From the NCBI RefSeq assembly GCF_024448895.1, contig NZ_JAMOIC010000001.1, forward strand, positions 124,001-188,000: a stretch of DNA of 64,000 bases, written 5' to 3'. The notes below the pieces were generated by a model. The model made no database searches, had not been told where the DNA came from, and saw only the letters and a list, made by a program, of their open reading frames with translations. Source of the stretch: Stutzerimonas stutzeri (GTDB taxonomy: Bacteria; Pseudomonadota; Gammaproteobacteria; Pseudomonadales; Pseudomonadaceae). The position numbers and the translations under genes are program-made. Numbering within the stretch: the first letter of the stretch is position 1; each line of letters begins with the position of its first letter. This document shows positions 1-64,000 of this stretch, one piece after another.

Positions 1-354
1 CGGCGTTGGCTAGCAAGCCACCCACGATTTCCAGGCATAAGCCTGTACACAGTTGTGGCACACACAAATGCCAAATCGATCTCTCCGGGGCTAATTCCTT
101 TCTACCGAAGATTGGCTAAGGCTGATCTACGCAATGATGGCCAAGTTCTCGCCTCTGATGCGGTCCTCCCCGGCTCCACACTGCTTGCAGAGGTGAACTC
201 AGATCATTGGACCTACGTATTGCCCTTGCGAGACCACCCCAACTGGCTAGTGCGTTCTGCGGCAGCCGACCACCGATATCCCCGCGCGGAATTCTTCCGT
301 GCTCTGGTACGCACAGTAGTTGAACTAGAAACAACGAGAGAGGGGGCAAAATGA
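1..354 (+). CDS. Alpha/beta-hydrolase-like protein, C-terminal part (cut by window start)
   Basis: The frame is open to the first base of the window, so this is the C-terminal part (117 codons visible) of a gene that starts upstream; the GTG at 55 is probably internal. The visible part contains the stretches FYRRLAKADLRNDGQ, PGSTLLAEVNSDHWTY and PLRDHPNW, which recall the C-terminal portion of secreted or lipase-like alpha/beta hydrolases, with the H of DHW a candidate catalytic histidine. I cannot see the nucleophile elbow, so family and substrate are inference. It is followed on the same strand, after about 160 bases, by a metallophosphoesterase lipoprotein gene. Confidence 0.5.
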   Translation, partial: RRWLASHPRFPGISLYTVVAHTNAKSISPGLIPFYRRLAKADLRNDGQVLASDAVLPGSTLLAEVNSDHWTYVLPLRDHPNWLVRSAAADHRYPRAEFFRALVRTVVELETTREGAK

Positions 355-516
355 AGCCTAGACCCTATGCATCTGATGCACCGCTACAACTGGATCCGTC
401 CGCAACAATTCACGACGGGTGACCGCCTGCGGTGGCCGAAGAAAAACTCAACCCACTGTCCGGGATGGCTTGCCCACTACAGTACAAATCGCACGCTCTG
501 AAGGTGGAAAAGACAC

Positions 517-2289
517 ATGAACAATCACGCTTTAGCGCGCATAAGCGTCGCACTCTTTTTATCCGTTCTGGCGGGATGCAACTCGACTATTCGAGTTCGG
601 CCGGATTCTCCATCTGCCACGCCGATTGCCGTTGGCGACTTCCCCACGGCCGTCGTCTACTTCATGGCCGACAATCAGGAGAGGGAGCTGTTCGGCGACC
701 CGACGTATTACTCGTCGCGCCTTGCGCAAGACACCAGCGACGTCGCCATTCGCTCCGTCGAGCAGGATCTCTACACCAAGTATGTTGCCGAGTCGGTGAT
801 GCGGCGGATCACTCAGCAAGACGGGAATCCCCCGGTGATCCACCTAGGCGATCTTTTGGACTATTCATGCCATTCCGAATTTAAGCGCCTTCAGCGCTTT
901 TCCTTTCTATCCGCTCCAAACGTCTACATTGCCAAAGGTAATCACGATGGCATTTTTCAGGGGAACATGAGCTACGGCGGGTGGATCGGAGCGGCTTGGC
1001 TGTACATCCGAAAAATCACTGTCAACCACAGCATCGACCCCTCACTTGAGGGGCACTTCAACGCCGTCTGCGGCCAGCTAGATGGCAACCCGCTTGCATC
1101 TGATGCCAATAGACTGCGTCCATTTCCAGATGCCCGCGAATGGCCGCACCAGTTCAACTGTGACTACTTGCGGTTGAAGAGCGCCGGAAAACTCCCATTT
1201 GCTATTGAGACGTTTTGCAACGACTCGGACTACCACCGACGCGTGCTCGTGGCCGCGGGCAAAAAAACACCCCCGCTCGCTAACTCGCGGCTGACTGTCC
1301 GCACCCCATATGAGTACACAGCAATCATGAACACCGGCAACTCGGTGAATAAATGGAACAAGGGCTCGCTGCTCCAATCCGTACGCGTCCCACTAAAGCA
1401 GCTTGGCAATGCCACCAGTGCGGAGCTTGGTGTAATCTTGCTCGACACAACGGATTGGCCCAGCGTGCCGAGCTTTAAGTTTCTGTCGAAAAAGTCGAAC
1501 TCCAATGTTGGCACTATTCGCCAAGGCCAGCGTGACCTCGTCCTTGAGCAGCTTAAGTCATGGTGGGACGACCCGAAGCGCAGCGTCAAGGCTGTGGTAC
1601 TTACCGGCCACTATCCGCTTCGCGCGCTTGACCGCAGCTCGGCACGGTGGATGCTAAAGCTACGCGACGATTTCCCCTTCGTGGCCCCTGTTTACTTCAG
1701 TGCGCATACTCACGAGGGGTACACCGCTGTCGGCGACGACCAGGAAGTGTCGAATGGCGTGATCCGGGAGATCAACGTCGGCTCGCTCATTGATGCGCCC
1801 GTCCACTACCGTAAAGCGATCTTCAGCTGGGACGCAGAACATTCGCGCTTGCTGCTTACATCTGAACTGCGTACCCCCTGGACGGAACTGAAATGTGCGG
1901 CCGATGGATCGCCACAAGCCAAAGCAGCTGCGGCTGGCCGGGCGTCAGCCGAAACATATGCCAACCGCAAACGCTTTAAGCCGCAACGGCAATGGTGCGA
2001 ACGCCTAACGTTCGCCGGCAGGTCCATGCGTGACCTCGCGGGGCAGAGGATCGAAGAAAAGGACTACGCCGAGTGCACTGGCAGCGCGCTGCGCCCGACA
2101 CCTGATTATTTAACCCACTACAGCTCCGCTCAAGCATCTCTAGACGCCTCGCTCATTGGTAACATCGCGGAGCAGGAGCTCCTAGCATGCGCCGCTCTCG
2201 CTGGCGGAGAGGTCTTCTCGTTCAATAAAAACCATAAGCCTCCTGAGACCGTCAACTATGCCTTCGATTTGGCTGTAGGTGGCCCGTGA
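517..2289 (+). CDS. Metallophosphoesterase-family lipoprotein
   Basis: A 590-residue protein with a lipoprotein signal: a short hydrophobic N-terminus ending in LAGC, where Cys20 would be lipidated. Calcineurin-like phosphoesterase motifs follow in the usual order: GDLLD (metal binding), GNHD, then LTGHYPL and FSAHTHEGY, the last resembling the GHxH metal motif with A for G. This predicts a dinuclear-metal phosphoesterase anchored at the periplasmic face of a membrane. The first expected D-x-H motif is only weakly seen (MADNQ), so activity is uncertain. The remaining 180 or so residues are not recognised. The ATG at 517 places the signal peptide correctly; the ribosome site (AAGGTGG) is distant. 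The substrate is unknown. Confidence 0.75.
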   Translation: MNNHALARISVALFLSVLAGCNSTIRVRPDSPSATPIAVGDFPTAVVYFMADNQERELFGDPTYYSSRLAQDTSDVAIRSVEQDLYTKYVAESVMRRITQQDGNPPVIHLGDLLDYSCHSEFKRLQRFSFLSAPNVYIAKGNHDGIFQGNMSYGGWIGAAWLYIRKITVNHSIDPSLEGHFNAVCGQLDGNPLASDANRLRPFPDAREWPHQFNCDYLRLKSAGKLPFAIETFCNDSDYHRRVLVAAGKKTPPLANSRLTVRTPYEYTAIMNTGNSVNKWNKGSLLQSVRVPLKQLGNATSAELGVILLDTTDWPSVPSFKFLSKKSNSNVGTIRQGQRDLVLEQLKSWWDDPKRSVKAVVLTGHYPLRALDRSSARWMLKLRDDFPFVAPVYFSAHTHEGYTAVGDDQEVSNGVIREINVGSLIDAPVHYRKAIFSWDAEHSRLLLTSELRTPWTELKCAADGSPQAKAAAAGRASAETYANRKRFKPQRQWCERLTFAGRSMRDLAGQRIEEKDYAECTGSALRPTPDYLTHYSSAQASLDASLIGNIAEQELLACAALAGGEVFSFNKNHKPPETVNYAFDLAVGGP

Positions 2290-3045
2290 TAGCCCCACAA
2301 GTATTGAAGATGAGCTGATCCTCAGCAAACGCAGCGCTACGGTCAAACACAGGCAGTTAGCTCCACGAGCAGGTGGGCGTGTAGGCATGTCGGGCTTAGG
2401 CCCGACGATCGCTTCTAGTCGACGTCCGGGCCTCGGCGGGTTCGCCGCTCCAGCCGGGCCGCGACTGAAGCGGAGCGTCAGGGCCGTTTGGGATCGAAGC
2501 TAAGGTGGTCGAACAGCGGCATCTGGCCGGTCCCGAATGTCTGCATCTGGGCCGAAAGCTGCCTGTGGTTACCGGCTCAAATCGACTGATCAGGGATGGC
2601 TGCCAAGCTTCGCAACTGATGGTGAATCGATGTATTTTTTGCTCGCTTGAAGCTTCGCCTCCTACGGAGAACGTTTGACTCTCTTTTGGTGCCCAGACCT
2701 GAAAGTGACTGGCCCGATATCACAGACAGGCCAAAGCGCCAGAAAGCCCAGCCCAGCGCATATGTCCGCAGTTCTCATCCGAGCCGAGCAGACGCAACAC
2801 GCACGCACCATGAGAGCCGTAAACGGACAAAACCACTGTTGAAACTCCTTCTCAGATCAGTGCTGCCCATGCTGGAAGCGAGCTCCACCAGCAGCACAGA
2901 GCCCCTTGTTGGGGCTGCTGGTGTATACCCCAGCGTCCCATTGTATACGTCTAGAATGGGCTTCCGAGGCGCACGCTCTGAAGCACGGGATTTCAGTTTT
3001 TCGCAGATCTGTATGGCACGGCGTTTGACACCATTAGAGAAGAAT
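2290..3045. other. Non-coding stretch with hairpins between phosphoesterase and PLD-like genes
   Basis: No convincing gene is seen here. A 7-bp stem (GTCGGGC/GCCCGAC, 2389-2406) follows the phosphoesterase gene but lacks a T-run. A larger imperfect hairpin lies at 2886-2923, where CACCAGC and AGCCCC pair with GGGGCT and GCTGGTG. It sits about 120 bases upstream of the PLD-like start and could be a 5' leader structure. The frame of the PLD-like gene stays open back to 2647, but that upstream part is arginine- and serine-rich with no recognisable domain. Confidence 0.4.
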
Positions 3046-4068
3046 ATGGAACGGCTTCATACTGAAAATGATCTTGAAAAATACTTACTTAAGCAACGCG
3101 GACGAAGCATCACAATCGTCTCCGCGTTTGCCTCCGGCACGGTCAAACTCCTGAAATCTGTCGCCGCTGAGAATGACGTCGAAGTGATTGTGGGGACGAT
3201 TAACTCGTTTACCTCTCCGACATTCATTGACGATGCTCGAACGCTGCTCAAGCGGCGGCTTTGGGTGGATTTTCGAGGAAACGCTAGCATCCACTGGAAG
3301 CTCTATCTCGTCTCGCCAGACATCGTGGTCATCGGAAGTGCGAACTTTACCAACCTGGGAGTTGGGATGGGCCGAGACACCTGTGTAGTGATTCAAGACC
3401 GCAATCTCTATGACGAATATCAGAAGCAAGTGGAAATCCTAAAGAGAGATAGCGAGGTAATGGATGAGGAATCTGTCGGCTTTGATGACGCTCTTGCGCG
3501 CCACCGCCAGCAGCACAACCGCAACCAAGCAGCCTTGCAAATAGCTCATCAAGGATCGCAGTCCGCATTGCCAACCGGCACACGCAGAGTGCCCTCCTTT
3601 GATGTATGGGCAAAGCAAGGCTTCCTCACGATTCCCTTGTTTGTCTGGGAGGAGACCCATACCGAGCTGGTGAAGGCTGAGGCGGCTCGTATCATGTACG
3701 ACCAAGATGCTGTAGCCAAACATGTTGCTGGAGATGCAGGGGAACCTGCTAACTCCGAGGTGCGGCCTTATAGGGACTTCCTTACTGAGGAGATCGATGG
3801 CCCAAAACCATCGTTTGATCCAAATACGGTAGTACTTGCTACAAAAGCGACAGGCGCATACATGCGCTTTATGCAACTTGACGTTGTCGTCCGAAAAGCT
3901 GATCTCGGGATTGACTTCATGATCGAGCGCCGCAAGCGCCGGTACCCACAGTCATTCGAGATTACCCCAGCAATCAAGTCAGCTATCACACGTCTCATCG
4001 AAAAGGGAAAGTGTCAGCACTACGCAATTCCAGTCGAGGCGCTGCAGGAGGAGCTGCTACACGGCTAA
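3046..4068 (+). CDS. Phospholipase D-like domain protein
   Basis: A 340-residue protein from the chosen ATG at 3046. It carries one PLD-type motif near residues 80-105: IHWKLYL (HxK) followed by VVIGSANFTNLG (GSxN). Single-motif PLD proteins usually act as dimers and include nucleases as well as lipases, so a nucleic-acid-processing role is as likely as lipid hydrolysis. The N-terminal part (SITIVSAFASGTVKLL, then VIVGTINSFTSP) fits the PLD-fold core. The C-terminal half is not recognised. I chose 3046 because AGAGAAG stands just upstream; the in-frame ATG at 3013 and an open frame from 2647 are alternatives with poorer upstream sequence. It stands alone in an accessory region. Confidence 0.7.
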   Translation: MERLHTENDLEKYLLKQRGRSITIVSAFASGTVKLLKSVAAENDVEVIVGTINSFTSPTFIDDARTLLKRRLWVDFRGNASIHWKLYLVSPDIVVIGSANFTNLGVGMGRDTCVVIQDRNLYDEYQKQVEILKRDSEVMDEESVGFDDALARHRQQHNRNQAALQIAHQGSQSALPTGTRRVPSFDVWAKQGFLTIPLFVWEETHTELVKAEAARIMYDQDAVAKHVAGDAGEPANSEVRPYRDFLTEEIDGPKPSFDPNTVVLATKATGAYMRFMQLDVVVRKADLGIDFMIERRKRRYPQSFEITPAIKSAITRLIEKGKCQHYAIPVEALQEELLHG

Positions 4069-4461
4069 ATCAACTGCTACCCCAGGTCATCAATACTCGT
4101 ACGGCTTAGGCGAGCAACGTAGCGAGACATCCCTAACTGCTTCGGGGGTTATCACTTGTGTTTGGGGCTGGGGACACAAAGGAATACCCGATCATCGGTG
4201 GAGCGACAGTTGCGGTCTAACGACTCAGGAGTGGGTTCTGCACGTCGCCCAATTGCTGAAATGGCCGCCGTCTCGCTTGCCATCGTCGTAGATTCGCCTC
4301 ACGCCGGTTGTCGTCGGTCCACCCGGTGCATTGTTCCGGCACGACGGTCCTCTTGCCTTAGCAAAGCCGACGGCGAGAGGCTTTAAATCATAGAGGAACC
4401 GGTTCGGCAGTGACTTTCCATTGGCCCACCGCTGCCCATTGTACGAGGCAAAAAACGGCCA
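4069..4461. other. Gap without recognisable gene
   Basis: This lies between the end of the PLD-like gene (plus strand) and the end of a minus-strand gene. I see no supported gene, RNA or clear T-tailed terminator. One 76-codon open frame (4156-4386) has low-complexity Arg/Ser composition and no ribosome site. Confidence 0.4.
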
Positions 4462-4836
4462 TTAGTAGTCTCTATCCTCAACCTCGTCCTTAAACGGCTG
4501 CTCATCAAGTCTCATCGAAATTGCTTGCATGCCCTTCACAAAATTTATGTTGAAGCCTTCAGCTGGCACGAAGTAGGGAACGACCACTTTCAAACTCTCG
4601 AAGGCATCGTGTTGGTGAAGCTGGTGTAGGTATCGCTGCAGGAGCTCAGGCTTGGTAGTAGACCTTGAAAGGTGCTTCTTCACACGCTCCTCGAATTGCC
4701 CCACCTCTTCCTCATTCGCACAGTCACCCTCATCAGTCATCGCGAGAAGCTCGCGGGCGAGACGTTTTTGCGACCATCCCATCTGCCTGATTAACCTTTT
4801 GATCTCCCGCTGCAGCTGCTCTGTTTCTGTCCCCAT
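4462..4836 (-). CDS. Small protein with possible helix-turn-helix N-terminus
   Basis: A 124-residue protein of unknown function. The N-terminal segment (IKRLIRQMGWSQKRLARELL, about residues 12-31) has the spacing of a Cro/CI-type helix-turn-helix, suggesting a small DNA-binding regulator. The middle is rich in charged helices (EEEVGQFEERVKKHLSRST) and the C-terminus ends acidic (EDEVEDRDY in essence). It is transcribed away from the small gene at 4913, so the 76 bases between them must hold two divergent promoters, a common layout for a regulator. No target is visible. Confidence 0.6.
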   Translation of the reverse strand: MGTETEQLQREIKRLIRQMGWSQKRLARELLAMTDEGDCANEEEVGQFEERVKKHLSRSTTKPELLQRYLHQLHQHDAFESLKVVVPYFVPAEGFNINFVKGMQAISMRLDEQPFKDEVEDRDY

Positions 4837-4912
4837 CTGTCTCCAAACACCTAGCTAATGTACGAATCGTCCCAGCGGGGACACCTAAAACCATCAATGA
4901 AAGGAAATAAAA

Positions 4913-5116
4913 ATGTCAAAAAAAATGACTCAAGCCGACGCTTCGCGCATTGCCTCCGCTACCGCAAAGCTGAGTGGAGGCCATATCCCTAAAGCCTCTT
5001 TCGCCTCTCGTGCTCAATCGGCAGCAAGCGGCAAAGACGCTGGTTGGCCGAGTAAGAACGACGGCATGCCCTCCGGCGGCGGCCGCGATAACAATCCACC
5101 TGCTCCGAAGAAGTAA
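4913..5116 (+). CDS. Small SMP-like protein
   Basis: A 67-residue hydrophilic protein with a well-placed ribosome site (AAAGGAAATAAAA then ATG). The N-terminal half (MTQADASRIASATAKLSGG, then FASRAQSAAS) resembles the short seed-maturation-protein-like (SMP) motif of many small bacterial proteins of unknown role. The tail is Gly/Pro/Asn-rich and ends in basic residues, so it is probably disordered. It lies divergent from the putative helix-turn-helix gene and convergent with the zinc-ribbon gene downstream (9 bases apart). No function is known to me. Confidence 0.65.
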   Translation: MSKKMTQADASRIASATAKLSGGHIPKASFASRAQSAASGKDAGWPSKNDGMPSGGGRDNNPPAPKK

Positions 5117-5125
5117 TACTCAGCG

Positions 5126-5557
5126 CTAGTAGGACAAGGACGTCCTAGTAAGCTTGCACTTCCTGGCTGCCGACTCAAAGGCAGCCAGGTATTTATCCGT
5201 ATTTTTGTTGAAATCCATAACTTTAAAAGTCTTCTGTACCATGCCTAGTGCGCATATGCAGTCATCCCTCTTACCTGCATAAGCGTAGCTGGCTAAAGGC
5301 TGCTGCGAAGAATTAAGACACATCTCGATAATTGCATACTCATTCGAAATGGAGTAACGATCCATGTAGCCCTTATAGTCGACCAGCTCTTTGGTGCCAA
5401 TCACACCAACTCCAAACGCCAAAACTACAGCGCCCACCGACTTCTTGATCTTGCCGTAGATGTGGCCAGTCAGAGGCTCTTTGCAATGTCCACAAATAAC
5501 CCGGGCATCCAGATTTAGTTCATTTGATTTCGAACAGCCTGGGCATTTGATCAGCAT
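5126..5557 (-). CDS. Zinc-ribbon, single-membrane-segment protein of unknown function
   Basis: A 143-residue protein from the ATG at 5557, chosen over the ATG at 5581 because AAGGATTGCG precedes it with good spacing. It opens with a zinc ribbon, CPGCSK then CGHCKEP (two CxxC pairs within 30 residues), followed by one hydrophobic segment (SVGAVVLAFGVGVIGT) likely to cross the membrane. The C-terminal domain holds several cysteines (MCLNSS, DDCICALG, ARKCKL). The arrangement suggests a cytoplasmic zinc ribbon and a region on the other face. I do not recognise the family. Confidence 0.6.
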   Translation of the reverse strand: MLIKCPGCSKSNELNLDARVICGHCKEPLTGHIYGKIKKSVGAVVLAFGVGVIGTKELVDYKGYMDRYSISNEYAIIEMCLNSSQQPLASYAYAGKRDDCICALGMVQKTFKVMDFNKNTDKYLAAFESAARKCKLTRTSLSY

Positions 5558-5793
5558 CGCAATCCTTGCAGTTTCGGCCATCTAGAAAGAATGATAGGAA
5601 TGTACGAAAAATATCCCATTTCTCGCGCCAAGTGAAGGCAATTATTCAGCAAGCAGCCTCCATAACCAGCTGAGTAGAAGTTTGGCTTCGTCTGCGAACT
5701 GAAATTGATCCATCATGACTGCTGATGTAGTGATTCTGATGTGGCGCGCCACAACTGACTGATATTAAATAAATAGTTTCAGAAGGAAATATA

Positions 5794-5952
5794 ATGTCTA
5801 CTGAAGAAAAAGCAGGCTATGAAGCCTATTGGAGAGGCGAAGGTATAGGAGCTAATCCTTACATATGGTCGAATAGAACTTGGTGGATGGTTGAGGATTG
5901 GGAAAGCGGATGGAAGCGAGCGCAGCAGGAGGATTACGACGACGATGATTAG
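5794..5952 (+). CDS. Rmf/CrpP-family small protein
   Basis: A 52-residue frame with a strong ribosome site (AGAAGGA, then ATATA before ATG). The pattern GYEAYWRGEGIGANPY followed by W..GWKRA matches the ribosome-modulation-factor (Rmf) fold signature: A..xG..G, NPY, then W..GW. Rmf binds and dimerises idle ribosomes, while the related CrpP was reported in Pseudomonas plasmids and islands in connection with fluoroquinolone tolerance; which role applies here is not visible. Unlike the basic Rmf of Escherichia coli, this one ends in a run of acidic residues (EDYDDDD) and has three to four extra Trp, so ribosome binding may be altered. It stands alone, with over 200 bases free on each side. Confidence 0.7.
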   Translation: MSTEEKAGYEAYWRGEGIGANPYIWSNRTWWMVEDWESGWKRAQQEDYDDDD

Positions 5953-6192
5953 TATTATTAGCTCCGTTCGATATCATGTCCGCTTTGGGCCGACTCCGGC
6001 CTGTTGTTATCCGCGCCTCTCAGCCAGAAGCAGGCGCTGGTTTTATAATTAAAGATTAGCCTGTTTCCGGGTGATTCAGGCTTTTACCACTACTTGGCCC
6101 CCCGACATCGCGATTGCACCGGGAGCATACAACTACGCAAGCGTTTTATTCGCCTCGCCATACTCCAGTACTTGCCGGTACTCTTCGCCGGG

Positions 6193-7365
6193 TTAGAGTT
6201 GCTTTAACGTTTGCCTGATATCATCTAGAAGCTGACTCAGATCCCTTAGGCAGACCATATTTTGGGCTACGTAATTTTGGTGAAGGCAGGAGAACCACTG
6301 GAAGGCCCTCCAGTTCCGATGGTGGAGATTCTGCGGTAGCCGGGATAAGTACTCGTCAGGGCGCTCGATCTTGCTCAAAGCGCCATCTTTCACAGGTACG
6401 ACCCCAAAGTGCAGCGCTTCGCTTGCGACCTCCACCCTGAATAGCAGGTCTTCGCGTCCAATATTGAAAAACATCCCGACGTTCTTGACCTTCTGCCCCT
6501 TTGGCATGAACCACTTATTGCAGTTCTCCAACGTGGCATCAAGCCCGGCAAATCCCTTAGGCGGGGCAACCCGCGAGCGCTTGTCCTCTATCCCTTCCAC
6601 CCCATCTTGAACCTTCTGAAAGAAGCGGAACAGCATGGCGCCCTTCGCGTATGGCAGGGCTTCGGAAATGGCATCGGCAGCTTTGAGGTCGTCTCCAGTG
6701 GAAAGCAGGGCGATCAATGCTTCCCGGGTTGTTTGGGCCATGGTCTTTCCCGTGATTGTCCGTACCAAGTTGCGGTACTGAATCAGCGCCTGTTGCAGCG
6801 CCGGCTTATCGGCCGAGTGCGTCACGCATTGCTCCAGCCAATTCAGAATGTGCTCGCTGTAGGAGATCGGCCGGTAAGTCTTGCCGCAGTGACTCTCCTT
6901 GGAAGCCGCTATGCCGGTCGTGGTCAGATACCAGAGATGCCAGTCTTTGCCAGATGCCTCACCGATCTCTGCGTATTGCTTTAGTTGCTCTGGCCCATCT
7001 TGGGCGTCGATCTTGTTCTCAATCAGAATGAGGTGATTGCGCAGGTGGATGGCGATATCCACCCGGCCCCGGCCGTAGGGGAATGACTGCTCCTTGCGTA
7101 CGCTCGCTTCGGACAAAGAGCAGCCGTGCGAAATATCCATCTGGACCAGCATGAGCTGAAGAAAGAGGGGCCCTATGCCGTGAGTGCCCTTGGGGTTGAG
7201 CAACTCAGCGATCATGGCTGAGTGGGTATTAACCTCTGCGCGCTCGATCTTAGCGATTCTGTAGATATTGAAGTCTTCCCCGCTGGCGGTCCTTCGCGCC
7301 GCATCCTGGCGAACCCGGTCGCGCGCCTGATGCATCACCCTTTGAATATTTTCCATGACAGTCAT
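6193..7365 (-). CDS. PD-(D/E)XK nuclease family protein (PDDEXK_4-like)
   Basis: A 390-residue protein. The nuclease core is clear: NTHSAMIAELLNPKG near residues 46-60, then VDIAIHL (Asp103) and ILIENKIDAQDGPEQLKQY (Glu116-x-Lys118, followed by the conserved Q..QY helix). This is the order seen in the PDDEXK_4 family, found in solitary defence nucleases and in the nuclease subunits of various restriction-like systems. The C-terminal half has no domain I recognise and may bind the target or a partner. The ATG at 7365 has GGAAGA just upstream. It lies 290 bases downstream of the Hachiman-like helicase gene on the same strand, so it may be an extra defence gene rather than part of that operon. 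Confidence 0.75.
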   Translation of the reverse strand: MTVMENIQRVMHQARDRVRQDAARRTASGEDFNIYRIAKIERAEVNTHSAMIAELLNPKGTHGIGPLFLQLMLVQMDISHGCSLSEASVRKEQSFPYGRGRVDIAIHLRNHLILIENKIDAQDGPEQLKQYAEIGEASGKDWHLWYLTTTGIAASKESHCGKTYRPISYSEHILNWLEQCVTHSADKPALQQALIQYRNLVRTITGKTMAQTTREALIALLSTGDDLKAADAISEALPYAKGAMLFRFFQKVQDGVEGIEDKRSRVAPPKGFAGLDATLENCNKWFMPKGQKVKNVGMFFNIGREDLLFRVEVASEALHFGVVPVKDGALSKIERPDEYLSRLPQNLHHRNWRAFQWFSCLHQNYVAQNMVCLRDLSQLLDDIRQTLKQL

Positions 7366-7655
7366 TCTTCCGTGCAGGGATGTGCATTCTACGAAAGCCG
7401 GTCGCTGGAGGTCGTCCCCGCGAGGACTTTTGTTTGGAGCTACTTGAATGGCTCAGATCCTCCTTGTTCTACAGGTCCGCCTTTGCGCCGATTTCTGCCT
7501 GATGCGACTGACTGCTGTGGATCGATAGCGGTCATTCGAGAGCGGCAGCTATCGAACAAAGCGGACGGATGCTGCCGGAAAATAACTCAGTTCCTTTTCT
7601 CCACTGGCTGGTTCTTCAGAGCTTAACAAGCCATTGCAGGAATTCGGGGGCGATG

Positions 7656-9839
7656 TTATCCAATACCGAGCGCGCGCCTGATAAACGTTAAATCCACGTA
7701 CCCAATCGATTGACTCCAGACGTTCAGTGTATCCCGAAGATACTGGCTTAACTGATCCACATCAGCCTGAGTGGGAAATTCCAGCAAGTCTGCTAGGCGG
7801 TGTAACGTCTGGATGGGAATCCCGATCTCCTCCAGGGCATTGACGCCTGCTGGTAGGTGGAAGCTTTCGAACGCCATTTTGACGTGCGTGTAATCGATCT
7901 TGCTGCGGATACTTCGCTTCGACGCTTGGTGCTTGACGACATCCTCCATCAAGCTGAGTAGCTTGGGTAGCGTGTAACCGAAGGTATTGGTAATGATCTT
8001 CAAATCATTGTTGAGGGCGCCAGAAAGCGTGCGCTTCTCCCCTTCTGTCACCCATTGCCGCGCGTAATCAATCTGGCTTTTCAGGTAATCCGAATAGCTC
8101 GACGCGTTGAGGTAGCCAGCGAGCTTGGCGACCATAACGTCCGTTGGTTTAATTGTGACTCCGTTGCGAGTGAACGTTTGGGGCACCAGCCTGGCGATAA
8201 TCTTTGCGAAGGTCTTGAGGAAATTTGTCGCAGGGGCCCAGTGAAACACCAGCGTGGCGAATTCAGAGTCGTCCATCATCTCGACCATGCTTTGCAGCTC
8301 TTCGAACTGCTCAACGCGGAAGTACGAATGCTTCTTCACTAGGTCAATAGAGACGCGATCGCTCGTGAAGACTTCATCGAAGCGACCCTGAGAAAACTCG
8401 GACAGATGGTCTGGCTGAACGCTCGCTAGGAGATTGATCGGAGTTTCGACGTCTTGAATACCGAGCGGTATCTCCACCTCTTGGTTGAGTTTGTCCTCCG
8501 GAATTTCCTCCAGGCAGAAGATTTTTCCCACAAAGTGAACGCCCATTCGCCCGGCGCGCCCCTTGATATTTCCGTGGGTAAATTTGTCGATACTGCGAGT
8601 GCCATCACGGTTGTCGTAGATCACGACATTCTTCGCGACGGTGTTGACGCCTTCGATGATAGTGGAGGTGCAAAGCAAGAAGCGCAGGTTTCCCGCATTG
8701 AACTGGTCCGCGGTGTATTGCTGAAGCGCCCTCGGCAGCGCACCAAAATGCAACCCAATGCCGTGTTTTAGGGCAATGGTGTAATCCCAATCGGCATCGA
8801 ATTCTTCGCTCACCCAATCGATATGAGGACTTTCAGTCAGCGTGCCATGTCCGAGCCTTATCAACTCGCGTGCCACAAGCCCGGCCACAGTTGGCGACTT
8901 GCAGTAGATGATCGTAGCGCCGACACATGCGCGCGCAATCTCTGCCAGCGCACTGAGTTTCGCTTCATCCTCGTTCGCTTTGATACCAAAGGTCTGGACA
9001 TCGAGTGCGACCGTGTTGAAGTCGGTGGAAATGAAAGTGTGTGGGTAACCAAGTTTTTCTAGACCGCGAATGCTGTTGACGAACGGCCCGGTCAGGTAGA
9101 ACTGCTTGGAGACTTTTAGCAGCTTGCTCAGCGCGATATTGAGCTCAATAACTCGCTCATCCTTGTAATCCACTGTGCCATTTTTTAGCTCTCGGAATGC
9201 CAGCTTGTAAAACTCGTCTATGACGAAGAGGTCGATATCGGCAATGTCGTTTCGCTCGTTCACCCGCTCCTGCGTCAGGACGTAGACCACCTGATCGGAA
9301 TGGCACTCTTGCGAGCTGTGGTGAATGATCTGGTAACGCTCGCCGAACCGCACCTGCAAGCGGCGACGAGTTTCGTCGGCAAGCGCCACGGTCGGAACGA
9401 CCAAGACGAGCCGCTTTAAGTCACCCAGGCCGAGCAACGAGTCCACGATGGCGCTTTTTCCCATGCTTGTAGGCGCGCTGAGCACCACATTCTGACCAGC
9501 CTTAAGCAGATCGAATATGTGGAATTGCATCGAGTGAAAAACGTAACTGTCCGAGAACGGTGTGCGGTACAAATCCAGAACCCTCAGCTCTTCCGGCGTT
9601 AGGTCGGAGAACTCCTTTTTCAGGTACGGGAACAGGCCTGCTTTTCTCACCATATTTTTCAGGAGGATAACGTGGTCAGAGAAGCGATCGCGCGCATCCA
9701 GGGCACGTACGATTAGGTCTCGGCCCAGGTCGTACGACACAGGGTTGGACAGCAACGTATTGATCGCAGACAGATACCTGAACGACGAGAAATCTTCGCT
9801 GTACAGGCTGTACTTCGCCTGGTCATACACCTGCGTCAT
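7656..9839 (-). CDS. DEAD/DEAH-box helicase, HamB-like (Hachiman)
   Basis: A 727-residue superfamily 2 helicase. Motif I is APTSMGKS (residues 122-129), motif Ia VPTVALADETRRR, motif II VIDEFYKL (a DEFY variant of the DEAD box), and motif VI GRAGRMG, as in Ski2-like helicases. An N-terminal extension of about 100 residues and a long C-terminal region flank the motor. The start ATG overlaps the stop of the upstream gene by 4 nt (ATGA), so the two are almost certainly translated together. The Hachiman system is a HamA effector plus a HamB helicase that senses damaged or aberrant DNA; the gene order effector-helicase fits. I infer HamB from the pairing with a DUF1837-like C-terminus upstream, not from a search. 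Confidence 0.72.
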   Translation of the reverse strand: MTQVYDQAKYSLYSEDFSSFRYLSAINTLLSNPVSYDLGRDLIVRALDARDRFSDHVILLKNMVRKAGLFPYLKKEFSDLTPEELRVLDLYRTPFSDSYVFHSMQFHIFDLLKAGQNVVLSAPTSMGKSAIVDSLLGLGDLKRLVLVVPTVALADETRRRLQVRFGERYQIIHHSSQECHSDQVVYVLTQERVNERNDIADIDLFVIDEFYKLAFRELKNGTVDYKDERVIELNIALSKLLKVSKQFYLTGPFVNSIRGLEKLGYPHTFISTDFNTVALDVQTFGIKANEDEAKLSALAEIARACVGATIIYCKSPTVAGLVARELIRLGHGTLTESPHIDWVSEEFDADWDYTIALKHGIGLHFGALPRALQQYTADQFNAGNLRFLLCTSTIIEGVNTVAKNVVIYDNRDGTRSIDKFTHGNIKGRAGRMGVHFVGKIFCLEEIPEDKLNQEVEIPLGIQDVETPINLLASVQPDHLSEFSQGRFDEVFTSDRVSIDLVKKHSYFRVEQFEELQSMVEMMDDSEFATLVFHWAPATNFLKTFAKIIARLVPQTFTRNGVTIKPTDVMVAKLAGYLNASSYSDYLKSQIDYARQWVTEGEKRTLSGALNNDLKIITNTFGYTLPKLLSLMEDVVKHQASKRSIRSKIDYTHVKMAFESFHLPAGVNALEEIGIPIQTLHRLADLLEFPTQADVDQLSQYLRDTLNVWSQSIGYVDLTFIRRALGIG

Positions 9840-11452
9840 ACCACCGCCCTTACTTTGTCCTCGACCAATTTGGTTAGCCGCTCAAGGCTAGGAGCGGGGT
9901 AGAGAAATACGTGGACGCACAGATCCGCGAAGGGAGATTTCTCCGTGAGGTCGGCTGCGAATTGCTCAAATAGCGCTGCCGTTTCCCCCTCTAATTCATC
10001 TTCGTGACCCAGCGTTTCAGGGTCGGTGAGCAGGTGAGAGTCATAGCCCACAAATAGGACGAAAGTGAAGCGATCAAGGTGGGCATCAAAGGGCCGGCTG
10101 CCATCTAGGATTTCGTCGATATCGTGGCGAAGCAGGTAGTCGTCGTCTTTGACGTCGAGGATCTTGCTGCGCGCAGAATCGAAGCAGTCCGAGATATCCT
10201 CGTACAGCCGATCCCGTATCTCCGGCAACCGGACAGCGACGTCAATATCAGTCACCAACTCACTGAAGCCAATCCAAAGTTGATCACCTTCTGGATCGCG
10301 GCGAACGATATGCACGTTTTCAAGGATTTTTTCTGGCCCTGATCTTTCCACGTGCAGCATGCAGGGTATGGGCTGGCTTTCATGGTGCTGGCGGATCGTG
10401 GCGTGCAATAGCACCCGGCCCAAAAACTCCCCGACATCGTGGAGCGATTTGAAGACGGACGTTCGCAGCCGCTCGCGCTTTTCCACGAGCGTCAGCTTGT
10501 GGATATCGGCCATTTCTTTAGGCCGAAGAAAGACCTCATCCAACCATTGGCAGACGTTGTCCACTATGTGTCTGTAGCGGTATCGTTTAAGCGAATACTG
10601 CTGATATAGAACCTGCCCCTTACGCTTAGCGCAGACCGAAGTCATAGGCGCTCCGAATGGCATAAGGATGTGCGGCAAGTCCCGCCTGACGTAGATCTTT
10701 CGGCCTGAGCGAGACTGGTCATCCTCGACGCGCAACTTGAACCAGTCAAAGAGATCAGTCCGTGTGTAGGACTTGTCATCAACACTGTGGATCCGTCGTG
10801 AATGCTCGCCCTTGCGCGTCACGGTATCGAGGATACGGAGCCATATGTCTTCGGCGACGGTTTCGGAACTGAGAATAACGCCGTGCAGATCCTGGGAGGC
10901 CATCCGTATGTTTTTGATCCCCAGAAGTTCCAGTTCGCGCACGGTGTGATAGATCTGCCAGCTTGCAGCGTCGACCCAGTCGGCGACGGTGACGCCTGAC
11001 GGAGTCTGGTAGCCCTCCGTGCGCTTATTGAGGTCGTCGATCAGTTCCTGCCGTCCTGACTTGCCTGCCCTGGCTGTTGAGCTGATCGTCAGGTACTCCA
11101 AGGTTTTGTTCACCTTATCTTCGGTGACGATCGAATACCTTCGGGACAGGCCGAGGCTGGACTTGCACTGCATCGACTTGTGCAATATTGAGCTGCAGGG
11201 GATTGTTTTTTTATCGGCCCCCTTGGAATTCAGGACGATGTCGGAAATATTCCAGCGCGTTTTCTCGGTACTTTTCACCTGCACGAAGTCGACGTGTCCG
11301 TCAGATACGATGTCGATATCGTCCGTGACCTCGCAGCGAACACTGCGGATAGTCTTATCACGAAGCATTCGGGTTACATGGTATGCGGCTACACAGTCTT
11401 GGAATAGGAAACCGTGCTTGGCGGCAACACCGCCCGAATCATTTGATTCCAT
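9836..11452 (-). CDS. Cap4-like (DUF4297) nuclease with HamA-like C-terminus
   Basis: A 538-residue protein from the ATG at 11452; the frame is open to 11617 but that part overlaps the end of brxL and has no domain. The N-terminus matches the DUF4297/Cap4 nuclease: GGVAAKHGFLFQDCVAAYHV, then DDIDIV and HVDFVQVKS (Asp55, Gln58-x-Lys60, the QxK form of the PD-(D/E)XK core). The last 150 residues (RPFDAHLDRFTFVLFVGYDS and VHVFLYPAPSLERL) resemble the end of DUF1837, the HamA domain of Hachiman. I do not see the E-x-K that HamA itself uses, so the Cap4 domain may supply the DNA cutting. The stop overlaps the helicase start by 4 nt. The C-terminal assignment is the weaker part of this call. Confidence 0.65.
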   Translation of the reverse strand: MESNDSGGVAAKHGFLFQDCVAAYHVTRMLRDKTIRSVRCEVTDDIDIVSDGHVDFVQVKSTEKTRWNISDIVLNSKGADKKTIPCSSILHKSMQCKSSLGLSRRYSIVTEDKVNKTLEYLTISSTARAGKSGRQELIDDLNKRTEGYQTPSGVTVADWVDAASWQIYHTVRELELLGIKNIRMASQDLHGVILSSETVAEDIWLRILDTVTRKGEHSRRIHSVDDKSYTRTDLFDWFKLRVEDDQSRSGRKIYVRRDLPHILMPFGAPMTSVCAKRKGQVLYQQYSLKRYRYRHIVDNVCQWLDEVFLRPKEMADIHKLTLVEKRERLRTSVFKSLHDVGEFLGRVLLHATIRQHHESQPIPCMLHVERSGPEKILENVHIVRRDPEGDQLWIGFSELVTDIDVAVRLPEIRDRLYEDISDCFDSARSKILDVKDDDYLLRHDIDEILDGSRPFDAHLDRFTFVLFVGYDSHLLTDPETLGHEDELEGETAALFEQFAADLTEKSPFADLCVHVFLYPAPSLERLTKLVEDKVRAVV

Positions 11453-11606
11453 CTCGACGTCCGTGACAATTTGCCCAGAATCTAGGGGATTCCGACTCCA
11501 TAGTCCATGCAACGGCGGCATTTTGCCACCTGAATGCCGAGAGGCAGAGCACTGGAATGTCCGATTACGGCGGCTCCGGGAACGGATTGCCGTTATTGAG
11601 TTGAAT

Positions 11607-13658
11607 CTACTCAACAATCGCCTTTAAAAACGCGTCCCTAGCATCCTGATAAAACTGAATGTCGATCTTCGTCGCCATATCATCAGACAGATCATAGAGC
11701 TGGCGGCGGCAAGTGACCGGCATCAGCAGCGCACTAGCCCCCTTCTCCACCGCCAATTCGGCGATGCTCACCGGGTTAAGCACCGGCTCGATGGACCCAC
11801 CCAGGTTGATCTCACCCACCACAATCAAGCCGCCCCGAACAGACTTCTTCAGCAGACTGCTGCACATCGCGATAAGCGCGGCCACGCCGAGCTTAGAGCC
11901 GCGCTTGGCGGCGTCGAAAGCTCGCAACTGAACAGTGAATTCATGCGCGCGAGGATCGCGGTCACCAATCAGCTGGGAGGCACGAGCGTAGAGATTTTGC
12001 TCGGCGTAACGCACCGACTCCTTGAAGGCTGGCGGCACTGGATTGTTGAGGATCTTCACTCCAGAACCTGGCCCTTCGTTGACCTCAATCCGGTAAAGCC
12101 CCGCGTTATCATCGATCTCCGCCCCACCCTCGCTGATTGTCCAGATCTGGCCAGGCTCGAGGGGGTCGTCACCAATCTCGTTATCCGCACGCAGCTCAGG
12201 GGTTGCAACGAATTTCTCAACGCCGTCATCACCGATGAAGTAGCTGAAGTGGGTGTTTCGAAACTCAGCAGAGCCGATACGCTTCTGCTGCTCTTTGACC
12301 CGTCGGCGCACCTCAAGAGCGAGCCGCGTTGCCCACTCCAGGTCTTCATCTGCAACCGTCTGAGATGAGTCGGGATAGAGCAGCTTGAGAAGTCCGGACG
12401 CCGTCTTGTTCACCGCATTGGTATCTCGGCCGCTCAAAGCGCCGCCCAGATGGACTCGGTTTTGCAGCGCACTGACCCTACTTTCGTAGCGGAGACGGCT
12501 CAGGCACTCCGAGAAAAAATCACTCACTAGCCCGAAATGATCGGTGGTCAGCTCTCGATTCATCTTGGGCACATCCCAGCCAGGTAGGAAGCAGTGAATC
12601 CGATCCATCCAGGCGGTGTCATCACGCATTTCCTGAGGCAGCGGCCCAAACAGATGCCCCACTCGCTGCTGGTGCTCAACGTCTACATCGAAATTTCCCA
12701 CGAAAACCAGCGAACCATCGGCACGGATACTCTCCTTGCCGCGGCTGAATTCGCCGGACTCCATATACCCTTTCATGATGTTGATGCCTTCCTTCGAGTC
12801 GAAGGAAATGCCACTGATCTCGTCAAAGCAGACCACGTCGTATTGGCACACCAGGCCTCTCTGGCCGCTGGCGTTATTGACGAACATCTTGGCAATGGTG
12901 GCCTTGCCGCCAGAGATCAGATGCGCATAGGGGGAGACCTGCTGAAACAGATGGCTTTTACCCGTACCGCGGGGACCCAGCTCTACCAGGTTGTAGTTCC
13001 GCTCAACGAACGGAACCATACGAAGCAGGAGCGCATCCTTGGCTCGGGCATCTAACCTCTCAGGTTCAAGGCCGATGGACCTCAGCAGAAAGTCCTTCCA
13101 CTCCTCACTGCTGAATGTTTTTCGCGCCTCGCCAAGGGTGTCGAGCACGTCGCGCTTCGAAAGTTGAATGGGCCGCAGATCCTGCACGCCAAAAGGATTA
13201 CCGCGCTCCTCCGCTATCGCGGGATCGTATTCCAACGTGATTTCCGCATAGAAACCACCCGTGAGCAGGCGCTCGTTATCGTCCACTAACTTATCTGCGA
13301 TACGAACGTTTGTGAGCTGCACGCTGGGCAGGCTTGCGAGATAACCGTTGTCTTTCTGGCTAAAGCGCGCACTTACAAGATCAATCAACTTCACCGTGCC
13401 GTTCTTGTATGCACGTGCCTTGAACAGCTCCTCCTCGCCGGCCTTTACGGTCCGGGAGGAAAGCTGACGTTCTACGATTTCGATACCCTCTTCGATCTCA
13501 TCGGGATCGGTGCTGGCGCAGTATCGACCCAACAAAAACTCGACAACATAGGTCGGCACAGGGAATTGCCTGGCAAAGGTTCTGACCAGATCCTTGCGGA
13601 CGATATATCCCTCAAAGGCTGCCGCAGCTTTCGAGTCAAGAGTATCCAATTCGATCAC
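11607..13658 (-). CDS. brxL: BREX Lon-like ATPase BrxL
   Basis: A 683-residue protein and the last gene of the BREX type 1 set. An N-terminal domain precedes an AAA+ core with Walker A GPRGTGKS (residues 228-235) and Walker B VVCFDEISG, and the C-terminus has the Lon-protease fold (GLIVVGEINLGGSIEPV). Where active Lon proteases carry the serine motif GPSAG, this protein reads RGSKLG, so proteolysis is doubtful and a DNA-translocating ring role is more likely. The start is GTG, overlapping the pglZ stop as GTGA, with GGAG seven bases upstream. A small palindrome (TTGAGT/ACTCAA, 11596-11614) spans the stop codon. In known BREX systems BrxL is needed for phage restriction but not for methylation. 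Confidence 0.92.
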   Translation of the reverse strand: MIELDTLDSKAAAAFEGYIVRKDLVRTFARQFPVPTYVVEFLLGRYCASTDPDEIEEGIEIVERQLSSRTVKAGEEELFKARAYKNGTVKLIDLVSARFSQKDNGYLASLPSVQLTNVRIADKLVDDNERLLTGGFYAEITLEYDPAIAEERGNPFGVQDLRPIQLSKRDVLDTLGEARKTFSSEEWKDFLLRSIGLEPERLDARAKDALLLRMVPFVERNYNLVELGPRGTGKSHLFQQVSPYAHLISGGKATIAKMFVNNASGQRGLVCQYDVVCFDEISGISFDSKEGINIMKGYMESGEFSRGKESIRADGSLVFVGNFDVDVEHQQRVGHLFGPLPQEMRDDTAWMDRIHCFLPGWDVPKMNRELTTDHFGLVSDFFSECLSRLRYESRVSALQNRVHLGGALSGRDTNAVNKTASGLLKLLYPDSSQTVADEDLEWATRLALEVRRRVKEQQKRIGSAEFRNTHFSYFIGDDGVEKFVATPELRADNEIGDDPLEPGQIWTISEGGAEIDDNAGLYRIEVNEGPGSGVKILNNPVPPAFKESVRYAEQNLYARASQLIGDRDPRAHEFTVQLRAFDAAKRGSKLGVAALIAMCSSLLKKSVRGGLIVVGEINLGGSIEPVLNPVSIAELAVEKGASALLMPVTCRRQLYDLSDDMATKIDIQFYQDARDAFLKAIVE

Positions 13659-15976
13659 GCTTCATCTCCAACCAAGGTCGCCTGCTTAGCGAGCACGTTC
13701 CCAGCGCTGTCCAGCACTACTACCACAACTGCATCTCCCTCCCGATCATCGTCCTCCACCGGCAGGCTGCACTTGCCCCCCTTGAGGTTTTTAGTGCGCA
13801 CAAGCGAGGTTGTCGGATCTGCAGGGCTGCTGCGCAGATCGACAACCAGATCGGTAGAACTGCTTTGCACCTCAACACGACAGGTCAAGCCCAACCACTG
13901 CACCTTTGTGATAGCCGCAGCACTTAGCTTCATCGACGGCGCAGATGTACTGAGCACTTCGATGATCGGCGTCAAACACTCCTGCAGGCTCAAGCCGCCG
14001 TGATCATAGTGACGCCCAGCAAGGAAGGCACTGGCTCCAGGTGCAACGGCAATGGTTTGCTCCGGATTCCAGTGCCAATTGACGGTTGGCAGATTGGTTT
14101 GAACGGTGCCTTTGATTTCAGCACAGCGAGCCCAGCGCACCTCTGCAAGGTGCTTGGGTAGATCAACTTTAGCCATTGGCTGTGGCGTCAAAAGCCAACC
14201 GTGATCCGTGACGATACGGATTTTTCGCCAGCCGGCCTGCAGTAGCTCCTCAATGCGCAGGTATACGTCCTGCAGCAGAGCATCAATCCGGCCTGCCAGA
14301 CGCAGATTGTCTGTGTGGCCTGCTTCATCGATATTGCCGGTCTGCACCCAGGCCAATCCTTGAGGATCACCATTCTCCTCAGCCCCCAGGACCTGCCAAC
14401 CGCCCTCCTCCATTAACTTTCGGAAGTAATAAGCGCTCAGCGGCTTGTCTTCACTCTTCAAGCTAGGCTGGAAGTCGGTATCGGTTTGGCGTCCCGTTAC
14501 CTGCTGATGAATCGGCATGACGGCAGCTTTGGCCGTGGCCGTCACGGAAGGCAGCGCTGCCCAGTTTGATTGCTGTCGAACCTTTCCCAAGCTTTGCAGG
14601 CGACCGACCAAACGCTGCGCCACGTCATAGCGCAGCCCATCGACAAAGAAAACGACTTCACTGGAGGTTTGATAGGTGGCAACAGCTTCATTCACGCCGT
14701 CGCTCCCCGGATAGCCTTTCGCTCTCACCAGCTGCTGGAAGTTTAGCGCCGTCTCGTGCAGCCAGGGCGTATACAGGCTGTTGAGGATATCCCTCACCAA
14801 CAATTGCATTGACGGTTCTCGGGCCATCGCCAGGGCCCGGAGTTGAGCATCGTCAACGACCCAGTAATGGCTCCGATAATGCTCGGCCATTTCCTCGGGA
14901 GAGGTACCGGAAAGACCACTATCTCCAACTGTTTTAGCAATCAGTACCAGCGGTTCGAGCAACTGGGCGATAGGAGCCGAACCCATTTCCGCCCACACCC
15001 ATGACCGACGAACGCCATGGTGGACATCAAGATCAATCAGCCCCTTACGCAGCTCGTTGCTACCGCAAGTGGAAAGCGAACGCAGCTGCGCCAACAGATC
15101 GTTTTCCTGCTGCTGGTTATAGCTCGGATAGGTCGAAACATCCGCTGCCAAATCTGGCTGACACCGCATCAAGACACTAGGCAGCCTTGAAAAAGCAGCG
15201 GTGTTCTCAATGAACCGTTCCCAGACACGCACCCATGGCCCCAACCGGGCGCAGAGATTCTCTGCCGCGACTAGATCGCCATCTTTTTCTGGGTTGACCA
15301 AAAATTCGCTATGGCAGATGCCGACAAAGGCATCCCAACGGGGCCCTGCCCAACTGGCCTGCACACCCTTGCTGTCGCTGAGCCACATCAGCACATCTCG
15401 TACGCTGTCAGTACTGAGAAGCTGGTTGAAGTCACTGGCCTCCAGTCGTCGCCCATGGAGTTGTGAAACATCAGTATCGAGCAATGGCTCAAGCGCACGC
15501 AGCATTGCTGTCTGGGTTTTGGCGTCCTGAGCAACATCCAGCACCAAGCCACCAGCGCGAGAAATCAAATACGCATTGACGGTCCAGTCCTTGGCGTTCA
15601 CCTGGCTCCACAGCACGCCGCGATACTGCAACTCGGCCAAGGGCTGCAGCTCCACAGGGCATGCAGTGATCGCCCGCAAATCCTGCCGGCTTACCCCTGG
15701 TAAATAGATGATCGGGGTCTGGGCAACCGGGAGGGAAATCTCAGGCAACGCATCTGCGATTACACACTTGAGCCATATGGCCGGGCCTTGCCGGTGATCG
15801 GGCTTGTACCTCCCGAGCGAAAAAAGCTCTGGAAGCGCACTTTGGAGTCGACCAAGTACAGGCAACCACTCTCGATCCTTGTCAGGCCAAAGGATCGCTG
15901 TCGGTGCAACCTGGGAACTGGCGTTGTACTGCGCTGCAGCACGAAGGCTCGCAGCCAAAGCCTCAAGTACGGTCAT
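13655..15976 (-). CDS. pglZ: BREX phosphatase-fold protein PglZ (type B)
   Basis: A 773-residue protein from ATG 15976; the frame extends to a TTG at 15994 and a GTG at 15988 with no better ribosome site. The N-terminal half (ILWPDKDREW near residue 30) is typical of PglZ of type 1 BREX. The alkaline-phosphatase-superfamily core lies in the second half: VVFFVDGLRYDVAQRL (metal Asp and following Arg) and RIVTDHGWLLTP (metal Asp-His). PglZ is the hallmark BREX protein; it works with PglX in modification and is required for defence. It sits between the BrxU-like gene (about 40 bases) and brxL (4-nt overlap), the usual order. Confidence 0.9.
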   Translation of the reverse strand: MTVLEALAASLRAAAQYNASSQVAPTAILWPDKDREWLPVLGRLQSALPELFSLGRYKPDHRQGPAIWLKCVIADALPEISLPVAQTPIIYLPGVSRQDLRAITACPVELQPLAELQYRGVLWSQVNAKDWTVNAYLISRAGGLVLDVAQDAKTQTAMLRALEPLLDTDVSQLHGRRLEASDFNQLLSTDSVRDVLMWLSDSKGVQASWAGPRWDAFVGICHSEFLVNPEKDGDLVAAENLCARLGPWVRVWERFIENTAAFSRLPSVLMRCQPDLAADVSTYPSYNQQQENDLLAQLRSLSTCGSNELRKGLIDLDVHHGVRRSWVWAEMGSAPIAQLLEPLVLIAKTVGDSGLSGTSPEEMAEHYRSHYWVVDDAQLRALAMAREPSMQLLVRDILNSLYTPWLHETALNFQQLVRAKGYPGSDGVNEAVATYQTSSEVVFFVDGLRYDVAQRLVGRLQSLGKVRQQSNWAALPSVTATAKAAVMPIHQQVTGRQTDTDFQPSLKSEDKPLSAYYFRKLMEEGGWQVLGAEENGDPQGLAWVQTGNIDEAGHTDNLRLAGRIDALLQDVYLRIEELLQAGWRKIRIVTDHGWLLTPQPMAKVDLPKHLAEVRWARCAEIKGTVQTNLPTVNWHWNPEQTIAVAPGASAFLAGRHYDHGGLSLQECLTPIIEVLSTSAPSMKLSAAAITKVQWLGLTCRVEVQSSSTDLVVDLRSSPADPTTSLVRTKNLKGGKCSLPVEDDDREGDAVVVVVLDSAGNVLAKQATLVGDEA

Positions 15977-16015
15977 CAATTTGCTCACAATCAAAAACAG
16001 AAAGTGCCTGAATCG

Positions 16016-17689
16016 CTACGCCAAACGCCAGCTGGCAGAAAGCGCTTTCAAAAGATCCTTCTGGCGAGCTTCAACCTGCGCAGGTGTCCACTCATGCTGG
16101 TGCAACACTTGGCTCGTCAAAGCATACGGCGTTACGCCACTGCTACCGGCAAAATACGCGGACTTTTTCTTGGCAAAGTCATAGTTCAAGGCCTTGGAAT
16201 TTCGGGCACGCGTCAGAGGCACCAGGTTCGCCAAGCGATGCAACCATGTCATCCGCATAACGGCGTCTGGCCAAGTGGTTGCCCACTCGCTAGAAGGATC
16301 AACAGTTTGAGGCAGGATGTGCTCAATTGTCAGGACATTCGGCGTGTAGTTCGCCGCCATCGCGGAGACAAATGAGTCCAGGCGCAGGATCAAATAGTTG
16401 CGACGCCGGGCGGTCATCTCATAGACGTTCCCATCCAGAGCTCGCAACATCTCAGCGCACTCACCTGGCGTTAGCTCGACTCGGTCAACGTAAACCCCTT
16501 TCAGAATGTCCTCGATGACCAGGGCATAACGCTCGATACGCTGGTTCACATTCTTGGCGGTCAGGTGCAGGAAGGCTGCTAGGCGTTCAAGCCGAGAAAT
16601 GAAGTCCAACACAGCCGCGGCATCGTTGCCTTGTCGGGCTAGGAAGGCAATCGCCACGGGTAACCAGTCTGAGTTGTCAATTCTGTTCAGCCACGTGAAC
16701 AGCTCGTTAATTTTTTCTGCCGATGAAGTCGAGACGTACTGGCACTGTTTGGCGATCAAATAGGCCTCTGCGTAGGGCGCAACCACCTCATCGACCAAAG
16801 CCTCAGAGGACGTCACCTGACTCAGCACGTGATCCTTGAACTCCTCAAGCAGCATGCGCCGAGCCTTAAAGCGAGCATAGATCATCCGAATATGACCAAA
16901 AAGCTCGTTAAAGCCATCGCGGCCGGTCGCAACCTCAAGGTCTTCCCAGCGGTCGTTGAAAGCTTCACGCTTGTCTTCCGGAAGCTTGCCGATAACTTCC
17001 GCTTTAATGATATCTGTCGGTAGAAGATCCAAGCCTCGGTTGTTCAAAACAGAGAAGACCCTGAAGGCCGACTGTTGACTTGGGGTGGTGACAGTAACCA
17101 GAAAGCAGCGCATCAACAGAAATGAGCCGAAGTCGACCAAAACGGCCTCATCACCTCGAAATTTTTCCTGAATCCGCTCGATCAACAGGCGAGCATTACC
17201 CTGAATGTTTCGCTGCGACTCATTCGCAAGTTGCGCAGGATCAATCTGCACCAGATCAGCAAATCGCAACCCCTGAACATACTGAGCGAAAAATTCTCGA
17301 TCTTTTTCTCTCAAGGCTAAACGCGGTTTTGGATTCAGCTTCAACGCCACGTTACCCGGTTCACGAATAAAGCTATAAAAGGATGTATGGTTGTCCCCAG
17401 ACAAAAGGGACGTCAGACTTGAGAGCAAAATCGTTAGGGTTGTTAAACGCTGCTGCCCATCAATAACCTCAGCTGCGGGCTTACCCTCATCCTTAATAAG
17501 AACAATCGATCCTAGAAAGTAGCTGTCCTCGACCTCATTCCTAAAAAAATCATAGAGATCATCAAATAGCTCACCCGCCTGATCTTTTGTCCAAGCATAA
17601 GGGCGCTGATAAGGTGGGATGACATAATCGAATTCAGAGCTAAATATTTTTGACAGCGGATACTCGGCACCACTAATTTTTTTGCTCAT
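16016..17689 (-). CDS. DUF262/DUF1524 protein, BrxU/GmrSD-like type IV restriction enzyme
   Basis: A 557-residue protein from the ATG at 17689, preceded by GGAG at good spacing. The N-terminal DUF262 domain shows PPYQRPYAWT and EVIDGQQRLTTLTILL (about residues 25-95), the nucleotide-binding ParB/Srx-like signature of GmrS. The C-terminal DUF1524 domain holds TIEHILPQ, the His-Me finger (HNH) nuclease motif of GmrD, near residue 450. Single-chain GmrSD enzymes cut phage DNA with modified cytosines. BrxU, encoded between pglX and pglZ in an enterobacterial BREX locus, is of this family; the same placement here suggests the same complementary job against modified phages that BREX misses. Confidence 0.85.
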   Translation of the reverse strand: MSKKISGAEYPLSKIFSSEFDYVIPPYQRPYAWTKDQAGELFDDLYDFFRNEVEDSYFLGSIVLIKDEGKPAAEVIDGQQRLTTLTILLSSLTSLLSGDNHTSFYSFIREPGNVALKLNPKPRLALREKDREFFAQYVQGLRFADLVQIDPAQLANESQRNIQGNARLLIERIQEKFRGDEAVLVDFGSFLLMRCFLVTVTTPSQQSAFRVFSVLNNRGLDLLPTDIIKAEVIGKLPEDKREAFNDRWEDLEVATGRDGFNELFGHIRMIYARFKARRMLLEEFKDHVLSQVTSSEALVDEVVAPYAEAYLIAKQCQYVSTSSAEKINELFTWLNRIDNSDWLPVAIAFLARQGNDAAAVLDFISRLERLAAFLHLTAKNVNQRIERYALVIEDILKGVYVDRVELTPGECAEMLRALDGNVYEMTARRRNYLILRLDSFVSAMAANYTPNVLTIEHILPQTVDPSSEWATTWPDAVMRMTWLHRLANLVPLTRARNSKALNYDFAKKKSAYFAGSSGVTPYALTSQVLHQHEWTPAQVEARQKDLLKALSASWRLA

Positions 17690-17708
17690 CCCTAGCTCCA
17701 AATGGATT

Positions 17709-18563
17709 TCACGACTCGAATTTCACAAGCAAAGTGAGAGAGTACTCCTCATTTCGAGTCGCAACGTTCTTATACTCAGCGGACACACCAAATTTACTTG
17801 GCAAATTTAGCTTCCCGACAACCCCAAGGGTACTTTTGGTCTCGTTCGAAAGACTAAGTGTAACCCTCTGCTCACGAATCGGATTGGTCGAATCAGCTCG
17901 CTGCTCAATAAGACTCCGCATGATACGATCGCCCAGAAGGTTCTTACTCCTTAGAAATCGTTCTGCAGCATCTATATCAGCCTCACGCCCGTCCATTGTT
18001 GTGGTGACAATAAACTTACGCGTAAGGCTTTGGTCAGCAGTTGCAGTAATCTTAACGTCACCTTTAACAGGACCAATATTACCTTTAGCTCCGTAAATAG
18101 AAGACTCACCTTCTCGCTTTATCTCAACCTGCTCTGTCTCGACAAAGGTCGCGCCCAACAGTTGGCACAATCTTGAGAAATGGTGAACCTTCTCAATCGC
18201 AAAAACCTCAGCGGCTCGCTCAAGCTCGACATATGAATCTTTCTCATATGGACTCTGAACCAGAACTGCTCCTGGTCGCACCAGATCTGAATAAACGATA
18301 TTCTCTAATGCTTTAGACTGGCCTAAATAATCCTCGCTTGGCGGATACTCAAGTACGAATGCCTCGTCATCATAAAGAAACTCTCGACCTTCAAAGGTTG
18401 GGTCATTTCTAACAAGGCGGATATCATTTTTCTTCAAAACCACTATCGCACGACGCGCACCATGAAAAGCAGGAAATTCACTTTCACTCATTTCTCTCAA
18501 CCCTTTAAAATAATCATCATCAACTAGTGGAGCCGCAGTGGTTACAGGAATGGAAAGAGGCAT
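17709..18563 (-). CDS. Unknown protein of BREX-embedded GTPase cassette (third gene)
   Basis: A 284-residue protein I do not recognise. It appears soluble, mixed alpha/beta, with no signal peptide or membrane segment. The middle has alternating short strands (GAKGNIGPVKGDVKITATAD) and the end reads as amphipathic beta strands (VGKLNLPSKFGVSAEYKNV, then SLTLLVKFES), a pattern seen in beta-rich or pore-like proteins, though I cannot assign it to one. The ATG at 18563 has poor ribosome-site sequence and lies inside the end of the preceding gene (22-nt overlap), so translation probably depends on the upstream gene by coupling or frameshifting. The A10 run just upstream is described separately. 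The GTPase next door suggests a regulated effector. Confidence 0.7.
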   Translation of the reverse strand: MPLSIPVTTAAPLVDDDYFKGLREMSESEFPAFHGARRAIVVLKKNDIRLVRNDPTFEGREFLYDDEAFVLEYPPSEDYLGQSKALENIVYSDLVRPGAVLVQSPYEKDSYVELERAAEVFAIEKVHHFSRLCQLLGATFVETEQVEIKREGESSIYGAKGNIGPVKGDVKITATADQSLTRKFIVTTTMDGREADIDAAERFLRSKNLLGDRIMRSLIEQRADSTNPIREQRVTLSLSNETKSTLGVVGKLNLPSKFGVSAEYKNVATRNEEYSLTLLVKFES

Positions 18564-18976
18564 CCCATGGGTCGCTTTTTTTTTTGCTCTTCAGTTAAAG
18601 CCTGACTGACGACATCTAAGTACGCAGAACTTATAGTGCGATCTATAGAATGAGAGATTTTTGTTAACTGCCGAACCACATCTGCAATCTGATCAGCTCC
18701 TGCCAGATCTATACAAACGGATATCGGAGCGAGACGACCAGCAGCATCTAGCTCTTCTGAAACAATCTCAATCACGCACAAAGGGCCACTACAGAACAGT
18801 TCAACGCCTTCAGACTCAAAGACTTTGTCACCTTCACTGGTCACAGTTGATATTAAGTTAGATGCTTGCTGTCGCTCTGCAGCTGCTCTACTCGGGAGAT
18901 GCCGCCCCTCCATGAACACGTGATCATCCGAGTGATTATCTAGTGCCTGAGCGAATACCGCCAAAACCTTAGGCAT
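18542..18976 (-). CDS. Unknown protein of BREX-embedded GTPase cassette (second gene)
   Basis: A 144-residue soluble protein of unknown family. The first 45 residues are helical and charged; the centre has a beta segment with two cysteines (VELFCSGPLCVIEIVS) and the end is helical, finishing in a lysine run encoded by ten A residues. I chose the ATG at 18976, which overlaps the end of the GTPase gene by 8 nt; the frame is open to a TTG at 18991. The tight overlaps on both sides make it part of one translational unit with the GTPase and the 284-residue protein. It could be an adaptor, or the N-terminal domain of a larger protein if the A10 run is slipped through. Confidence 0.65.
   Translation of the reverse strand: MPKVLAVFAQALDNHSDDHVFMEGRHLPSRAAAERQQASNLISTVTSEGDKVFESEGVELFCSGPLCVIEIVSEELDAAGRLAPISVCIDLAGADQIADVVRQLTKISHSIDRTISSAYLDVVSQALTEEQKKKRPMGCLFPFL
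18576..18585 (-). promoter_or_regulatory. A10 run at gene junction (possible slippage site)
   Basis: Ten consecutive A residues on the coding strand encode the lysines near the end of the 144-residue protein. The frame of the downstream 284-residue protein is -1 relative to it. It is open through the run, with a TGA just before it. One extra A in the transcript, or a -1 ribosomal shift here, would read from the lysine run through ATHG straight into the 284-residue protein. This is seen in the sequence; use as a programmed site is inference, and a homopolymer sequencing error is the plain alternative. Confidence 0.4.
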
Positions 18977-19634
18977 CGTGCATCCAGCCAATAATTTTAA
19001 TCACCAAATCATCAGTATTTGACTGATTATTTAAGCCGCCCAGATATAGGCTTGGCATGGTCTTGAAGCTACTAAAGCAACGCTGAAGCTTACCGACAAA
19101 TCGATCATGGAAATCTCCTTGCTCATTCTCCTTGAGCATAACGAATCCTTTATCTAGGTCCATGTGAGTAGCAACAACTAGCAGTCGTGGTTTGCTTTTA
19201 TGTTTTTCCTGCCACTCATTTATCAATTTGAGGTCATATTCTACTCGCCCCACATCCATTTCATGGGCTTTAATCAAATAGATAACAAAATCTGATGCAT
19301 CATGCAGCTCTTTCCACTGCTGTATGGCTGCTTCACCACCAGGAAGGTCCTTAGTTTCTTTCAGGTCAAGCTGCAAATCTTTTAACTTTAAACGATTGGC
19401 AGCAACACGCTTTGCTGATGTCGTTTGAGCGTTGCCTTTGGGCAACTCGCCTTTAGACAAGAAAGTTAACAGAGTGGTTTTACCCGATCCTCTTGCCCCA
19501 AGAACAGTGACTTTCTTGCCCCTCAGAGCAATCACTAATGAGTCCCAGGCTGCAACGACTTTGTCGCGTTTAACCCAGCCCCAAACTCCGACTGCGAGTC
19601 CACCCACTGCTGCCGCTACTATTTGCCAAGCCAT
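18969..19634 (-). CDS. Membrane-anchored small GTPase (BREX-embedded cassette, first gene)
   Basis: A 221-residue protein with a strong ribosome site (AAGGAG, seven bases before ATG). An N-terminal hydrophobic segment (IVAAAVGGLAVGVWGW, residues 5-20) suggests a membrane anchor. The GTPase domain follows: G1 GARGSGKT (residues 46-53), a G3-like DLPGG (in place of DxxG), and G4 THMD (in place of NKxD). The G4 variant resembles that of Arf/Ras-like bacterial GTPases found beside signalling or defence genes. It begins 35 bases after pglX and overlaps the next gene by 8 nt. Inserted between pglX and the BrxU-like gene, it is not part of the standard BREX set. Its likely role is a nucleotide-dependent switch or sensor for the two unknown proteins that follow. 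Confidence 0.8.
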   Translation of the reverse strand: MAWQIVAAAVGGLAVGVWGWVKRDKVVAAWDSLVIALRGKKVTVLGARGSGKTTLLTFLSKGELPKGNAQTTSAKRVAANRLKLKDLQLDLKETKDLPGGEAAIQQWKELHDASDFVIYLIKAHEMDVGRVEYDLKLINEWQEKHKSKPRLLVVATHMDLDKGFVMLKENEQGDFHDRFVGKLQRCFSSFKTMPSLYLGGLNNQSNTDDLVIKIIGWMHDA

Positions 19635-19669
19635 GAAAACTCCTTTTTAAATATTAATACTCAAAGCTT

Positions 19670-22600
19670 CTATCGTTTAGCCAATTTTTTCTCGGCCAAG
19701 GACAGGTGATGGTCGTTGATGCGGGCGCCTTCTTTTTCGCCGTACTCAAGGCCCAGGGTGTACCAGGGGGCACTGGGGACGTCGTTGCCGCGGTCTTTTT
19801 TCCACTCGATGTTGAGCTTGGGCTTTTTGTTGTGGCGCAGAACTTCGGCGGTCATAAAGGGGCGGATGTTGAGGCGCACACCGTCGTTGAGGTCAGGATT
19901 CCAGCCAATTGGCTGCTGCTCCAGTGGCTTCCACCGTACGAAGATGTCGTAAGGAGCTTCGCCTTCAAGGATACGAACCAAGCGGGCTTTTAGATCTTGT
20001 GCTGCAGCCAGGCGGGTATCGGCGCCGTCTACCTTCTCACTAGCAGCGCGCTGCTGGTTGCTGATCCAGGTATCAAGGTAGGTATAGATCAGCCGCTCCA
20101 GGTTGTTGCGGTCGAGCTTATGATAGTTGACCAGGGCGCTAAAGCCGTCTTTGAGGCCATCCCAGACTTGCCAGATAAAGGGACTATGAAGAAACAATCT
20201 ACAGTGCTGCTCGAAGAACTTGTCACGCAGCCACGCATCCAGACTTTTCGCTCCGACCTGCTCCAAAAGCTGATTGCGACACTGCGGCGTCCAATTCACA
20301 CCAAATGCCGCATGCAGCAGGAGCTCAAGTCGCTCAGCAGCGGCTTTCTCACCGCGCAGCGGTGACAAGCAAACAATACCGTCATCGTCAGCCAGGAGAT
20401 TCAACTCAGCACTGCGTTTGATAAAGACTCGGGCCTCATCGGAGAGTGCCATCGCGGCATCCGACTCAGCGGGCCACTGATAGCCAAGCAAGCGAGCAAC
20501 TGCTACATGCAGCGGTTCACTAGCAGGCTCAGGGTGGCCATGGAAGACCCATTGGATGGGATCGTTTGAATACGGTTTGGGCAGGCCGTCGGGGTAAAGC
20601 CTACCTGCGACCTCCCGCCAATACGAAGCATCAAATGGAACTTTTAGAAAAGTTGCATTAGTTACGTTAACTTTTTGATCAATACGACGGACTGAATCAT
20701 AAAAATCACTTGATGAACAAAAAGCATATACGGCAGCCAGGTCATTTTCATCCTTCGGCACCAAAGCTGAAACATTGCTATCAAAGGCATAGCCAGCATA
20801 ACGAGCAACAGGGAGGCTACTCATCTGACTGACGGCCACTCCAGGCCTTCCCCAAACATCAACACCACGCCGCCAAGACCCACCCAATCGCCCATCCAAA
20901 CTTTTAATATACTCTAAGTAGTCTCCACGCCCCTTACACCAACGCACTGCCTGAGTTAAACCTTGATCGACGCCTTTGCCATTTGAAGTGCTTTGCTGGA
21001 GCTCCCAATCATTGCCCCTGTCTATTACTTCCCAAAATCGCCTACCCCACCGAGGATAGTCACCCGTGTTAATACCAGCCAATGCCATTGCAAAGTTCTG
21101 AAGAAGACTGCTCTCCGATGCTGCAAGCAAGGAAACACGAGCATCAGGATTTTTAAGCTGCAGATTCTGCTTCACGGCTAGTATCTCGGCTATTTCTAAG
21201 CATTTCGCTTTCTCCTCTGCCGACTTGAGCGAGCTAACATCAACCCCCCTTAAAACGGAATCGCCATCTGGTACCAGCTTGACTAAAGTAAGTAGCTGTA
21301 CATTAAAATCCCACATTGGTGTTTGAAATCCCTTTGCCCCAAGCAAGGACAAAAGGCTCCAACGCACAGTCTTAAGCAGGTTCTCACGCTGTTTTTTATA
21401 GCTCCCAAGGAACAGCCAATTTTGAGGCATGACTATCTGCACCGCCCCGTTGACTGAAGCCAGTTCTAAGCAGCGTTCAAGAAACACATTAGCCAGATCG
21501 TTCTTGGCGAGTTCATAGTTGCTTTCACAGAACGCCCTAAGAGTCTCGCACTGCTTACCACGTGCTAAATAGGGTACGTTAGTAATCACTAATTGATAGC
21601 GATGCCCGAGTAACTCTGCAGCTCTAGCCAACCCTTGAGCTGCAATAGCCGCCTCTTTCAGGTCGCCCTCACCTACGTCTCCGACTGAAAGCGCCTTGCT
21701 CAGAAGAGGCTGCACTTGGCTCCAATCAGCCGTAAGCAAGTCACCTTTCAGACTGCGAGTAGGATCAATCAGAGAGCCGAGAATCGGCGCATCACGGAAG
21801 GTGTCGTAAAGGCGTGCCATGCCGGCTTTGAGCTCAGGGTTATCGCCGGCCAATGCCAGCCACTGCTCACGCGGCGTCTGAATCCGCTGTCCCACACAAG
21901 CGATATTGAGCGTCGGCAGATTGCGGTACCCCCCGGCACCTGGATAACGCCAAGCTTCTAGAGCCACCGCAAATGCTGCCAGCTCGACACAACGCTGATC
22001 CAGCTCCAAACCATGGAGGTTCTGGCTGATAACCGCATCAATGGCTTGATCTGCTGACAGGCCTTCGGCAGCTATACGCATCGGCACCAGCATCAACAAG
22101 GTGGCTACGAGGAAATGGCCCGAGCCGCAGCACGGATCCAGCATCTTGAATTGCGTCAGGTTTTGCGGCCAACCGTCGAAAGTGCCTGCGGCGGGCACCT
22201 GTGCATCTGCGGTCGAATCATCTTCGGCAGATGCCGGCACCGTGCGCAGGTAGGTGAGTGGCAGCAGATCACGGTGATGCGGGTAGTGGGTCACCCACCA
22301 GGCCCCCAGGCTGTTATCCAGCAGGAACTGCACCATGTAGGGCTCGGTGAACAGCTGGGTTACAGGCGACAACTCGTCGGCACCGATCTTCACGCCCGAG
22401 GCGTTCACTTCATCCTTTTTCTTGGCCTGCCAGTATTGGTAGACCCAGCCCAAGCTATCGGCCGCCTGGAAGGTGGCTTTGTCCAGGTCGGCAATCAGCT
22501 TTTCCAACGCACGTACGTGGTTAAAGGCCAGGGGCACCGCCAACGCGGGTGAGTCGGCACGAAAAACTTGGGGCAGCATGCGTGATGCCAGCTTGCCGGC

Positions 22601-22996
22601 CAGCTCCCAGCCATTGGCGCAACCTTCATCCGCCGCCAGCTCCTGGCACTCTTCCAGGGTAAGTGCGGTATGCGGGTCATACATCAGCAGATGGTTCTGC
22701 TCCAGGAAGCGCGCGAACAGCATGCGGTGCCAATGCTCGTAGGCAATCTCCACACAAAGGCGCTGAGTTTCCTGCTGGCCGGTACGGGCATCTCGCAGAT
22801 CCCCCAGCTGGCGACCATGGGCACGTAGTCGGTTGCGCAGCGCCCGCTGCTCGTCATCCAGGTAACTGGCCGGGCTAGCATCGCCAACGCTGAGTCGGGT
22901 GAGCGCCTCTTGCGCGGCCTGCTCGGCGATATCGCGCGCCTTGATGACGGTGGTTTCCAGTTGCTTGCGAAGCTTTTTGTCGAGGAACTCGCGCAT
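19670..22996 (-). CDS. pglX: BREX type 1 adenine-specific DNA methyltransferase PglX
   Basis: A 1108-residue methyltransferase, close to the usual length of about 1200. S-adenosylmethionine-binding motif I is DPCCGSGHFLVATL (near residue 290) and the catalytic motif is TNVPYLARGKQ, the NVPY form of the NPPY motif seen in BREX PglX. Predicted role: N6-adenine methylation of the host BREX site, marking self DNA. The C-terminal half should hold the target recognition region. AAGGA precedes the ATG. It is separated from brxC by 160 bases holding a strong hairpin, the only real gap among the upstream BREX genes, so its dose may be set separately. Confidence 0.93.
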   Translation of the reverse strand: MREFLDKKLRKQLETTVIKARDIAEQAAQEALTRLSVGDASPASYLDDEQRALRNRLRAHGRQLGDLRDARTGQQETQRLCVEIAYEHWHRMLFARFLEQNHLLMYDPHTALTLEECQELAADEGCANGWELAGKLASRMLPQVFRADSPALAVPLAFNHVRALEKLIADLDKATFQAADSLGWVYQYWQAKKKDEVNASGVKIGADELSPVTQLFTEPYMVQFLLDNSLGAWWVTHYPHHRDLLPLTYLRTVPASAEDDSTADAQVPAAGTFDGWPQNLTQFKMLDPCCGSGHFLVATLLMLVPMRIAAEGLSADQAIDAVISQNLHGLELDQRCVELAAFAVALEAWRYPGAGGYRNLPTLNIACVGQRIQTPREQWLALAGDNPELKAGMARLYDTFRDAPILGSLIDPTRSLKGDLLTADWSQVQPLLSKALSVGDVGEGDLKEAAIAAQGLARAAELLGHRYQLVITNVPYLARGKQCETLRAFCESNYELAKNDLANVFLERCLELASVNGAVQIVMPQNWLFLGSYKKQRENLLKTVRWSLLSLLGAKGFQTPMWDFNVQLLTLVKLVPDGDSVLRGVDVSSLKSAEEKAKCLEIAEILAVKQNLQLKNPDARVSLLAASESSLLQNFAMALAGINTGDYPRWGRRFWEVIDRGNDWELQQSTSNGKGVDQGLTQAVRWCKGRGDYLEYIKSLDGRLGGSWRRGVDVWGRPGVAVSQMSSLPVARYAGYAFDSNVSALVPKDENDLAAVYAFCSSSDFYDSVRRIDQKVNVTNATFLKVPFDASYWREVAGRLYPDGLPKPYSNDPIQWVFHGHPEPASEPLHVAVARLLGYQWPAESDAAMALSDEARVFIKRSAELNLLADDDGIVCLSPLRGEKAAAERLELLLHAAFGVNWTPQCRNQLLEQVGAKSLDAWLRDKFFEQHCRLFLHSPFIWQVWDGLKDGFSALVNYHKLDRNNLERLIYTYLDTWISNQQRAASEKVDGADTRLAAAQDLKARLVRILEGEAPYDIFVRWKPLEQQPIGWNPDLNDGVRLNIRPFMTAEVLRHNKKPKLNIEWKKDRGNDVPSAPWYTLGLEYGEKEGARINDHHLSLAEKKLAKR

Positions 22997-23096
22997 GGGT
23001 ACGTCCTTGCCACAGCCAGTGCTGGGGTATTCAGTCGGCCTGCCCTACCAACCAGCAAGCCAAGTAATCATTTATTCGACTTTATTGACACCGCTT

Positions 23097-23130
23097 GGGT
23101 GGGTTAGGCCGCGCTGCGGCTAACCCACCC
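23097..23130. repeat. Hairpin between brxC and pglX
   Basis: An 11-bp inverted repeat (GGGTGGGTTAG and CTAACCCACCC) surrounds an inner CCGC/GCGG stem with one unpaired G, giving a hairpin of about 15 bp. There is no T-run on either side. It resembles REP-type palindromes dispersed in Pseudomonas genomes. Placed inside the BREX operon, it could slow 3' decay of the upstream message or partly attenuate pglX. Confidence 0.7.
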
Positions 23131-23156
23131 TACAGGCCACTATGCTGCGGGTGTAA

Positions 23157-26100
23157 TCAGACCATCACGGGGCCTTCCGCCAGCTTGGCCAGCAGCTGAG
23201 CCTCGATTTCCGTCAACCATTGGCGTAGCTGCGCTTCGTTTTCGAAGGTGCGCTTGGGCAAGCTGACATGCTGAACCTTGGGTTGCAGCAGCTTGACCGC
23301 TTCCTGGCGGGCGCTTTCAAACTTGGCAGCCAGGCTATCTTTGCGATCAGTCCATTGTTCCAGGCTGGTGGTTTCCAGACTATCGATGACTTCTTCGCGG
23401 CTGCCGAGGTGAAGTCCTTCAGGCACAATCAGGCCGCGGCGAGTAAGCAGCTCACTCTGCTGAGCAGCGGAGAGCTGCTGCCAGTGACTATCAGCCGCCA
23501 GCTCTGCCTGACGCTTTTGGTATTCGGTTTGGAAGGCGCGGAAGTGGTGGTTGATCGCCTCACGCAACTGGCTGACAGTGGTGCTGATCAGGCTCTCGAG
23601 CGGATTGGGCTCGGCCAATAGGCTGCGATTGCTCTTGATGGCATCCACTTCGCCACTGAGCTTCTCACCGAAGGCCAGCCCCTTGCTGAGCCGCAGTAGG
23701 GCTTGCAGCAGGTCCCAATCACTGCGGCGAGAACGCAGCTGCTCGCCCAGGCTGCGCCAGGTGTCAAGCAGCGGCTTGATGGCATCCTTGTTATCCAGCA
23801 CCAACTTGAGCTGGGTATTGCCACTTTCCTTGGCGATATCATCAATCAAGCTGGCGTCCGGACGCGCAGGCGCCGGCGCCTCACCGCCTGCCGCATGGTG
23901 CAGCTCGCGAGCCAGGTTGATCAGTGCAGGCAAACGGGCCTGCTCTTCACCAGGCGGACAGTCGATACCCAATGAGCTGATCAGGCCACGAATCTTGATC
24001 AGATCCACAGGGCGAATTGTCACCGTCTCCGGACGGAAGGTGCTCTGGGTGAGTTTCTGACGTTCCAGGCTTTGTGCCGTCAGCGCATTACCGCTGGCAT
24101 CGGTCGCACGCAGTACACCTGCTGCAACCAGGGCGAACAACGCACCATCGATAGTGTCCTGCTGCCAGCCGTAGGGGGCTGCAGCAAACTGATCGCGGAT
24201 CTCGTTGCCTTTCTTGGAGGGGCCGATGTAACGCAGGAGCGAGGCACATACCGGGTGCTTTTCGGTATCGCCACTGAAACCCACAGCTTCCAGGGCGTTC
24301 TGACCACCGTCTTTACGGGCACGGTCGTAGACCTTGGCCCAATGCGGACTGTCGGCCATATCGAATTCGCGGTACAGGCGTACCACGGAAGCTTGAGCGG
24401 CAGTTTGAATGCGCTCGGCAATACTATTGCCGTCGACTTCCGCACCGCCGGCTTGCAGCACTTGCACACCCGAAAGGATTTCCTTAAGAAGCTGGTCGAC
24501 CTGCTTCTGTGCATCGCGCTGACGGGTTTCCATGGCCTTACGAGCATCATTGCCCGCTTCGGTATTGGGCATGCCGCGCAGGCTCAGGGTCGCATCAGCG
24601 GCTTCCTGGTGGATGATGGCGTTGTTCAACTCGGAACGGTTTCGCGCCAGGATATAGAGGTAAAGCGTCGGCAGATCCGGGTTGGCTTTACGCGCCTCAG
24701 CCAGAAAGGATGATTCGTTCAGGCTCCAGCCATCCTGTACCCAGAGGTAGATTTTCTGGTTGGCATCTTTGGGCACTTCTGCATCGAAGCAGGCGATTAC
24801 CTGGCGGTTTTCTTTGCACACGCCTTGGGTTACACGGACCTTGGCCAGTTCGGACTTGATCTGCTTGTGCAGCAGGTCGATCCGGAAGTTCTCAACACGC
24901 TGCATGTTGCCGCGCAGGTCGGCCTCCTGCTGGCGGAAGGTGTCGTACCACTGGGCGCTTTCTTGGGTTTGTAGGCGGTACTCGACACCGGCACTGGTCT
25001 CCATGGCCATCAGTTGACCATTCTTGGCCATGGCCTCCAGTTGAACGGGGATGCGCGCGCGCAGCTCGTCTTTGCCCTGGTTGAGGTTGTCTATCAGAAG
25101 GTCGGCCAGCATGTCGGCGGTGGCGCGTACACCACAGTCGGCAATCGAGTCTGTCGGCAGCTTGCCAATTAGCAGAATCAGCGAGAGCAGACGCGACTGC
25201 AGTTGCTGGTCGTCATTACCAGCGGACAGCTCGGCAATGCGCTCGTAGTCCTCCTTAGAGATGACGCCGGTCTGCAACAGATTGGGCGCGATCTGCTGGT
25301 AGATAAAGTCGCCGGGGACGATATTGCCTAACTCTTTTTCGGCCGTGGCCTTGGCGGCCTCATGGATGACTTTGAGCTGGTTACGCAGCTGCGAAACAGT
25401 GCCGGTGGTATCGACAATACGCAGCACCTTCTCCCAGAAGCGGCGACGCACAGGCAATAGCGGGTAGTCGGCCAGCATAACCTTCTCGTCATCTTGGTGA
25501 TACTCCACCTTGGTGCCCCGCAGATGACGAGAGATTTCGCCCAGGTGCTTGGTCAGAAGCGCCTGCAGCCCGGCACGAGCGCTCTCGACCTTCTGCAGAA
25601 TGACCTTACGAATGACCGACTCCACATCGGTGTCGCTAAGCATGATAGGAATCTGGAAACGGCCCATCAGGCGCATCAAATTTGGCATACCGGACAGCGC
25701 ATTCTGGCCGGTCGCAATGAACAACAGACGATTACCGAAAGCCGAGTGTTTACAGCAGGTCTCAACGACCTCCTGGATCATGTGTGCACGGTCTACATCG
25801 TTACCCACGTATTGCTGGACTTCGTCGAGCACGACCAGAGTTAGCGGGAACTGGCCGTCACGGTCCAGAGCATCTGCAATGGCCTGAACCATTTGATCGT
25901 TGGTCACATCGGTGACTGTCGGGAATTGACCTTTGAGCAGTTGATGCACGCCCTGAGCGTCATTGGCCATATCTGGGTAGGCCGCGAGCAAGGCATTAGC
26001 AATTAATGGCGAGACGTACAGCTTGCTCAGCTCACGCTCCCAGGGTTTGCCGGCATCTGCTACTGTCTGTTTAACGGCATCGAAGTAGCCTTGCTCTTTC

Positions 26101-26621
26101 AGCCAGAGGACAAAACGAGCCTGGTGGTACTGCTCCGGCAGGCCCGCCGACTTGAAGATGATGCCCAACAGTGCGAGGCGCACATTGTTGTTCGCACCAG
26201 CACCGAGCGTGCCGGATGCAGCATGCAGGCCTCCATAGCGACGCGACTGAATGCTCAGCTCTTTGAATGCGTCTGCAACGTTCTGCGGCAGGTTGGCAAT
26301 ATGGCGCGCAGTAAGGCCGTCCGGGAAAGCCTGGTCGACCCACAGGGTGCGCAGCATCTTGGCCATGTGCGACTTACCCGAACCGAAGAAGCCGCTGATC
26401 CATACACCCGGCTGCTCATGATTGCTGCCCAGGTTGCGCAGGTAGGTGGACAGGATCTTGTCCATACCAGCCTGGTACTCACCTTCACAGACGAACGTCT
26501 TGAGCTCATAACGAAGGGTGTTGAGCGCCTGCTCGGACAGATCGTCCTTCACTTCGGCGACCCCGTTGTTGGCCAGGCGGTTTTCCAGCGGATCGTTCAG
26601 GTAGATTTCGCGGTTAAGCAT
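23157..26621 (-). CDS. brxC: BREX P-loop ATPase BrxC
   Basis: A 1154-residue protein of the BrxC/PglY family. The P-loop is GFFGSGKS (residues 77-84, preceded by GVWIS) and Walker B is LVVLDEVQQYVG (near residue 255); the rest is long and helix-rich, as in other BrxC proteins. BrxC is needed for both phage restriction and PglX-dependent methylation in known systems and probably works as a large ATP-driven assembly with BrxB, PglX and PglZ. The ATG is preceded by AGGGA and lies 22 bases after brxB. Confidence 0.92.
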   Translation of the reverse strand: MLNREIYLNDPLENRLANNGVAEVKDDLSEQALNTLRYELKTFVCEGEYQAGMDKILSTYLRNLGSNHEQPGVWISGFFGSGKSHMAKMLRTLWVDQAFPDGLTARHIANLPQNVADAFKELSIQSRRYGGLHAASGTLGAGANNNVRLALLGIIFKSAGLPEQYHQARFVLWLKEQGYFDAVKQTVADAGKPWERELSKLYVSPLIANALLAAYPDMANDAQGVHQLLKGQFPTVTDVTNDQMVQAIADALDRDGQFPLTLVVLDEVQQYVGNDVDRAHMIQEVVETCCKHSAFGNRLLFIATGQNALSGMPNLMRLMGRFQIPIMLSDTDVESVIRKVILQKVESARAGLQALLTKHLGEISRHLRGTKVEYHQDDEKVMLADYPLLPVRRRFWEKVLRIVDTTGTVSQLRNQLKVIHEAAKATAEKELGNIVPGDFIYQQIAPNLLQTGVISKEDYERIAELSAGNDDQQLQSRLLSLILLIGKLPTDSIADCGVRATADMLADLLIDNLNQGKDELRARIPVQLEAMAKNGQLMAMETSAGVEYRLQTQESAQWYDTFRQQEADLRGNMQRVENFRIDLLHKQIKSELAKVRVTQGVCKENRQVIACFDAEVPKDANQKIYLWVQDGWSLNESSFLAEARKANPDLPTLYLYILARNRSELNNAIIHQEAADATLSLRGMPNTEAGNDARKAMETRQRDAQKQVDQLLKEILSGVQVLQAGGAEVDGNSIAERIQTAAQASVVRLYREFDMADSPHWAKVYDRARKDGGQNALEAVGFSGDTEKHPVCASLLRYIGPSKKGNEIRDQFAAAPYGWQQDTIDGALFALVAAGVLRATDASGNALTAQSLERQKLTQSTFRPETVTIRPVDLIKIRGLISSLGIDCPPGEEQARLPALINLARELHHAAGGEAPAPARPDASLIDDIAKESGNTQLKLVLDNKDAIKPLLDTWRSLGEQLRSRRSDWDLLQALLRLSKGLAFGEKLSGEVDAIKSNRSLLAEPNPLESLISTTVSQLREAINHHFRAFQTEYQKRQAELAADSHWQQLSAAQQSELLTRRGLIVPEGLHLGSREEVIDSLETTSLEQWTDRKDSLAAKFESARQEAVKLLQPKVQHVSLPKRTFENEAQLRQWLTEIEAQLLAKLAEGPVMV

Positions 26622-26643
26622 TTCAGTCCCTTAAGCAAAACAG

Positions 26644-27189
26644 TCAGTTGTCAGCCGTCAACGGCGTGGCGTGGTAACCCCAGCCGTCACGGGCGTCCAA
26701 TAAGCGATAGGTGTTGTCGATGTACTCGCCAGGAAAGAGCACCAGCATCCTACCGGGCACATGTGCAGAGAGCGCTTTGACGAAGCCCGCGACTGAGCCG
26801 AAACCAAACAAGGCACCGCTGCCAATCAGCGCTACGAGGGTGTTCTCGTTAGCTTGGTCACCCAGCTGCTGCTCCAGTCGATCTAGAAGGTCCTGAATGA
26901 AATCGGGGTAGTTACCGATCAGATCGCTGGGGTCAGTGAAATAGGCATCCCGGTACTCTTCTGCAGCCATCCACTCGGGAAATGCATTGGTGATATCCAG
27001 CGCCAGCCAGGGGTGGCCTGCGCCTTCCGTGGCCACTTTGAATTCTTCGATTCGCGCACGCAGCTTGAGCTCGTCTTCCTTGTGATAAACGGCAAATAGA
27101 ACGCGCTGCTCATCTGCCAGCCCCGCTTGCCAAGGCAGGCCGATATGGCGAGCGTAGTTTTTGATGAGCTTATTGAGGCGACTACTCAT
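26644..27189 (-). CDS. brxB: BREX protein BrxB (DUF1788)
   Basis: A 181-residue protein of the DUF1788/BrxB family, recognised by its start (SSRLNKLIKNYARHIGLPW), the central PSDLIGNYPDFIQDLLDRLE and the end motif VLFPGEY followed by YRLLDARDGWGYHATP. I chose the ATG at 27189, which overlaps the brxA stop by 8 nt; the frame is open to 27249 within brxA. BrxB has no known catalytic motif and acts as a partner of the other BREX proteins. Confidence 0.9.
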   Translation of the reverse strand: MSSRLNKLIKNYARHIGLPWQAGLADEQRVLFAVYHKEDELKLRARIEEFKVATEGAGHPWLALDITNAFPEWMAAEEYRDAYFTDPSDLIGNYPDFIQDLLDRLEQQLGDQANENTLVALIGSGALFGFGSVAGFVKALSAHVPGRMLVLFPGEYIDNTYRLLDARDGWGYHATPLTADN

Positions 27190-27961
27190 AGAGCCAGGCC
27201 TTCTCAGTAGCGGTGAGGAAGTCGGGGAACCCAATTTCAATGACTTCACCCGATTGTTTGAATGTGATCAGCCCACGCAAGGACGCCGTACGTGCAAGCT
27301 CTGTCAGGCGTTCAAATCGACAATCCAGCAGCTTGCACCACTCACTGGAAAACAGGCGCTGCCCGCTCAAACCGTTGAGGTAGGCCTGAAACAGGGCATA
27401 GGCGACGTTCACCTCGGTTACCTGTGGCTGCGCCCTACTCTTCTTGACACGCCCACGGAGAAACCCGGCTTGAGTCCAGCTGCCGTTGATGTTCTGCGCA
27501 TATGACTTGAGCGACGCGGGACTGAATCGATTGGGATCTTGAGCAGCCAATGCCGCCTCAGTTTGTTCCCGCCGCAGAGGCTCACCAGGCTGTAGCTCCA
27601 ACATCAGCGGAACAGACACGCGGAACAGCGGATCACGAGCTGCAGCGAGTTGGAGCGCGAGCAAAGGCTGCGCCTCTACGCGAACATCCCAAAGCTGGCG
27701 AAAAACGCGAAACAGTGGGATATCGGGCGACAGGCCATAGAGATCAACCAGGTGCTCAGCCGTTAGCTTGCGCGCTCGACTGGTGGGCTTGTCCAGGCAG
27801 TTCAGCTCCGTGATTTGCTCACGATACTGCGGGCGGCTATCGCTGGACAGCGTGCTGGCGAAAAGCCGGCGCAACTCCGGCAACATCATGGTGCGGGAGT
27901 CATGCGCTCCGCTTCTGCCGAACTTGAAGCCGAAATTGATCAGAGACTGCTGATTGGTCAT
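27182..27961 (-). CDS. brxA: BREX protein BrxA (DUF1819)
   Basis: A 259-residue protein of the DUF1819/BrxA family: INFGFKFGRSGA near the N-terminus, an AEHLVDLYGLSPDIPLFRVFRQLW segment in the middle and a basic, winged-helix-like second half. BrxA proteins are small DNA-binding members of BREX. It is the first gene of the operon, with 478 bases of upstream sequence and no BrxR-type (WYL) regulator gene beside it. Confidence 0.9.
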   Translation of the reverse strand: MTNQQSLINFGFKFGRSGAHDSRTMMLPELRRLFASTLSSDSRPQYREQITELNCLDKPTSRARKLTAEHLVDLYGLSPDIPLFRVFRQLWDVRVEAQPLLALQLAAARDPLFRVSVPLMLELQPGEPLRREQTEAALAAQDPNRFSPASLKSYAQNINGSWTQAGFLRGRVKKSRAQPQVTEVNVAYALFQAYLNGLSGQRLFSSEWCKLLDCRFERLTELARTASLRGLITFKQSGEVIEIGFPDFLTATEKAWLYE

Positions 27962-28439
27962 GGCATCCCTTATGAATTCCTAGCCCACAGCACCCGCTGA
28001 GCGGGTTTGAGGGACGGAATGATCTGCAAAGCTGCCATTATCTCTGACTATCCAGTGTCGGTCTTGCGTCAATCCGTTAATCGTCAGGCTTGATATCAGC
28101 TCGACATCAGCCCACATCCTGCCTAATCAGGCAGTAATTGTCATTTTCAACCGTTCAAGCTGCTTCGTGTTGCCGCCGACGCCTGTGGTGGTGAACTGGC
28201 GCTTCGACAAGCCGGTGGAAGGCACCCGATTGCCCTTCCCCTGCGCTATGACAACCCATCCTGTTTGAGTAGGCATCCATTCCAGTGGCTCTATCCAGCC
28301 CATACAGTGGGCTTGCCGCAGGATATGTCGCCAAACTGGTCACACCAATGATGTACTTTTATACAGGTCAAGTTTTCAGACAGGTTGACGGAAGCGAGTC
28401 GCAGAAGTTGGTGCAGGTGCAGGCTGTGCCTATCAAGAT
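27962..28439. other. Gap upstream of brxA
   Basis: This 478-base stretch separates brxA from the CoiA-like gene on the same strand. It holds the candidate promoter and, further upstream, a 16-base palindrome CTGCC-TAATCA-GGCAG (28119-28134) that could be an operator. The remainder (28155-28440) has an open frame of 62 codons without ribosome site and nothing I can name. Confidence 0.45.
28045..28072 (-). promoter_or_regulatory. Candidate sigma-70 promoter of the BREX operon
   Basis: On the minus strand TTGACG (28067-28072) is followed after 16 bases by TAGTCA (28045-28050), about 85 bases upstream of the brxA start. The -35 element is good and the -10 is weak. Confidence 0.3.
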
Positions 28440-29450
28440 CTAAACAGCGTTCCGATACCGCTCGCAATTGGCCGCCTCGTTAGATCCGCAAGCCTTTTTA
28501 AACGTCTTGCAGAAAATTGGAAGGCCCTTTAGGGCATCGTAACTTTCCGCGTGATAGCGGCAGAGATAGCAGTTCTTAATTGGTACGTTTCGGTTTGCCG
28601 CGAGCTCAACCTGTTCGATAAATAAACGTCCACCCTCGGCCTGGTTTTCAAAAGGAGACTTTGCTCCCGCATTGGAGAAAAATAAATTACTATAGATAAG
28701 CCTATCTGATTTACGCGCTTTTGAATGCACGACTCTCAACTCGTTAAATTCCAGATTGGCTTTGCCACTCTCGTAAACAAAAAATGCGTAACACTTCTTG
28801 ACTGCGCATTTGCACTCGGAGTCAGTGATAGCTTCTGTTGTATGATTAAAACCAATAAACAGGGCGTCGTTTGCCGACAAGCTCGATTTTCTAATTTTAT
28901 TGATATCTTCTTCTGTCTCTATAGGTATCTCAATTACTCGATTTCCAGAGCTTTCTTTTCGCTCCGACATGAAATGAGTATGAGCTATTTCAATGTATAT
29001 TTTTTCAGAAGGCCTGGATTCGCTAGAAATCAACACATCTGGAACAAATTGACCATCCCGCTTTTCAACCTGAATGTTGTGAAAGTATTCCGTCAGGTCA
29101 TATTCCTTCTCAACACAACCCAGATCACAAGTAGTCATTATCGCTGGGTGAAATTTGCGGCATACCTTCGTAGCCGCCAGCTTAATTACAAATGGCTCAC
29201 CAGCCTCCAGACACCTCGTGTATACATCAACAAACGTCGCTTTACCGAGCTTATGCAAGTATGTTTCGCCGCTGCACTCCACCTGCGCTTTATGAGCAAA
29301 GTGCGGACGCACCTTCTCTCCGTTAACCCTTGCGATCAGCGGGTTTTCACAACCTAGACAGGTGAACTTTTCACTTATGACCTTTCCGGCGATGTCGTCT
29401 GCACATATGGTCTGGCCATTTTCATTTAATGCGTAGCGGTATTTTATCAT
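28440..29450 (-). CDS. CoiA-like family protein
   Basis: A 336-residue protein with the CoiA-like layout: an N-terminal zinc site (FTCLGCENPL, then HFAHKAQVECSGET, residues 30-65), a PD-(D/E)XK-like nuclease core (VPDVLIS, then IYIEIAHTHF, residues 135-160) and a C-terminal cysteine cluster (CYLCRYH, then CKTF, CGSN, CERY). CoiA of Gram-positive bacteria is a competence protein; distant CoiA-like proteins in islands are of unknown role and probably act on nucleic acid. It lies 78 bases downstream of the 711-residue nuclease-like gene, so the two may be cotranscribed. It ends 478 bases before brxA. Its base composition is more AT-rich than that of the BREX genes, suggesting separate acquisition. 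Confidence 0.7.
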   Translation of the reverse strand: MIKYRYALNENGQTICADDIAGKVISEKFTCLGCENPLIARVNGEKVRPHFAHKAQVECSGETYLHKLGKATFVDVYTRCLEAGEPFVIKLAATKVCRKFHPAIMTTCDLGCVEKEYDLTEYFHNIQVEKRDGQFVPDVLISSESRPSEKIYIEIAHTHFMSERKESSGNRVIEIPIETEEDINKIRKSSLSANDALFIGFNHTTEAITDSECKCAVKKCYAFFVYESGKANLEFNELRVVHSKARKSDRLIYSNLFFSNAGAKSPFENQAEGGRLFIEQVELAANRNVPIKNCYLCRYHAESYDALKGLPIFCKTFKKACGSNEAANCERYRNAV

Positions 29451-29528
29451 CCATGAACCCGATCAAACATATAAGTAGCAATTATAGATCCGAGGCAGAA
29501 GAAGCAAGCCGCTGCATAACGCAGGCAC

Positions 29529-31664
29529 CTATAGTTCTTTCCACACTTCACTTTGCTCGATTATCCGTGCAAATGCCGACGCACTAAACCCTTCCGGATA
29601 AAGCGTGGCCACCTCATTCGCGCCCTGTTTATCTAGCGCCTTCAGGTAATGAAGCTCGTCACGAAGAGCCACTTCAATGACTTCGCGCGAAACGATACGA
29701 AAGCCATCAACCACCTCGCCATCAAATTCGATCGAAGTATCAACTACCCAACTATGCAAGGTGGGCAGCGGATCGGGCGCAGCAAGCCCCAACGCCGCAC
29801 GTAAGCCTAGGTCATGTTGCAGTGCTTGCCGCACCGCCACACTTTTACGCCTTAACTGCCTGGCAGCCTTGCGTAGCGTATTTGTGCGGTGTAACCAGAC
29901 CTCCTGTGGGGTGCAGCGAATAAATCCTGACTTCACTTCAAGCAAAAGAATTACACCAGCCAGGCACGCCAACAGATCAATCTCGCCAGCATCCTGCGCG
30001 TCCACCCGTCGAGGCTCGTAGCCCACCACGACGTGGAACCCGCGCTGCCGAAGAGAATGGGCGAGATCTTGCTCAATCCTTTCTGTTTCGCTGCGCAGCA
30101 GCGACCGACGCTGCTCGACTCGCCTTAGATTGTTTACAGCAGCCGACAGGGAGTTTTGCCGGCCAGCCACCCAAGGGAACTGAAAGCTGTAACGACCTAT
30201 CTTGTAAAATGGCTTCTCCGATAGCCTTGGCGTTGGCAAATTCGGGGTTTGCTTCACTTGCTCTGATAGTGTCTGGAGATCACTGGTCCAAAACTGCAAG
30301 ATCGCCTTCGCTGCTTCAGGATCCCCATCGGGGTAATCATCGCTAACCGTCCATGCGCGGATCCGCTGAATTTTTTCTGGCTGCTCCGACCAGGTCATGG
30401 GAAAGCGATTCTCGCCATGTAGCAGACCCTCAAAGGCCAAACGCCCAAGCGCTGCTACGGGATCACCCAACTCATCCAAGTAACGCTGATAAGGCTGCAG
30501 GTAGGCTTGTTCGAAAAACGCTCTGGTCAGCTCACTCGCCAACATTGCGTGGGACAACGTCACTTCAGCTCCGTTGTTCAACCTTACGCGCTCTCCAAGC
30601 CCGAAAACCACTTGCAGATAAAGCTGGCTGCGTATGGTCTTGATGTAGGCGAGCTGGTTAGCCTCATGGTTGTCGGCACTACCGATCAGCTTTCCGGCAA
30701 GTTCAGAAGCGGCAAAGGCCTCAATCGCGCGGTGCATCCAGTAGCACCACAACAGCTGGCTTTTCTGTTCGGTACGCTGCCAGCGCAACGCACCCTTATT
30801 CGTTCTGTTGATTACGATCGGGCTCCCTGACCTGAGCTGGTAATCGCATTCACTGTCAAAGCAGAACCGGTCTATGGACCGTTCACATTCGATGAGCTCA
30901 CGCACTGCTACAACCATCTCGCTGACGACATCCAGATTGGCAGCGCATTCCGCACCCTCGCCCCGCTGTGGAAAGAGCATGGGGGACAGGTGCCGTTTCA
31001 GCGATCGGCCAAGCACATCCGTAGAAAGCCGGAAATCCGATTCGGTACACGTTCTCAACTTGCGCTGGATGATTCGCTCATAGGCAACCCACTCCATTGC
31101 GGCAGGATCATCCCCTGCGTCTTCCAGACGGAAATAAGCTAACACGCTGAGATAGGACAGCAGCTCCAGCAGCGACAGGGAATTGAGGCGCCTCTCGGCA
31201 TCCAGGATTGCCTGATCGAATGGCTCAAGCCGCACCATCAGGCGGTCACAGACATCTATGAACGTCTGCCATTGCAGGCCCACGCAACTCTTGCGCAGGT
31301 GGACCCAGAGTGGCGAATCCCTGCGCGTAAACAACTTTGAATAGCGGACGGCCCATCGCAGCTGATCTGCGTTGTGCGTGGCCAGATGACTCAGCAAATC
31401 GATATCGATCACGTCATCAAAGTGGAGCACCCGTGCCAGTGCCAGACTGGCCTGGTCGGCCTCGGTTACTGCAGCTGACGCCCACCAAAACTGTGCGGAC
31501 GCCAAGCCAGCTGCACGGCTACGTGAACTGTACTTCCCGCTTGGTCGCTGATCCAAAAAATCGTGCAGGCACTCATTGAGTGCTTCGCCAGGGGTATAGC
31601 ACTGCAAATATTTGGCGAATTGGTCTTGGTAGTACTGCTGGCAACGTTTATCAGAGTCACGCAC
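29529..31664 (-). CDS. Unknown 711-residue protein with C-terminal NERD-like nuclease signature
   Basis: The first 540 or so residues are helical and not recognised. Near residues 555-580 stand AGEIDLLACLAGVILLLEVKSG, the Asp and Glu-x-Lys core of PD-(D/E)XK nucleases in the form seen in NERD and Holliday-junction-resolvase-like domains. Basic helices follow (TLRKAARQLRRKSVAVRQAL). The start is GTG at 31664 with AGGGA eight bases upstream. The ORF is followed closely by the CoiA-like gene and sits at the edge of the defence block. This suggests a two-gene nuclease-based defence module, but no system name can be given. The divergent gene at 31890 leaves 225 bases for promoters. Confidence 0.65.
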   Translation of the reverse strand: MRDSDKRCQQYYQDQFAKYLQCYTPGEALNECLHDFLDQRPSGKYSSRSRAAGLASAQFWWASAAVTEADQASLALARVLHFDDVIDIDLLSHLATHNADQLRWAVRYSKLFTRRDSPLWVHLRKSCVGLQWQTFIDVCDRLMVRLEPFDQAILDAERRLNSLSLLELLSYLSVLAYFRLEDAGDDPAAMEWVAYERIIQRKLRTCTESDFRLSTDVLGRSLKRHLSPMLFPQRGEGAECAANLDVVSEMVVAVRELIECERSIDRFCFDSECDYQLRSGSPIVINRTNKGALRWQRTEQKSQLLWCYWMHRAIEAFAASELAGKLIGSADNHEANQLAYIKTIRSQLYLQVVFGLGERVRLNNGAEVTLSHAMLASELTRAFFEQAYLQPYQRYLDELGDPVAALGRLAFEGLLHGENRFPMTWSEQPEKIQRIRAWTVSDDYPDGDPEAAKAILQFWTSDLQTLSEQVKQTPNLPTPRLSEKPFYKIGRYSFQFPWVAGRQNSLSAAVNNLRRVEQRRSLLRSETERIEQDLAHSLRQRGFHVVVGYEPRRVDAQDAGEIDLLACLAGVILLLEVKSGFIRCTPQEVWLHRTNTLRKAARQLRRKSVAVRQALQHDLGLRAALGLAAPDPLPTLHSWVVDTSIEFDGEVVDGFRIVSREVIEVALRDELHYLKALDKQGANEVATLYPEGFSASAFARIIEQSEVWKEL

Positions 31665-31889
31665 GTGCTTATCCCTGCCTGCCCCAGGAAGGGCCTATGT
31701 CCTTTTGGATGGCTCACGTTATCTCACGAACATCATGTGCCATTACCGATTCGAGCATACAGCTCTAACATCAAGGCCGCTGTCACGCTACAGGATTCAA
31801 AAAATTTTCAGCCCTGTATTACCTACTGGAAGCCGGGCACAAAAAGCTCGTCTCTACCTCGGGGTATTTTCTCTTGAACAGGAGTCTGA

Positions 31890-32225
31890 ATGATGAGTAT
31901 TTGCTGTCCTTCCTGCGGTTCTCTTCGCGTTGTTGTTCGCAATCATGGTCGCAAAGTCGGTGGCGCTATTGGCGCCGTTGGCGGCACGGCGAGCGGAGCA
32001 GCAGGCGCTATGGCTGGTGCAAAAAGCGGCGCGCTTATAGGGGCTTTCGCTGGCCCCGTGGGTATTACGCTGGGTAGCCTGGCTGGCGCGATTCTGGGCG
32101 GCCTGGCAGGTGGAACAGCCGGGGGGCTGGCCGGCGCCAAGATGGGTGAAGAGTTCGATTCTCACGTACTCGACAACTATGAATGTCATCACTGCGGTAC
32201 TGCTTTTACACAAAACGAGCGATGA
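31890..32225 (+). CDS. Zinc-ribbon protein with glycine-rich membrane segment
   Basis: A 111-residue protein with a split zinc site: CCPSCGS at the N-terminus and CHHCGTAF at the C-terminus. Between them are about 70 residues of Gly/Ala repeats (GGAIGAVGGTASGAAGAMAGAK and GAILGGLAGGTAGGLAGAKMG in part), like glycine-zipper membrane domains. GGAG stands five bases before the ATG; a second ATG follows at once. It leads the DUF932-YqaJ-RDF-RadC row on the same strand and is common as cargo of such elements. Function unknown. Confidence 0.65.
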   Translation: MMSICCPSCGSLRVVVRNHGRKVGGAIGAVGGTASGAAGAMAGAKSGALIGAFAGPVGITLGSLAGAILGGLAGGTAGGLAGAKMGEEFDSHVLDNYECHHCGTAFTQNER

Positions 32226-32284
32226 ATTCGTCTTGCCGGCAAATGAAACGTTATTACGTATAAACACGTAGAAGGAGTATTGCA

Positions 32285-33253
32285 ATGGCTCATCTCGTTG
32301 AAACAATGGCCTACGCTGGCGCTACCCCCTGGCATGGCCTGGGCAACAACCTGCCGCAGAAACAACCTATCGAGGTCTGGCAGCGTGAAGCCGGTATGGA
32401 TTGGCAGATCCTGGAAAGCCCCGTTCATTTCAAATCGGACAGCATCGGCCATCTAGGCGCAATTCATTCCTACCCGGAACAGAAGGTGCTCTATCGCTCG
32501 GATACCAAGGCACCGCTGTCTGTTGTCTCCAAGCGTTATCACACCGTGCAGCCTCGGGAGGTTTTGGAGTTTTACCGGGATCTCACCGAGGTCTCGGGAT
32601 ATGAGCTGGAAACCGCTGGCGTGCTCAAGGGTGGTCGCAAGTTCTGGGCATTGGCGCGCACCGGACAAGGCACAGCAATCAAGGGTAACGACCAGGTCAA
32701 CGGTTACCTGCTGTTGGCTACATCGTGCGACGGCACCCTGGCCACAACCGCAACGCCGACCACGGTGCGCGTGGTCTGTAATAACACCCTGACCATCGCC
32801 TTGGACGGTACAAGTCGAGCCATCAAGGTGCCGCACAACACCCGCTTCGATCCGACGGTGGTGAAGAAGCAGCTCGGCATCGCCGTCTCGCAATGGGACG
32901 ACTTCATGTATCGCATGCGCCATCTGGCTGAACGCAAGGTGCAGTGGCATGAGGCAATGGGCTTCTTCCTGAACGTTATGTGCGAGGTCAACCCAACCGG
33001 CCAGCTACCCGAACAACTGCCCAATGAACGCGCCCTGCGCAAGGTACAGGAGCTGTACGAAGGCCGTGGCCGAGGCAGTCAGCTGGAATCGGCAAAAGGC
33101 ACCGCCTGGGGCCTGCTCAATGCCGTGACCGAGTACGTCGATCACGAGCGTCGGGCACGCAGCACCGAATACCGCCTCGACTCGGCCTGGTTTGGCCAGG
33201 GAGCGCAGATCAAGCAACGTGCTCTGGACGCGGCTCTACAGCTCGCCGCTTAA
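32285..33253 (+). CDS. DUF932 phage/plasmid-like protein
   Basis: A 322-residue protein with a good ribosome site (AAGGAG). The start (AYAGATPWHGLGNNLP), the segment KYHTVQPREVLEFYRDL in near form, and LLLATSCDGTLATTATPTTVRVVCNNT are characteristic of the DUF932 family found on phages, plasmids and integrative elements. Its biochemical role is not known; the family often neighbours YqaJ and RadC genes, as here. A T-tailed hairpin follows its stop. Confidence 0.85.
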   Translation: MAHLVETMAYAGATPWHGLGNNLPQKQPIEVWQREAGMDWQILESPVHFKSDSIGHLGAIHSYPEQKVLYRSDTKAPLSVVSKRYHTVQPREVLEFYRDLTEVSGYELETAGVLKGGRKFWALARTGQGTAIKGNDQVNGYLLLATSCDGTLATTATPTTVRVVCNNTLTIALDGTSRAIKVPHNTRFDPTVVKKQLGIAVSQWDDFMYRMRHLAERKVQWHEAMGFFLNVMCEVNPTGQLPEQLPNERALRKVQELYEGRGRGSQLESAKGTAWGLLNAVTEYVDHERRARSTEYRLDSAWFGQGAQIKQRALDAALQLAA

Positions 33254-33272
33254 CCCTCATTTCAACCTTATC

Positions 33273-33305
33273 GCCCGGTCAGCTTCGCGCTGGTCGGGCT
33301 TTTTT
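33273..33305 (+). terminator. Terminator after DUF932 gene
   Basis: GCCCGgtCAGC pairs with GCTGgtCGGGC across a short loop, and is followed directly by six T residues. Confidence 0.75.
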
Positions 33306-33325
33306 ATGCCCGTAAGGTGAACAGC

Positions 33326-34330
33326 ATGAAAGCGACTTCATTGAACCGCAGCACCAACAAACCCCGGTCAGCCCTTCGCCTGATCAGTACGAAGGAATTG
33401 CCCCGCGAAGAGTGGCTGGAAGTACGCAAACGAGGCATCGGTAGCTCGGATGCCGCGGCATCCGTTGGCCTCAACCCCTACAAGTCGCAGCTGGAACTGT
33501 GGCTCGAAAAAACGGGACGTGACACTGGACTGCCGAAAACCGACCCCGACGATGAAGAAAGCGCGATGTACTGGGGCAACGTCCTTGAGCCGATTGTGGC
33601 CTGGCACTACAGCAAGCGCACCGGCAACAAGGTTCGCCGCATCAACGCTGTGCTGCAGCATCCGGACCCTGACCTGCCTTGGATGCTGGCAAACATCGAT
33701 CGCGAGGTAATCGGTGCCGACGATGTACAAATTCTCGAATGCAAGACTGCCGGCATAAACGGGGCACGCCTCTGGAAAGAAGGGGTACCCGAGTATGTGC
33801 AACTGCAGGTGATGCACCAGCTCGCCGTCACCGGCAAGCTGGCTGCGGATGTGGCGGTTGTGCTCGGCGGTCAGCACCTGGAGATCCATCGCATCGAGCG
33901 CGACGAAGAGATGATCGCTCGCTTGATCGAGTTGGAGCGCACGTTCTGGAGATACGTCGAAACCGACACGCCGCCACCCGCAGATGGGACAGCGTCCGCT
34001 GGATCTGCGCTGCGCTGCCTGTATCCAGAGGACGATGGCCAGACGGTGGACTTCAGGGACCAGCCCGGACTGTCAGCTGAATTCGTCGAGCTCAAGGCGC
34101 TGCGTCAATCCATCGAAGAGAAGCACGCCCGCGAGGCACAGCTCAAGCAGATGCTTCAGCAAGCGATGGGCGAAGCGACGAGGGCCGAGTTTGCTAACGG
34201 CTACGTCAGCTGGAGAAAGGCCAAAGACAGCATCGGCTTCGATGTGGCCCGACTGCTCAGGGACAGGCCTCATCTGCGAGACAAATATTCACTCATCAAG
34301 CCCGGCGCCCGACGCTTCCTAATCGGCTGA
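33326..34330 (+). CDS. YqaJ-type recombinase/exonuclease
   Basis: A 334-residue protein of the YqaJ viral recombinase family (lambda-exonuclease-like fold). Seen: EEWLEVRKRGIGSSDAAASVG (residues about 30-50), a YWGNVLEPIVAWHYSKRTG helix, NIDREV, the catalytic ILECKTAG (Glu-x-Lys) and the VQLQVMHQLAVTG helix. The predicted activity is 5'-3' exonuclease for single-strand annealing recombination; no annealing-protein gene is visible next to it. I chose the ATG at 33326, which has TAAGG upstream, over the GTG at 33317. It is followed by a T-tailed hairpin. Confidence 0.88.
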   Translation: MKATSLNRSTNKPRSALRLISTKELPREEWLEVRKRGIGSSDAAASVGLNPYKSQLELWLEKTGRDTGLPKTDPDDEESAMYWGNVLEPIVAWHYSKRTGNKVRRINAVLQHPDPDLPWMLANIDREVIGADDVQILECKTAGINGARLWKEGVPEYVQLQVMHQLAVTGKLAADVAVVLGGQHLEIHRIERDEEMIARLIELERTFWRYVETDTPPPADGTASAGSALRCLYPEDDGQTVDFRDQPGLSAEFVELKALRQSIEEKHAREAQLKQMLQQAMGEATRAEFANGYVSWRKAKDSIGFDVARLLRDRPHLRDKYSLIKPGARRFLIG

Positions 34331-34354
34331 TTACCCCTATCGCTTCCCTCCCAT

Positions 34355-34395
34355 GGCCAGCCCATGCAGTTAGCGCTGCCTGGCTGGCCTTTTTT
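34355..34395 (+). terminator. Terminator after YqaJ gene
   Basis: GGCCAGCC (34355-34362) pairs with GGCTGGCC (34382-34389), followed by six T residues. Confidence 0.7.
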
Positions 34396-34413
34396 CGTTT
34401 CAGGAGAACCACC

Positions 34414-35316
34414 ATGCTCAAAGGTCTGGCTATCACCCCGCCGGTGCTCGGGCGGATTTCGATTGGCAAGGTCATCGAGAAGAACGGCAAGCGCCTGCCG
34501 GAAAAAGATGACCAGTTCACCATAACGTCCCAAGTCCAGAACCGCGATGGCTGGCTGGTCCATCCGCTCAACGATGAGCTGCGTCATGGTAAGGACGACA
34601 AGCTGCGCAGTATCCCGGTCCGCCTGTTGTTCAACGAACCGGAGCTGAACTTTCGCGCTGACTACTCACTGTTTGACCGGCAGACCGGCCGCCCAGTGTG
34701 CGTCGGTAACGGAGAGACCTGCAAACGGGTCACCCAGGACGGCATTCAGTCCCTGCCCTGCCCTTCACCAGATGCCTGCTCGCTGGCCAGGGGCGGTGCT
34801 TGCAAGCCCTATGGCCGGCTGAACGTGGTGATTGGCGATGAGGATCTGTTGGGTAGCTTCGTCTTCCGCACCACCGGCTTCAACAGCATCCGCACCCTGG
34901 CCGCACGCCTTCATTACTTCCAGGCCATCTCCGGAAACCGCCTGGCCTGCCTGCCGCTGGAACTGCGACTTCGTGGCAAGTCCACCCGGCAGAGCCACGG
35001 CACACCGATCTTCTACACCGACCTGACCGTACGCAGCGGAATGGACATGACCGAGGCGCTGCGTACCGCAACTGAGCTCGATCAACAGCGGCAAGAGGCG
35101 GGCTTCGATCAGAACGCGCTGGACGAAGCGGCAAGGCGCGGCTTCGGCAACGGTGCCTTCGAGGACAACGAGGAAGACGTCAGCGCCATCGTCCAGGAAT
35201 TCTTCCCCATCGAGAGCGCCCACGAACAGCCGCTCTCCAAAGCCACATCGCACCCCTCGGGCAAACCCAGCCTGGCTGAAAAGCTGGAAGCCAAGCACCA
35301 AACCCTGAATGCCTAA
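34414..35316 (+). CDS. Gp3-like recombination directionality factor-like protein
   Basis: A 300-residue protein with AGGAG before the ATG. It resembles the proteins often labelled hydrolase or metal-binding in Pseudomonas islands and grouped with phiC31 Gp3-like recombination directionality factors: ISIGKVIEKNGKRLPEKDDQF, then PELNFRADYSLFDRQTGRPVCVGNG and a four-cysteine set (GETCKRV, LPCPSPDACSLARGGACKPYG). The cysteines could bind zinc. If it is a directionality factor it would steer an integrase, but no integrase gene lies in the window. It is flanked by the YqaJ and RadC genes on the same strand. Confidence 0.65.
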   Translation: MLKGLAITPPVLGRISIGKVIEKNGKRLPEKDDQFTITSQVQNRDGWLVHPLNDELRHGKDDKLRSIPVRLLFNEPELNFRADYSLFDRQTGRPVCVGNGETCKRVTQDGIQSLPCPSPDACSLARGGACKPYGRLNVVIGDEDLLGSFVFRTTGFNSIRTLAARLHYFQAISGNRLACLPLELRLRGKSTRQSHGTPIFYTDLTVRSGMDMTEALRTATELDQQRQEAGFDQNALDEAARRGFGNGAFEDNEEDVSAIVQEFFPIESAHEQPLSKATSHPSGKPSLAEKLEAKHQTLNA

Positions 35317-35345
35317 GACTGGCCACCCGGCCCATGGAGCTGAAT

Positions 35346-35843
35346 ATGCGATTGCACAAAATCAAGGCCGGTGAGACCGCTGGCACCTACCTGATCGAGT
35401 CGCCAGTCACTGAAGCCGACATCCTGTTGATGGCCAAACAGCTGGCCAGCCAGCGCTTGCGTCGGGGACGGCAACTTACAGCGCCACAGGACGTATTCAG
35501 CCACCTGCAGACGCTGCTTGAAGCGTATGAATACGAAGTCTTTGCCCTGCTGATGCTGGATTGTAAGCACCGGGTCATTGCGTTTCACGAGCTGTTCCGG
35601 GGCACCTTGGACGGAGCAAGCGTCTATCCCAGGGAGGTCGTCAAAATCGCGTTGGAGCACAACGCCGCTGCCATGATCCTGGTACACAACCACCCATCCG
35701 GCGACCCCGAACCCAGCCAGGCGGACCGCACGTTGACCAACAAACTAAAGGAGGCGCTGAATCTGGTCGGTGTGAGAACGCTCGATCACATCGTGGTGGG
35801 TCACGAAGGCTGTGTGTCGCTGGCGGAACAGGGATGCTTGTAG
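35346..35843 (+). CDS. radC: RadC-family JAB-domain protein
   Basis: A 165-residue protein from the ATG at 35346, chosen because GGAG lies seven bases upstream; the ATG at 35334 has none. The JAMM metal motif is complete: ELFRGTL near the Glu, then HNHPSGDPEPSQAD. Short RadC forms like this, without the N-terminal helix-hairpin-helix domain of chromosomal RadC, are typical of integrative elements and prophages. The fold predicts a metal hydrolase; a true DNA-repair role is not established. Confidence 0.88.
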   Translation: MRLHKIKAGETAGTYLIESPVTEADILLMAKQLASQRLRRGRQLTAPQDVFSHLQTLLEAYEYEVFALLMLDCKHRVIAFHELFRGTLDGASVYPREVVKIALEHNAAAMILVHNHPSGDPEPSQADRTLTNKLKEALNLVGVRTLDHIVVGHEGCVSLAEQGCL

Positions 35844-36856
35844 GCATCCGCTAAGGCTGCGGCGCAGCACCGTTAAGCGGTTCGTAGAGCAATTAAAAAG
35901 CGTGGGCAGCCCTGGGCTGTCCGCGCATGTTGCTTACTACTTTTTTTTGTCCATTGCGTATGAGCTTCGCACCGCTGACGCCCGCGTCGAGCTATATACA
36001 GACAATGCTTATCTTTTGAGCAAAAACAAACGGCCCTTGTATCGCTACAGGGCCGCAGAAGGGCGGGGTCCAATTCCTCATACCGCTCCGAGCGGTTTGT
36101 CCGAGTTTCGTCCTGAAACCATGCGAGTCCTTCGCGTACAGCCACATCGGGAGCAACCCGAGCTTAATGACCGCCGCCTGATTTATCGGCGGGGACGGAC
36201 AAAGTCAGGCATGGACCTATCGGAGTCACGATAGTGGCAAAAGTTCATCACTCTGAGCCCTTTTTGACATCAGACTAATCAGCGCGCGGCGGGTGGTCGA
36301 CCGTAAACTGGCAAAGAGGTCTGTGGGTCATCAGGCTGGTTCAACACCCTTTGCAAAATTACCGCAGCGTCGCGCCTATCGGCAGGTGCCGCAAACATAA
36401 AAGCCAACCTCGACGTGGACACCACACAACCCGGTCTTCCTGTTTCGGCCACGAGTTCAACCCAAGCACGATTAAGCTACCCATACATCCCGTGTACAGG
36501 CTAGCGGACGAGGCCATCGATCGGGCCAAGCAACAACGTGCCGCCTGAAGCGGTGTGATTCCAAGGAGACCGAGCATTCCTGCCTGTTAGTGGTTACCTG
36601 GGGTATATGATCAAACGAAACGAGACCGCTTGAAGCCGCAGGGAGACAACCGAGTCCGCTAGCCCAGCGCTACTTGCTCGATACCGAAAGCACCTAGGTC
36701 ACGCGGGCTCATTGAAAGCCTGCCTTAGCACTACCCTTAGTTTAGGCGCCGTGTAACGGTGAGCGACGCTGAACGAAGCGACAATCGGCAATTGGCTGTT
36801 AACCGGTAAAATGTTGAGTCAATTTGACAACGAGCACACCTAATGGAGGCTCGCCT
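35844..36856. other. Gene-poor stretch with clustered hairpins
   Basis: About 1 kb after radC without a supported gene. A palindrome CAGCCCTGGGCTG lies at 35907-35919. A run of hairpins occupies 36032-36203 and is listed separately. A 65-codon frame at 36351-36548 ends in plausible protein (HPVYRLADEAIDRAKQQRAA) but lacks a ribosome site and may be a remnant. Confidence 0.45.
36032..36203. ncRNA. Candidate structured RNA
   Basis: Three stems follow each other: GGCCCT/AGGGCC (36032-36054), ACCGCT-ccg-AGCGGT (36082-36096) and CCGCCG/CGGCGG (36171-36192). An 8-bp inverted repeat TTTGTCCG (36096-36103) and CGGACAAA (36196-36203) encloses the last one. The density of stems exceeds the surrounding sequence. 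Strand, ends and expression are not known, and no partner protein family is evident. Confidence 0.3.
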
Positions 36857-37018
36857 ATGTCACAGCGCGCGATCAATCATGACGGTCCTCGCCCCGTCCA
36901 TACAAGCGGACCCATGCGCCCATATCAGGCATTGCATGAGCCCAAAAGCCGAACACGAGCGTACCCGGCACTCGGCAAGACACATCCCGTCTCGGTGGCC
37001 TGGAACCGAGCCCGCTAA
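36857..37018 (+). CDS. Possible 53-residue small protein
   Basis: A short frame opening with ATG seven bases after a perfect GGAGG. The product is basic and proline-rich (DGPRPVHTSGPMRPYQALHE, then SRTRAYPALGKTHPVSVAWNRAR). No family is recognised. The ribosome site is the main support. Confidence 0.35.
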   Translation: MSQRAINHDGPRPVHTSGPMRPYQALHEPKSRTRAYPALGKTHPVSVAWNRAR

Positions 37019-37196
37019 CCTTGATCTTACACAAGGCAACCATGTGCCTCATCCCCTTGAGATCAGTCCAAGACCCTGCCTATACAGCTGTACTCAATAT
37101 CAAGCGTATCCAAAGCTTGAGTACGTTGAGAAGATTCGAACAAAGCAGCTTTAGCTTAGCGAACCATGCCACCTCAGCTATAAGGGCCTAAGTACG

Positions 37197-38249
37197 ATGA
37201 TTGACGAATCCATTCTTGTCCTGCCGCTACTACAACTGGCTGACGAACATAGAATTTCTAGACAGGTACTAACCGAGAGAATTAAAGCACACGGAATAAC
37301 CCTTCTGTTTCACCGCCCCACAAATACTACTGTCTGGGTTTCTGCGCGAGCGCACATCACAAATCCCCCTTTTGAAATCCGAACGGTACAAAGCATATTG
37401 AGACCCAAAAAAGGGGGGACTCCCTTTAACGATAGCCATGACCACTATAGAAAAGTTGAACGCGACATCAACTTCTTTTCGATCGATTCGTCCGAGTGGG
37501 AGGAAATCACAGCAACCGGTCAAGTCACCAAGCGCAGCTTTGAGGAAGCCTTCCTTTACAGCCGCAGCCACACAATTGAAACGACTCCAGCGTACACATT
37601 GTTTCATGAGAGTATCAGTCCGTTGCGAGCATTGGTTGTGAAGGCAGAGCTGTTTATCACATCCTCATCAAAAGAAGTCCGTCCTGACGAAATTACCGTT
37701 ACCGAGCGGGAGATTCTAATCCAGCGAGACGACGCGCTAAAGTTGGTCAACGAGACATGTCAACCCCGGGACTTTAGACGAGAAGAGTGGATGTCTGATA
37801 ACCTGTTTCTACTTAATCAGGCATCTAGCATCTTTTTAGCTAGCAGCGACATTACGGCTGAGAATAGAGTTTCCAGATTAAAAGAAATCAAAAAATGGCT
37901 GAGGGGGAAGCTTTCAAATCAAGGCATTGATTTGATACATCAGGCAGCGCTCTCCTTGCTTCCGGCCGAGCTTTATGAAATGACAGCTAAAGGAACAGTT
38001 TCGCCAGATATCACCAAAAAATACCCAGCGCATGCATCGGTCTCGTTAGTCATGATCAATGAGGCCGCTATTCACTTCTGGAATCTTAGAAATGATAATT
38101 TTCAGAAAAATTATGATAAAAAACACGAGGTCGTAAAATATCTTACAAATGAAGATCATAAAATGACAAGGCGGCTCGCGAGTGCTGCCTTTACAATCAT
38201 AAAGTTACCTGATCTAAACATCACGAGTCCGAGGGATCTGGCCATCTGA
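37197..38249 (+). CDS. Unknown 350-residue protein
   Basis: A soluble protein of unknown family. The N-terminus (LADEHRISRQVLTERIKAHGI, about residues 13-33) has a helix-turn-helix-like arrangement, so DNA binding is possible. The middle is mixed and the C-terminal 150 residues are strongly helical and lysine-rich (RLKEIKKWLRGKLSNQGIDL and later NDNFQKNYDKKHEVVKYLT). Codon use and base composition are AT-richer than the core genes at the right of the window, which fits transfer. Its 3' end overlaps the 3' end of the convergent YagK/YfjJ-like gene by 36 nt. Confidence 0.6.
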   Translation: MIDESILVLPLLQLADEHRISRQVLTERIKAHGITLLFHRPTNTTVWVSARAHITNPPFEIRTVQSILRPKKGGTPFNDSHDHYRKVERDINFFSIDSSEWEEITATGQVTKRSFEEAFLYSRSHTIETTPAYTLFHESISPLRALVVKAELFITSSSKEVRPDEITVTEREILIQRDDALKLVNETCQPRDFRREEWMSDNLFLLNQASSIFLASSDITAENRVSRLKEIKKWLRGKLSNQGIDLIHQAALSLLPAELYEMTAKGTVSPDITKKYPAHASVSLVMINEAAIHFWNLRNDNFQKNYDKKHEVVKYLTNEDHKMTRRLASAAFTIIKLPDLNITSPRDLAI

Positions 38250-39302
38250 TCTTTTGCGTCCTCTCTTAGTCGCGCTCAGCTTTGGGCTGTTGCCCTTAGA
38301 AAACGAGCGACCCACCGATGGAGAGAGACGCACCCAATAATCGACCTTGGTGAGGTAAGCGCCAACCTTGTTTTTTAGCACATCTATCCTATCGCTCTGA
38401 TCGTAGCTGATCATCCCTATCCCTACGTTCTTGTATCGTTGCTTGTTCGCATTACAGTTATAGAACCGCCCCCTCCCTTCCGTTACGCTATTCTTCCAAT
38501 GCTCGCCAATCATCCGTGCCAAACCTCCATCCTGACGATGCTCCGAACCGCTGTAAAAAAGCAGAAGATGGAAATGAAAGCCTTTCAGATGTCCGTATTC
38601 GAGCTTACAAACGAAACCTAGAAGGCCACTGACAGGTTTTCCCTTGTGAAGGTCTGTCTGCATTTTTGACCAATGTCGTTTAACTGCTGATATGTCAGAA
38701 TCAAAATCAAGCCGACCGCTTAGATAACCGCCTTCATATGACAAATCAATACGTAAAACCAACATCCTTGCATGCTGTTGAAATAAGTCATCAATGTAGC
38801 GCTCAAGCCCTTTAGTTCGTTTTAGTGAAGCTCTTTTGAAACGCTTCAATATTGACTTAAAGTCTACACTTGAGAGCTCGCATCGAAGTTCTGACACGAG
38901 GTCGTTAGCAGCCAGGACAAAAGATTCCGCTACTTTCCCTCGCATGGCGTCAACTGGCCAAAATTCGCATAACGAGGTGAGCTTATCAACGTGCTTAAAA
39001 TAAACTTCCACATATGGATTCATCTCATGATAGGGTAATGTATGCGTTATCGTAACAACCCCCCTCCTCAACAATGTGTATAGCGATCGTCCAAGCTTCC
39101 GACAGATAACCGCTCCCTCTTTGAGGGAATCAAAAAAGAACAGCGGCTCTTCGCTACTTCCAATCATTTGCATTAGCCGCTCTATGTTTCTTACCTCTAA
39201 TATCAAGCTCTCCTCTAGATGGAAGCATTCAGAGCCCTTATGCTCTTCAATTATTAGCTTTTCAAGCTCTACACTAGCTAACCAGTCAGTCCCATAGAGC
39301 AT
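38214..39302 (-). CDS. YagK/YfjJ-domain (inovirus Gp2-like) protein
   Basis: A 362-residue protein from the ATG at 39302, which has AAGGA eight bases upstream; ATGs at 39308 and further out are alternatives. The C-terminal half carries the YagK/YfjJ signature: MLVLRIDLSYEGG, GFVCKLEYGHLKGFHFHLLLFYSG (a H-x-H HUH-like strand) and KNKVGAYLTKVDYWVRL. Related proteins in filamentous phages and cryptic prophages act as, or resemble, rolling-circle replication initiators. A candidate catalytic Tyr is in the DYW segment. It follows the DUF3987 gene on the same strand after 230 bases. Confidence 0.75.
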   Translation of the reverse strand: MLYGTDWLASVELEKLIIEEHKGSECFHLEESLILEVRNIERLMQMIGSSEEPLFFFDSLKEGAVICRKLGRSLYTLLRRGVVTITHTLPYHEMNPYVEVYFKHVDKLTSLCEFWPVDAMRGKVAESFVLAANDLVSELRCELSSVDFKSILKRFKRASLKRTKGLERYIDDLFQQHARMLVLRIDLSYEGGYLSGRLDFDSDISAVKRHWSKMQTDLHKGKPVSGLLGFVCKLEYGHLKGFHFHLLLFYSGSEHRQDGGLARMIGEHWKNSVTEGRGRFYNCNANKQRYKNVGIGMISYDQSDRIDVLKNKVGAYLTKVDYWVRLSPSVGRSFSKGNSPKLSATKRGRKRSDGQIPRTRDV

Positions 39303-39534
39303 AATCATTATCCTTGATCCACACGCAATATGGCTCTTAGCGGCCATATTGCTTGTGTCATAACAACATTGTCCAAACCACAAGCTTTGATTGAAGCAGT
39401 GACCCCTATGCACTTACATGCATGGGGTAGCCATGCTAAGCATGCAAGAGCAATCCAATGTTACTAATGATTACCCTGTAGATACATGCAACCAATTAGA
39501 ATGTAATCCTTAATTCCATCTGCTCGATACATGC

Positions 39535-41097
39535 TTAAATTGTATAGCCAGGCAGACACTGAGTGAAATGTAGTGCTGGGTGGCCGGCTGCTTGATGACC
39601 ATTGTCGTGGTAGAAGTTAGTAACCTGTACTTGCGACGGGTTTGGTGTAAGGAAAGGCATCCATGGACAAGTATCTACGTATAGAGATTTGTCGCCAGCA
39701 AACGTGGCAGCTGCTATCTTCCCTTTACTCGCCAACCGGATAAGCACGGAGTCCAACGCGTCCTTATGCCTAAACCTGTTAGGGCCGTACTGCCTGATCA
39801 AATTTCTTTTTATAAATCTTTGACCACTCGCTTGTGTTCTGACCAGCCAGTGCAGCATGACTTCTTCATCAACTAGATCCTTGTGGTCTTGACTGAAAAG
39901 CCGGATAAATTCCTCCGAGTAGAATCCGGCAATTTCCTCGGCTGTGTTCAGGGTGGTAACAGATACATCTCCTTCGAATCCTTCAAAGCGATGTAACAGC
40001 ACCGCTAGGCGAGCAATGACGTCAGCCAGTTTCGATGCATGGTCCCCCAGGCCATGGAATCTCCCGCCAGCGCATATCTGCGCCTCAATTTTGTTAGATG
40101 TCTGTATCCATTGCTGTACCGCTTCAGGAGTAAAGGCAACCAAACTGCGCTTTCTGTCGCCCGCCTTGTACACACGAAGGTTTTCCTCGAGCAATGATCC
40201 CAGCCTTAAATTAAATGTCTCTTTCTTGATCCATGAATTAGTTCCTGCACCAACGTATCTAGTGCCTTGAGTAGAGTGCGGGTGGCATATCAAAAATCTC
40301 GCCCATAGCCCCGAACCTCTAGCCTGCTCGCCCCGCTGCTTCATATGTGCAGAAAAAGCGCTTTCCTGAACCATCAGAGACACGGTAAGCCTTGCGTCAT
40401 TAAGCTGAAAACTGTCTACAGTTTTCCTATCGATGGTTATTGAATCGCCGCTCCAGATAGCGTTTTGTTTTGAAAAATCATTGAAAGCACGTCCTTCCAG
40501 TATCCCACCTCCCTCGCTTGATATAAGTCCAGCAGTTGGGAGATCCTTGTGCATCCCATGAAACAACGCTTCAGGGGTGACATCCTCATAGAGGATTTTG
40601 AACCTCTTTGGCTTAGCTGGACGCTCTCGTTCAATAGATAACAATGCTGCCTCTTCAGCTTTGGTTTGCAAACCTTTGGAGCTCTTTTTTTTAATCTCTT
40701 TTACGATTGAGTGCCGCCGTGCTGACCAAGCATCATTCTTGGCCTTCCAGTCACATATTTCCTCATCATGCTTTGGTTCCTGCTCGAACTGAAAATCCCT
40801 GAAAGGCTGCAAAAAAGCGTTTTCAACCGTTGATTTCCTTTCGCCCGAGTTTGCAATCGCAAGCAGCATAAGAGAGCACGGCGTTACTTGCCCGTTTGGC
40901 TTCTGGACGTCAACTAACCCCTGAAGTGCAGTAGAAATTGCAGTCAGTACCGCGTTGAGAATGATCGCACGGGGGGCTTGTATATTAACTACCGCCTCGT
41001 TAACCGCATCACTTATCAAGGGGAGCGCCGCGAGAGATGGTTCGTTTCCCAACTTAAAATTTCGCATCCAAAACTGGTCATGGCTCTGGTCAAACAT
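39535..41097 (-). CDS. YfjI-like DUF3987 protein
   Basis: A 520-residue protein from the ATG at 41097, preceded by GGGAG at good spacing; it overlaps the AlpA gene by 8 nt. Features of the family: LMLLAIANSGERKST (a P-loop-like GERKS), KILYEDVTPEALFHGM in near form, and GLISSEGGGILEGRAFNDF with the IDRKTVDSF strand. DUF3987 proteins occur in satellites, prophages and islands next to AlpA, and several are primase/helicase-associated ATPase relatives. A role in replication of the element is likely but unproven. Confidence 0.8.
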   Translation of the reverse strand: MFDQSHDQFWMRNFKLGNEPSLAALPLISDAVNEAVVNIQAPRAIILNAVLTAISTALQGLVDVQKPNGQVTPCSLMLLAIANSGERKSTVENAFLQPFRDFQFEQEPKHDEEICDWKAKNDAWSARRHSIVKEIKKKSSKGLQTKAEEAALLSIERERPAKPKRFKILYEDVTPEALFHGMHKDLPTAGLISSEGGGILEGRAFNDFSKQNAIWSGDSITIDRKTVDSFQLNDARLTVSLMVQESAFSAHMKQRGEQARGSGLWARFLICHPHSTQGTRYVGAGTNSWIKKETFNLRLGSLLEENLRVYKAGDRKRSLVAFTPEAVQQWIQTSNKIEAQICAGGRFHGLGDHASKLADVIARLAVLLHRFEGFEGDVSVTTLNTAEEIAGFYSEEFIRLFSQDHKDLVDEEVMLHWLVRTQASGQRFIKRNLIRQYGPNRFRHKDALDSVLIRLASKGKIAAATFAGDKSLYVDTCPWMPFLTPNPSQVQVTNFYHDNGHQAAGHPALHFTQCLPGYTI

Positions 41098-41389
41098 TTT
41101 TACTCCCTCTCCCAAGATGGACGTCGCCGTACTTTTCTGGATATTTTCCACCATTGATTTGACTGTACTGTCTAGAAATATTTATGCACTCTTCAAGCCA
41201 TAAACTAATTTCTGCCTCTATCCAGCGCACGGTGCCGCTTCCCAACTTAACTTGTTTAGGAAAGCTCGCATCGTAGCGAGGCGACTTTGAGTCAAGCTTG
41301 TTATATATAGTTGATCTACACAGACCAGTTCGCTTTGTAACCTCCTTCAATCGCAGCATTGTTATGGGCATCGCTTCTTGGCTGCTCAT
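41090..41389 (-). CDS. AlpA-family transcriptional regulator
   Basis: A 99-residue protein with GGAGGAAG upstream of the ATG. The helix-turn-helix MLRLKEVTKRTGLCRSTIYNKL and the following SFPKQVKLGSGTVRWIEAEISLWLEE are the MerR/excisionase-like AlpA domain. In cryptic prophages AlpA turns on the excision or integrase gene of the same element. Here it heads a three-gene row (AlpA, DUF3987, YagK/YfjJ-like) and no integrase is present, so it may regulate the row itself. The GTAACGG repeats 80 bases upstream are candidate binding sites. Confidence 0.85.
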   Translation of the reverse strand: MSSQEAMPITMLRLKEVTKRTGLCRSTIYNKLDSKSPRYDASFPKQVKLGSGTVRWIEAEISLWLEECINISRQYSQINGGKYPEKYGDVHLGRGSKNV

Positions 41390-42017
41390 AGTTAAACTTC
41401 CTCCGTACTAGATGCGGAGAAAAACATATAACTCTGACATTGAAATGGCAATGACGACATGGTAACGGAAAGGCCGTTACGGCCGTTACGGCTTGCCTCT
41501 TGACAGCGGCGTCGCGATAAGCTCGACTCACTTGGATCCGGCGTTCTGAGGCTGGCTGCCATTGCTATTGCTGCTATCGATAGCGGAAATAGCAATGACC
41601 ACCCTAAGGGCGCAGCGAATTTGCTTTCTTCAATAGGGACATAAAGCGAACCAGCCGCAGCCCGTCCAAACACGTTAGTCGGCTGGATAGAGGTTCGCTG
41701 CTAACCCTTGTTCACGTTTGAGGTAGGGGTTGGCTGGGCCTAGTATTAGCGAACTCCAAACTTGCGATCCGCTGTCTTCGAATCGAGACGTGTATCTAAC
41801 TCCAATGCTCCCCACCTACCTAGTCATCTACGTAGGCAGCCGGCGGTAAACGGAGCTCTTTTTACGTGGTCGTTGCCAACGATCCTGGCCCTTCTATGCA
41901 TAACCGGGTAACTCGGCTCAGCTTGATCGGCCAGAATAACCGGGGCTAGCCGGGCTCATAAACACAAGTAAGATTTACCGTTAAGTTATGCATCCCCCTC
42001 AATAGATAGGCTCTTTC
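41390..42017. other. Divergent gap between AlpA-like and MvaT-family genes
   Basis: This holds the GTAACGG repeat cluster and the upstream regions of two divergent genes. A 93-codon minus-strand frame (41392-41673) overlaps the AlpA leader, has no family resemblance and is left out. Beyond 41700 I see nothing specific. Confidence 0.45.
41462..41490. repeat. GTAACGG/CCGTTAC repeat cluster upstream of alpA-like gene
   Basis: GTAACGG (41462-41468) faces CCGTTAC (41474-41480), and a second, directly repeated GCCGTTACG follows (to 41490). The spacing suits an operator or short iteron set for the minus-strand AlpA row. Confidence 0.5.
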
Positions 42018-42377
42018 ATGTCCAAACTTGCAGAATTCAAAGCCCTTGAGGCTCAACTCGCAGCCCAACTCAAACAGCTTGATGCTCTTAAAAACGATGG
42101 TGGACTGAAGCGCGAAATTGAATTCGAAGAAAAGCTTCGCGACCTTATGGCCGAGTACGGAATAGGCCTGCGGAGCATCATCGATATTTTAGAACCGAAA
42201 GAAAGCCCGGAAAGCGCTACTCCAGCTGCGCGTGGCCCGCGCCGCCAGCGCCAGGTCAAGGTGTATAAAAACCCAGAAACCGGAGAGACGATCGAGACAA
42301 AAGGCGGCAACCATAAGGTACTGAAGGCCTGGAAAGAGCAGTACGGAGCTGAGCAGGTGGAGGGGTGGCTGCAATAA
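42018..42377 (+). CDS. MvaT/MvaU-family H-NS-like silencer
   Basis: A 119-residue protein with the MvaT layout: an N-terminal coiled-coil (LAEFKALEAQLAAQLKQLD) for oligomerisation, a linker, and the C-terminal AT-hook-like DNA-binding domain (KVYKNPETGETIETKGGNHK, then LKAWKEQYG). MvaT proteins silence AT-rich transferred DNA in pseudomonads. This copy lies in the island, so it is probably an additional, element-carried paralogue that may damp the cost of its genes. It is followed by a good terminator. Neighbours on each side are AT-richer accessory genes. Confidence 0.88.
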   Translation: MSKLAEFKALEAQLAAQLKQLDALKNDGGLKREIEFEEKLRDLMAEYGIGLRSIIDILEPKESPESATPAARGPRRQRQVKVYKNPETGETIETKGGNHKVLKAWKEQYGAEQVEGWLQ

Positions 42378-42396
42378 AGCAGCGGCTCGATTAGCT

Positions 42397-42425
42397 AAAG
42401 CCAGGCAATGCCTGGCTTTCTTTTT
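42397..42425 (+). terminator. Terminator after MvaT-family gene
   Basis: AAAGCCAGG pairs with CCTGGCTTT across a 5-nt loop, followed by a T-rich tail. Confidence 0.75.
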
Positions 42426-42858
42426 GCGGACCTTTCTACCCAGCAACGCTGTCCCGCTGCTTTCGGTATAAGCCGTCATATCGGCACTGGGACGCAGGTT
42501 CGTGCCAAGTGTGCGGGACCCAGCGCTATCTGAAATACATTCCGCCTAGATCATCGCTCAGAGCCGAGCGTTAAGCACGATCGGCTTGCTGCGTGGCCCG
42601 TAATACGCACCAGCAACAAAAACCCCGCCGAAGGGTGGCTGCACACGAGGCATTCCGTTCACCCTTTTTTTTGCAAATGCCATCCCGCAATCCTGCTTAC
42701 TATCCGAGTTAGCTTCGCATCCCTAGCCTAATTTGTTCTGATCCGACTCATAAGTCAGGCTAAAGCCATTGCGCCTGTCTGAATCCACCGAACGATTGAT
42801 ACCAGTGTGCCGTCATGTGACGAGAATCCTGTCTCCACTCACTCAAAGGATTCTGAGC
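42426..42858. other. Upstream region of curlin-repeat gene 1
   Basis: About 430 bases without a supported gene. The reading frame of the curlin-like gene stays open back to 42769, but the ribosome site and signal peptide place the start at 42859. No clear promoter or operator is seen. Confidence 0.4.
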
Positions 42859-43908
42859 ATGCACTCACGCTCCCTCCTCGCGGCTGCCGTTACTCTGGTA
42901 CTCATCGGCCAGGCACAGGCTGCTGACAGCCAGGTTACTACCGAACAGATTGGCAGCTTAAATAGCATTGAAGCTAGTCAAAGTGGCACCAACCTCGGCC
43001 TTTCCATTTACCAGAGTGGTGAAGAAAACGTCGTGGATACCGAGCAGATCGGCGACGGCAATACCGCCCGCCTTTCTCAGCAGGGCGACGGTAACTATCA
43101 ACGTGTCTACCAGTATGACGCTCAGGACGAGTACAGCGGGAACCATAGCGCGGTCGTCGACCAGATCGGACGAAACAATACTGCTGTAGTCCTTCAATAC
43201 GACGTAGCCAACCACAGTGCTGAGGTGCTGCAGGAAGGCAACTACAACATCACTACCGTCAGCCAGTCTGAGCGGGTGAACAGTTATGCTGGACAGCAAA
43301 GCGGCACGGGCAATTACGCACTGGTAACGCAGGAAGGTGGCGCAGATGCTATGGCCGTTCAAAACGGCACGAACAACACCCTCTATCTTCACCAGCGAGC
43401 CTGGCCGTACGGCGCGAGCACAAACGTATCTCAAACCGGCTCCTCTAACTCTGCAAATATCTACCAGACAGATGGCGGGCGCCACTCGGGCGGAAGTGTC
43501 GACCTGACGCAGAATGGACTCGATAACACAGCCAACATTGTTGCAACCGGTGCGTGGAGTACCTTCGAGTTCGAGCAAACAGGCTCAGCCAACCGTCTGA
43601 CTGCTGCGCAAAGCGGACGCAACACCTCTTTCTCCGGCTCGTCCATCGGTGACGGTAACCAGATCGACATCAACCAGAGTGGTGACTTCAACTCGCTTGA
43701 AGTGGCTCAGTCCGGTAACGACAACATCATCGTGGCGAACCAAGGCGGCTGGTGGGGTGAAGGCGACATCGGTGTTATCAGCCAGACCGGGTCAACCAAC
43801 TCTGCATTGTTGACTCAAAACCTGACCCAGGAAGGCGCTTCCACCAGCATGGCCAATATCTTGCAAAACGGTACAGGCAATTCTGCGACTGTCGTTCAAG
43901 GTCACTGA
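42859..43908 (+). CDS. Curlin-repeat (CsgA/CsgB-like) secreted protein 1
   Basis: A 349-residue protein with AAAGGA eight bases before the ATG. A signal peptide (LLAAAVTLVLIGQAQA) should be cut before ADSQ. The mature part is built of curlin-type repeats of about 20-23 residues with regularly placed Gln, Gly and Asn (for example QIGDGNTARLSQQGDGN and QSGDFNSLEVAQSGNDN); at least a dozen can be read. Curlin repeats form amyloid fibres outside the cell, where CsgA is the main subunit and CsgB the nucleator. This protein is over twice the length of CsgA. No csgD, E, F or G gene lies here, so export must rely on genes elsewhere. It pairs with a second copy 135 bases downstream. Confidence 0.8.
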   Translation: MHSRSLLAAAVTLVLIGQAQAADSQVTTEQIGSLNSIEASQSGTNLGLSIYQSGEENVVDTEQIGDGNTARLSQQGDGNYQRVYQYDAQDEYSGNHSAVVDQIGRNNTAVVLQYDVANHSAEVLQEGNYNITTVSQSERVNSYAGQQSGTGNYALVTQEGGADAMAVQNGTNNTLYLHQRAWPYGASTNVSQTGSSNSANIYQTDGGRHSGGSVDLTQNGLDNTANIVATGAWSTFEFEQTGSANRLTAAQSGRNTSFSGSSIGDGNQIDINQSGDFNSLEVAQSGNDNIIVANQGGWWGEGDIGVISQTGSTNSALLTQNLTQEGASTSMANILQNGTGNSATVVQGH

Positions 43909-43916
43909 CCTCTAGT

Positions 43917-43940
43917 GGGGAGCTTGGCTCGAGACTCCCC
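43917..43940 (+). terminator. Weak hairpin after curlin-repeat gene 1
   Basis: GGGGAG pairs with CTCCCC over a 12-nt loop, followed by TTCT. It may lower rather than stop transcription into the second gene. Confidence 0.35.
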
Positions 43941-44043
43941 TTCTGAATCGAAGCCCCAACGGGTCAACAATCAATTATTCGGCCCATATGCCTAACTCGT
44001 TGAAGCCCGACCATCCTTGGCTCCAAACAAAAGGTTTATCCCA

Positions 44044-45150
44044 ATGTTCATTCGCACCCTTCTCTCCGCTGCAGTCGCTCTTGTCTTGTCTGGTCACGCA
44101 CAAGCTGCCGACAGCTCCGCGTCGGTGGAACAGGTTGGCAACCTCAATAAAGCGGAAACCACCCAGTCGGCCGGTACCGGCAATGCATCCACCCTTCTTC
44201 AGAGTGGTGACCTCAATGTGGCTCAATCAGAGCAAGAAGGAAGCGACCTTACAGTCTCGGCCACCCAGTATGGCGCCGAAAACGTTCTGACTACTGATCA
44301 GGTGGGCTATGGCTCTGAAGCCAATCTATCCCAAGACGGCGTGGGCAACGAGGTAAGCGTCTTTCAAACGACTACGGGCGGCGGCTCGTACGCTCAAGTC
44401 GCTCAAATCGGCCATGACAACGATGTTCGCGTCGATCAGATAGGTAGCGAACAAGGACTTTACGGCAAGATTTACCAGGATGGTCAGGAGAACCGGACTG
44501 ACCTGGATCAGTCGGGTGCCTTCAATAGCGTTGTGGCCGAACAGCACGGCCAAGGCAACGAGCTTCACGCTGTACAAAGCGGTGGATTTGTATCGGCGGA
44601 CACCTATCAGTCCGGTACGCAGAACACTATCAGCCTGAGCCAGTACGCTGACTTCCAAGGTGCTCATACAAGCATCAGCCAGACCGGTAATGACAACGAT
44701 GTCTCGGTCTCTCAATCGGGCGGCGGTCGCTACTCGGGTGGCTATATCAACCTGACGCAGGAGGGTGATCGCAATCTGGCCAAGATTAATGACAACTCAG
44801 CAATGGGTTCGATTACCTTTACCCAGTCGGGTGCTGACAACCTGCTGAATGTAGACCAGGCAGGCCGCTCCAATAGCGTTAACGGTGTCTCAACCGGTGA
44901 GCGCAACCTAGTTGATATCCAGCAGGATGGGGATGGTAGCTCGCTCGACATCGCCCAAAACGGCGCTAACAACATAATCGAAGTTGCGCAGAACGGCTCG
45001 CCTTACGGCGATAGTGGCATCATCGATCAGACCGGTACCGCTAACCATGCCTCCTTGACTCAAGGTGTGTACGGTTCAAGCTTCGGCGTAGACACAGCGA
45101 CAATCACTCAGAACGGCATGAGCAATAGCGCGACCGTCACACAGCGCTAA
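44044..45150 (+). CDS. Curlin-repeat (CsgA/CsgB-like) secreted protein 2
   Basis: A 368-residue protein from the ATG at 44044, with a signal peptide (LLSAAVALVLSGHAQA, cut before ADSS) nearly identical in plan to that of the first copy. The mature region again consists of Gln/Gly/Asn-spaced curlin repeats (for example QIGHDNDVRVDQIGSEQG and QSGADNLLNVDQAGRSN). Both proteins contain a matching block (QSGGGRYSGGYINLTQEG here), so they are diverged duplicates. Fibre subunit and nucleator, or two co-assembling subunits, are the obvious pair of roles. Pseudomonas Fap fibre proteins have a different repeat plan, so this is closer to curli. A strong terminator follows. Confidence 0.8.
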   Translation: MFIRTLLSAAVALVLSGHAQAADSSASVEQVGNLNKAETTQSAGTGNASTLLQSGDLNVAQSEQEGSDLTVSATQYGAENVLTTDQVGYGSEANLSQDGVGNEVSVFQTTTGGGSYAQVAQIGHDNDVRVDQIGSEQGLYGKIYQDGQENRTDLDQSGAFNSVVAEQHGQGNELHAVQSGGFVSADTYQSGTQNTISLSQYADFQGAHTSISQTGNDNDVSVSQSGGGRYSGGYINLTQEGDRNLAKINDNSAMGSITFTQSGADNLLNVDQAGRSNSVNGVSTGERNLVDIQQDGDGSSLDIAQNGANNIIEVAQNGSPYGDSGIIDQTGTANHASLTQGVYGSSFGVDTATITQNGMSNSATVTQR

Positions 45151-45164
45151 TCTGATCGTTGTAA

Positions 45165-45193
45165 AAAAGCCTGCTTTCTAGCAGGCTTTTCGT
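45165..45193 (+). terminator. Terminator after curlin-repeat gene 2
   Basis: AAAAGCCTGC pairs with GCAGGCTTTT over a 6-nt loop with a T-rich tail. Confidence 0.8.
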
Positions 45194-45200
45194 TTTCTGC

Positions 45201-45784
45201 ATGGACTCAAAGCGAATGGACATAGGGAAATTCGAAGCTGACCTGCGAGACCTGATGGCTCTCCATTTCATGACCGTCCGTTTATGTGCGACGGATCTCC
45301 GCTGGATTGCCAAGTATTCATAGTCGGTATCAACGCAGCTTCCAGCATGACGGAAGACTTCTGGGAATTCTGGCTTCCGGGTTATGGATTCGACAAGGCG
45401 GCATGGTACAGCGCATATCAAGCCACCCGCGCTAAACCGAGCCGAACGCGAACTGTCATGAAAATCGTGATGGACGAAGCCGTTGGCGCAAACAGTGATG
45501 TCAGGTTTCTAGAGACCAATATCTATTCGTTCCCTACTGCCCGAGAGAACATGCTTCGGAGCCAACAGAAGTCGACGAAGATCTTCGACTTCTTGCTTGA
45601 GACGATAAAGCCTAAAGTCATGCTGGTGCATGGTGCAAAGCCCAACAAGTACCTGAGAGAATACGGGCATAGAAACGCCAGGGTCATCGAAAGTCCGCAC
45701 TTCATCTATCTCGGTCGCGAGCGTGCCCGAGAGCATGGTAGGGAGATTGCTCGATCGCTTAATCAATCGGCTTCGTTGAGTTGA
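45201..45784 (+). pseudogene. Uracil-DNA-glycosylase-like protein gene, frameshifted near 5' end
   Basis: The main frame (ATG 45284, 166 residues) carries CQVFIVGINAASS, LETNIYSFPT and VMLVHGAKPN, which recall uracil-DNA-glycosylase-like fold proteins, though the family call is weak. The same frame reads HDRPFMCDGSPLD back to about 45260, natural-looking protein that continues before the ATG. In the other frame, from ATG 45201, MDIGKFEADLRDLM reads like the missing N-terminus. Loss of one base between about 45250 and 45268 would explain this. Either the gene is broken, or it is a sequencing error, or translation starts at 45284 with a short N-terminus. Confidence 0.5.
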
Positions 45785-45789
45785 TCGGG

Positions 45790-46137
45790 CTAGATGCCAC
45801 AAAGCGGGCGGCTCAAGACCGGCGAGCTTGCGACGAAGCTGGTGGTGGTATCGCCGTGTACCAGTATCAAGTCTGGGCGGAAGGCGTCATAGGCATGATC
45901 GAGCCGAACTAGCAGCTGCTCGGTCAAGCCATTTTGAGTCTGTCCGCGGTTCATGACCGCCAGATCCTGCTCGACGTCGAGTTCGAATGTCTCAAGGACC
46001 AGACGCAGCATTTCTCGGTGCTGACCGGTGACGCAAATGTGCAGGTCGATTTCCAGCAACTGGCGCAGCGACCGCGCCAGCGGGGCAATTTTGATAGCCT
46101 CTGGGCGGTGCCACACCCTCATGACGCTATAAGACAT
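45790..46137 (-). pseudogene. N-terminal fragment of UDP-GlcNAc 2-epimerase (wecB-like)
   Basis: A 115-codon frame matching only the first third of a roughly 370-residue epimerase: RPEAIKIAPLARSL, LHICVTGQHREML, NGLTEQLLVRLD and PDLILVHGDTTTSF are the standard N-terminal motifs. The normal start (VFGTRPEAIK) is replaced by VWHRPEAIK, and the product ends soon after the HGDTTT motif, before the catalytic domain is complete. It is a gene remnant in the scar zone beside the tRNA end of the island. Confidence 0.8.
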
Positions 46138-46364
46138 TCTACGTTCCGTTTGATGTCCTGGTACAAACGACTGCCTTTCTGCGAAAGCGGTTCAATAATC
46201 CACATGATTCAGACGTGGAAAACATGAAGAACGGTCTGTCCGCTCCTCGCTTCAACAGCACGACTGCATCAAGCAGCTACCACTCGCTTGGACCATCTAA
46301 GGCTTGAAGAACGGTCAGTTCCTCGCAGTGCGGAGCAAAGTTGAAATTGGAACCGATCCAGTAC

Positions 46365-46649
46365 CTACGCCCGGCGAACCCTGACTGCCGTGTGGGTCGA
46401 TACCGGTTGAGGAATCGGAGCCGGATCAAAGACTAGCTCGCCATCTGCCGTCACGCTGATGACTCTGCATAGCGCAGCGGCGGCCTCGGCTCGAGCCGCA
46501 GCCCGACTCTCGGGCATCATCGCGGGCGCTATGGATACATTAATTAGGCTGCCTGTCTCGCGCCGGTAGGTCAGTAGCTGAGTGAACGCTGCCAGGTCGT
46601 TTTGATAGGCGATCGCCTCGACCCAAAACTCACCAAAATCCTTTTTCAT
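46365..46649 (-). CDS. Small hypothetical protein
   Basis: A 94-residue protein with AAGGAG nine bases before the ATG. The N-terminal part (KDFGEFWVEAIAYQNDLAAF) is amphipathic and the middle is Ala/Arg-rich helix (ESRAAARAEAAAALCRVI), ending in a proline-rich basic tail. No family is recognised. It and the next gene upstream lie on the same strand 45 bases apart and may be cotranscribed. Confidence 0.5.
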   Translation of the reverse strand: MKKDFGEFWVEAIAYQNDLAAFTQLLTYRRETGSLINVSIAPAMMPESRAAARAEAAAALCRVISVTADGELVFDPAPIPQPVSTHTAVRVRRA

Positions 46650-46694
46650 ACGCCGACGCTCCTTATGACGGCAGGTAACTTACATCAATCTCCA

Positions 46695-46970
46695 TCACGG
46701 AGTAGAGGCTGCGGTGCATCGTCGGTGAGCTCGCAGGCTCCACTGCCGATCAACGTACAGTTTTACTAGCTCGACAGCAGCCTCCTGTGCCTGAGCATCG
46801 GTACTGTAGAAACCTGGTGAAATAAAGGTATCGCCAGTAACCCGGCCTTGAAGCGGGCGGATGTCTACGTTGAACGTCCACTGTTCGCGTCCGAAGGTAG
46901 AGCCGATCAAAGTCACGGTATACGCGACCCTGCGGTAGCTGCCCTCCACACTCAGCTCAATGTCTGCCAT
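46695..46970 (-). CDS. Small hypothetical protein
   Basis: A 91-residue protein from the ATG at 46970, with GGAG upstream inside a short tandem repeat (GGTTGGAGT units, 46971-47000). The frame extends to 47018, but that part encodes the repeat (GWSGWSGWV). The product reads as strands (ELSVEGSYRRVAYTVTLIG, WTFNVDIRPLQGRVTGD) and then a helix (DAQAQEAAVELVKLYVDRQW), a compact alpha/beta domain I cannot name. Confidence 0.5.
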   Translation of the reverse strand: MADIELSVEGSYRRVAYTVTLIGSTFGREQWTFNVDIRPLQGRVTGDTFISPGFYSTDAQAQEAAVELVKLYVDRQWSLRAHRRCTAASTP

Positions 46971-47189
46971 GACCCAACCACTCCAACCACTCCAACCATC
47001 GCCTATGCCTCTAGGCACGTCCGTTACTGGACCCGGCGAGATAGCCTTATGCTATCAGTAAGCGCGCTAGGCCTCGTCAATCAATCGAGCGAGATGTGCT
47101 GGGTCGCAACTTGAATCGACAAGGGGATGCGGCAGCTTGAGTGATTAACCCTTCTCTACTTGTCAACACCGGTTGAAAACTGACCCACC

Positions 47190-47465
47190 CTACCGAAGTA
47201 AAACCGACCCACCCCGGTGGTGATGGAGTTTGTTTATGGCCGTGGCGAAGCCGTTCTCTCGGCACCAGCTGCCCGATTTCAGCTTGTCCTTCAGTTGATA
47301 GGTTTGTCCGCTGACCTGGACGATATGGGCATGGTGCCAAAGCCGATCCAGCAGTGCAGCGGTCAGCGTCGAGTCGTCGGCAAGGTCGTTGCCCATTGGC
47401 TAAACGGCAAGTTACTCGTCAGCACCACGCTGCCTTGTTCGTACCGTTTGCGCAGCCTGTCGTTT
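47190..47465 (-). pseudogene. IstB fragment (IS21-family insertion sequence remnant)
   Basis: Reading minus strand, LRKRYEQGSVVLTSNLPFSQW and then, in another frame, LADDSTLTAALLDRLWHHAHIVQ and QLKDKLKSG match the C-terminal part of the IstB ATPase of IS21-type elements. A frameshift separates the two halves near 47400. The rest of the element is missing. Confidence 0.8.
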
Positions 47466-47470
47466 CTGAA

Positions 47471-47695
47471 TTAAAACAGCCAAGTCCATGCCTTTAAAGA
47501 TGATGGGCTCCGCTTATACGGCGGTAAGATTCGGCCTCGGAACCGGATAGGAAAGCCGCTCAAATGGCGGCCCTGGATGCCATAGCGCCGTTGAGCTTCT
47601 TTATAACTCAACTCGCCTTTTTCGATCTGGTCGACGACCGACAATTTAAAGGCCAGCGTGTAATCACGCTGGCTACGCCTTTTGCTTGAGTTCAT
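47471..47695 (-). pseudogene. IS3-family OrfA fragment
   Basis: The first 43 codons (SSKRRSQRDYTLAFKLSVVD, then KGELSYKEAQRRYGIQGR) match the N-terminal helix-turn-helix of an IS3-family OrfA transposase; past 47567 the reading turns into unrelated sequence next to the IstB remnant. One element appears cut by the other or by deletion. Confidence 0.75.
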
Positions 47696-47872
47696 TGCAT
47701 CCTCCTGAAAATCGATCAGAAGGTGTAAACCTTATTCAGGACGAGACATAGCGAATTAAAAAGCCGAGGTATGCATGCGAGAACTTTCTATTGCGGTAGT
47801 ACCCAATCTAGGTGAGGAGACTGATCCGCCTGCTCCCTGTCTCAGTGTGTAGTTGGCAGGTAATGGGACGGC

Positions 47873-48202
47873 TCAAGCAACCTCAGTCGCTGGCTGCTCG
47901 CCCCGCTTGTGGTAACGCGAGAGCACCCCAAACAGATCACCGACTCGAACGCGCACATCAGACCTTTCGTGTTCGTAGCCGCGGCTCTCTAGGATTTGCC
48001 GAACCATGCGTCCAACCATCTGCTTATACCTGTCGACCCGAACAGTATCTCCAAACCTTGCTAGCAGGTGTGGTTGTAGCCCTTCCAATGCAGGGCGCCC
48101 CAAGTAGGTTGTCGTTTCGAGGCAGGCGATTGCTACGTCGGTTGCGGACGCTGTTGTGGCGCATGAATCAGCGGTGGGGCAAAAAGTGGGGCAAATTGGC
48201 AA
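47873..48202 (-). CDS. Hypothetical protein beside tRNA-Pro
   Basis: A frame of up to 109 residues whose C-terminal 75 residues look like real protein: LGRPALEGLQPHLLARFG, VDRYKQMVGRMVRQILESRG and RVRVGDLFGVLSRYHKRG, a basic helical domain. The N-terminal 30 codons (PTFCPTADSCATTASATD) look like read-through of tRNA-flanking sequence, so the true start is not clear and the gene may be truncated. It lies directly inside the tRNA-Pro boundary. I do not recognise a family. Confidence 0.45.
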   Translation of the reverse strand: MPICPTFCPTADSCATTASATDVAIACLETTTYLGRPALEGLQPHLLARFGDTVRVDRYKQMVGRMVRQILESRGYEHERSDVRVRVGDLFGVLSRYHKRGEQPATEVA

Positions 48203-48223
48203 GCGCCCAAAATTTACCAGGCA

Positions 48224-48256
48224 TAAAAAAATCCAGACACCGCTAAGTGACTGGAT
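48224..48256 (-). terminator. Terminator after tRNA-Pro
   Basis: On the minus strand ATCCAG pairs with CTGGAT and is followed by seven T residues, closing the thrS-to-tRNA-Pro transcription unit. Confidence 0.7.
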
Positions 48257-48270
48257 TTATTTGAGTTTTT

Positions 48271-48348
<78 letters not shown>

Positions 48349-48428
48349 CGATGCATTCAGCTTTTGCTGAAAGCGGACGAACTATACAATAAGCGTCTGA
48401 TATGTGGAAGATTTTTCTTCGATTGCGT

Positions 48429-48785
48429 TTAAGTCTTAAGCACAATAAGGACATCTTCAAGCTCAGTAATCATCTGTCGAATCAGCTGCTTGTATTGAGT
48501 GGTGTCGTCCCGCGCCTCATCTCCCGACATCCTTTGCCGGGCGCCACCTATTGTAAATCCATGCTCATAGAGCAATGACCGTATCTGCCTGATCATCAAG
48601 ACGTCTTGACGCTGGTAATAGCGCCGATTTCCACGCCGCTTCACTGGATTTAACTGGGGGAACTCTTGCTCCCAATAGCGCAAGACATGGGGCTTAACCG
48701 CGCACAGCTCGCTCACTTCACCAATTGTGAAGTAGCGTTTTCCGGGTATTGTCGGCAGCTCGTCGTTATGGCTTGGTTCCAGCAT
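48429..48785 (-). CDS. MerR-family transcriptional regulator
   Basis: A 118-residue MerR-type protein: the winged helix-turn-helix is [20 protein letters not shown] (residues 17-36), followed by the classic [14 protein letters not shown] and the [20 protein letters not shown] wing and helix. It lacks the cysteine set of metal-sensing members. It overlaps the 3' end of ihfA by 20 nt, and the same neighbour pair occurs throughout pseudomonads, so it belongs to the core operon. Its target is not known to me. Confidence 0.9.
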
Positions 48786-49068
48786 ATGCTTCGACTCTGG
48801 CTTTCAGTTTTTGCCCTGGCCGGAACGTCACGACGCGACGCGCCGTGATCGGGATTTCCTCACCGGTTTTCGGATTGCGGCCCGGACGCTGACGCTTATC
48901 GCGCAGATCGAAGTTGCCGAAACCCGACAACTTCACCTGCTCGTTATGTTCGAGCGCTTGACGAATTTCCTCGAAAAACAGCTCGACCAACTCCTTGGCC
49001 TCGCGTTTATTCAAGCCTAGCTCTTCATAAAGACGTTCGGCCATTTCAGCTTTCGTCAGAGCCCCCAT
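48766..49068 (-). CDS. ihfA: Integration host factor alpha subunit
   Basis: A 100-residue DNA-bending protein: [20 protein letters not shown] at the N-terminus, [20 protein letters not shown] (the DNA-inserting beta-arm with its Pro) and [14 protein letters not shown] at the end. It pairs with IhfB to bend DNA in replication, recombination and sigma-54 promoter control. It starts 3 bases after pheT, as in other gammaproteobacteria. Confidence 0.97.
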
Positions 49069-49071
49069 ACG

Positions 49072-51450
49072 CTATTTCCTTAACGTGGCGTTGAACCTTT
49101 CTTCCAGGGAGGTGAGGATTCGCTGCATCGCACCGCTCACCTCATCGTCGTTTAGAGTGCGCGAAGGGTGTTGCCAGGTCAAGCCGACTGCCACACTTTT
49201 ACTAAGCGGATCAATACCTTTACCCAGATACACATCAAATAGCTTGAGATCCGTCAGGTGTTCGCCTGCCGCTTCACGAATGCTACTCAGCACCGCCTCC
49301 GCGGTTATGTCTCGAGATACCAGAATTGCCAAATCACGCCGCACTTCGGGAAAGCGAGAAAGCTCAGCGAAGCGCGGAAGTCGGCCCACATCTATCTCGG
49401 CGATCAACAGCTCGAACATATATACCGGTTGATCAATCCCCAGCTTGGCCGCCAATTGCGGATGCAGGCTGCCAAGGTAACCAACCAGACGACCTTCTCG
49501 CTCGATACGGGCGGACTGGCCTGGGTGAAGAGCCGAATGCTCAGCATTAGCGAAGATAAACGAAAGCTGGCCACCCGAGGCGCTTAATAACGCCTCAACA
49601 TCCGCCTTCACGTCATAGAAATCTACCGTATCTCGGCTATTGCCCCAGGCTTCACTGAAACGAGCACCGGTCACTACTCCAGCCAGTACAGCCTCTTGTT
49701 TGAGCTCATCAAGCTGACCAACAAACCGCAGGCCATTCTCAAACAGACGAACTCGGGTCTGTTGACGGTTGAGGTTGTACTGCAACGCAGTGACCAGCCC
49801 GGGCCACAACGAGGCACGCATTGCACTCATTTCAACCGAAATAGGGTTGGCGAGCATCAATGGCTTTGTGCTTGGCGAGAACAACTCAAAGAGCTTCGGA
49901 TCGATAAAGCTGTAGGTGATCGCTTCCTGGTAACCGCGAGCCACCAAGAGGCGGCGCAACGTGGGAACCGTTACTCGCGCTTCTGGTGTAGACGCTGGCG
50001 CAAGCCGGGCTTGTGGGTAGCGCACAGGGAGGCGGTCATACCCATACAAACGACCAATTTCTTCTATCAGATCGACTTCAAGGGAAATATCGAAACGGTG
50101 GCTAGGAACATCAACACGCCACACTCCTTCGTCTTCGTTTGTAAGCTTCAGACCCAGCGCACCCAGCACTTGCTCGACCTGCTTGCGTGGGAGTTCCAGA
50201 CCAAACATCTGGCTTATGCGTTCGCTGCGCAGCATGATTGGCGCGGTTTGCGGCATCCCAGCTTCATTGAGCGCCTCGGTGATGGGCCCCGCTTCGCCGC
50301 CCACGATTTCAAGCAGCAGCCCTGTGGCTCGCTCCATGGCTCTGCGGGTCAGCTGCGGATCCACCCCGCGCTCATAACGGTGCGAAGCGTCGGTGTGAAG
50401 TCCGTATGAGCGCGCCTTACCAGCTAAGGCAATGCTTTCGAAGTACGCGCTTTCGAGGAAAATATCCTGGGTACCGGTGTTCACACCGCTGTGCTCGCCG
50501 CCCATGACACCAGCGATTGCCAACGCGCGCTGATAATCAGCGATGACCAGTGTGTCGGCTCGCAGCTTGACGGTCTGGCCATCAAGCAGAACCAGGGACT
50601 CACCTTCCTCAGCCATGCGGACACGAATACCGGTGTTGATTTCGGCGAGATCGAACGCATGCAGCGGCTGTCCGAGCTCGAGCATCACGTAATTCGTGAC
50701 ATCCACAACAGCATCAATCGAGCGAATACCGGACCGCCGCAAACGTTCGGTCATCCAGGTCGGTGTTGGCCGAGCCAGGTCAACATTTCGGACGATTCGA
50801 CCTAGATAACGGGGACAGGCAGCAGGAGCAAGCACCTCAATAGGCCTCGAGTCCTGATGACTAACCTCGACAGCCTCAATGTCTAACGCCGCAACTGGGG
50901 CGGAGTATATTGCCCCCACCTCGCGGGCGAGCCCAGCGATGGACAGGCAGTCCCCCCGATTGGGCGTAAGGCCAATTTCAATGCTGGCATCGTCCAAGTT
51001 CAGAGCGGTGCGGATATCTGCCCCTACCGGAGCCTCGGGAGCGAGCTCCATCAACCCGTCATTGTCTTCGGATATCTGAAGCTCAGAAGCAGAGCAAAGC
51101 ATCCCGCTTGACTCAACTCCGCGCAGCTTTGCCTTCTTGATCTTGAAATCGCCAGGCAGCTGGGCGCCAATCATCGCAAAGGGAACTTTCAGGCCAGGGC
51201 GTACATTTGGCGCGCCACAGACTACCTGAAAGGTCTCGCTGCCATTGCTGACCTGGCACACGCGCAGCTTATCGGCATCTGGGTGTTGCTCAGTGCTGAG
51301 CACTTCACCGACAACGACACCACTGAACTGCCCGGCAGCTGGCTCTACACTATCGACCTCAAGACCGACCATTGACAACCGAGCGACGAGCTCGTCATGT
51401 GAAACCTGCGGATTGACCCAGCTCCGCAGCCACTGTTCACTGAATTTCAT
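49072..51450 (-). CDS. pheT: Phenylalanyl-tRNA synthetase beta subunit
   Basis: A 792-residue subunit of the usual length. In order: an N-terminal core with WLRSWVNP, a tRNA-binding domain (VVGEVLSTEQHPDADKLRVC), the B3/B4 editing region (AACPRYLGRIVRNV), B5, the catalytic-like core (GYQEAITYSFIDP) and the C-terminal anticodon-binding fold (RFPEVRRDLAILVSRDI). It forms the alpha2-beta2 enzyme with PheS, encoded 33 bases upstream. Confidence 0.97.
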   Translation of the reverse strand: MKFSEQWLRSWVNPQVSHDELVARLSMVGLEVDSVEPAAGQFSGVVVGEVLSTEQHPDADKLRVCQVSNGSETFQVVCGAPNVRPGLKVPFAMIGAQLPGDFKIKKAKLRGVESSGMLCSASELQISEDNDGLMELAPEAPVGADIRTALNLDDASIEIGLTPNRGDCLSIAGLAREVGAIYSAPVAALDIEAVEVSHQDSRPIEVLAPAACPRYLGRIVRNVDLARPTPTWMTERLRRSGIRSIDAVVDVTNYVMLELGQPLHAFDLAEINTGIRVRMAEEGESLVLLDGQTVKLRADTLVIADYQRALAIAGVMGGEHSGVNTGTQDIFLESAYFESIALAGKARSYGLHTDASHRYERGVDPQLTRRAMERATGLLLEIVGGEAGPITEALNEAGMPQTAPIMLRSERISQMFGLELPRKQVEQVLGALGLKLTNEDEGVWRVDVPSHRFDISLEVDLIEEIGRLYGYDRLPVRYPQARLAPASTPEARVTVPTLRRLLVARGYQEAITYSFIDPKLFELFSPSTKPLMLANPISVEMSAMRASLWPGLVTALQYNLNRQQTRVRLFENGLRFVGQLDELKQEAVLAGVVTGARFSEAWGNSRDTVDFYDVKADVEALLSASGGQLSFIFANAEHSALHPGQSARIEREGRLVGYLGSLHPQLAAKLGIDQPVYMFELLIAEIDVGRLPRFAELSRFPEVRRDLAILVSRDITAEAVLSSIREAAGEHLTDLKLFDVYLGKGIDPLSKSVAVGLTWQHPSRTLNDDEVSGAMQRILTSLEERFNATLRK

Positions 51451-51483
51451 CCTGCTCTCCTAAACGTGTTTGGCGATCTGCGG

Positions 51484-52527
<1,044 letters not shown>

Positions 52528-52579
52528 TCAACCGTTACGTTGTCAGGTGCACTTGTGCAAATGCCCCTTCAGATACGAA

Positions 52580-52610
52580 ATAGGGGAAGAGCACAAGGCT
52601 CTTCCCCTAT
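52580..52610 (-). terminator. rplT-pheS hairpin (possible attenuator)
   Basis: A perfect 13-bp inverted repeat ATAGGGGAAGAGC / GCTCTTCCCCTAT with a 5-nt loop, followed on the minus strand by a weak T-rich tail (ATTTCG). It stands 41 bases after rplT and about 92 bases before pheS, where enteric bacteria attenuate pheST. I see no Phe-rich leader peptide. Confidence 0.7.
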
Positions 52611-52650
52611 CGGTGACGCTACGAATCCGAGGATTCGATTGTCGAAGGGC

Positions 52651-53007
52651 TTAGGCCAGAGAAGCTTTGGCTTTTTCGACAATTGCAGCAAAAGCTGCTT
52701 TTTCGTTCACTGCCAATTCGGCCAGAACCTTGCGGTCGATCTCGATGGCCGCTTTCTTCAAGCCAGCAATGAAACGGCTGTAAGACAGACCGTTAACACG
52801 TGCACCAGCATTGATACGAGCGATCCACAGAGCGCGGAACTGACGCTTCCGCTGGCGGCGGTCACGGTAGGCATACTGGCCAGCCTTGATTACCGCCTGC
52901 TTGGCAACACGGAACACGCGCGAGCGAGCGCCGTAATAGCCTTTAGCGAGTTTCAGAATTTTCTTGTGACGGCGACGAGCGACGACGCCACGCTTAACAC
53001 GAGCCAT
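52651..53007 (-). CDS. rplT: Ribosomal protein L20
   Basis: A 118-residue L20: [20 protein letters not shown] at the basic N-terminal tail, [17 protein letters not shown], then [20 protein letters not shown] and [15 protein letters not shown]. It assembles early on 23S rRNA and in many bacteria represses the infC-rpmI-rplT mRNA. It follows rpmI by 27 bases. Confidence 0.98.
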
Positions 53008-53034
53008 GAGTTATTCCTCTGAGTCTTGACCGAA

Positions 53035-53229
53035 TTAACGAACGCGCAGCATCCGCTCTACTTTTGCTTTATCAGACGGGTGCATCAGAGATGTACCACG
53101 CAGCTGACGCTTACGCTTGGTAGACATTTTGGTCAGGATGTGGCTCTTGAAAGCGTGCTTGTGCTTGTAGCCATTTGCCGTCTTTTTGAAGCGCTTCGCA
53201 GCGCCACTTTTAGTCTTCATCTTTGGCAT
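53035..53229 (-). CDS. rpmI: Ribosomal protein L35
   Basis: A 64-residue L35 with the standard sequence: [39 protein letters not shown] and the end [11 protein letters not shown] in near form. It lies between infC and rplT in the conserved order. Confidence 0.98.
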
Positions 53230-53291
53230 GTTCGGTACTCCACATTGTGGGTGATTTCAAATAACCGCAAGGCCTGCCAGTGCCCTGGTGG

Positions 53292-53837
53292 TTACTTTTT
53301 CTTCTTGGGAGCGATGACCATGATCAGCTGGCGTCCTTCCATCTTTGGATGCTGTTCGACCGAACCATACTCCACAAGATCAGCCTCGACCCGCTTCAAC
53401 AGTTCCATCCCCAGCTCCTGATGCGCCATCTCACGACCGCGGAATCTCAACGAAACCTTGGCCCTGTCCCCTTCACTCAGGAAACGCACCAGGTTGCGGA
53501 GCTTGACCTGGTAGTCCCCTTCTTCCGTCCCTGGACGAAACTTTATTTCTTTAACCTGAATCTGCTTCTGGTTCTTTTTCGCTGCAGCAACCTGTTTCTT
53601 CTTTTCGAACAGATGCTTGCCGTAGTCCATGATCCGGCACACAGGAGGAACCGCATCGGCGGAAATTTCCACCAGATCCAACTTCGCTTCTTCAGCTATA
53701 CGAAGCGCTTCATCAATCGAGACGATGCCAACCTGCTCGCCATCAGCACCAATCAAACGGACCTCACGAGCCGAGATATTCTCGTTGATCGGGGCCTTGG
53801 GTGCAGCTCGTTTATCCTGTCTCATTTCACGCTTAAT
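53292..53837 (-). CDS. infC: Translation initiation factor IF-3
   Basis: A 181-residue IF-3. The N-domain begins [17 protein letters not shown], the linker is [12 protein letters not shown] and the C-domain has [16 protein letters not shown] and [16 protein letters not shown] place the start at AUU (53837), not the internal ATG at 53825: GGAG ends eight bases before the AUU, and AUU is the known start of infC in Escherichia coli, where IF-3 rejects it and so controls its own amount. An AUA two codons further upstream is a less well spaced alternative. The ribosome site is formed by the last codons of thrS. Confidence 0.93.
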
Positions 53838-53842
53838 AGTTA

Positions 53843-55765
53843 TTACTCCAATTCTTGGCGACCACGCCGGGAAACCGCTTGTGTCAGCAACTGGGTGAAG
53901 TCATCAAGGGGCATGGAGCCCAAATCAACACCTTCACGCGTACGCACAGCAACGGCTCGTGTCTCGACTTCCCGATCTCCGATAACCAGAAGATAAGGAA
54001 CCTTGAGCAAGGTATGCTCGCGGATTTTAAAGCCGATCTTTTCGTTTCTCAAGTCGCACTTGGCACGGAAGCCGCTTTGATTGAGAATTTTCTCAACTTC
54101 GCCAGCGAAATCGGCCTGCTTGTCGGTGATATTCATCACCACAGCCTGCGTGGGCGCGAGCCATGCAGGAAACGCCCCTTCGTAGTGCTCAATCAGAATA
54201 CCAATGAAACGCTCGAACGAACCAAGGATGGCTCGATGCAGCATCACTGGATGCTGGCGATCATTGTTCTCACTGACATACTCGGCACCCAGACGAATCG
54301 GTAGATTGAAGTCCAGTTGCAAGGTGCCGCACTGCCATACACGACCCAAGCAATCCCTGAGAGAGAACTCGATCTTCGGCCCGTAGAAAGCGCCCTCACC
54401 CGGCTGCAGATCGTAAGGCAGGCCAGCGCTTTCAAGGGCTGCAGCAAGCGCAGCCTCAGCGCGATCCCATAGATCATCTGAACCAACGCGCTTCTCTGGT
54501 CTGGTCGAAAGCTTCAGTTCGATATTTTCGAACCCGAAATCTGCATACACCGCCTGGGTCAGCTTGATGAACGCAGCGGACTCGGACTGCATCTGCTCTT
54601 CAGTACAGAAGATGTGCGCATCATCCTGGGTAAATCCGCGAACCCGCATGATGCCATGCAGCGCACCTGACGGCTCATTACGATGACAAGCGCCGAATTC
54701 AGCGAGACGCAGCGGCAACTCTCGATAACTTTTAAGCCCCTGATTGTAAACCTGCACGTGACACGGGCAGTTCATCGGTTTGATCGCATAATCGCGACTT
54801 TCCGACTCAGTGGTAAACATGTTTTCAGCGTAATTCGCCCAGTGCCCGGATTTCTCCCAGAGACTGCGATCCACCACCTGAGGCGTCCGGATTTCCTGAT
54901 AGCCATTCTCACGCTGCACAACGCGCATGTATTGTTCGAGAACCTGATAAAGCGTCCATCCGTTCGGGTGCCAGAACACCATTCCTGGCGCCTCTTCCTG
55001 GGTATGGAACAGATCAAGGCGCTTGCCGATCTTGCGATGATCGCGCTTCTCGGCTTCTTCTATGCGCTGAATGTAGGCCGCAAGCTGTTTCTTGTCCGCC
55101 CAGGCGGTGCCATATACACGTTGCAGCTGTTCATTTTTAGCGTCGCCGCGCCAGTAGGCGCCGGACAACTTGGTAAGTTTGAACGACTTGAGAAAGCGGG
55201 TGTTCGGGACGTGCGGGCCACGGCACATGTCTACGTATTCTTCGTGGTAGTACAGCCCCATCGCCTGCTCATCAGGCATATCCTCTACCAGGCGCAGCTT
55301 GTAATCCTCTCCACGCGCCTTGAACACGTCGATCACTTCAGAGCGCGGCGTAACCTTCTTGATCACATCGTATTCAGTGTCGATCAGCAGCTTCATGCGC
55401 TGCTCAATTGCCGCCATGTCTTCCGGGGTAAACGGCCGTTCGAAGGCTATATCGTAATAGAAGCCTTCAGCGATGACCGGGCCGATAACCATTTTCGCCG
55501 AGGGATAGAGCTGCTTGACCGCATGCCCAACCAGATGCGCACAGGAGTGACGGATGATCTCCAGGCCCTCTTCATCTTTTGGAGTGATGATCTGCAGACT
55601 GGCGTCGCTTTCGATCAAATCACAAGCATCAACCAACTGTCCGCTGACCTTACCTGCAAGGGTTGCCTTGGCCAGACCTGCGCCGATGGACTGAGCCACC
55701 TGAAGCACGGATACCGGATGATCGAATGAACGCTGACTGCCGTCAGGAAGAGTAATGGTGGGCAT
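53843..55765 (-). CDS. thrS: Threonyl-tRNA synthetase
   Basis: A 640-residue class II synthetase of exact usual length. The TGS domain ([20 protein letters not shown]) starts the protein, followed by the editing domain with [16 protein letters not shown] and the zinc Cys/His set, the catalytic core ([20 protein letters not shown]; motif 2 [20 protein letters not shown]; motif 3 [19 protein letters not shown]) and the anticodon-binding domain ([16 protein letters not shown]). The ATG at 55765 is the TGS start; the frame continues upstream without family match. It heads the infC-rpmI-rplT-pheST-ihfA operon. Confidence 0.97.
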
Positions 55766-55953
55766 GGCGCCTCCTCTCCTAGTGGTGACCCCTACCAAAG
55801 GCCACATGGGTTGGGATGAGCCAGGAAAGCGACCCGACGAATAACCTGCCGCACAGTGGCAGGAGCCCAAGGGCTGATCGACACGGACCGAAGTCACTGG
55901 AAAGATTGGAGCACGGATGCTTTCAGAAAGCCGCTGAACTGACAAGCAACCAT

Positions 55954-55980
55954 AAAAAAAGGGTCGCTAGCGCGACCCTT
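55954..55980 (-). terminator. Terminator after tRNA-Val
   Basis: GGGTCGC pairs with GCGACCC over four bases; on the minus strand a run of seven T residues follows. Confidence 0.85.
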
Positions 55981-55988
55981 TTCGGAAT

Positions 55989-56065
55989 TGGTAGGCACAA
56001 TTGGATTCGAACCAACGACCCCCACCATGTCAAGGTGGTGCTCTAACCAACTGAGCTATGTGCCT
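55989..56065 (-). tRNA. tRNA-Val(GAC)
   Basis: A full cloverleaf: acceptor AGGCACA pairs with TGTGCCT, D-arm AGCTCAGTTGGTTAGAGC, anticodon arm CCACC-TTGACAT-GGTGG with anticodon GAC, T-arm GGTTCGAATCC and encoded CCA. It lies upstream of thrS on the same strand with its own terminator. Confidence 0.95.
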
Positions 56066-56236
56066 CCGATGGACGCGCATTTTAGAGATCCGCGAGAGGG
56101 AGTCAAGCAGTTTTTGTCCTAACTCACTGATATCTGTAATTTTTGGGCCTGGAAGCTACTTATTCGTGAGCTATGGCATCTCAAGGGCATGTCGAGATAG
56201 CATCAACGTCAAATATTCTAAACAGGTTACTAGCGA

Positions 56237-57520
56237 ATGTCGCACACCCCTTACCCCACGTCTTTCTACGCAGCGTCGGCAAATGCTGCGCCGACTCGCC
56301 ATGCTCTGAGTGAAAGTGTCGAAACTGACGTCTGCGTCATCGGCGCGGGTTACACCGGTTTGTCGACAGCCTTGTTTCTTCTTGAGCACGGCTTTCGTGT
56401 GGTCGTGCTGGAGGCCGCTAAGGTTGGCTTCGGCGCCTCCGGACGCAATGGCGGGCAAATCGTGAATAGCTATAGTCGCGATCTCGACACGGTTGAGCGT
56501 AGCGTTGGGGGAGACGCGGGGCGACTGATTGGATCCATGGCATTCGAGGGCGGACAAATCATCCGCGAGCGCGTCAAAAGATACGACATCAAGTGCGATC
56601 TCAAGAACGGTGGTGTATTCGCCGCCTTCAACGCCAAGCAGATGCAGCACCTGGAAGCTCAGAAGAAGCTGTGGGAGCGCTACGGCTATAGCCAGCTTGA
56701 AATGCTCAACCTTGACGGCATCAGAGACGTCGTCGCCTGTGAGCGTTACGTCGGCGGATTGCTTGATCAAGGTGGCGGACATATTCACCCACTCAATCTT
56801 GCTCTAGGCGAAGCGGAAGCTGTCGAATCGCTTGGCGGCATCATCTACGAACAAAGTGCTGCCATCCGGATCGACCGGGGTAGCAATCCACGGATTCACA
56901 CTGAGCAGGGCGAAGTAAGCGCAAAATTTGTGGTGGTAGCGGGGAATGCCTACCTCGGAAATCTCGTTCCGGAACTTGCCGCAAAGTCGATGCCCTGCGG
57001 CACTCAGGTCATCGCGACAGAGCCGTTGAAAACTGAACTCGCAGCGACGTTGTTACCTCAGGATTACTGTGTCGAGGACTGTAACTATTTACTCGACTAT
57101 TTCCGACTGTCTGCTGACAAACGCCTTATATATGGTGGAGGAGTTGTATACGGCGCCCGAGATCCGGCAGATATCGATTCAATCATCCGACCGAAGATGC
57201 TCAAGACATTCCCTCAGCTACGCGATGTCAAAACAGAGTTCGCCTGGACCGGAAATTTCCTCATGACGCTGTCCCGATTGCCACAGGTAGGACGTCTAGA
57301 TGGCAACCTCTATTACTCCCAAGGGTGCAGTGGGCATGGCGTCACCTATACGCACATTGCAGGAAAAATCATCGCAGAAGCGTTGCGAGGGCAAGCTGAA
57401 CGCTTCGATGCCTTCGCCAGCTTGCCTCACTACCCATTTCCCGGCGGGCAGAAATTCAGCGCACCGATGAGCGCCCTTGGTGCGCTGTATTACAACTTAC
57501 GCGACAGAATCGGCTTCTGA
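56237..57520 (+). CDS. FAD-dependent amine oxidoreductase, PuuB-like
   Basis: A 427-residue flavoprotein of the glycine-oxidase/DadA type. The FAD dinucleotide-binding site is VCVIGAGYTGLSTALFLLEHG (residues about 32-52) with the ribose Glu in VVLEAAKVG; the second flavin signature GFGASGRNGGQI follows, and the C-terminal YYSQGCSGHGVTYTHIAGK closes the site. The closest known type is gamma-glutamylputrescine oxidase (PuuB), which oxidises gamma-glutamyl-putrescine in putrescine breakdown. No other puu gene is next to it, so the substrate is inference. The ribosome site is weak (no clear GGAG). Confidence 0.85.
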   Translation: MSHTPYPTSFYAASANAAPTRHALSESVETDVCVIGAGYTGLSTALFLLEHGFRVVVLEAAKVGFGASGRNGGQIVNSYSRDLDTVERSVGGDAGRLIGSMAFEGGQIIRERVKRYDIKCDLKNGGVFAAFNAKQMQHLEAQKKLWERYGYSQLEMLNLDGIRDVVACERYVGGLLDQGGGHIHPLNLALGEAEAVESLGGIIYEQSAAIRIDRGSNPRIHTEQGEVSAKFVVVAGNAYLGNLVPELAAKSMPCGTQVIATEPLKTELAATLLPQDYCVEDCNYLLDYFRLSADKRLIYGGGVVYGARDPADIDSIIRPKMLKTFPQLRDVKTEFAWTGNFLMTLSRLPQVGRLDGNLYYSQGCSGHGVTYTHIAGKIIAEALRGQAERFDAFASLPHYPFPGGQKFSAPMSALGALYYNLRDRIGF

Positions 57521-57524
57521 TGTC

Positions 57525-58472
57525 TTATTGAGCAGCGCACATCGGCACCGCCTCGCACTCACTGGATTCGGAAGAACTTATAGGGAGTGTTTGGCTGAAT
57601 CTTTCATCGTCAGGATTCAAATTAGCCGCACACGCCCGAGCAGCGGACGCTTGACTCATGCATCCCTGCTCCGCCAGCACTTGTGAAAGATTGAACCAAC
57701 CGGGCGCGAACGAGCTATCACGCTGGACGCTATGGCGCAGCGCGCGCTCAGCTGCTGGCTTGTCGCCTTGCGCGTAGTGGACATTAGCAAGGGCAAACCA
57801 AGAAAGGCCACTCCTCCAATGTGCGACTGCTGTGTCATAGGCTCGTAATGCAGCAGCTCTTCGCCCAGTCTGCTCCAGATCACTAGCGGCCCTCAGCCAG
57901 GCTGTCTCCTCGGCCGTCGCGGGGAGTTTGCTCGGATCGACCGTAACAACCGCCCAGCGCTTGCCCTTTGCCCAGCTTCGTTCGAACTGACCGAACGTGC
58001 CGGTCCACCGTCGGGTAGTCCCGGAGCGAAGCACTAACGTTTGAGAAGTCAGGTCATATCCAACAACCACCGCAAAGTGCCATCGAGGCCAGCGATCAAA
58101 GGCCAAATTCTGCAGCACCAATACCGGATTACCAGCCGCAACTTCGCTAAGCAATGCCTCAAGCCGAGGCTCAAGGGGATAGACCAAAAGATCGTGAGCC
58201 CGCGCGGCCGCAACCATCTCCACCTGCAAGCTACCTTGCCGACCAGGAAGATAAACCTGATCAACCAACTCGTCAGGGGACGTATCAACACCCCGCTGCG
58301 TTAGCATTGTCGCTAACGCAGCGGGGCCGCACTGATAGGCTTCCTGAGGAAAAAAAGGAACCTCGGCAAGTTCAACCTGCTCCGGGAGCCCCGCGGTCCC
58401 AATCGGTACGATTGGGGTCCGGGCGCATGCCCCGAGCAGACCTAGAACCAACAGCAAAAGCAGTCGCGGCAT
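57525..58472 (-). CDS. PA2778-type C39-like cysteine peptidase lipoprotein with TPR
   Basis: A 315-residue lipoprotein: hydrophobic start ending LLGAC (Cys16), then a C39-peptidase-like domain with YQCGPAALATML (catalytic Cys in QCGPA) and RWHFAVVVGYD (catalytic His and following Asp region), and two to three tetratricopeptide helices at the C-terminus (ALRAYDTAVAHWRSG, WFALANVHYAQGDKPAAERAL). It matches the Pseudomonas PA2778 family. The ATG overlaps the stop of the PA2779-like gene by one base (TGATG), so the two are coupled. The role is unknown; a periplasmic or outer-membrane peptidase acting on the partner is plausible. Confidence 0.85.
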   Translation of the reverse strand: MPRLLLLLVLGLLGACARTPIVPIGTAGLPEQVELAEVPFFPQEAYQCGPAALATMLTQRGVDTSPDELVDQVYLPGRQGSLQVEMVAAARAHDLLVYPLEPRLEALLSEVAAGNPVLVLQNLAFDRWPRWHFAVVVGYDLTSQTLVLRSGTTRRWTGTFGQFERSWAKGKRWAVVTVDPSKLPATAEETAWLRAASDLEQTGRRAAALRAYDTAVAHWRSGLSWFALANVHYAQGDKPAAERALRHSVQRDSSFAPGWFNLSQVLAEQGCMSQASAARACAANLNPDDERFSQTLPISSSESSECEAVPMCAAQ

Positions 58473-58873
58473 CAGCGATTGATGCAGTTGACGAAGTTGA
58501 AGATGTTAGTTGCGCAAAGTAGATCGGTGATTATGAAGATCACCAGAAATAGCACAATTATTCCAACCACACCGGCACCCGCTGGAGCTTGATCCAGCTG
58601 CTGATTGAACTGCGCGAGCTCGGCGGGCGTCAGGCTGTTGATTCGCTGCTCTACCTGATCACGATCCACGCCCATCGAAATCAGCTTTTTTTGCACCTCG
58701 TCATCTTCAAGCATCGTCAGCAACTGCTGCCGATCGACCTGCTGCTGGTGCTCAGAGATAATCTCCGGCGTACCAATCATCGCCGCTTGGGCCATAGGGA
58801 TTTGTGCAAATAACATGAAATGCATCGCAGCCAGCAAGGTGGCGACGCGCTTCATCATCGATGATTTGAACAT
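58472..58873 (-). CDS. PA2779-type membrane protein
   Basis: A 133-residue protein from the ATG at 58873 with GGAG eight bases upstream. A signal peptide (VATLLAAMHFMLFAQIPMAQA) is followed by a helical region (EHQQQVDRQQLLTML, then GVDRDQVEQRINSLTPAELA) and one C-terminal membrane segment (GVVGIIVLFLVIFIITDLL) with a short tail carrying two cysteines. It pairs with the PA2778-type peptidase, which may be its processing or partner enzyme. Confidence 0.85.
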   Translation of the reverse strand: MFKSSMMKRVATLLAAMHFMLFAQIPMAQAAMIGTPEIISEHQQQVDRQQLLTMLEDDEVQKKLISMGVDRDQVEQRINSLTPAELAQFNQQLDQAPAGAGVVGIIVLFLVIFIITDLLCATNIFNFVNCINR

Positions 58874-59054
58874 GGCGGAACTCCTGATCTTCTTGTTCGG
58901 TAGCCCACCCAACCTGCGGCGGACCGTCATGCATATGAGGACCGCCCTGTTCCGCTAGTTCCTTAACAAACGACTGATTTGCAAAACAGATATAAGCCAG
59001 CACCATCGGATGCCAAGCTCTTAATTTCAACCACCGTCGCCGTAAGGAATTGCC

Positions 59055-59360
59055 ATGTCCAATCACCCATCTCTCGCCGCATTGGCGCTATTTGCAGCCG
59101 CATTGACTGGCTGCAACTCGACTCCAACCCCAGACAAATCGACTCCGACCCCTCCGGGGCAATGCAATGCTGCAGCAGTGCAAGACTTGATTGGGAAACA
59201 GGCAAATCCAGAAATGCTCGATCAGGCGCGACGCGAAAGCGGGGCCTCAATCGCACGGATTCTACGTCCTGGAGATATCGTCACGCTGGAGTACAACGAC
59301 CAGCGCCTTACGCTTTCGACTGACGACGCGCTAGTAATAAAGCGGCTTAATTGCGGTTAA
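59055..59360 (+). CDS. I78-family peptidase inhibitor lipoprotein
   Basis: A 101-residue protein with AAGGA before the ATG. The signal ends LTGC (Cys20, lipobox), a Thr/Pro linker follows, and the I78 domain begins CNAAAVQDLIGKQA, then ARRESGASIARILRPGDIVTLEYNDQRLTL and ends IKRLNCG, giving the expected pair of conserved cysteines. I78 proteins inhibit serine peptidases; this lipid-anchored form would act at the cell envelope. It is divergent from the PA2779-type gene. Confidence 0.85.
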   Translation: MSNHPSLAALALFAAALTGCNSTPTPDKSTPTPPGQCNAAAVQDLIGKQANPEMLDQARRESGASIARILRPGDIVTLEYNDQRLTLSTDDALVIKRLNCG

Positions 59361-59517
59361 GAACGCTCCATCTGTCGCTCAGTCGATCAGGAGGTCAAGC
59401 CAAGGTTGAAGTGCAAGCGCAACCGCGCGTAGGCTGTAGCGGCCAGTTGCCATGAGATTAATCATGGTGAATGCTATCCGCTACGGTGGATCAACCGATC
59501 CGACGAGTGAGCCTTCA

Positions 59518-59997
59518 ATGCAGTTTCAGCAAGCCCGCAGGATGGCGACTTTCGGAGTCGCCGTGCTGTTTCTCGGATTCATGGCGCTAAAAGACTCGCC
59601 TAACATCCAGCTGTATCAGGGTGCTGACAAGCTCTATCACTTGGCAGGCTTCAGCGTGCTGAGTTACATGGCTTGCGTTGCGTTCCCAAAAGCTCGATTA
59701 GGGGCTCTTTTCGTCTGGATCCTTATGGGCGCAGCATCAATCGAACTGCTGCAAGCGCTTACACCGTCCCGAAGCCCATCACTGGCCGACATGACCGTCA
59801 ACATTGTCGGGATAATGATTGGACTTGGCGCATCTCAGCTCACACGAGGCTCATATCGAGAACCCCCCAAGCGAAAGCGCTCATCGCGCGGCACCCGGCG
59901 GCGTACCGGTAAGGGCTATAGCGAAGGCGCACGGAGCGATGACCCCAATCTGGCGTTAAGCGTGTCGCGAAGTGGCATGAACAACATTGATCATTAG
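59518..59997 (+). CDS. VanZ-like family protein
   Basis: A 159-residue membrane protein with four hydrophobic segments; LYQGADKLYHLAGFSVLSYM carries the KxxHxxxF pattern of VanZ-like proteins and SPSLADMTVNIVG is the matching S..D...N motif. The C-terminal 40 residues are basic and hydrophilic. I chose the ATG at 59518; an upstream start at 59452 has no family match and neither has a strong ribosome site. The role of most VanZ-like proteins is unknown. It is convergent with the acyltransferase gene, 2 bases apart. Confidence 0.75.
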   Translation: MQFQQARRMATFGVAVLFLGFMALKDSPNIQLYQGADKLYHLAGFSVLSYMACVAFPKARLGALFVWILMGAASIELLQALTPSRSPSLADMTVNIVGIMIGLGASQLTRGSYREPPKRKRSSRGTRRRTGKGYSEGARSDDPNLALSVSRSGMNNIDH

Positions 59998-59999
59998 CA

Positions 60000-61031
60000 T
60001 CAGTGGGCCATCGCTATCCGCGTTCTTAGAGCAGTGGCGGATATCGACTTAGGCGGAGTGAACAGAAAGGCCAGGTCGTATCGTTTGACGACGAGTTGCG
60101 CTACCAACGGTGCCGCCAATCCCACAATGGTGCCGGCGAGCAAGTGAACGGATATCGAATTAATCCCCATGAAGCTGCTCAGGATCACCCTTATCCCGCT
60201 ACCGGCGAGAATATGCATCAGATAAATCGTCATCGAAGACGCGCCGATGAACAACAACCACTCAATGCGAACATTACCTAGCCACATCGACATGGCGATC
60301 ATGAAGAATATCGAAATGGTCGCCAGCGTCAGTACTGGTAATCCCCCGACCTCCCAATTCAAACCGAATGTGATGTGGAACAAGTACTGGCCAAGGATGA
60401 ACAGCGCGCCAAATACAAGCGTCAGCGAAGCATAGCGGGCCAGGAAGAATGCCTTGATCTCGTTGAACCACACACCAAGTGCAAAGAAGACGGCATTGCC
60501 GAAGATGAAGTTTCCGATTCGTCCCATATCGAAATCTTGCTTTAAGACATAGAACGCACCAAAGCCCAGCAATATGGGCAAAAAGAAGCGCCGACTGGCT
60601 TTGGCGTAGACGAAGGAACATACAACGAACACTAGGAAAAGCGCGTAGAGGAACCAGAACTGCGCGCGCGGAGACCAAAGCAGCGAGAACACCTGCCCGA
60701 GAGTAACTTCTCCGTTCGTATAGTTTGAGAGCACAACCTCGACAAGCCCCTGCAAGAGCGACCAGACGATAAAAGGATAAACGATAGTGTCGACTTTGTT
60801 AACGATCAGCCCAGCCTTCCCACGCTTCATCAGCGAGTCGTAAAAGAACAACCCCGACAGGAAGAAAAATAGCGGCATGTGAAAGCTGTAAATGATGCTG
60901 TCAACGAGGATATAGGTATCCTCGTCCATAGGCAGGCCTGCATTGAACACCCCGCGGGCGACGTGTCCATATACAACCAGGATGATCCCAATGGCCTTGG
61001 CGTAATCGACCCAGGCATTTCTATCCTGCAT
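60000..61031 (-). CDS. Acyltransferase family 3 (OafA/YrhL-like) membrane protein
   Basis: A 343-residue polytopic membrane protein with about ten hydrophobic segments. The N-terminal WVDYAKAIGIILVVYGHVAR and SIIYSFHMPLFFFLSGLFF are the conserved acyltransferase-3 motifs, with the catalytic-site His in YGH. Such proteins O-acetylate or O-acylate surface sugars; the acceptor is unknown here. The ATG at 61031 has AAGGAG seven bases upstream. Confidence 0.88.
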   Translation of the reverse strand: MQDRNAWVDYAKAIGIILVVYGHVARGVFNAGLPMDEDTYILVDSIIYSFHMPLFFFLSGLFFYDSLMKRGKAGLIVNKVDTIVYPFIVWSLLQGLVEVVLSNYTNGEVTLGQVFSLLWSPRAQFWFLYALFLVFVVCSFVYAKASRRFFLPILLGFGAFYVLKQDFDMGRIGNFIFGNAVFFALGVWFNEIKAFFLARYASLTLVFGALFILGQYLFHITFGLNWEVGGLPVLTLATISIFFMIAMSMWLGNVRIEWLLFIGASSMTIYLMHILAGSGIRVILSSFMGINSISVHLLAGTIVGLAAPLVAQLVVKRYDLAFLFTPPKSISATALRTRIAMAH

Positions 61032-61184
61032 CACATTTCTCCTTGTATGGGTAACCGGTCGCTCGCGACTGGCGCTTCGCGGAGCGGAGGGATAGACAAT
61101 GAGAAATGCGATCAGTTTATTTACATAGGCGATTAGCGATCAGCCCCCGACGGACTGCAGGTAGAAACAGTCATCCGAAGCCAG

Positions 61185-62396
61185 TTAGCCGAGCAGCTCG
61201 CTGAAAGGTATGAAACGTACTGGGTCCCCCTCCTCCAGACACGTATGTTCAGGTAACTCGACAAGTCCGTCAGCCCAGGCAGCGCTACGCAAAATCGAAG
61301 AGCTTTGGTTGTAATAAAGGACTGCCCGGCCGCCCTCCAAGCGCGCCCTCAGATATTCGCGACGATTGCCGGCCTTGGTCCAGCTGAATCCTGCCGGCAC
61401 CTGAGCACTGAGCGGCTCGACTTCCGAAACGCCCATCCGCCGCAACAGATAAGCGCGAGCCAGAAGCCCGAATGTGACTAGCGTAGATGCCGGATTACCA
61501 GGCAACCCGATCACTGCGACCCCGCGGTAGCTGCCGTAAGTCAAAGGCTTACCCGGCTTGATCGCCAGCTTCCATAGGTTCAGCTCGCCCTCCTCGCGCA
61601 ATACCTGCCCGAGAAAATCGGCTTCACCAACCGAAACTCCACCGGTCGAAAGGATCAGGTCGGCTTCGCCGAGGCCCGTCAAACAAGCTCTTACCTTATT
61701 GAGGTCATCAGGTACTATCCCCGCATCAATGACTTCGCACCCCAACCGCTGGAGCCAGTGACGGAGCAGCACACGGTTGCTGTTGTAGATCTGCCCGGGA
61801 TTCAGAGTTGCCCCCGGATCGACGAGCTCATCCCCGGTCGACAGCAACGCAACCTTTATCTTTCGACTGACTGTAAGCCGCGGCACTCCAAGCGACGCAG
61901 CGAGCCCTAGCTCGATCGGCCCGAGACGCACACCTGCAGCCAGCACCTCGTCGCCCTGCCGAGCCTCACCGCCCTGAGGGCGGACGTGTTGCTCCAGCCG
62001 CACCGCCTCAAGAAATCGTACCCGACCGTCACCCAGTACCTCGACATGCTCCTGCATCTCGACGCTGTCTGCGTTCTCGGGCATTGGCGCTCCGGTAAAG
62101 ATCCTGGCGCAACTGCCCGGCTCCAGAGGCTCTGGCTGGGTCCCGGCAAAAATTTTCTGACTGACCCGAAGCGGCTCGCCGTTGAGATCCTGTTGGCGCA
62201 CCGCATAGCCATCCATGGCACTGTTCGGCCAGGGCGGCAAGTCAAGTGTTGCGACCAAGGGTTCGGCCAGTACCCGGCCCTCTGCCTCGTCAATCAAAAC
62301 ACTTTCTACATCCTGAATCGGAGCATTCTCCGCCAGCTTCAACAGCGCCTCGAGCGCCTGCTCTACTGGCATCAGTGACGGTTTAACGCCGCTCAT
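61185..62396 (-). CDS. moeA: Molybdopterin molybdotransferase MoeA
   Basis: A 403-residue MoeA from the ATG at 62396, which overlaps the moaB stop by 4 nt; the frame is open further upstream. Motifs: PLVATLDLPPWPNSAMDGYAVR, then RIFTGAPMPENADSVEMQEH, the MPT-binding LLSTGDELVDPG and ILSTGGVSVGEADFLG, and KPLTYG with GLPGNPASTLVTF. It inserts molybdenum into MPT-AMP to complete the cofactor. Confidence 0.95.
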   Translation of the reverse strand: MSGVKPSLMPVEQALEALLKLAENAPIQDVESVLIDEAEGRVLAEPLVATLDLPPWPNSAMDGYAVRQQDLNGEPLRVSQKIFAGTQPEPLEPGSCARIFTGAPMPENADSVEMQEHVEVLGDGRVRFLEAVRLEQHVRPQGGEARQGDEVLAAGVRLGPIELGLAASLGVPRLTVSRKIKVALLSTGDELVDPGATLNPGQIYNSNRVLLRHWLQRLGCEVIDAGIVPDDLNKVRACLTGLGEADLILSTGGVSVGEADFLGQVLREEGELNLWKLAIKPGKPLTYGSYRGVAVIGLPGNPASTLVTFGLLARAYLLRRMGVSEVEPLSAQVPAGFSWTKAGNRREYLRARLEGGRAVLYYNQSSSILRSAAWADGLVELPEHTCLEEGDPVRFIPFSELLG

Positions 62397-62932
62397 GAAC
62401 GGCTCTCGCAAGGCTCCGCCAGTTTGAGATGAGGTACAAAATTGCATGGGCGGTGACGGGCATCGAGCTGCTCGGCGAGGATCCCGTCCCAGGCGGTGCG
62501 GCAAGCATTGGTGGAACCGGGCAGACAGCAGACCAGTGTCGAATTTGACAATCCGGCAAGGGCCCGCGACTGGACGGTAGAACTGCCTATATCAGTCAAC
62601 GATATCTGCCGAAACAACTCTCCAAACCCGTCTACCTGCTTGTCCAGCAGGCATCCAACGGCTTCAGGGGTGCTATCGCGCGCTGTAAAACCAGTACCTC
62701 CCGTGATCAGCACAACCTGTACCACCTCTTCGGCGATCCAGGTCGCGACCTGTGCGCGAATCTTGTAAAGATCGTCCTTGAGCAACACGCGGGAAGCGAG
62801 CCGATGGCCTGCCGCCTGCAAGCGTTCCACCAGCAGCTGGCCCGACGTGTCAGTTTCCAGCGAGCGGGTGTCGCTGACGGTCAGGACTGCGATATTGAGT
62901 GGAACAAAAGTTTGATCGGCGAGGTGGCTCAT
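62393..62932 (-). CDS. moaB: Molybdenum cofactor biosynthesis protein MoaB/MogA family
   Basis: A 179-residue MoaB: VPLNIAVLTVSDTRS, VLITGGTGFTARDSTPEAV (the MPT-binding TGGTG motif) and LVCCLPGSTNACRTAWDGIL. It adenylylates molybdopterin before MoeA acts; the gene is coupled to moeA downstream. It is divergent from mobA with 66 bases between. Confidence 0.93.
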   Translation of the reverse strand: MSHLADQTFVPLNIAVLTVSDTRSLETDTSGQLLVERLQAAGHRLASRVLLKDDLYKIRAQVATWIAEEVVQVVLITGGTGFTARDSTPEAVGCLLDKQVDGFGELFRQISLTDIGSSTVQSRALAGLSNSTLVCCLPGSTNACRTAWDGILAEQLDARHRPCNFVPHLKLAEPCESRS

Positions 62933-62998
62933 ACAGGCTTCCCGGTTGTTGGAATCAATGGCGGGGTGTTATATCACAGGCTTTTGGCGGAGCACTTG

Positions 62999-63601
62999 AT
63001 GCAACAAGGCATGCTCGCGGATTGCTCAATCTTGTTGCTTGCTGGCGGCGAGGGTCGACGGATGGGCGGAAGAGACAAGGGCCTGGTGGAGTGGCACGGC
63101 AAGCCGTTAATCGCATGGGCCTACCAAATTACCCGCCCTTTGACGGACGACCTGCTGATCTCCTGTAACCGCAACCACCAGCGTTACGAAGCTTTCGCCG
63201 ACCATCTGGTAGTAGACGAGGGATGCGATTTCGCCGGTCCGTTAGCAGGAATTCGAGCAGGGCTCGCTGTCGCCAGCCACCCATTTCTCATGATCCTGCC
63301 TTGCGACGCTCCTCTTATAGATGCAGCCCTGCTCAGGCAGCTTTATCTCACTGCGCAAGAATCACCCAAGGCCCCGGTCATGGCACGTAGAGGCACCCAG
63401 TGGGAGCCGTTGTTTTCAATCGTTCCAACCGAGCTCGTCGGCGCTATCGAAGCCGCCTGGCGTAACGGCGAACGCAGCCATCGACGAATTCTGTTGGAGC
63501 TGGGCGCACGCGCTGTCGACTTAGAGATCAACGATCCCCGGCTCGCCAACCTGAACTCACCTGCGTTGCTTTCCGCTCAGCTGCCCGCAGCGGGAACTTA
63601 G
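62999..63601 (+). CDS. mobA: Molybdenum cofactor guanylyltransferase MobA
   Basis: A 200-residue nucleotidyltransferase: ILLLAGGEGRRMGGRDKGLVEW (the GTP-binding LAGGxxxRMG..DK motif), HGKPLIAWA, then DFAGPLAGIRAGLA and MILPCDAPLID (metal-binding Asp). It joins GMP to the molybdenum cofactor to form the bis-MGD type. I chose the ATG at 62999, which has GGAG upstream; an open frame continues back over moaB without meaning. Confidence 0.95.
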   Translation: MQQGMLADCSILLLAGGEGRRMGGRDKGLVEWHGKPLIAWAYQITRPLTDDLLISCNRNHQRYEAFADHLVVDEGCDFAGPLAGIRAGLAVASHPFLMILPCDAPLIDAALLRQLYLTAQESPKAPVMARRGTQWEPLFSIVPTELVGAIEAAWRNGERSHRRILLELGARAVDLEINDPRLANLNSPALLSAQLPAAGT

Positions 63602-63647
63602 CGATGCCAGCCATCGTCACAGACGCAACCATCGAAGGAGAATCATC

Positions 63648-63869
63648 ATGCGCTTGTTAAATGTACCGACCCTTACACTGCTGGCTGGTCTGACCTTATT
63701 AGCCGGCTGCTCGAATCCGAGCGTCATTACGCTTAACGATGGCCGGGAAATCCAAACACTCGACCACCCGGATTATGACGACGAGGCCGGGTTCTATGAG
63801 TTTGAAGGGCTGGATGGCAAACCGGGGCGAGTCAACAAAGATCAAGTACGGACTGTGAAGGAGCTTTAA
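63648..63869 (+). CDS. YgdI/YgdR-family lipoprotein
   Basis: A 73-residue lipoprotein with GAAGGAGAAT before the ATG. The signal ends LLAGC (Cys21), and the short SH3-like domain SVITLNDGREIQTLDHPDYDDEAGFYEFEGLDGKPGRVNKDQV (read in parts) is that of the YgdI/YgdR family. It sits at the outer or inner membrane; the role is unknown. Confidence 0.9.
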   Translation: MRLLNVPTLTLLAGLTLLAGCSNPSVITLNDGREIQTLDHPDYDDEAGFYEFEGLDGKPGRVNKDQVRTVKEL

Positions 63870-63970
63870 ACAACGCTTATGCGACGGCGTTGCTGAAGCT
63901 TTATCCTTTAAAAAAGCCAGTGCTAAGCCCTTGTAGAGCCAATCTTTTTAGGTAAAATGCCGGCCATCTT

Positions 63971-64000
63971 CGGAGCGTAGCGCAGCTTGGTAGCGCGTCT
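63971..64000 (+). tRNA. 5' end of a tRNA (probably Pro), cut by window end
   Basis: Thirty bases beginning CGGAGCG (acceptor 5' strand) then TAGCGCAGCTTGGTAGCGC (D-arm) are the start of a tRNA. The C at position 1 and D-arm match proline tRNAs, but the anticodon lies outside the window. Confidence 0.8.

Follow-up and report, generated by a model that had tools for sequence, protein, structure and literature searches.

A rare, mobile three-gene cassette with an Arf-like small GTPase in a BREX accessory slot of Stutzerimonas stutzeri is a candidate defence module

The 64,000-nucleotide stretch of Stutzerimonas stutzeri contig NZ_JAMOIC010000001.1 analysed here (hereafter the window) contains a BREX operon in which, as an earlier note made from the sequence alone had described, a three-gene cassette lies between pglX and a BrxU-like gene. 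We confirmed the three open reading frames, which encode a small GTPase and two proteins that we call Mid and Eff; the order on the minus strand is pglX, GTPase, Mid, Eff, GmrSD, pglZ and brxL, followed by HamA and HamB. The features are as follows.

11607-13658, minus strand: brxL (PADLOC BrxL, 1.3e-298)
13655-15994, minus strand: pglZ (PADLOC PglZ, 7.4e-292)
15978-19684, unstranded: swappable slot between pglX and pglZ, holding the trio and GmrSD here and another cassette in the related genome G032
16016-17701, minus strand: GmrSD-family (BrxU-like) gene, which shares the slot with the trio, downstream of Eff
17709-18563, minus strand: Eff open reading frame, 284 aa from the first ATG
17709-18491, minus strand: Eff from its probable start, 260 aa, proposed effector
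17709-18575, minus strand: -1 frame from the heptamer into Eff, stop-free, with a 28-codon linker; predicted fusion of ~422 aa
18542-18976, minus strand: Mid, 144 aa from its ATG; no family above cut-off
18575-18581, minus strand: slippery heptamer A_AAA_AAG, in frame, within an A10 run
18576-18585: the A10 run in Mid (T10 on the plus strand), the sole homopolymer of at least 9 in the window
18969-19634, minus strand: GTPase, 221 aa (Pfam Arf, 2.1e-7)
19670-22996, minus strand: pglX, upstream of the GTPase gene (tblastn synteny)
23157-26621, minus strand: brxC (tblastn synteny with other BREX loci)
26644-27249, minus strand: brxB (named by position)
27182-27961, minus strand: brxA (named by position)

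The GTPase gene follows pglX on the same strand after a gap of 35 nt, and overlaps Mid by 8 nt, while Mid in turn overlaps the Eff open reading frame by 22 nt. A TTG five codons upstream of the Mid ATG offers an alternative start, giving 149 aa. The GmrSD gene product matches GmrSD_N (6.8e-39) and GmrSD_C (3.2e-22) in Pfam and Orf5 in PADLOC (4.1e-159). The BREX genes between 19670 and 27961 were named by tblastn synteny against eight other BREX loci, several of which were covered partly, and the brxA and brxB products find matches in four of these eight. The operon hosting the trio is apparently intact. A scan for promoter-like and terminator-like sequences gave 5 against 3.3 expected and 2 against 2.7 expected, respectively, and hence no clear excess.

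The trio occurs in identical gene order in all six genomes in which it was found, namely that of the window and five other Pseudomonadaceae (G007, P. frederiksbergensis SI8 (G834), G743, P. paracarnis and P. congelans DSM 14939). Since the trios of G743 and P. paracarnis are nearly identical and other copies are akin to each other, the six genomes represent three sequence clades. The five relatives share 41-42% (GTPase), 27-33% (Mid) and 42-46% (Eff) identity with the window proteins. Among the copies of G007, P. frederiksbergensis and P. congelans, to which the selection analysis was limited because saturation or near-identity makes the remaining pairs uninformative, dN/dS values are 0.16-0.26 for the GTPase, 0.15-0.23 for Mid and 0.09-0.16 for Eff. 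This purifying selection, together with recurrence in five other genomes, shows that the cassette is more than a chance arrangement.

The trio is a rare module. A search with the window GTPase across 292 relatives, its own genome included, yielded one other full-length relative, that of G007; matches were obtained in 17 genomes, and 15 of these were set aside as short P-loop matches (E 1.6e-5 to 9.9e-4). A two-row GTPase profile detected 4 of 398 genomes of the family, own genome included, and the corresponding two-row Eff profile found the own genome alone among 369 genomes of the class. With six-row profiles, Eff was detected in 2 of 374 genomes in the genus of G743, and the GTPase search of 369 phylum genomes returned the own genome plus two probably unrelated frames; both matches fall within a frame of 446 aa that probably encodes Der, and neither was counted. 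A contig scan yielded three loci (P. congelans, P. frederiksbergensis SI8 and P. paracarnis) and, because it used only two degenerate peptides, may miss relatives. Neither Eff nor the GTPase was found by tblastn in 72,556 plasmid records, and we obtained no matches in phages (GTPase and one Eff), in E. coli genomes at the DNA level, or in viral contigs with a few peptide patterns each. Given this rarity, any argument from genomic context is confined to the three sequence clades.

In G007 the trio lies among a tRNA-Arg gene, an integrase and transposases, and the neighbours scanned there comprise mobile genes only, with no known defence gene. In P. frederiksbergensis SI8 it is accompanied by an integrase adjoining ssrA, one patatin-dynamin gene and two dynamin genes. 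The G743 copy has as neighbours the Gabija genes (GajA/GajB), a YobI-ATPase and a protein that matches PLD below threshold; ORF synteny indicates the same set for P. paracarnis. In P. congelans the trio is followed by a SIR2-nSTAND gene. Taken together, the trio is repeatedly found near BREX/Hachiman, Gabija, SIR2-STAND, patatin-dynamin and integrase genes, as expected of a defence-island module.

The position of the trio inside the operon, on the same strand and 35 nt after pglX, would suit an accessory role in modulating BREX, one of two roles that the earlier note had left side by side. The other five copies speak against this, since tblastn of 13 window proteins (1e-3) detected none of the BREX genes within the 21-32 kb surrounding them. 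PglZ was likewise not detected at 1e-5 in the G834, G743 and P. congelans genomes (0 of 3), nor at 1e-60 in the G007 genome; an empty result of this kind proves little by itself, but the same query did match in 7 of 194 genomes in another search. We therefore regard a BREX-modulating role as very improbable. The same evidence upholds the other half of the earlier suggestion: with five of six copies away from BREX genes, and with an unrelated cassette on the matching BREX backbone of G032, the trio is an independent, mobile module and not a part of BREX.

The comparison with G032 also delimits the slot. The nucleotide alignment between the two ends at window position 19685 and restarts at 15977, with flanks that align at 82% and 96% identity around an unalignable interval, in which SUKH-1, 558-aa and 323-aa genes replace the trio and GmrSD. 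Outside the slot the proteins of G032 are 92-96% (BrxA-C), 79% (PglX), 97% (PglZ) and 99.7% (BrxL) identical to those of the window, and HamA, again located after the BREX genes, is 96% identical over the 351 aa compared. Seven further BREX relatives lack the trio; by a domain scan of part of their slot proteins, their slots carry GmrSD plus other genes, or AAA-type or Schlafen-type genes, with no convincing gene in the G185 slot and with the compared stretch of G079 ending before pglX. The position is one used by accessory defence genes, in line with the earlier note. In the available part of PMC11341690, ~7000 of ~9000 pglZ-pglX loci have intervening genes, ~5000 of them without a known system. 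BrxU itself is not tied to one slot, since brxU of pEFER is placed between brxC and pglX in PMC8565348.

The GTPase carries the two motifs named in the earlier note, G1 GARGSGKT and G4 THMD, along with G3 (D96-LPG99), and its P-loop GxxxxGK(S/T), DxxG and (N/T)KxD-type motifs stand in the order that defines small GTPases of the TRAFAC, Arf-like kind. All six GTPases share G46..G51-K52, D96-x-P98-G99 and T156-H157-M158-D159; T53 is replaced by S in the G743 clade, and the K of the G4 motif is an H. The window protein scores 31.1 bits against Pfam Arf (gathering cut-off 22.3) and a profile of the six members matches Arl1/Arl3 structures at ~3e-6, while PADLOC 2.0.0 returned for it only weak P-loop matches of at most 15.8 bits. 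The intact G motifs suggest that the protein may act as a switch. The membrane anchor claimed for it is partly upheld: there is a hydrophobic N-terminal segment, and because its hydropathy is borderline (best 19-residue value 1.53 in the window, 1.40-1.82 in the relatives) we consider anchoring likely only.

An Arf/Arl-like G domain, in the company of proteins with no recognised effector domain, could also belong to a non-defence membrane or polarity module, in which a housekeeping-type small GTPase and its partners ride the islands by chance. A module of that kind would hardly be expected to be this rare (GTPase profile in 4/398 and Eff profile in 2/374 genomes), nor to have all six copies among mobile or defence genes, and we judge it quite unlikely.

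Mid and Eff gave no family match above cut-off in Pfam, NCBIfam or PADLOC and no credible match when PHROGs and PDB sequences were searched as well. Their best stray matches were to Ribonuclease H (0.17), Rab11 (0.49), L11 (1.2) and REX1B (0.029), with further ones to Calycin_like (0.099), CARD (0.24) and, for one member, DUF7822 (0.0083), and no toxin, nuclease or sensor domain was detected in either protein. An alignment of the six Mid proteins has 22 invariant columns. In the relatives, Mid measures 160-171 aa and ends in a longer C-terminal tail, which the window copy lacks and which is strongly amphipathic in the G743 clade. We propose that Mid is an adaptor or regulator.

The third gene does have the 284-residue open reading frame described before, yet its probable product is shorter. 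An inner ATG at 18491, which would give 260 aa, is the more probable true start of Eff, because it coincides with the start of the G743-clade Eff protein and because G007, P. frederiksbergensis and P. congelans carry, at the corresponding position, an inner GTG behind AAGGGGAG. Structure prediction of Eff, a check put forward in the earlier note, produced an AlphaFold2 model (four sequences; mean pLDDT 51.1, pTM 0.52) and no nameable fold: the N-terminal half is alpha/beta, the C-terminal half consists of strands and two helices, and the last 50 residues are unreliable. Alternating strand-like stretches in the C-terminal half had raised the idea of a gasdermin- or MACPF-like pore-former, which was put aside because the model is poor. 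From its context, we propose that Eff is the effector of the trio.

The junction of Mid and Eff contains a potential recoding signal. All six Mid genes have an in-frame slippery heptamer at an invariant Lys-Lys pair, A_AAA_AAG in four and A_AAA_AAA in two. The -1 frame behind it runs on into Eff, through linkers of 28-48 codons, in four of the six (those of the window, G007, P. frederiksbergensis and P. congelans); in G743 and P. paracarnis the same shift leads to a 22-codon alternative tail and to no fusion. In G007, P. frederiksbergensis and P. congelans a hairpin lies 7 nt downstream of the heptamer (-13.1, -13.1 and -17.9 kcal/mol, respectively, the last with an A-U pair where the other two carry an A.C mismatch), and a Shine-Dalgarno-like GGGAGG lies 16 nt upstream. 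Since these three copies are related to each other, they do not count as three independent cases. According to the available portion of PMC4066793, A_AA.A_AA.G ranks with the most efficient E. coli motifs if stimulators accompany it, and the distance between heptamer and hairpin is usually 5-8 nt.

When each gene was recoded synonymously 3000 times, hairpins as stable arose in 2.7% (G007), 2.4% (P. frederiksbergensis) and 0.07% (P. congelans) of the recodings. After dinucleotide shuffling, the 45-nt stretch downstream was as stable in 10%, 0.7% and 0 of 300 cases for the same three copies, against 60%, 51% and 42% for the window, G743 and P. paracarnis. The window hairpin is weak (-5.7), with 13% of synonymous recodings as stable. 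The 224 ORFs of 14 loci contain 22 heptamer sites, of which the six Mid genes account for 7. Hairpins of -13 or below follow 3 of the 22, all in Mid, versus 0.3% among 1,344 sites picked at random. That the -1 frame is open is ordinary in itself: 26-48% of synonymous recodings stay open up to the Mid stop, and the window stretch before that stop is too short to be informative in this test.

On this evidence Mid and Eff may sometimes be made as one protein through a ribosome slip. It is also quite possible, to a degree that we take seriously, that the A-run arose by chance, through an error in sequencing or assembly, or as phase variation by replication slippage, and that Mid and Eff are only separate proteins. 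Long A-runs mutate easily. The weakness of the window hairpin fits such an origin, as do the absence from window Mid of the tail present in its relatives and the two A9 copies, which yield no fusion; so does the lack of constraint on the -1 frame in the overlap, where three pairs sum to 6 synonymous and 36 non-synonymous changes in that frame versus 23 and 20 in the Mid frame, and where variation is as high as in the rest of Mid. As described in part of PMC4066793, some proven frameshift cases likewise show no reduction in synonymous variation. In many genomes, selection against slippage shows at a run length of nine A/T, according to the accessible part of PMC1088944. Recoding, in turn, would better account for the retention of the heptamer in all six genes, although window Mid shares just 27-33% identity with the rest, and for the near-textbook spacing and hairpin in three copies.

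A mechanism can be sketched from these elements. The small GTPase would be tethered to the inner membrane through its N-terminal segment and act as a switch governed by its nucleotide state. Mid, whose C-terminal tail in the relatives would seek the membrane, would read this switch as an adaptor, and Eff would act as executioner, with probable harm to the host cell once released. At A_AAA_AA(A/G) in Mid, some of the ribosomes (or, at the A10 run of the window, some of the transcripts) would slip by -1, which would remove the Mid tail and, in four of six copies, join Mid directly to Eff, so that the slip rate would set a fixed small share of tethered adaptor-effector. That a membrane-held Arf-like GTPase controls an effector in this way, and that a fusion made by -1 frameshifting or transcriptional slippage sets the trigger threshold of a new immune system, is a speculative proposal which we think unlikely to hold as a whole.

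As to function, the small overlapping genes, the mobile islands, the apparent start of Eff's own and the purifying selection would all suit a toxin-antitoxin or addiction cassette that stabilises islands, with Eff as a toxin silenced by Mid and the GTPase. We consider this rather unlikely, given that Pfam, NCBIfam and PADLOC contain no toxin-antitoxin family matching the trio and that the 72,556 plasmid records hold no copy of Eff or the GTPase; moreover, we know of no toxin-antitoxin plan that consists of three genes with a GTPase among them. Our preferred reading, to which we assign a probability of a little under one half, is that the trio moves horizontally between islands of Pseudomonadaceae as an independent module, most likely an anti-phage one with the mechanism predicted above, and in this genome occupies the BREX accessory slot. 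Neither of the outcomes that would have spoken against the earlier note, a match to a named system or a single occurrence at a random position, was observed: the trio recurs as a unit and matches none of the named families in the databases searched.

Judged by its sequence and context, the trio looks like an undescribed, self-contained defence unit that is carried between the islands of Pseudomonas-type bacteria. It provides one concrete, portable content of the pglX-pglZ interval, ~2 kb in size and with copies outside BREX. If the trio defends, a small-GTPase switch would be added to prokaryotic immunity, and if the frameshift is real, recoding would be tied to the control of an immune effector. 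In the open-licence literature we found no recoding in a defence system and, the GTPase-centred systems of PMC7159879 apart, no small-GTPase phage defence of this form; the word GTPase is absent from the main text of PMC12839542, in so far as that text was available.

Compared with known systems, the trio shares with IS911/IS3-type -1 frameshift cassettes the A_AAA_AAG in Mid and, in three copies, the upstream GGGAGG and the hairpin, but differs in that the predicted slip joins a small protein to the candidate effector of an island module, and in that the window copy is without a strong hairpin. The -1 frameshift of dnaX is a further case to which the Mid heptamer can be likened. Bacterial dynamin-type systems (LeoABC and similar) also place GTPases in defence islands, and one copy of the trio adjoins dynamin-type genes; the trio GTPase, in contrast, is a single small G domain of 221 aa with no Leo profile match in PADLOC. 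The DO-GTPase/GAP1 conflict systems resemble the trio in combining a GTPase with a constant partner and an effector, some of them having membrane segments, and their role in immunity is predicted, not proven, according to the part of PMC7159879 at hand. The window GTPase nevertheless scores 14.9 bits against the DO-GTPase2 profile, below the 27-bit cut-off, and neither Mid nor Eff has a GAP1 match; the trio GTPase is instead Arf-like and lacks an invariant glutamate beside G3, with E93, which would be the equivalent of the DO-GTPase Walker-B glutamate, replaced by alanine in one clade. Finally, although the trio has no GmrSD domain and no PARIS profile match (PADLOC), its closest parallels in position are BrxU/GmrSD and PARIS, which, in the accessible part of PMC11341690, are independent defence modules nested between pglX and pglZ, as the trio would be here.

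The interval between pglX and pglZ, which holds the small GTPase trio and a GmrSD gene in the window, is filled differently in two relatives with BREX loci, G032 and G079 (stretches L033 and L034):

L033:11161-14362, alternative slot content of G032: genes for a SUKH-1 protein, a 558-aa protein and a 323-aa protein
L034:9001-12949, upstream of a GmrSD gene in G079, on a stretch that ends before pglX: one gene of HSP70 type together with two others

The G032 genes are another unnamed cassette, in which the 558-aa protein gave no match in a Pfam scan and the 323-aa protein has a hydrophobic C-terminal end, and the GmrSD gene of G079 is 83% identical to that of the window. Within the otherwise similar pglX, window positions 20647-21349 give no nucleotide alignment to the G032 gene, and this stretch is perhaps a swapped target-recognition part. 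In Pseudomonas frederiksbergensis, the trio lies beside dynamin-type genes:

L024:1053-9083, a patatin-dynamin fusion (1238 aa) accompanied by a further pair of dynamin-type genes, of which one carries Sel1 repeats

The BREX operon of the window is flanked by the following genes:

28440-31664, a CoiA_N-like 336-aa gene and a 711-aa gene (sub-threshold NERD match), upstream of brxA
32285-41154, DUF932, YqaJ recombinase-like and DUF3987 genes, typical of mobile elements
7656-11617, Hachiman pair HamA and HamB, directly behind brxL (Pfam/PADLOC profile scans)
6193-7365, a PDDEXK_4 nuclease-like gene

The HamA gene, which shares an 11-nt overlap with brxL, encodes a Cap4 nuclease domain in its N-terminal part, as identified by profile scan. 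Because HamA also lies behind BrxL in G032, with 96% identity to the window protein (over the 351 aa inside the fetched stretch), BREX and Hachiman may travel together as one block. The nuclease-like gene adjoining Hachiman matches the profile of the PADLOC candidate PDC-S26.
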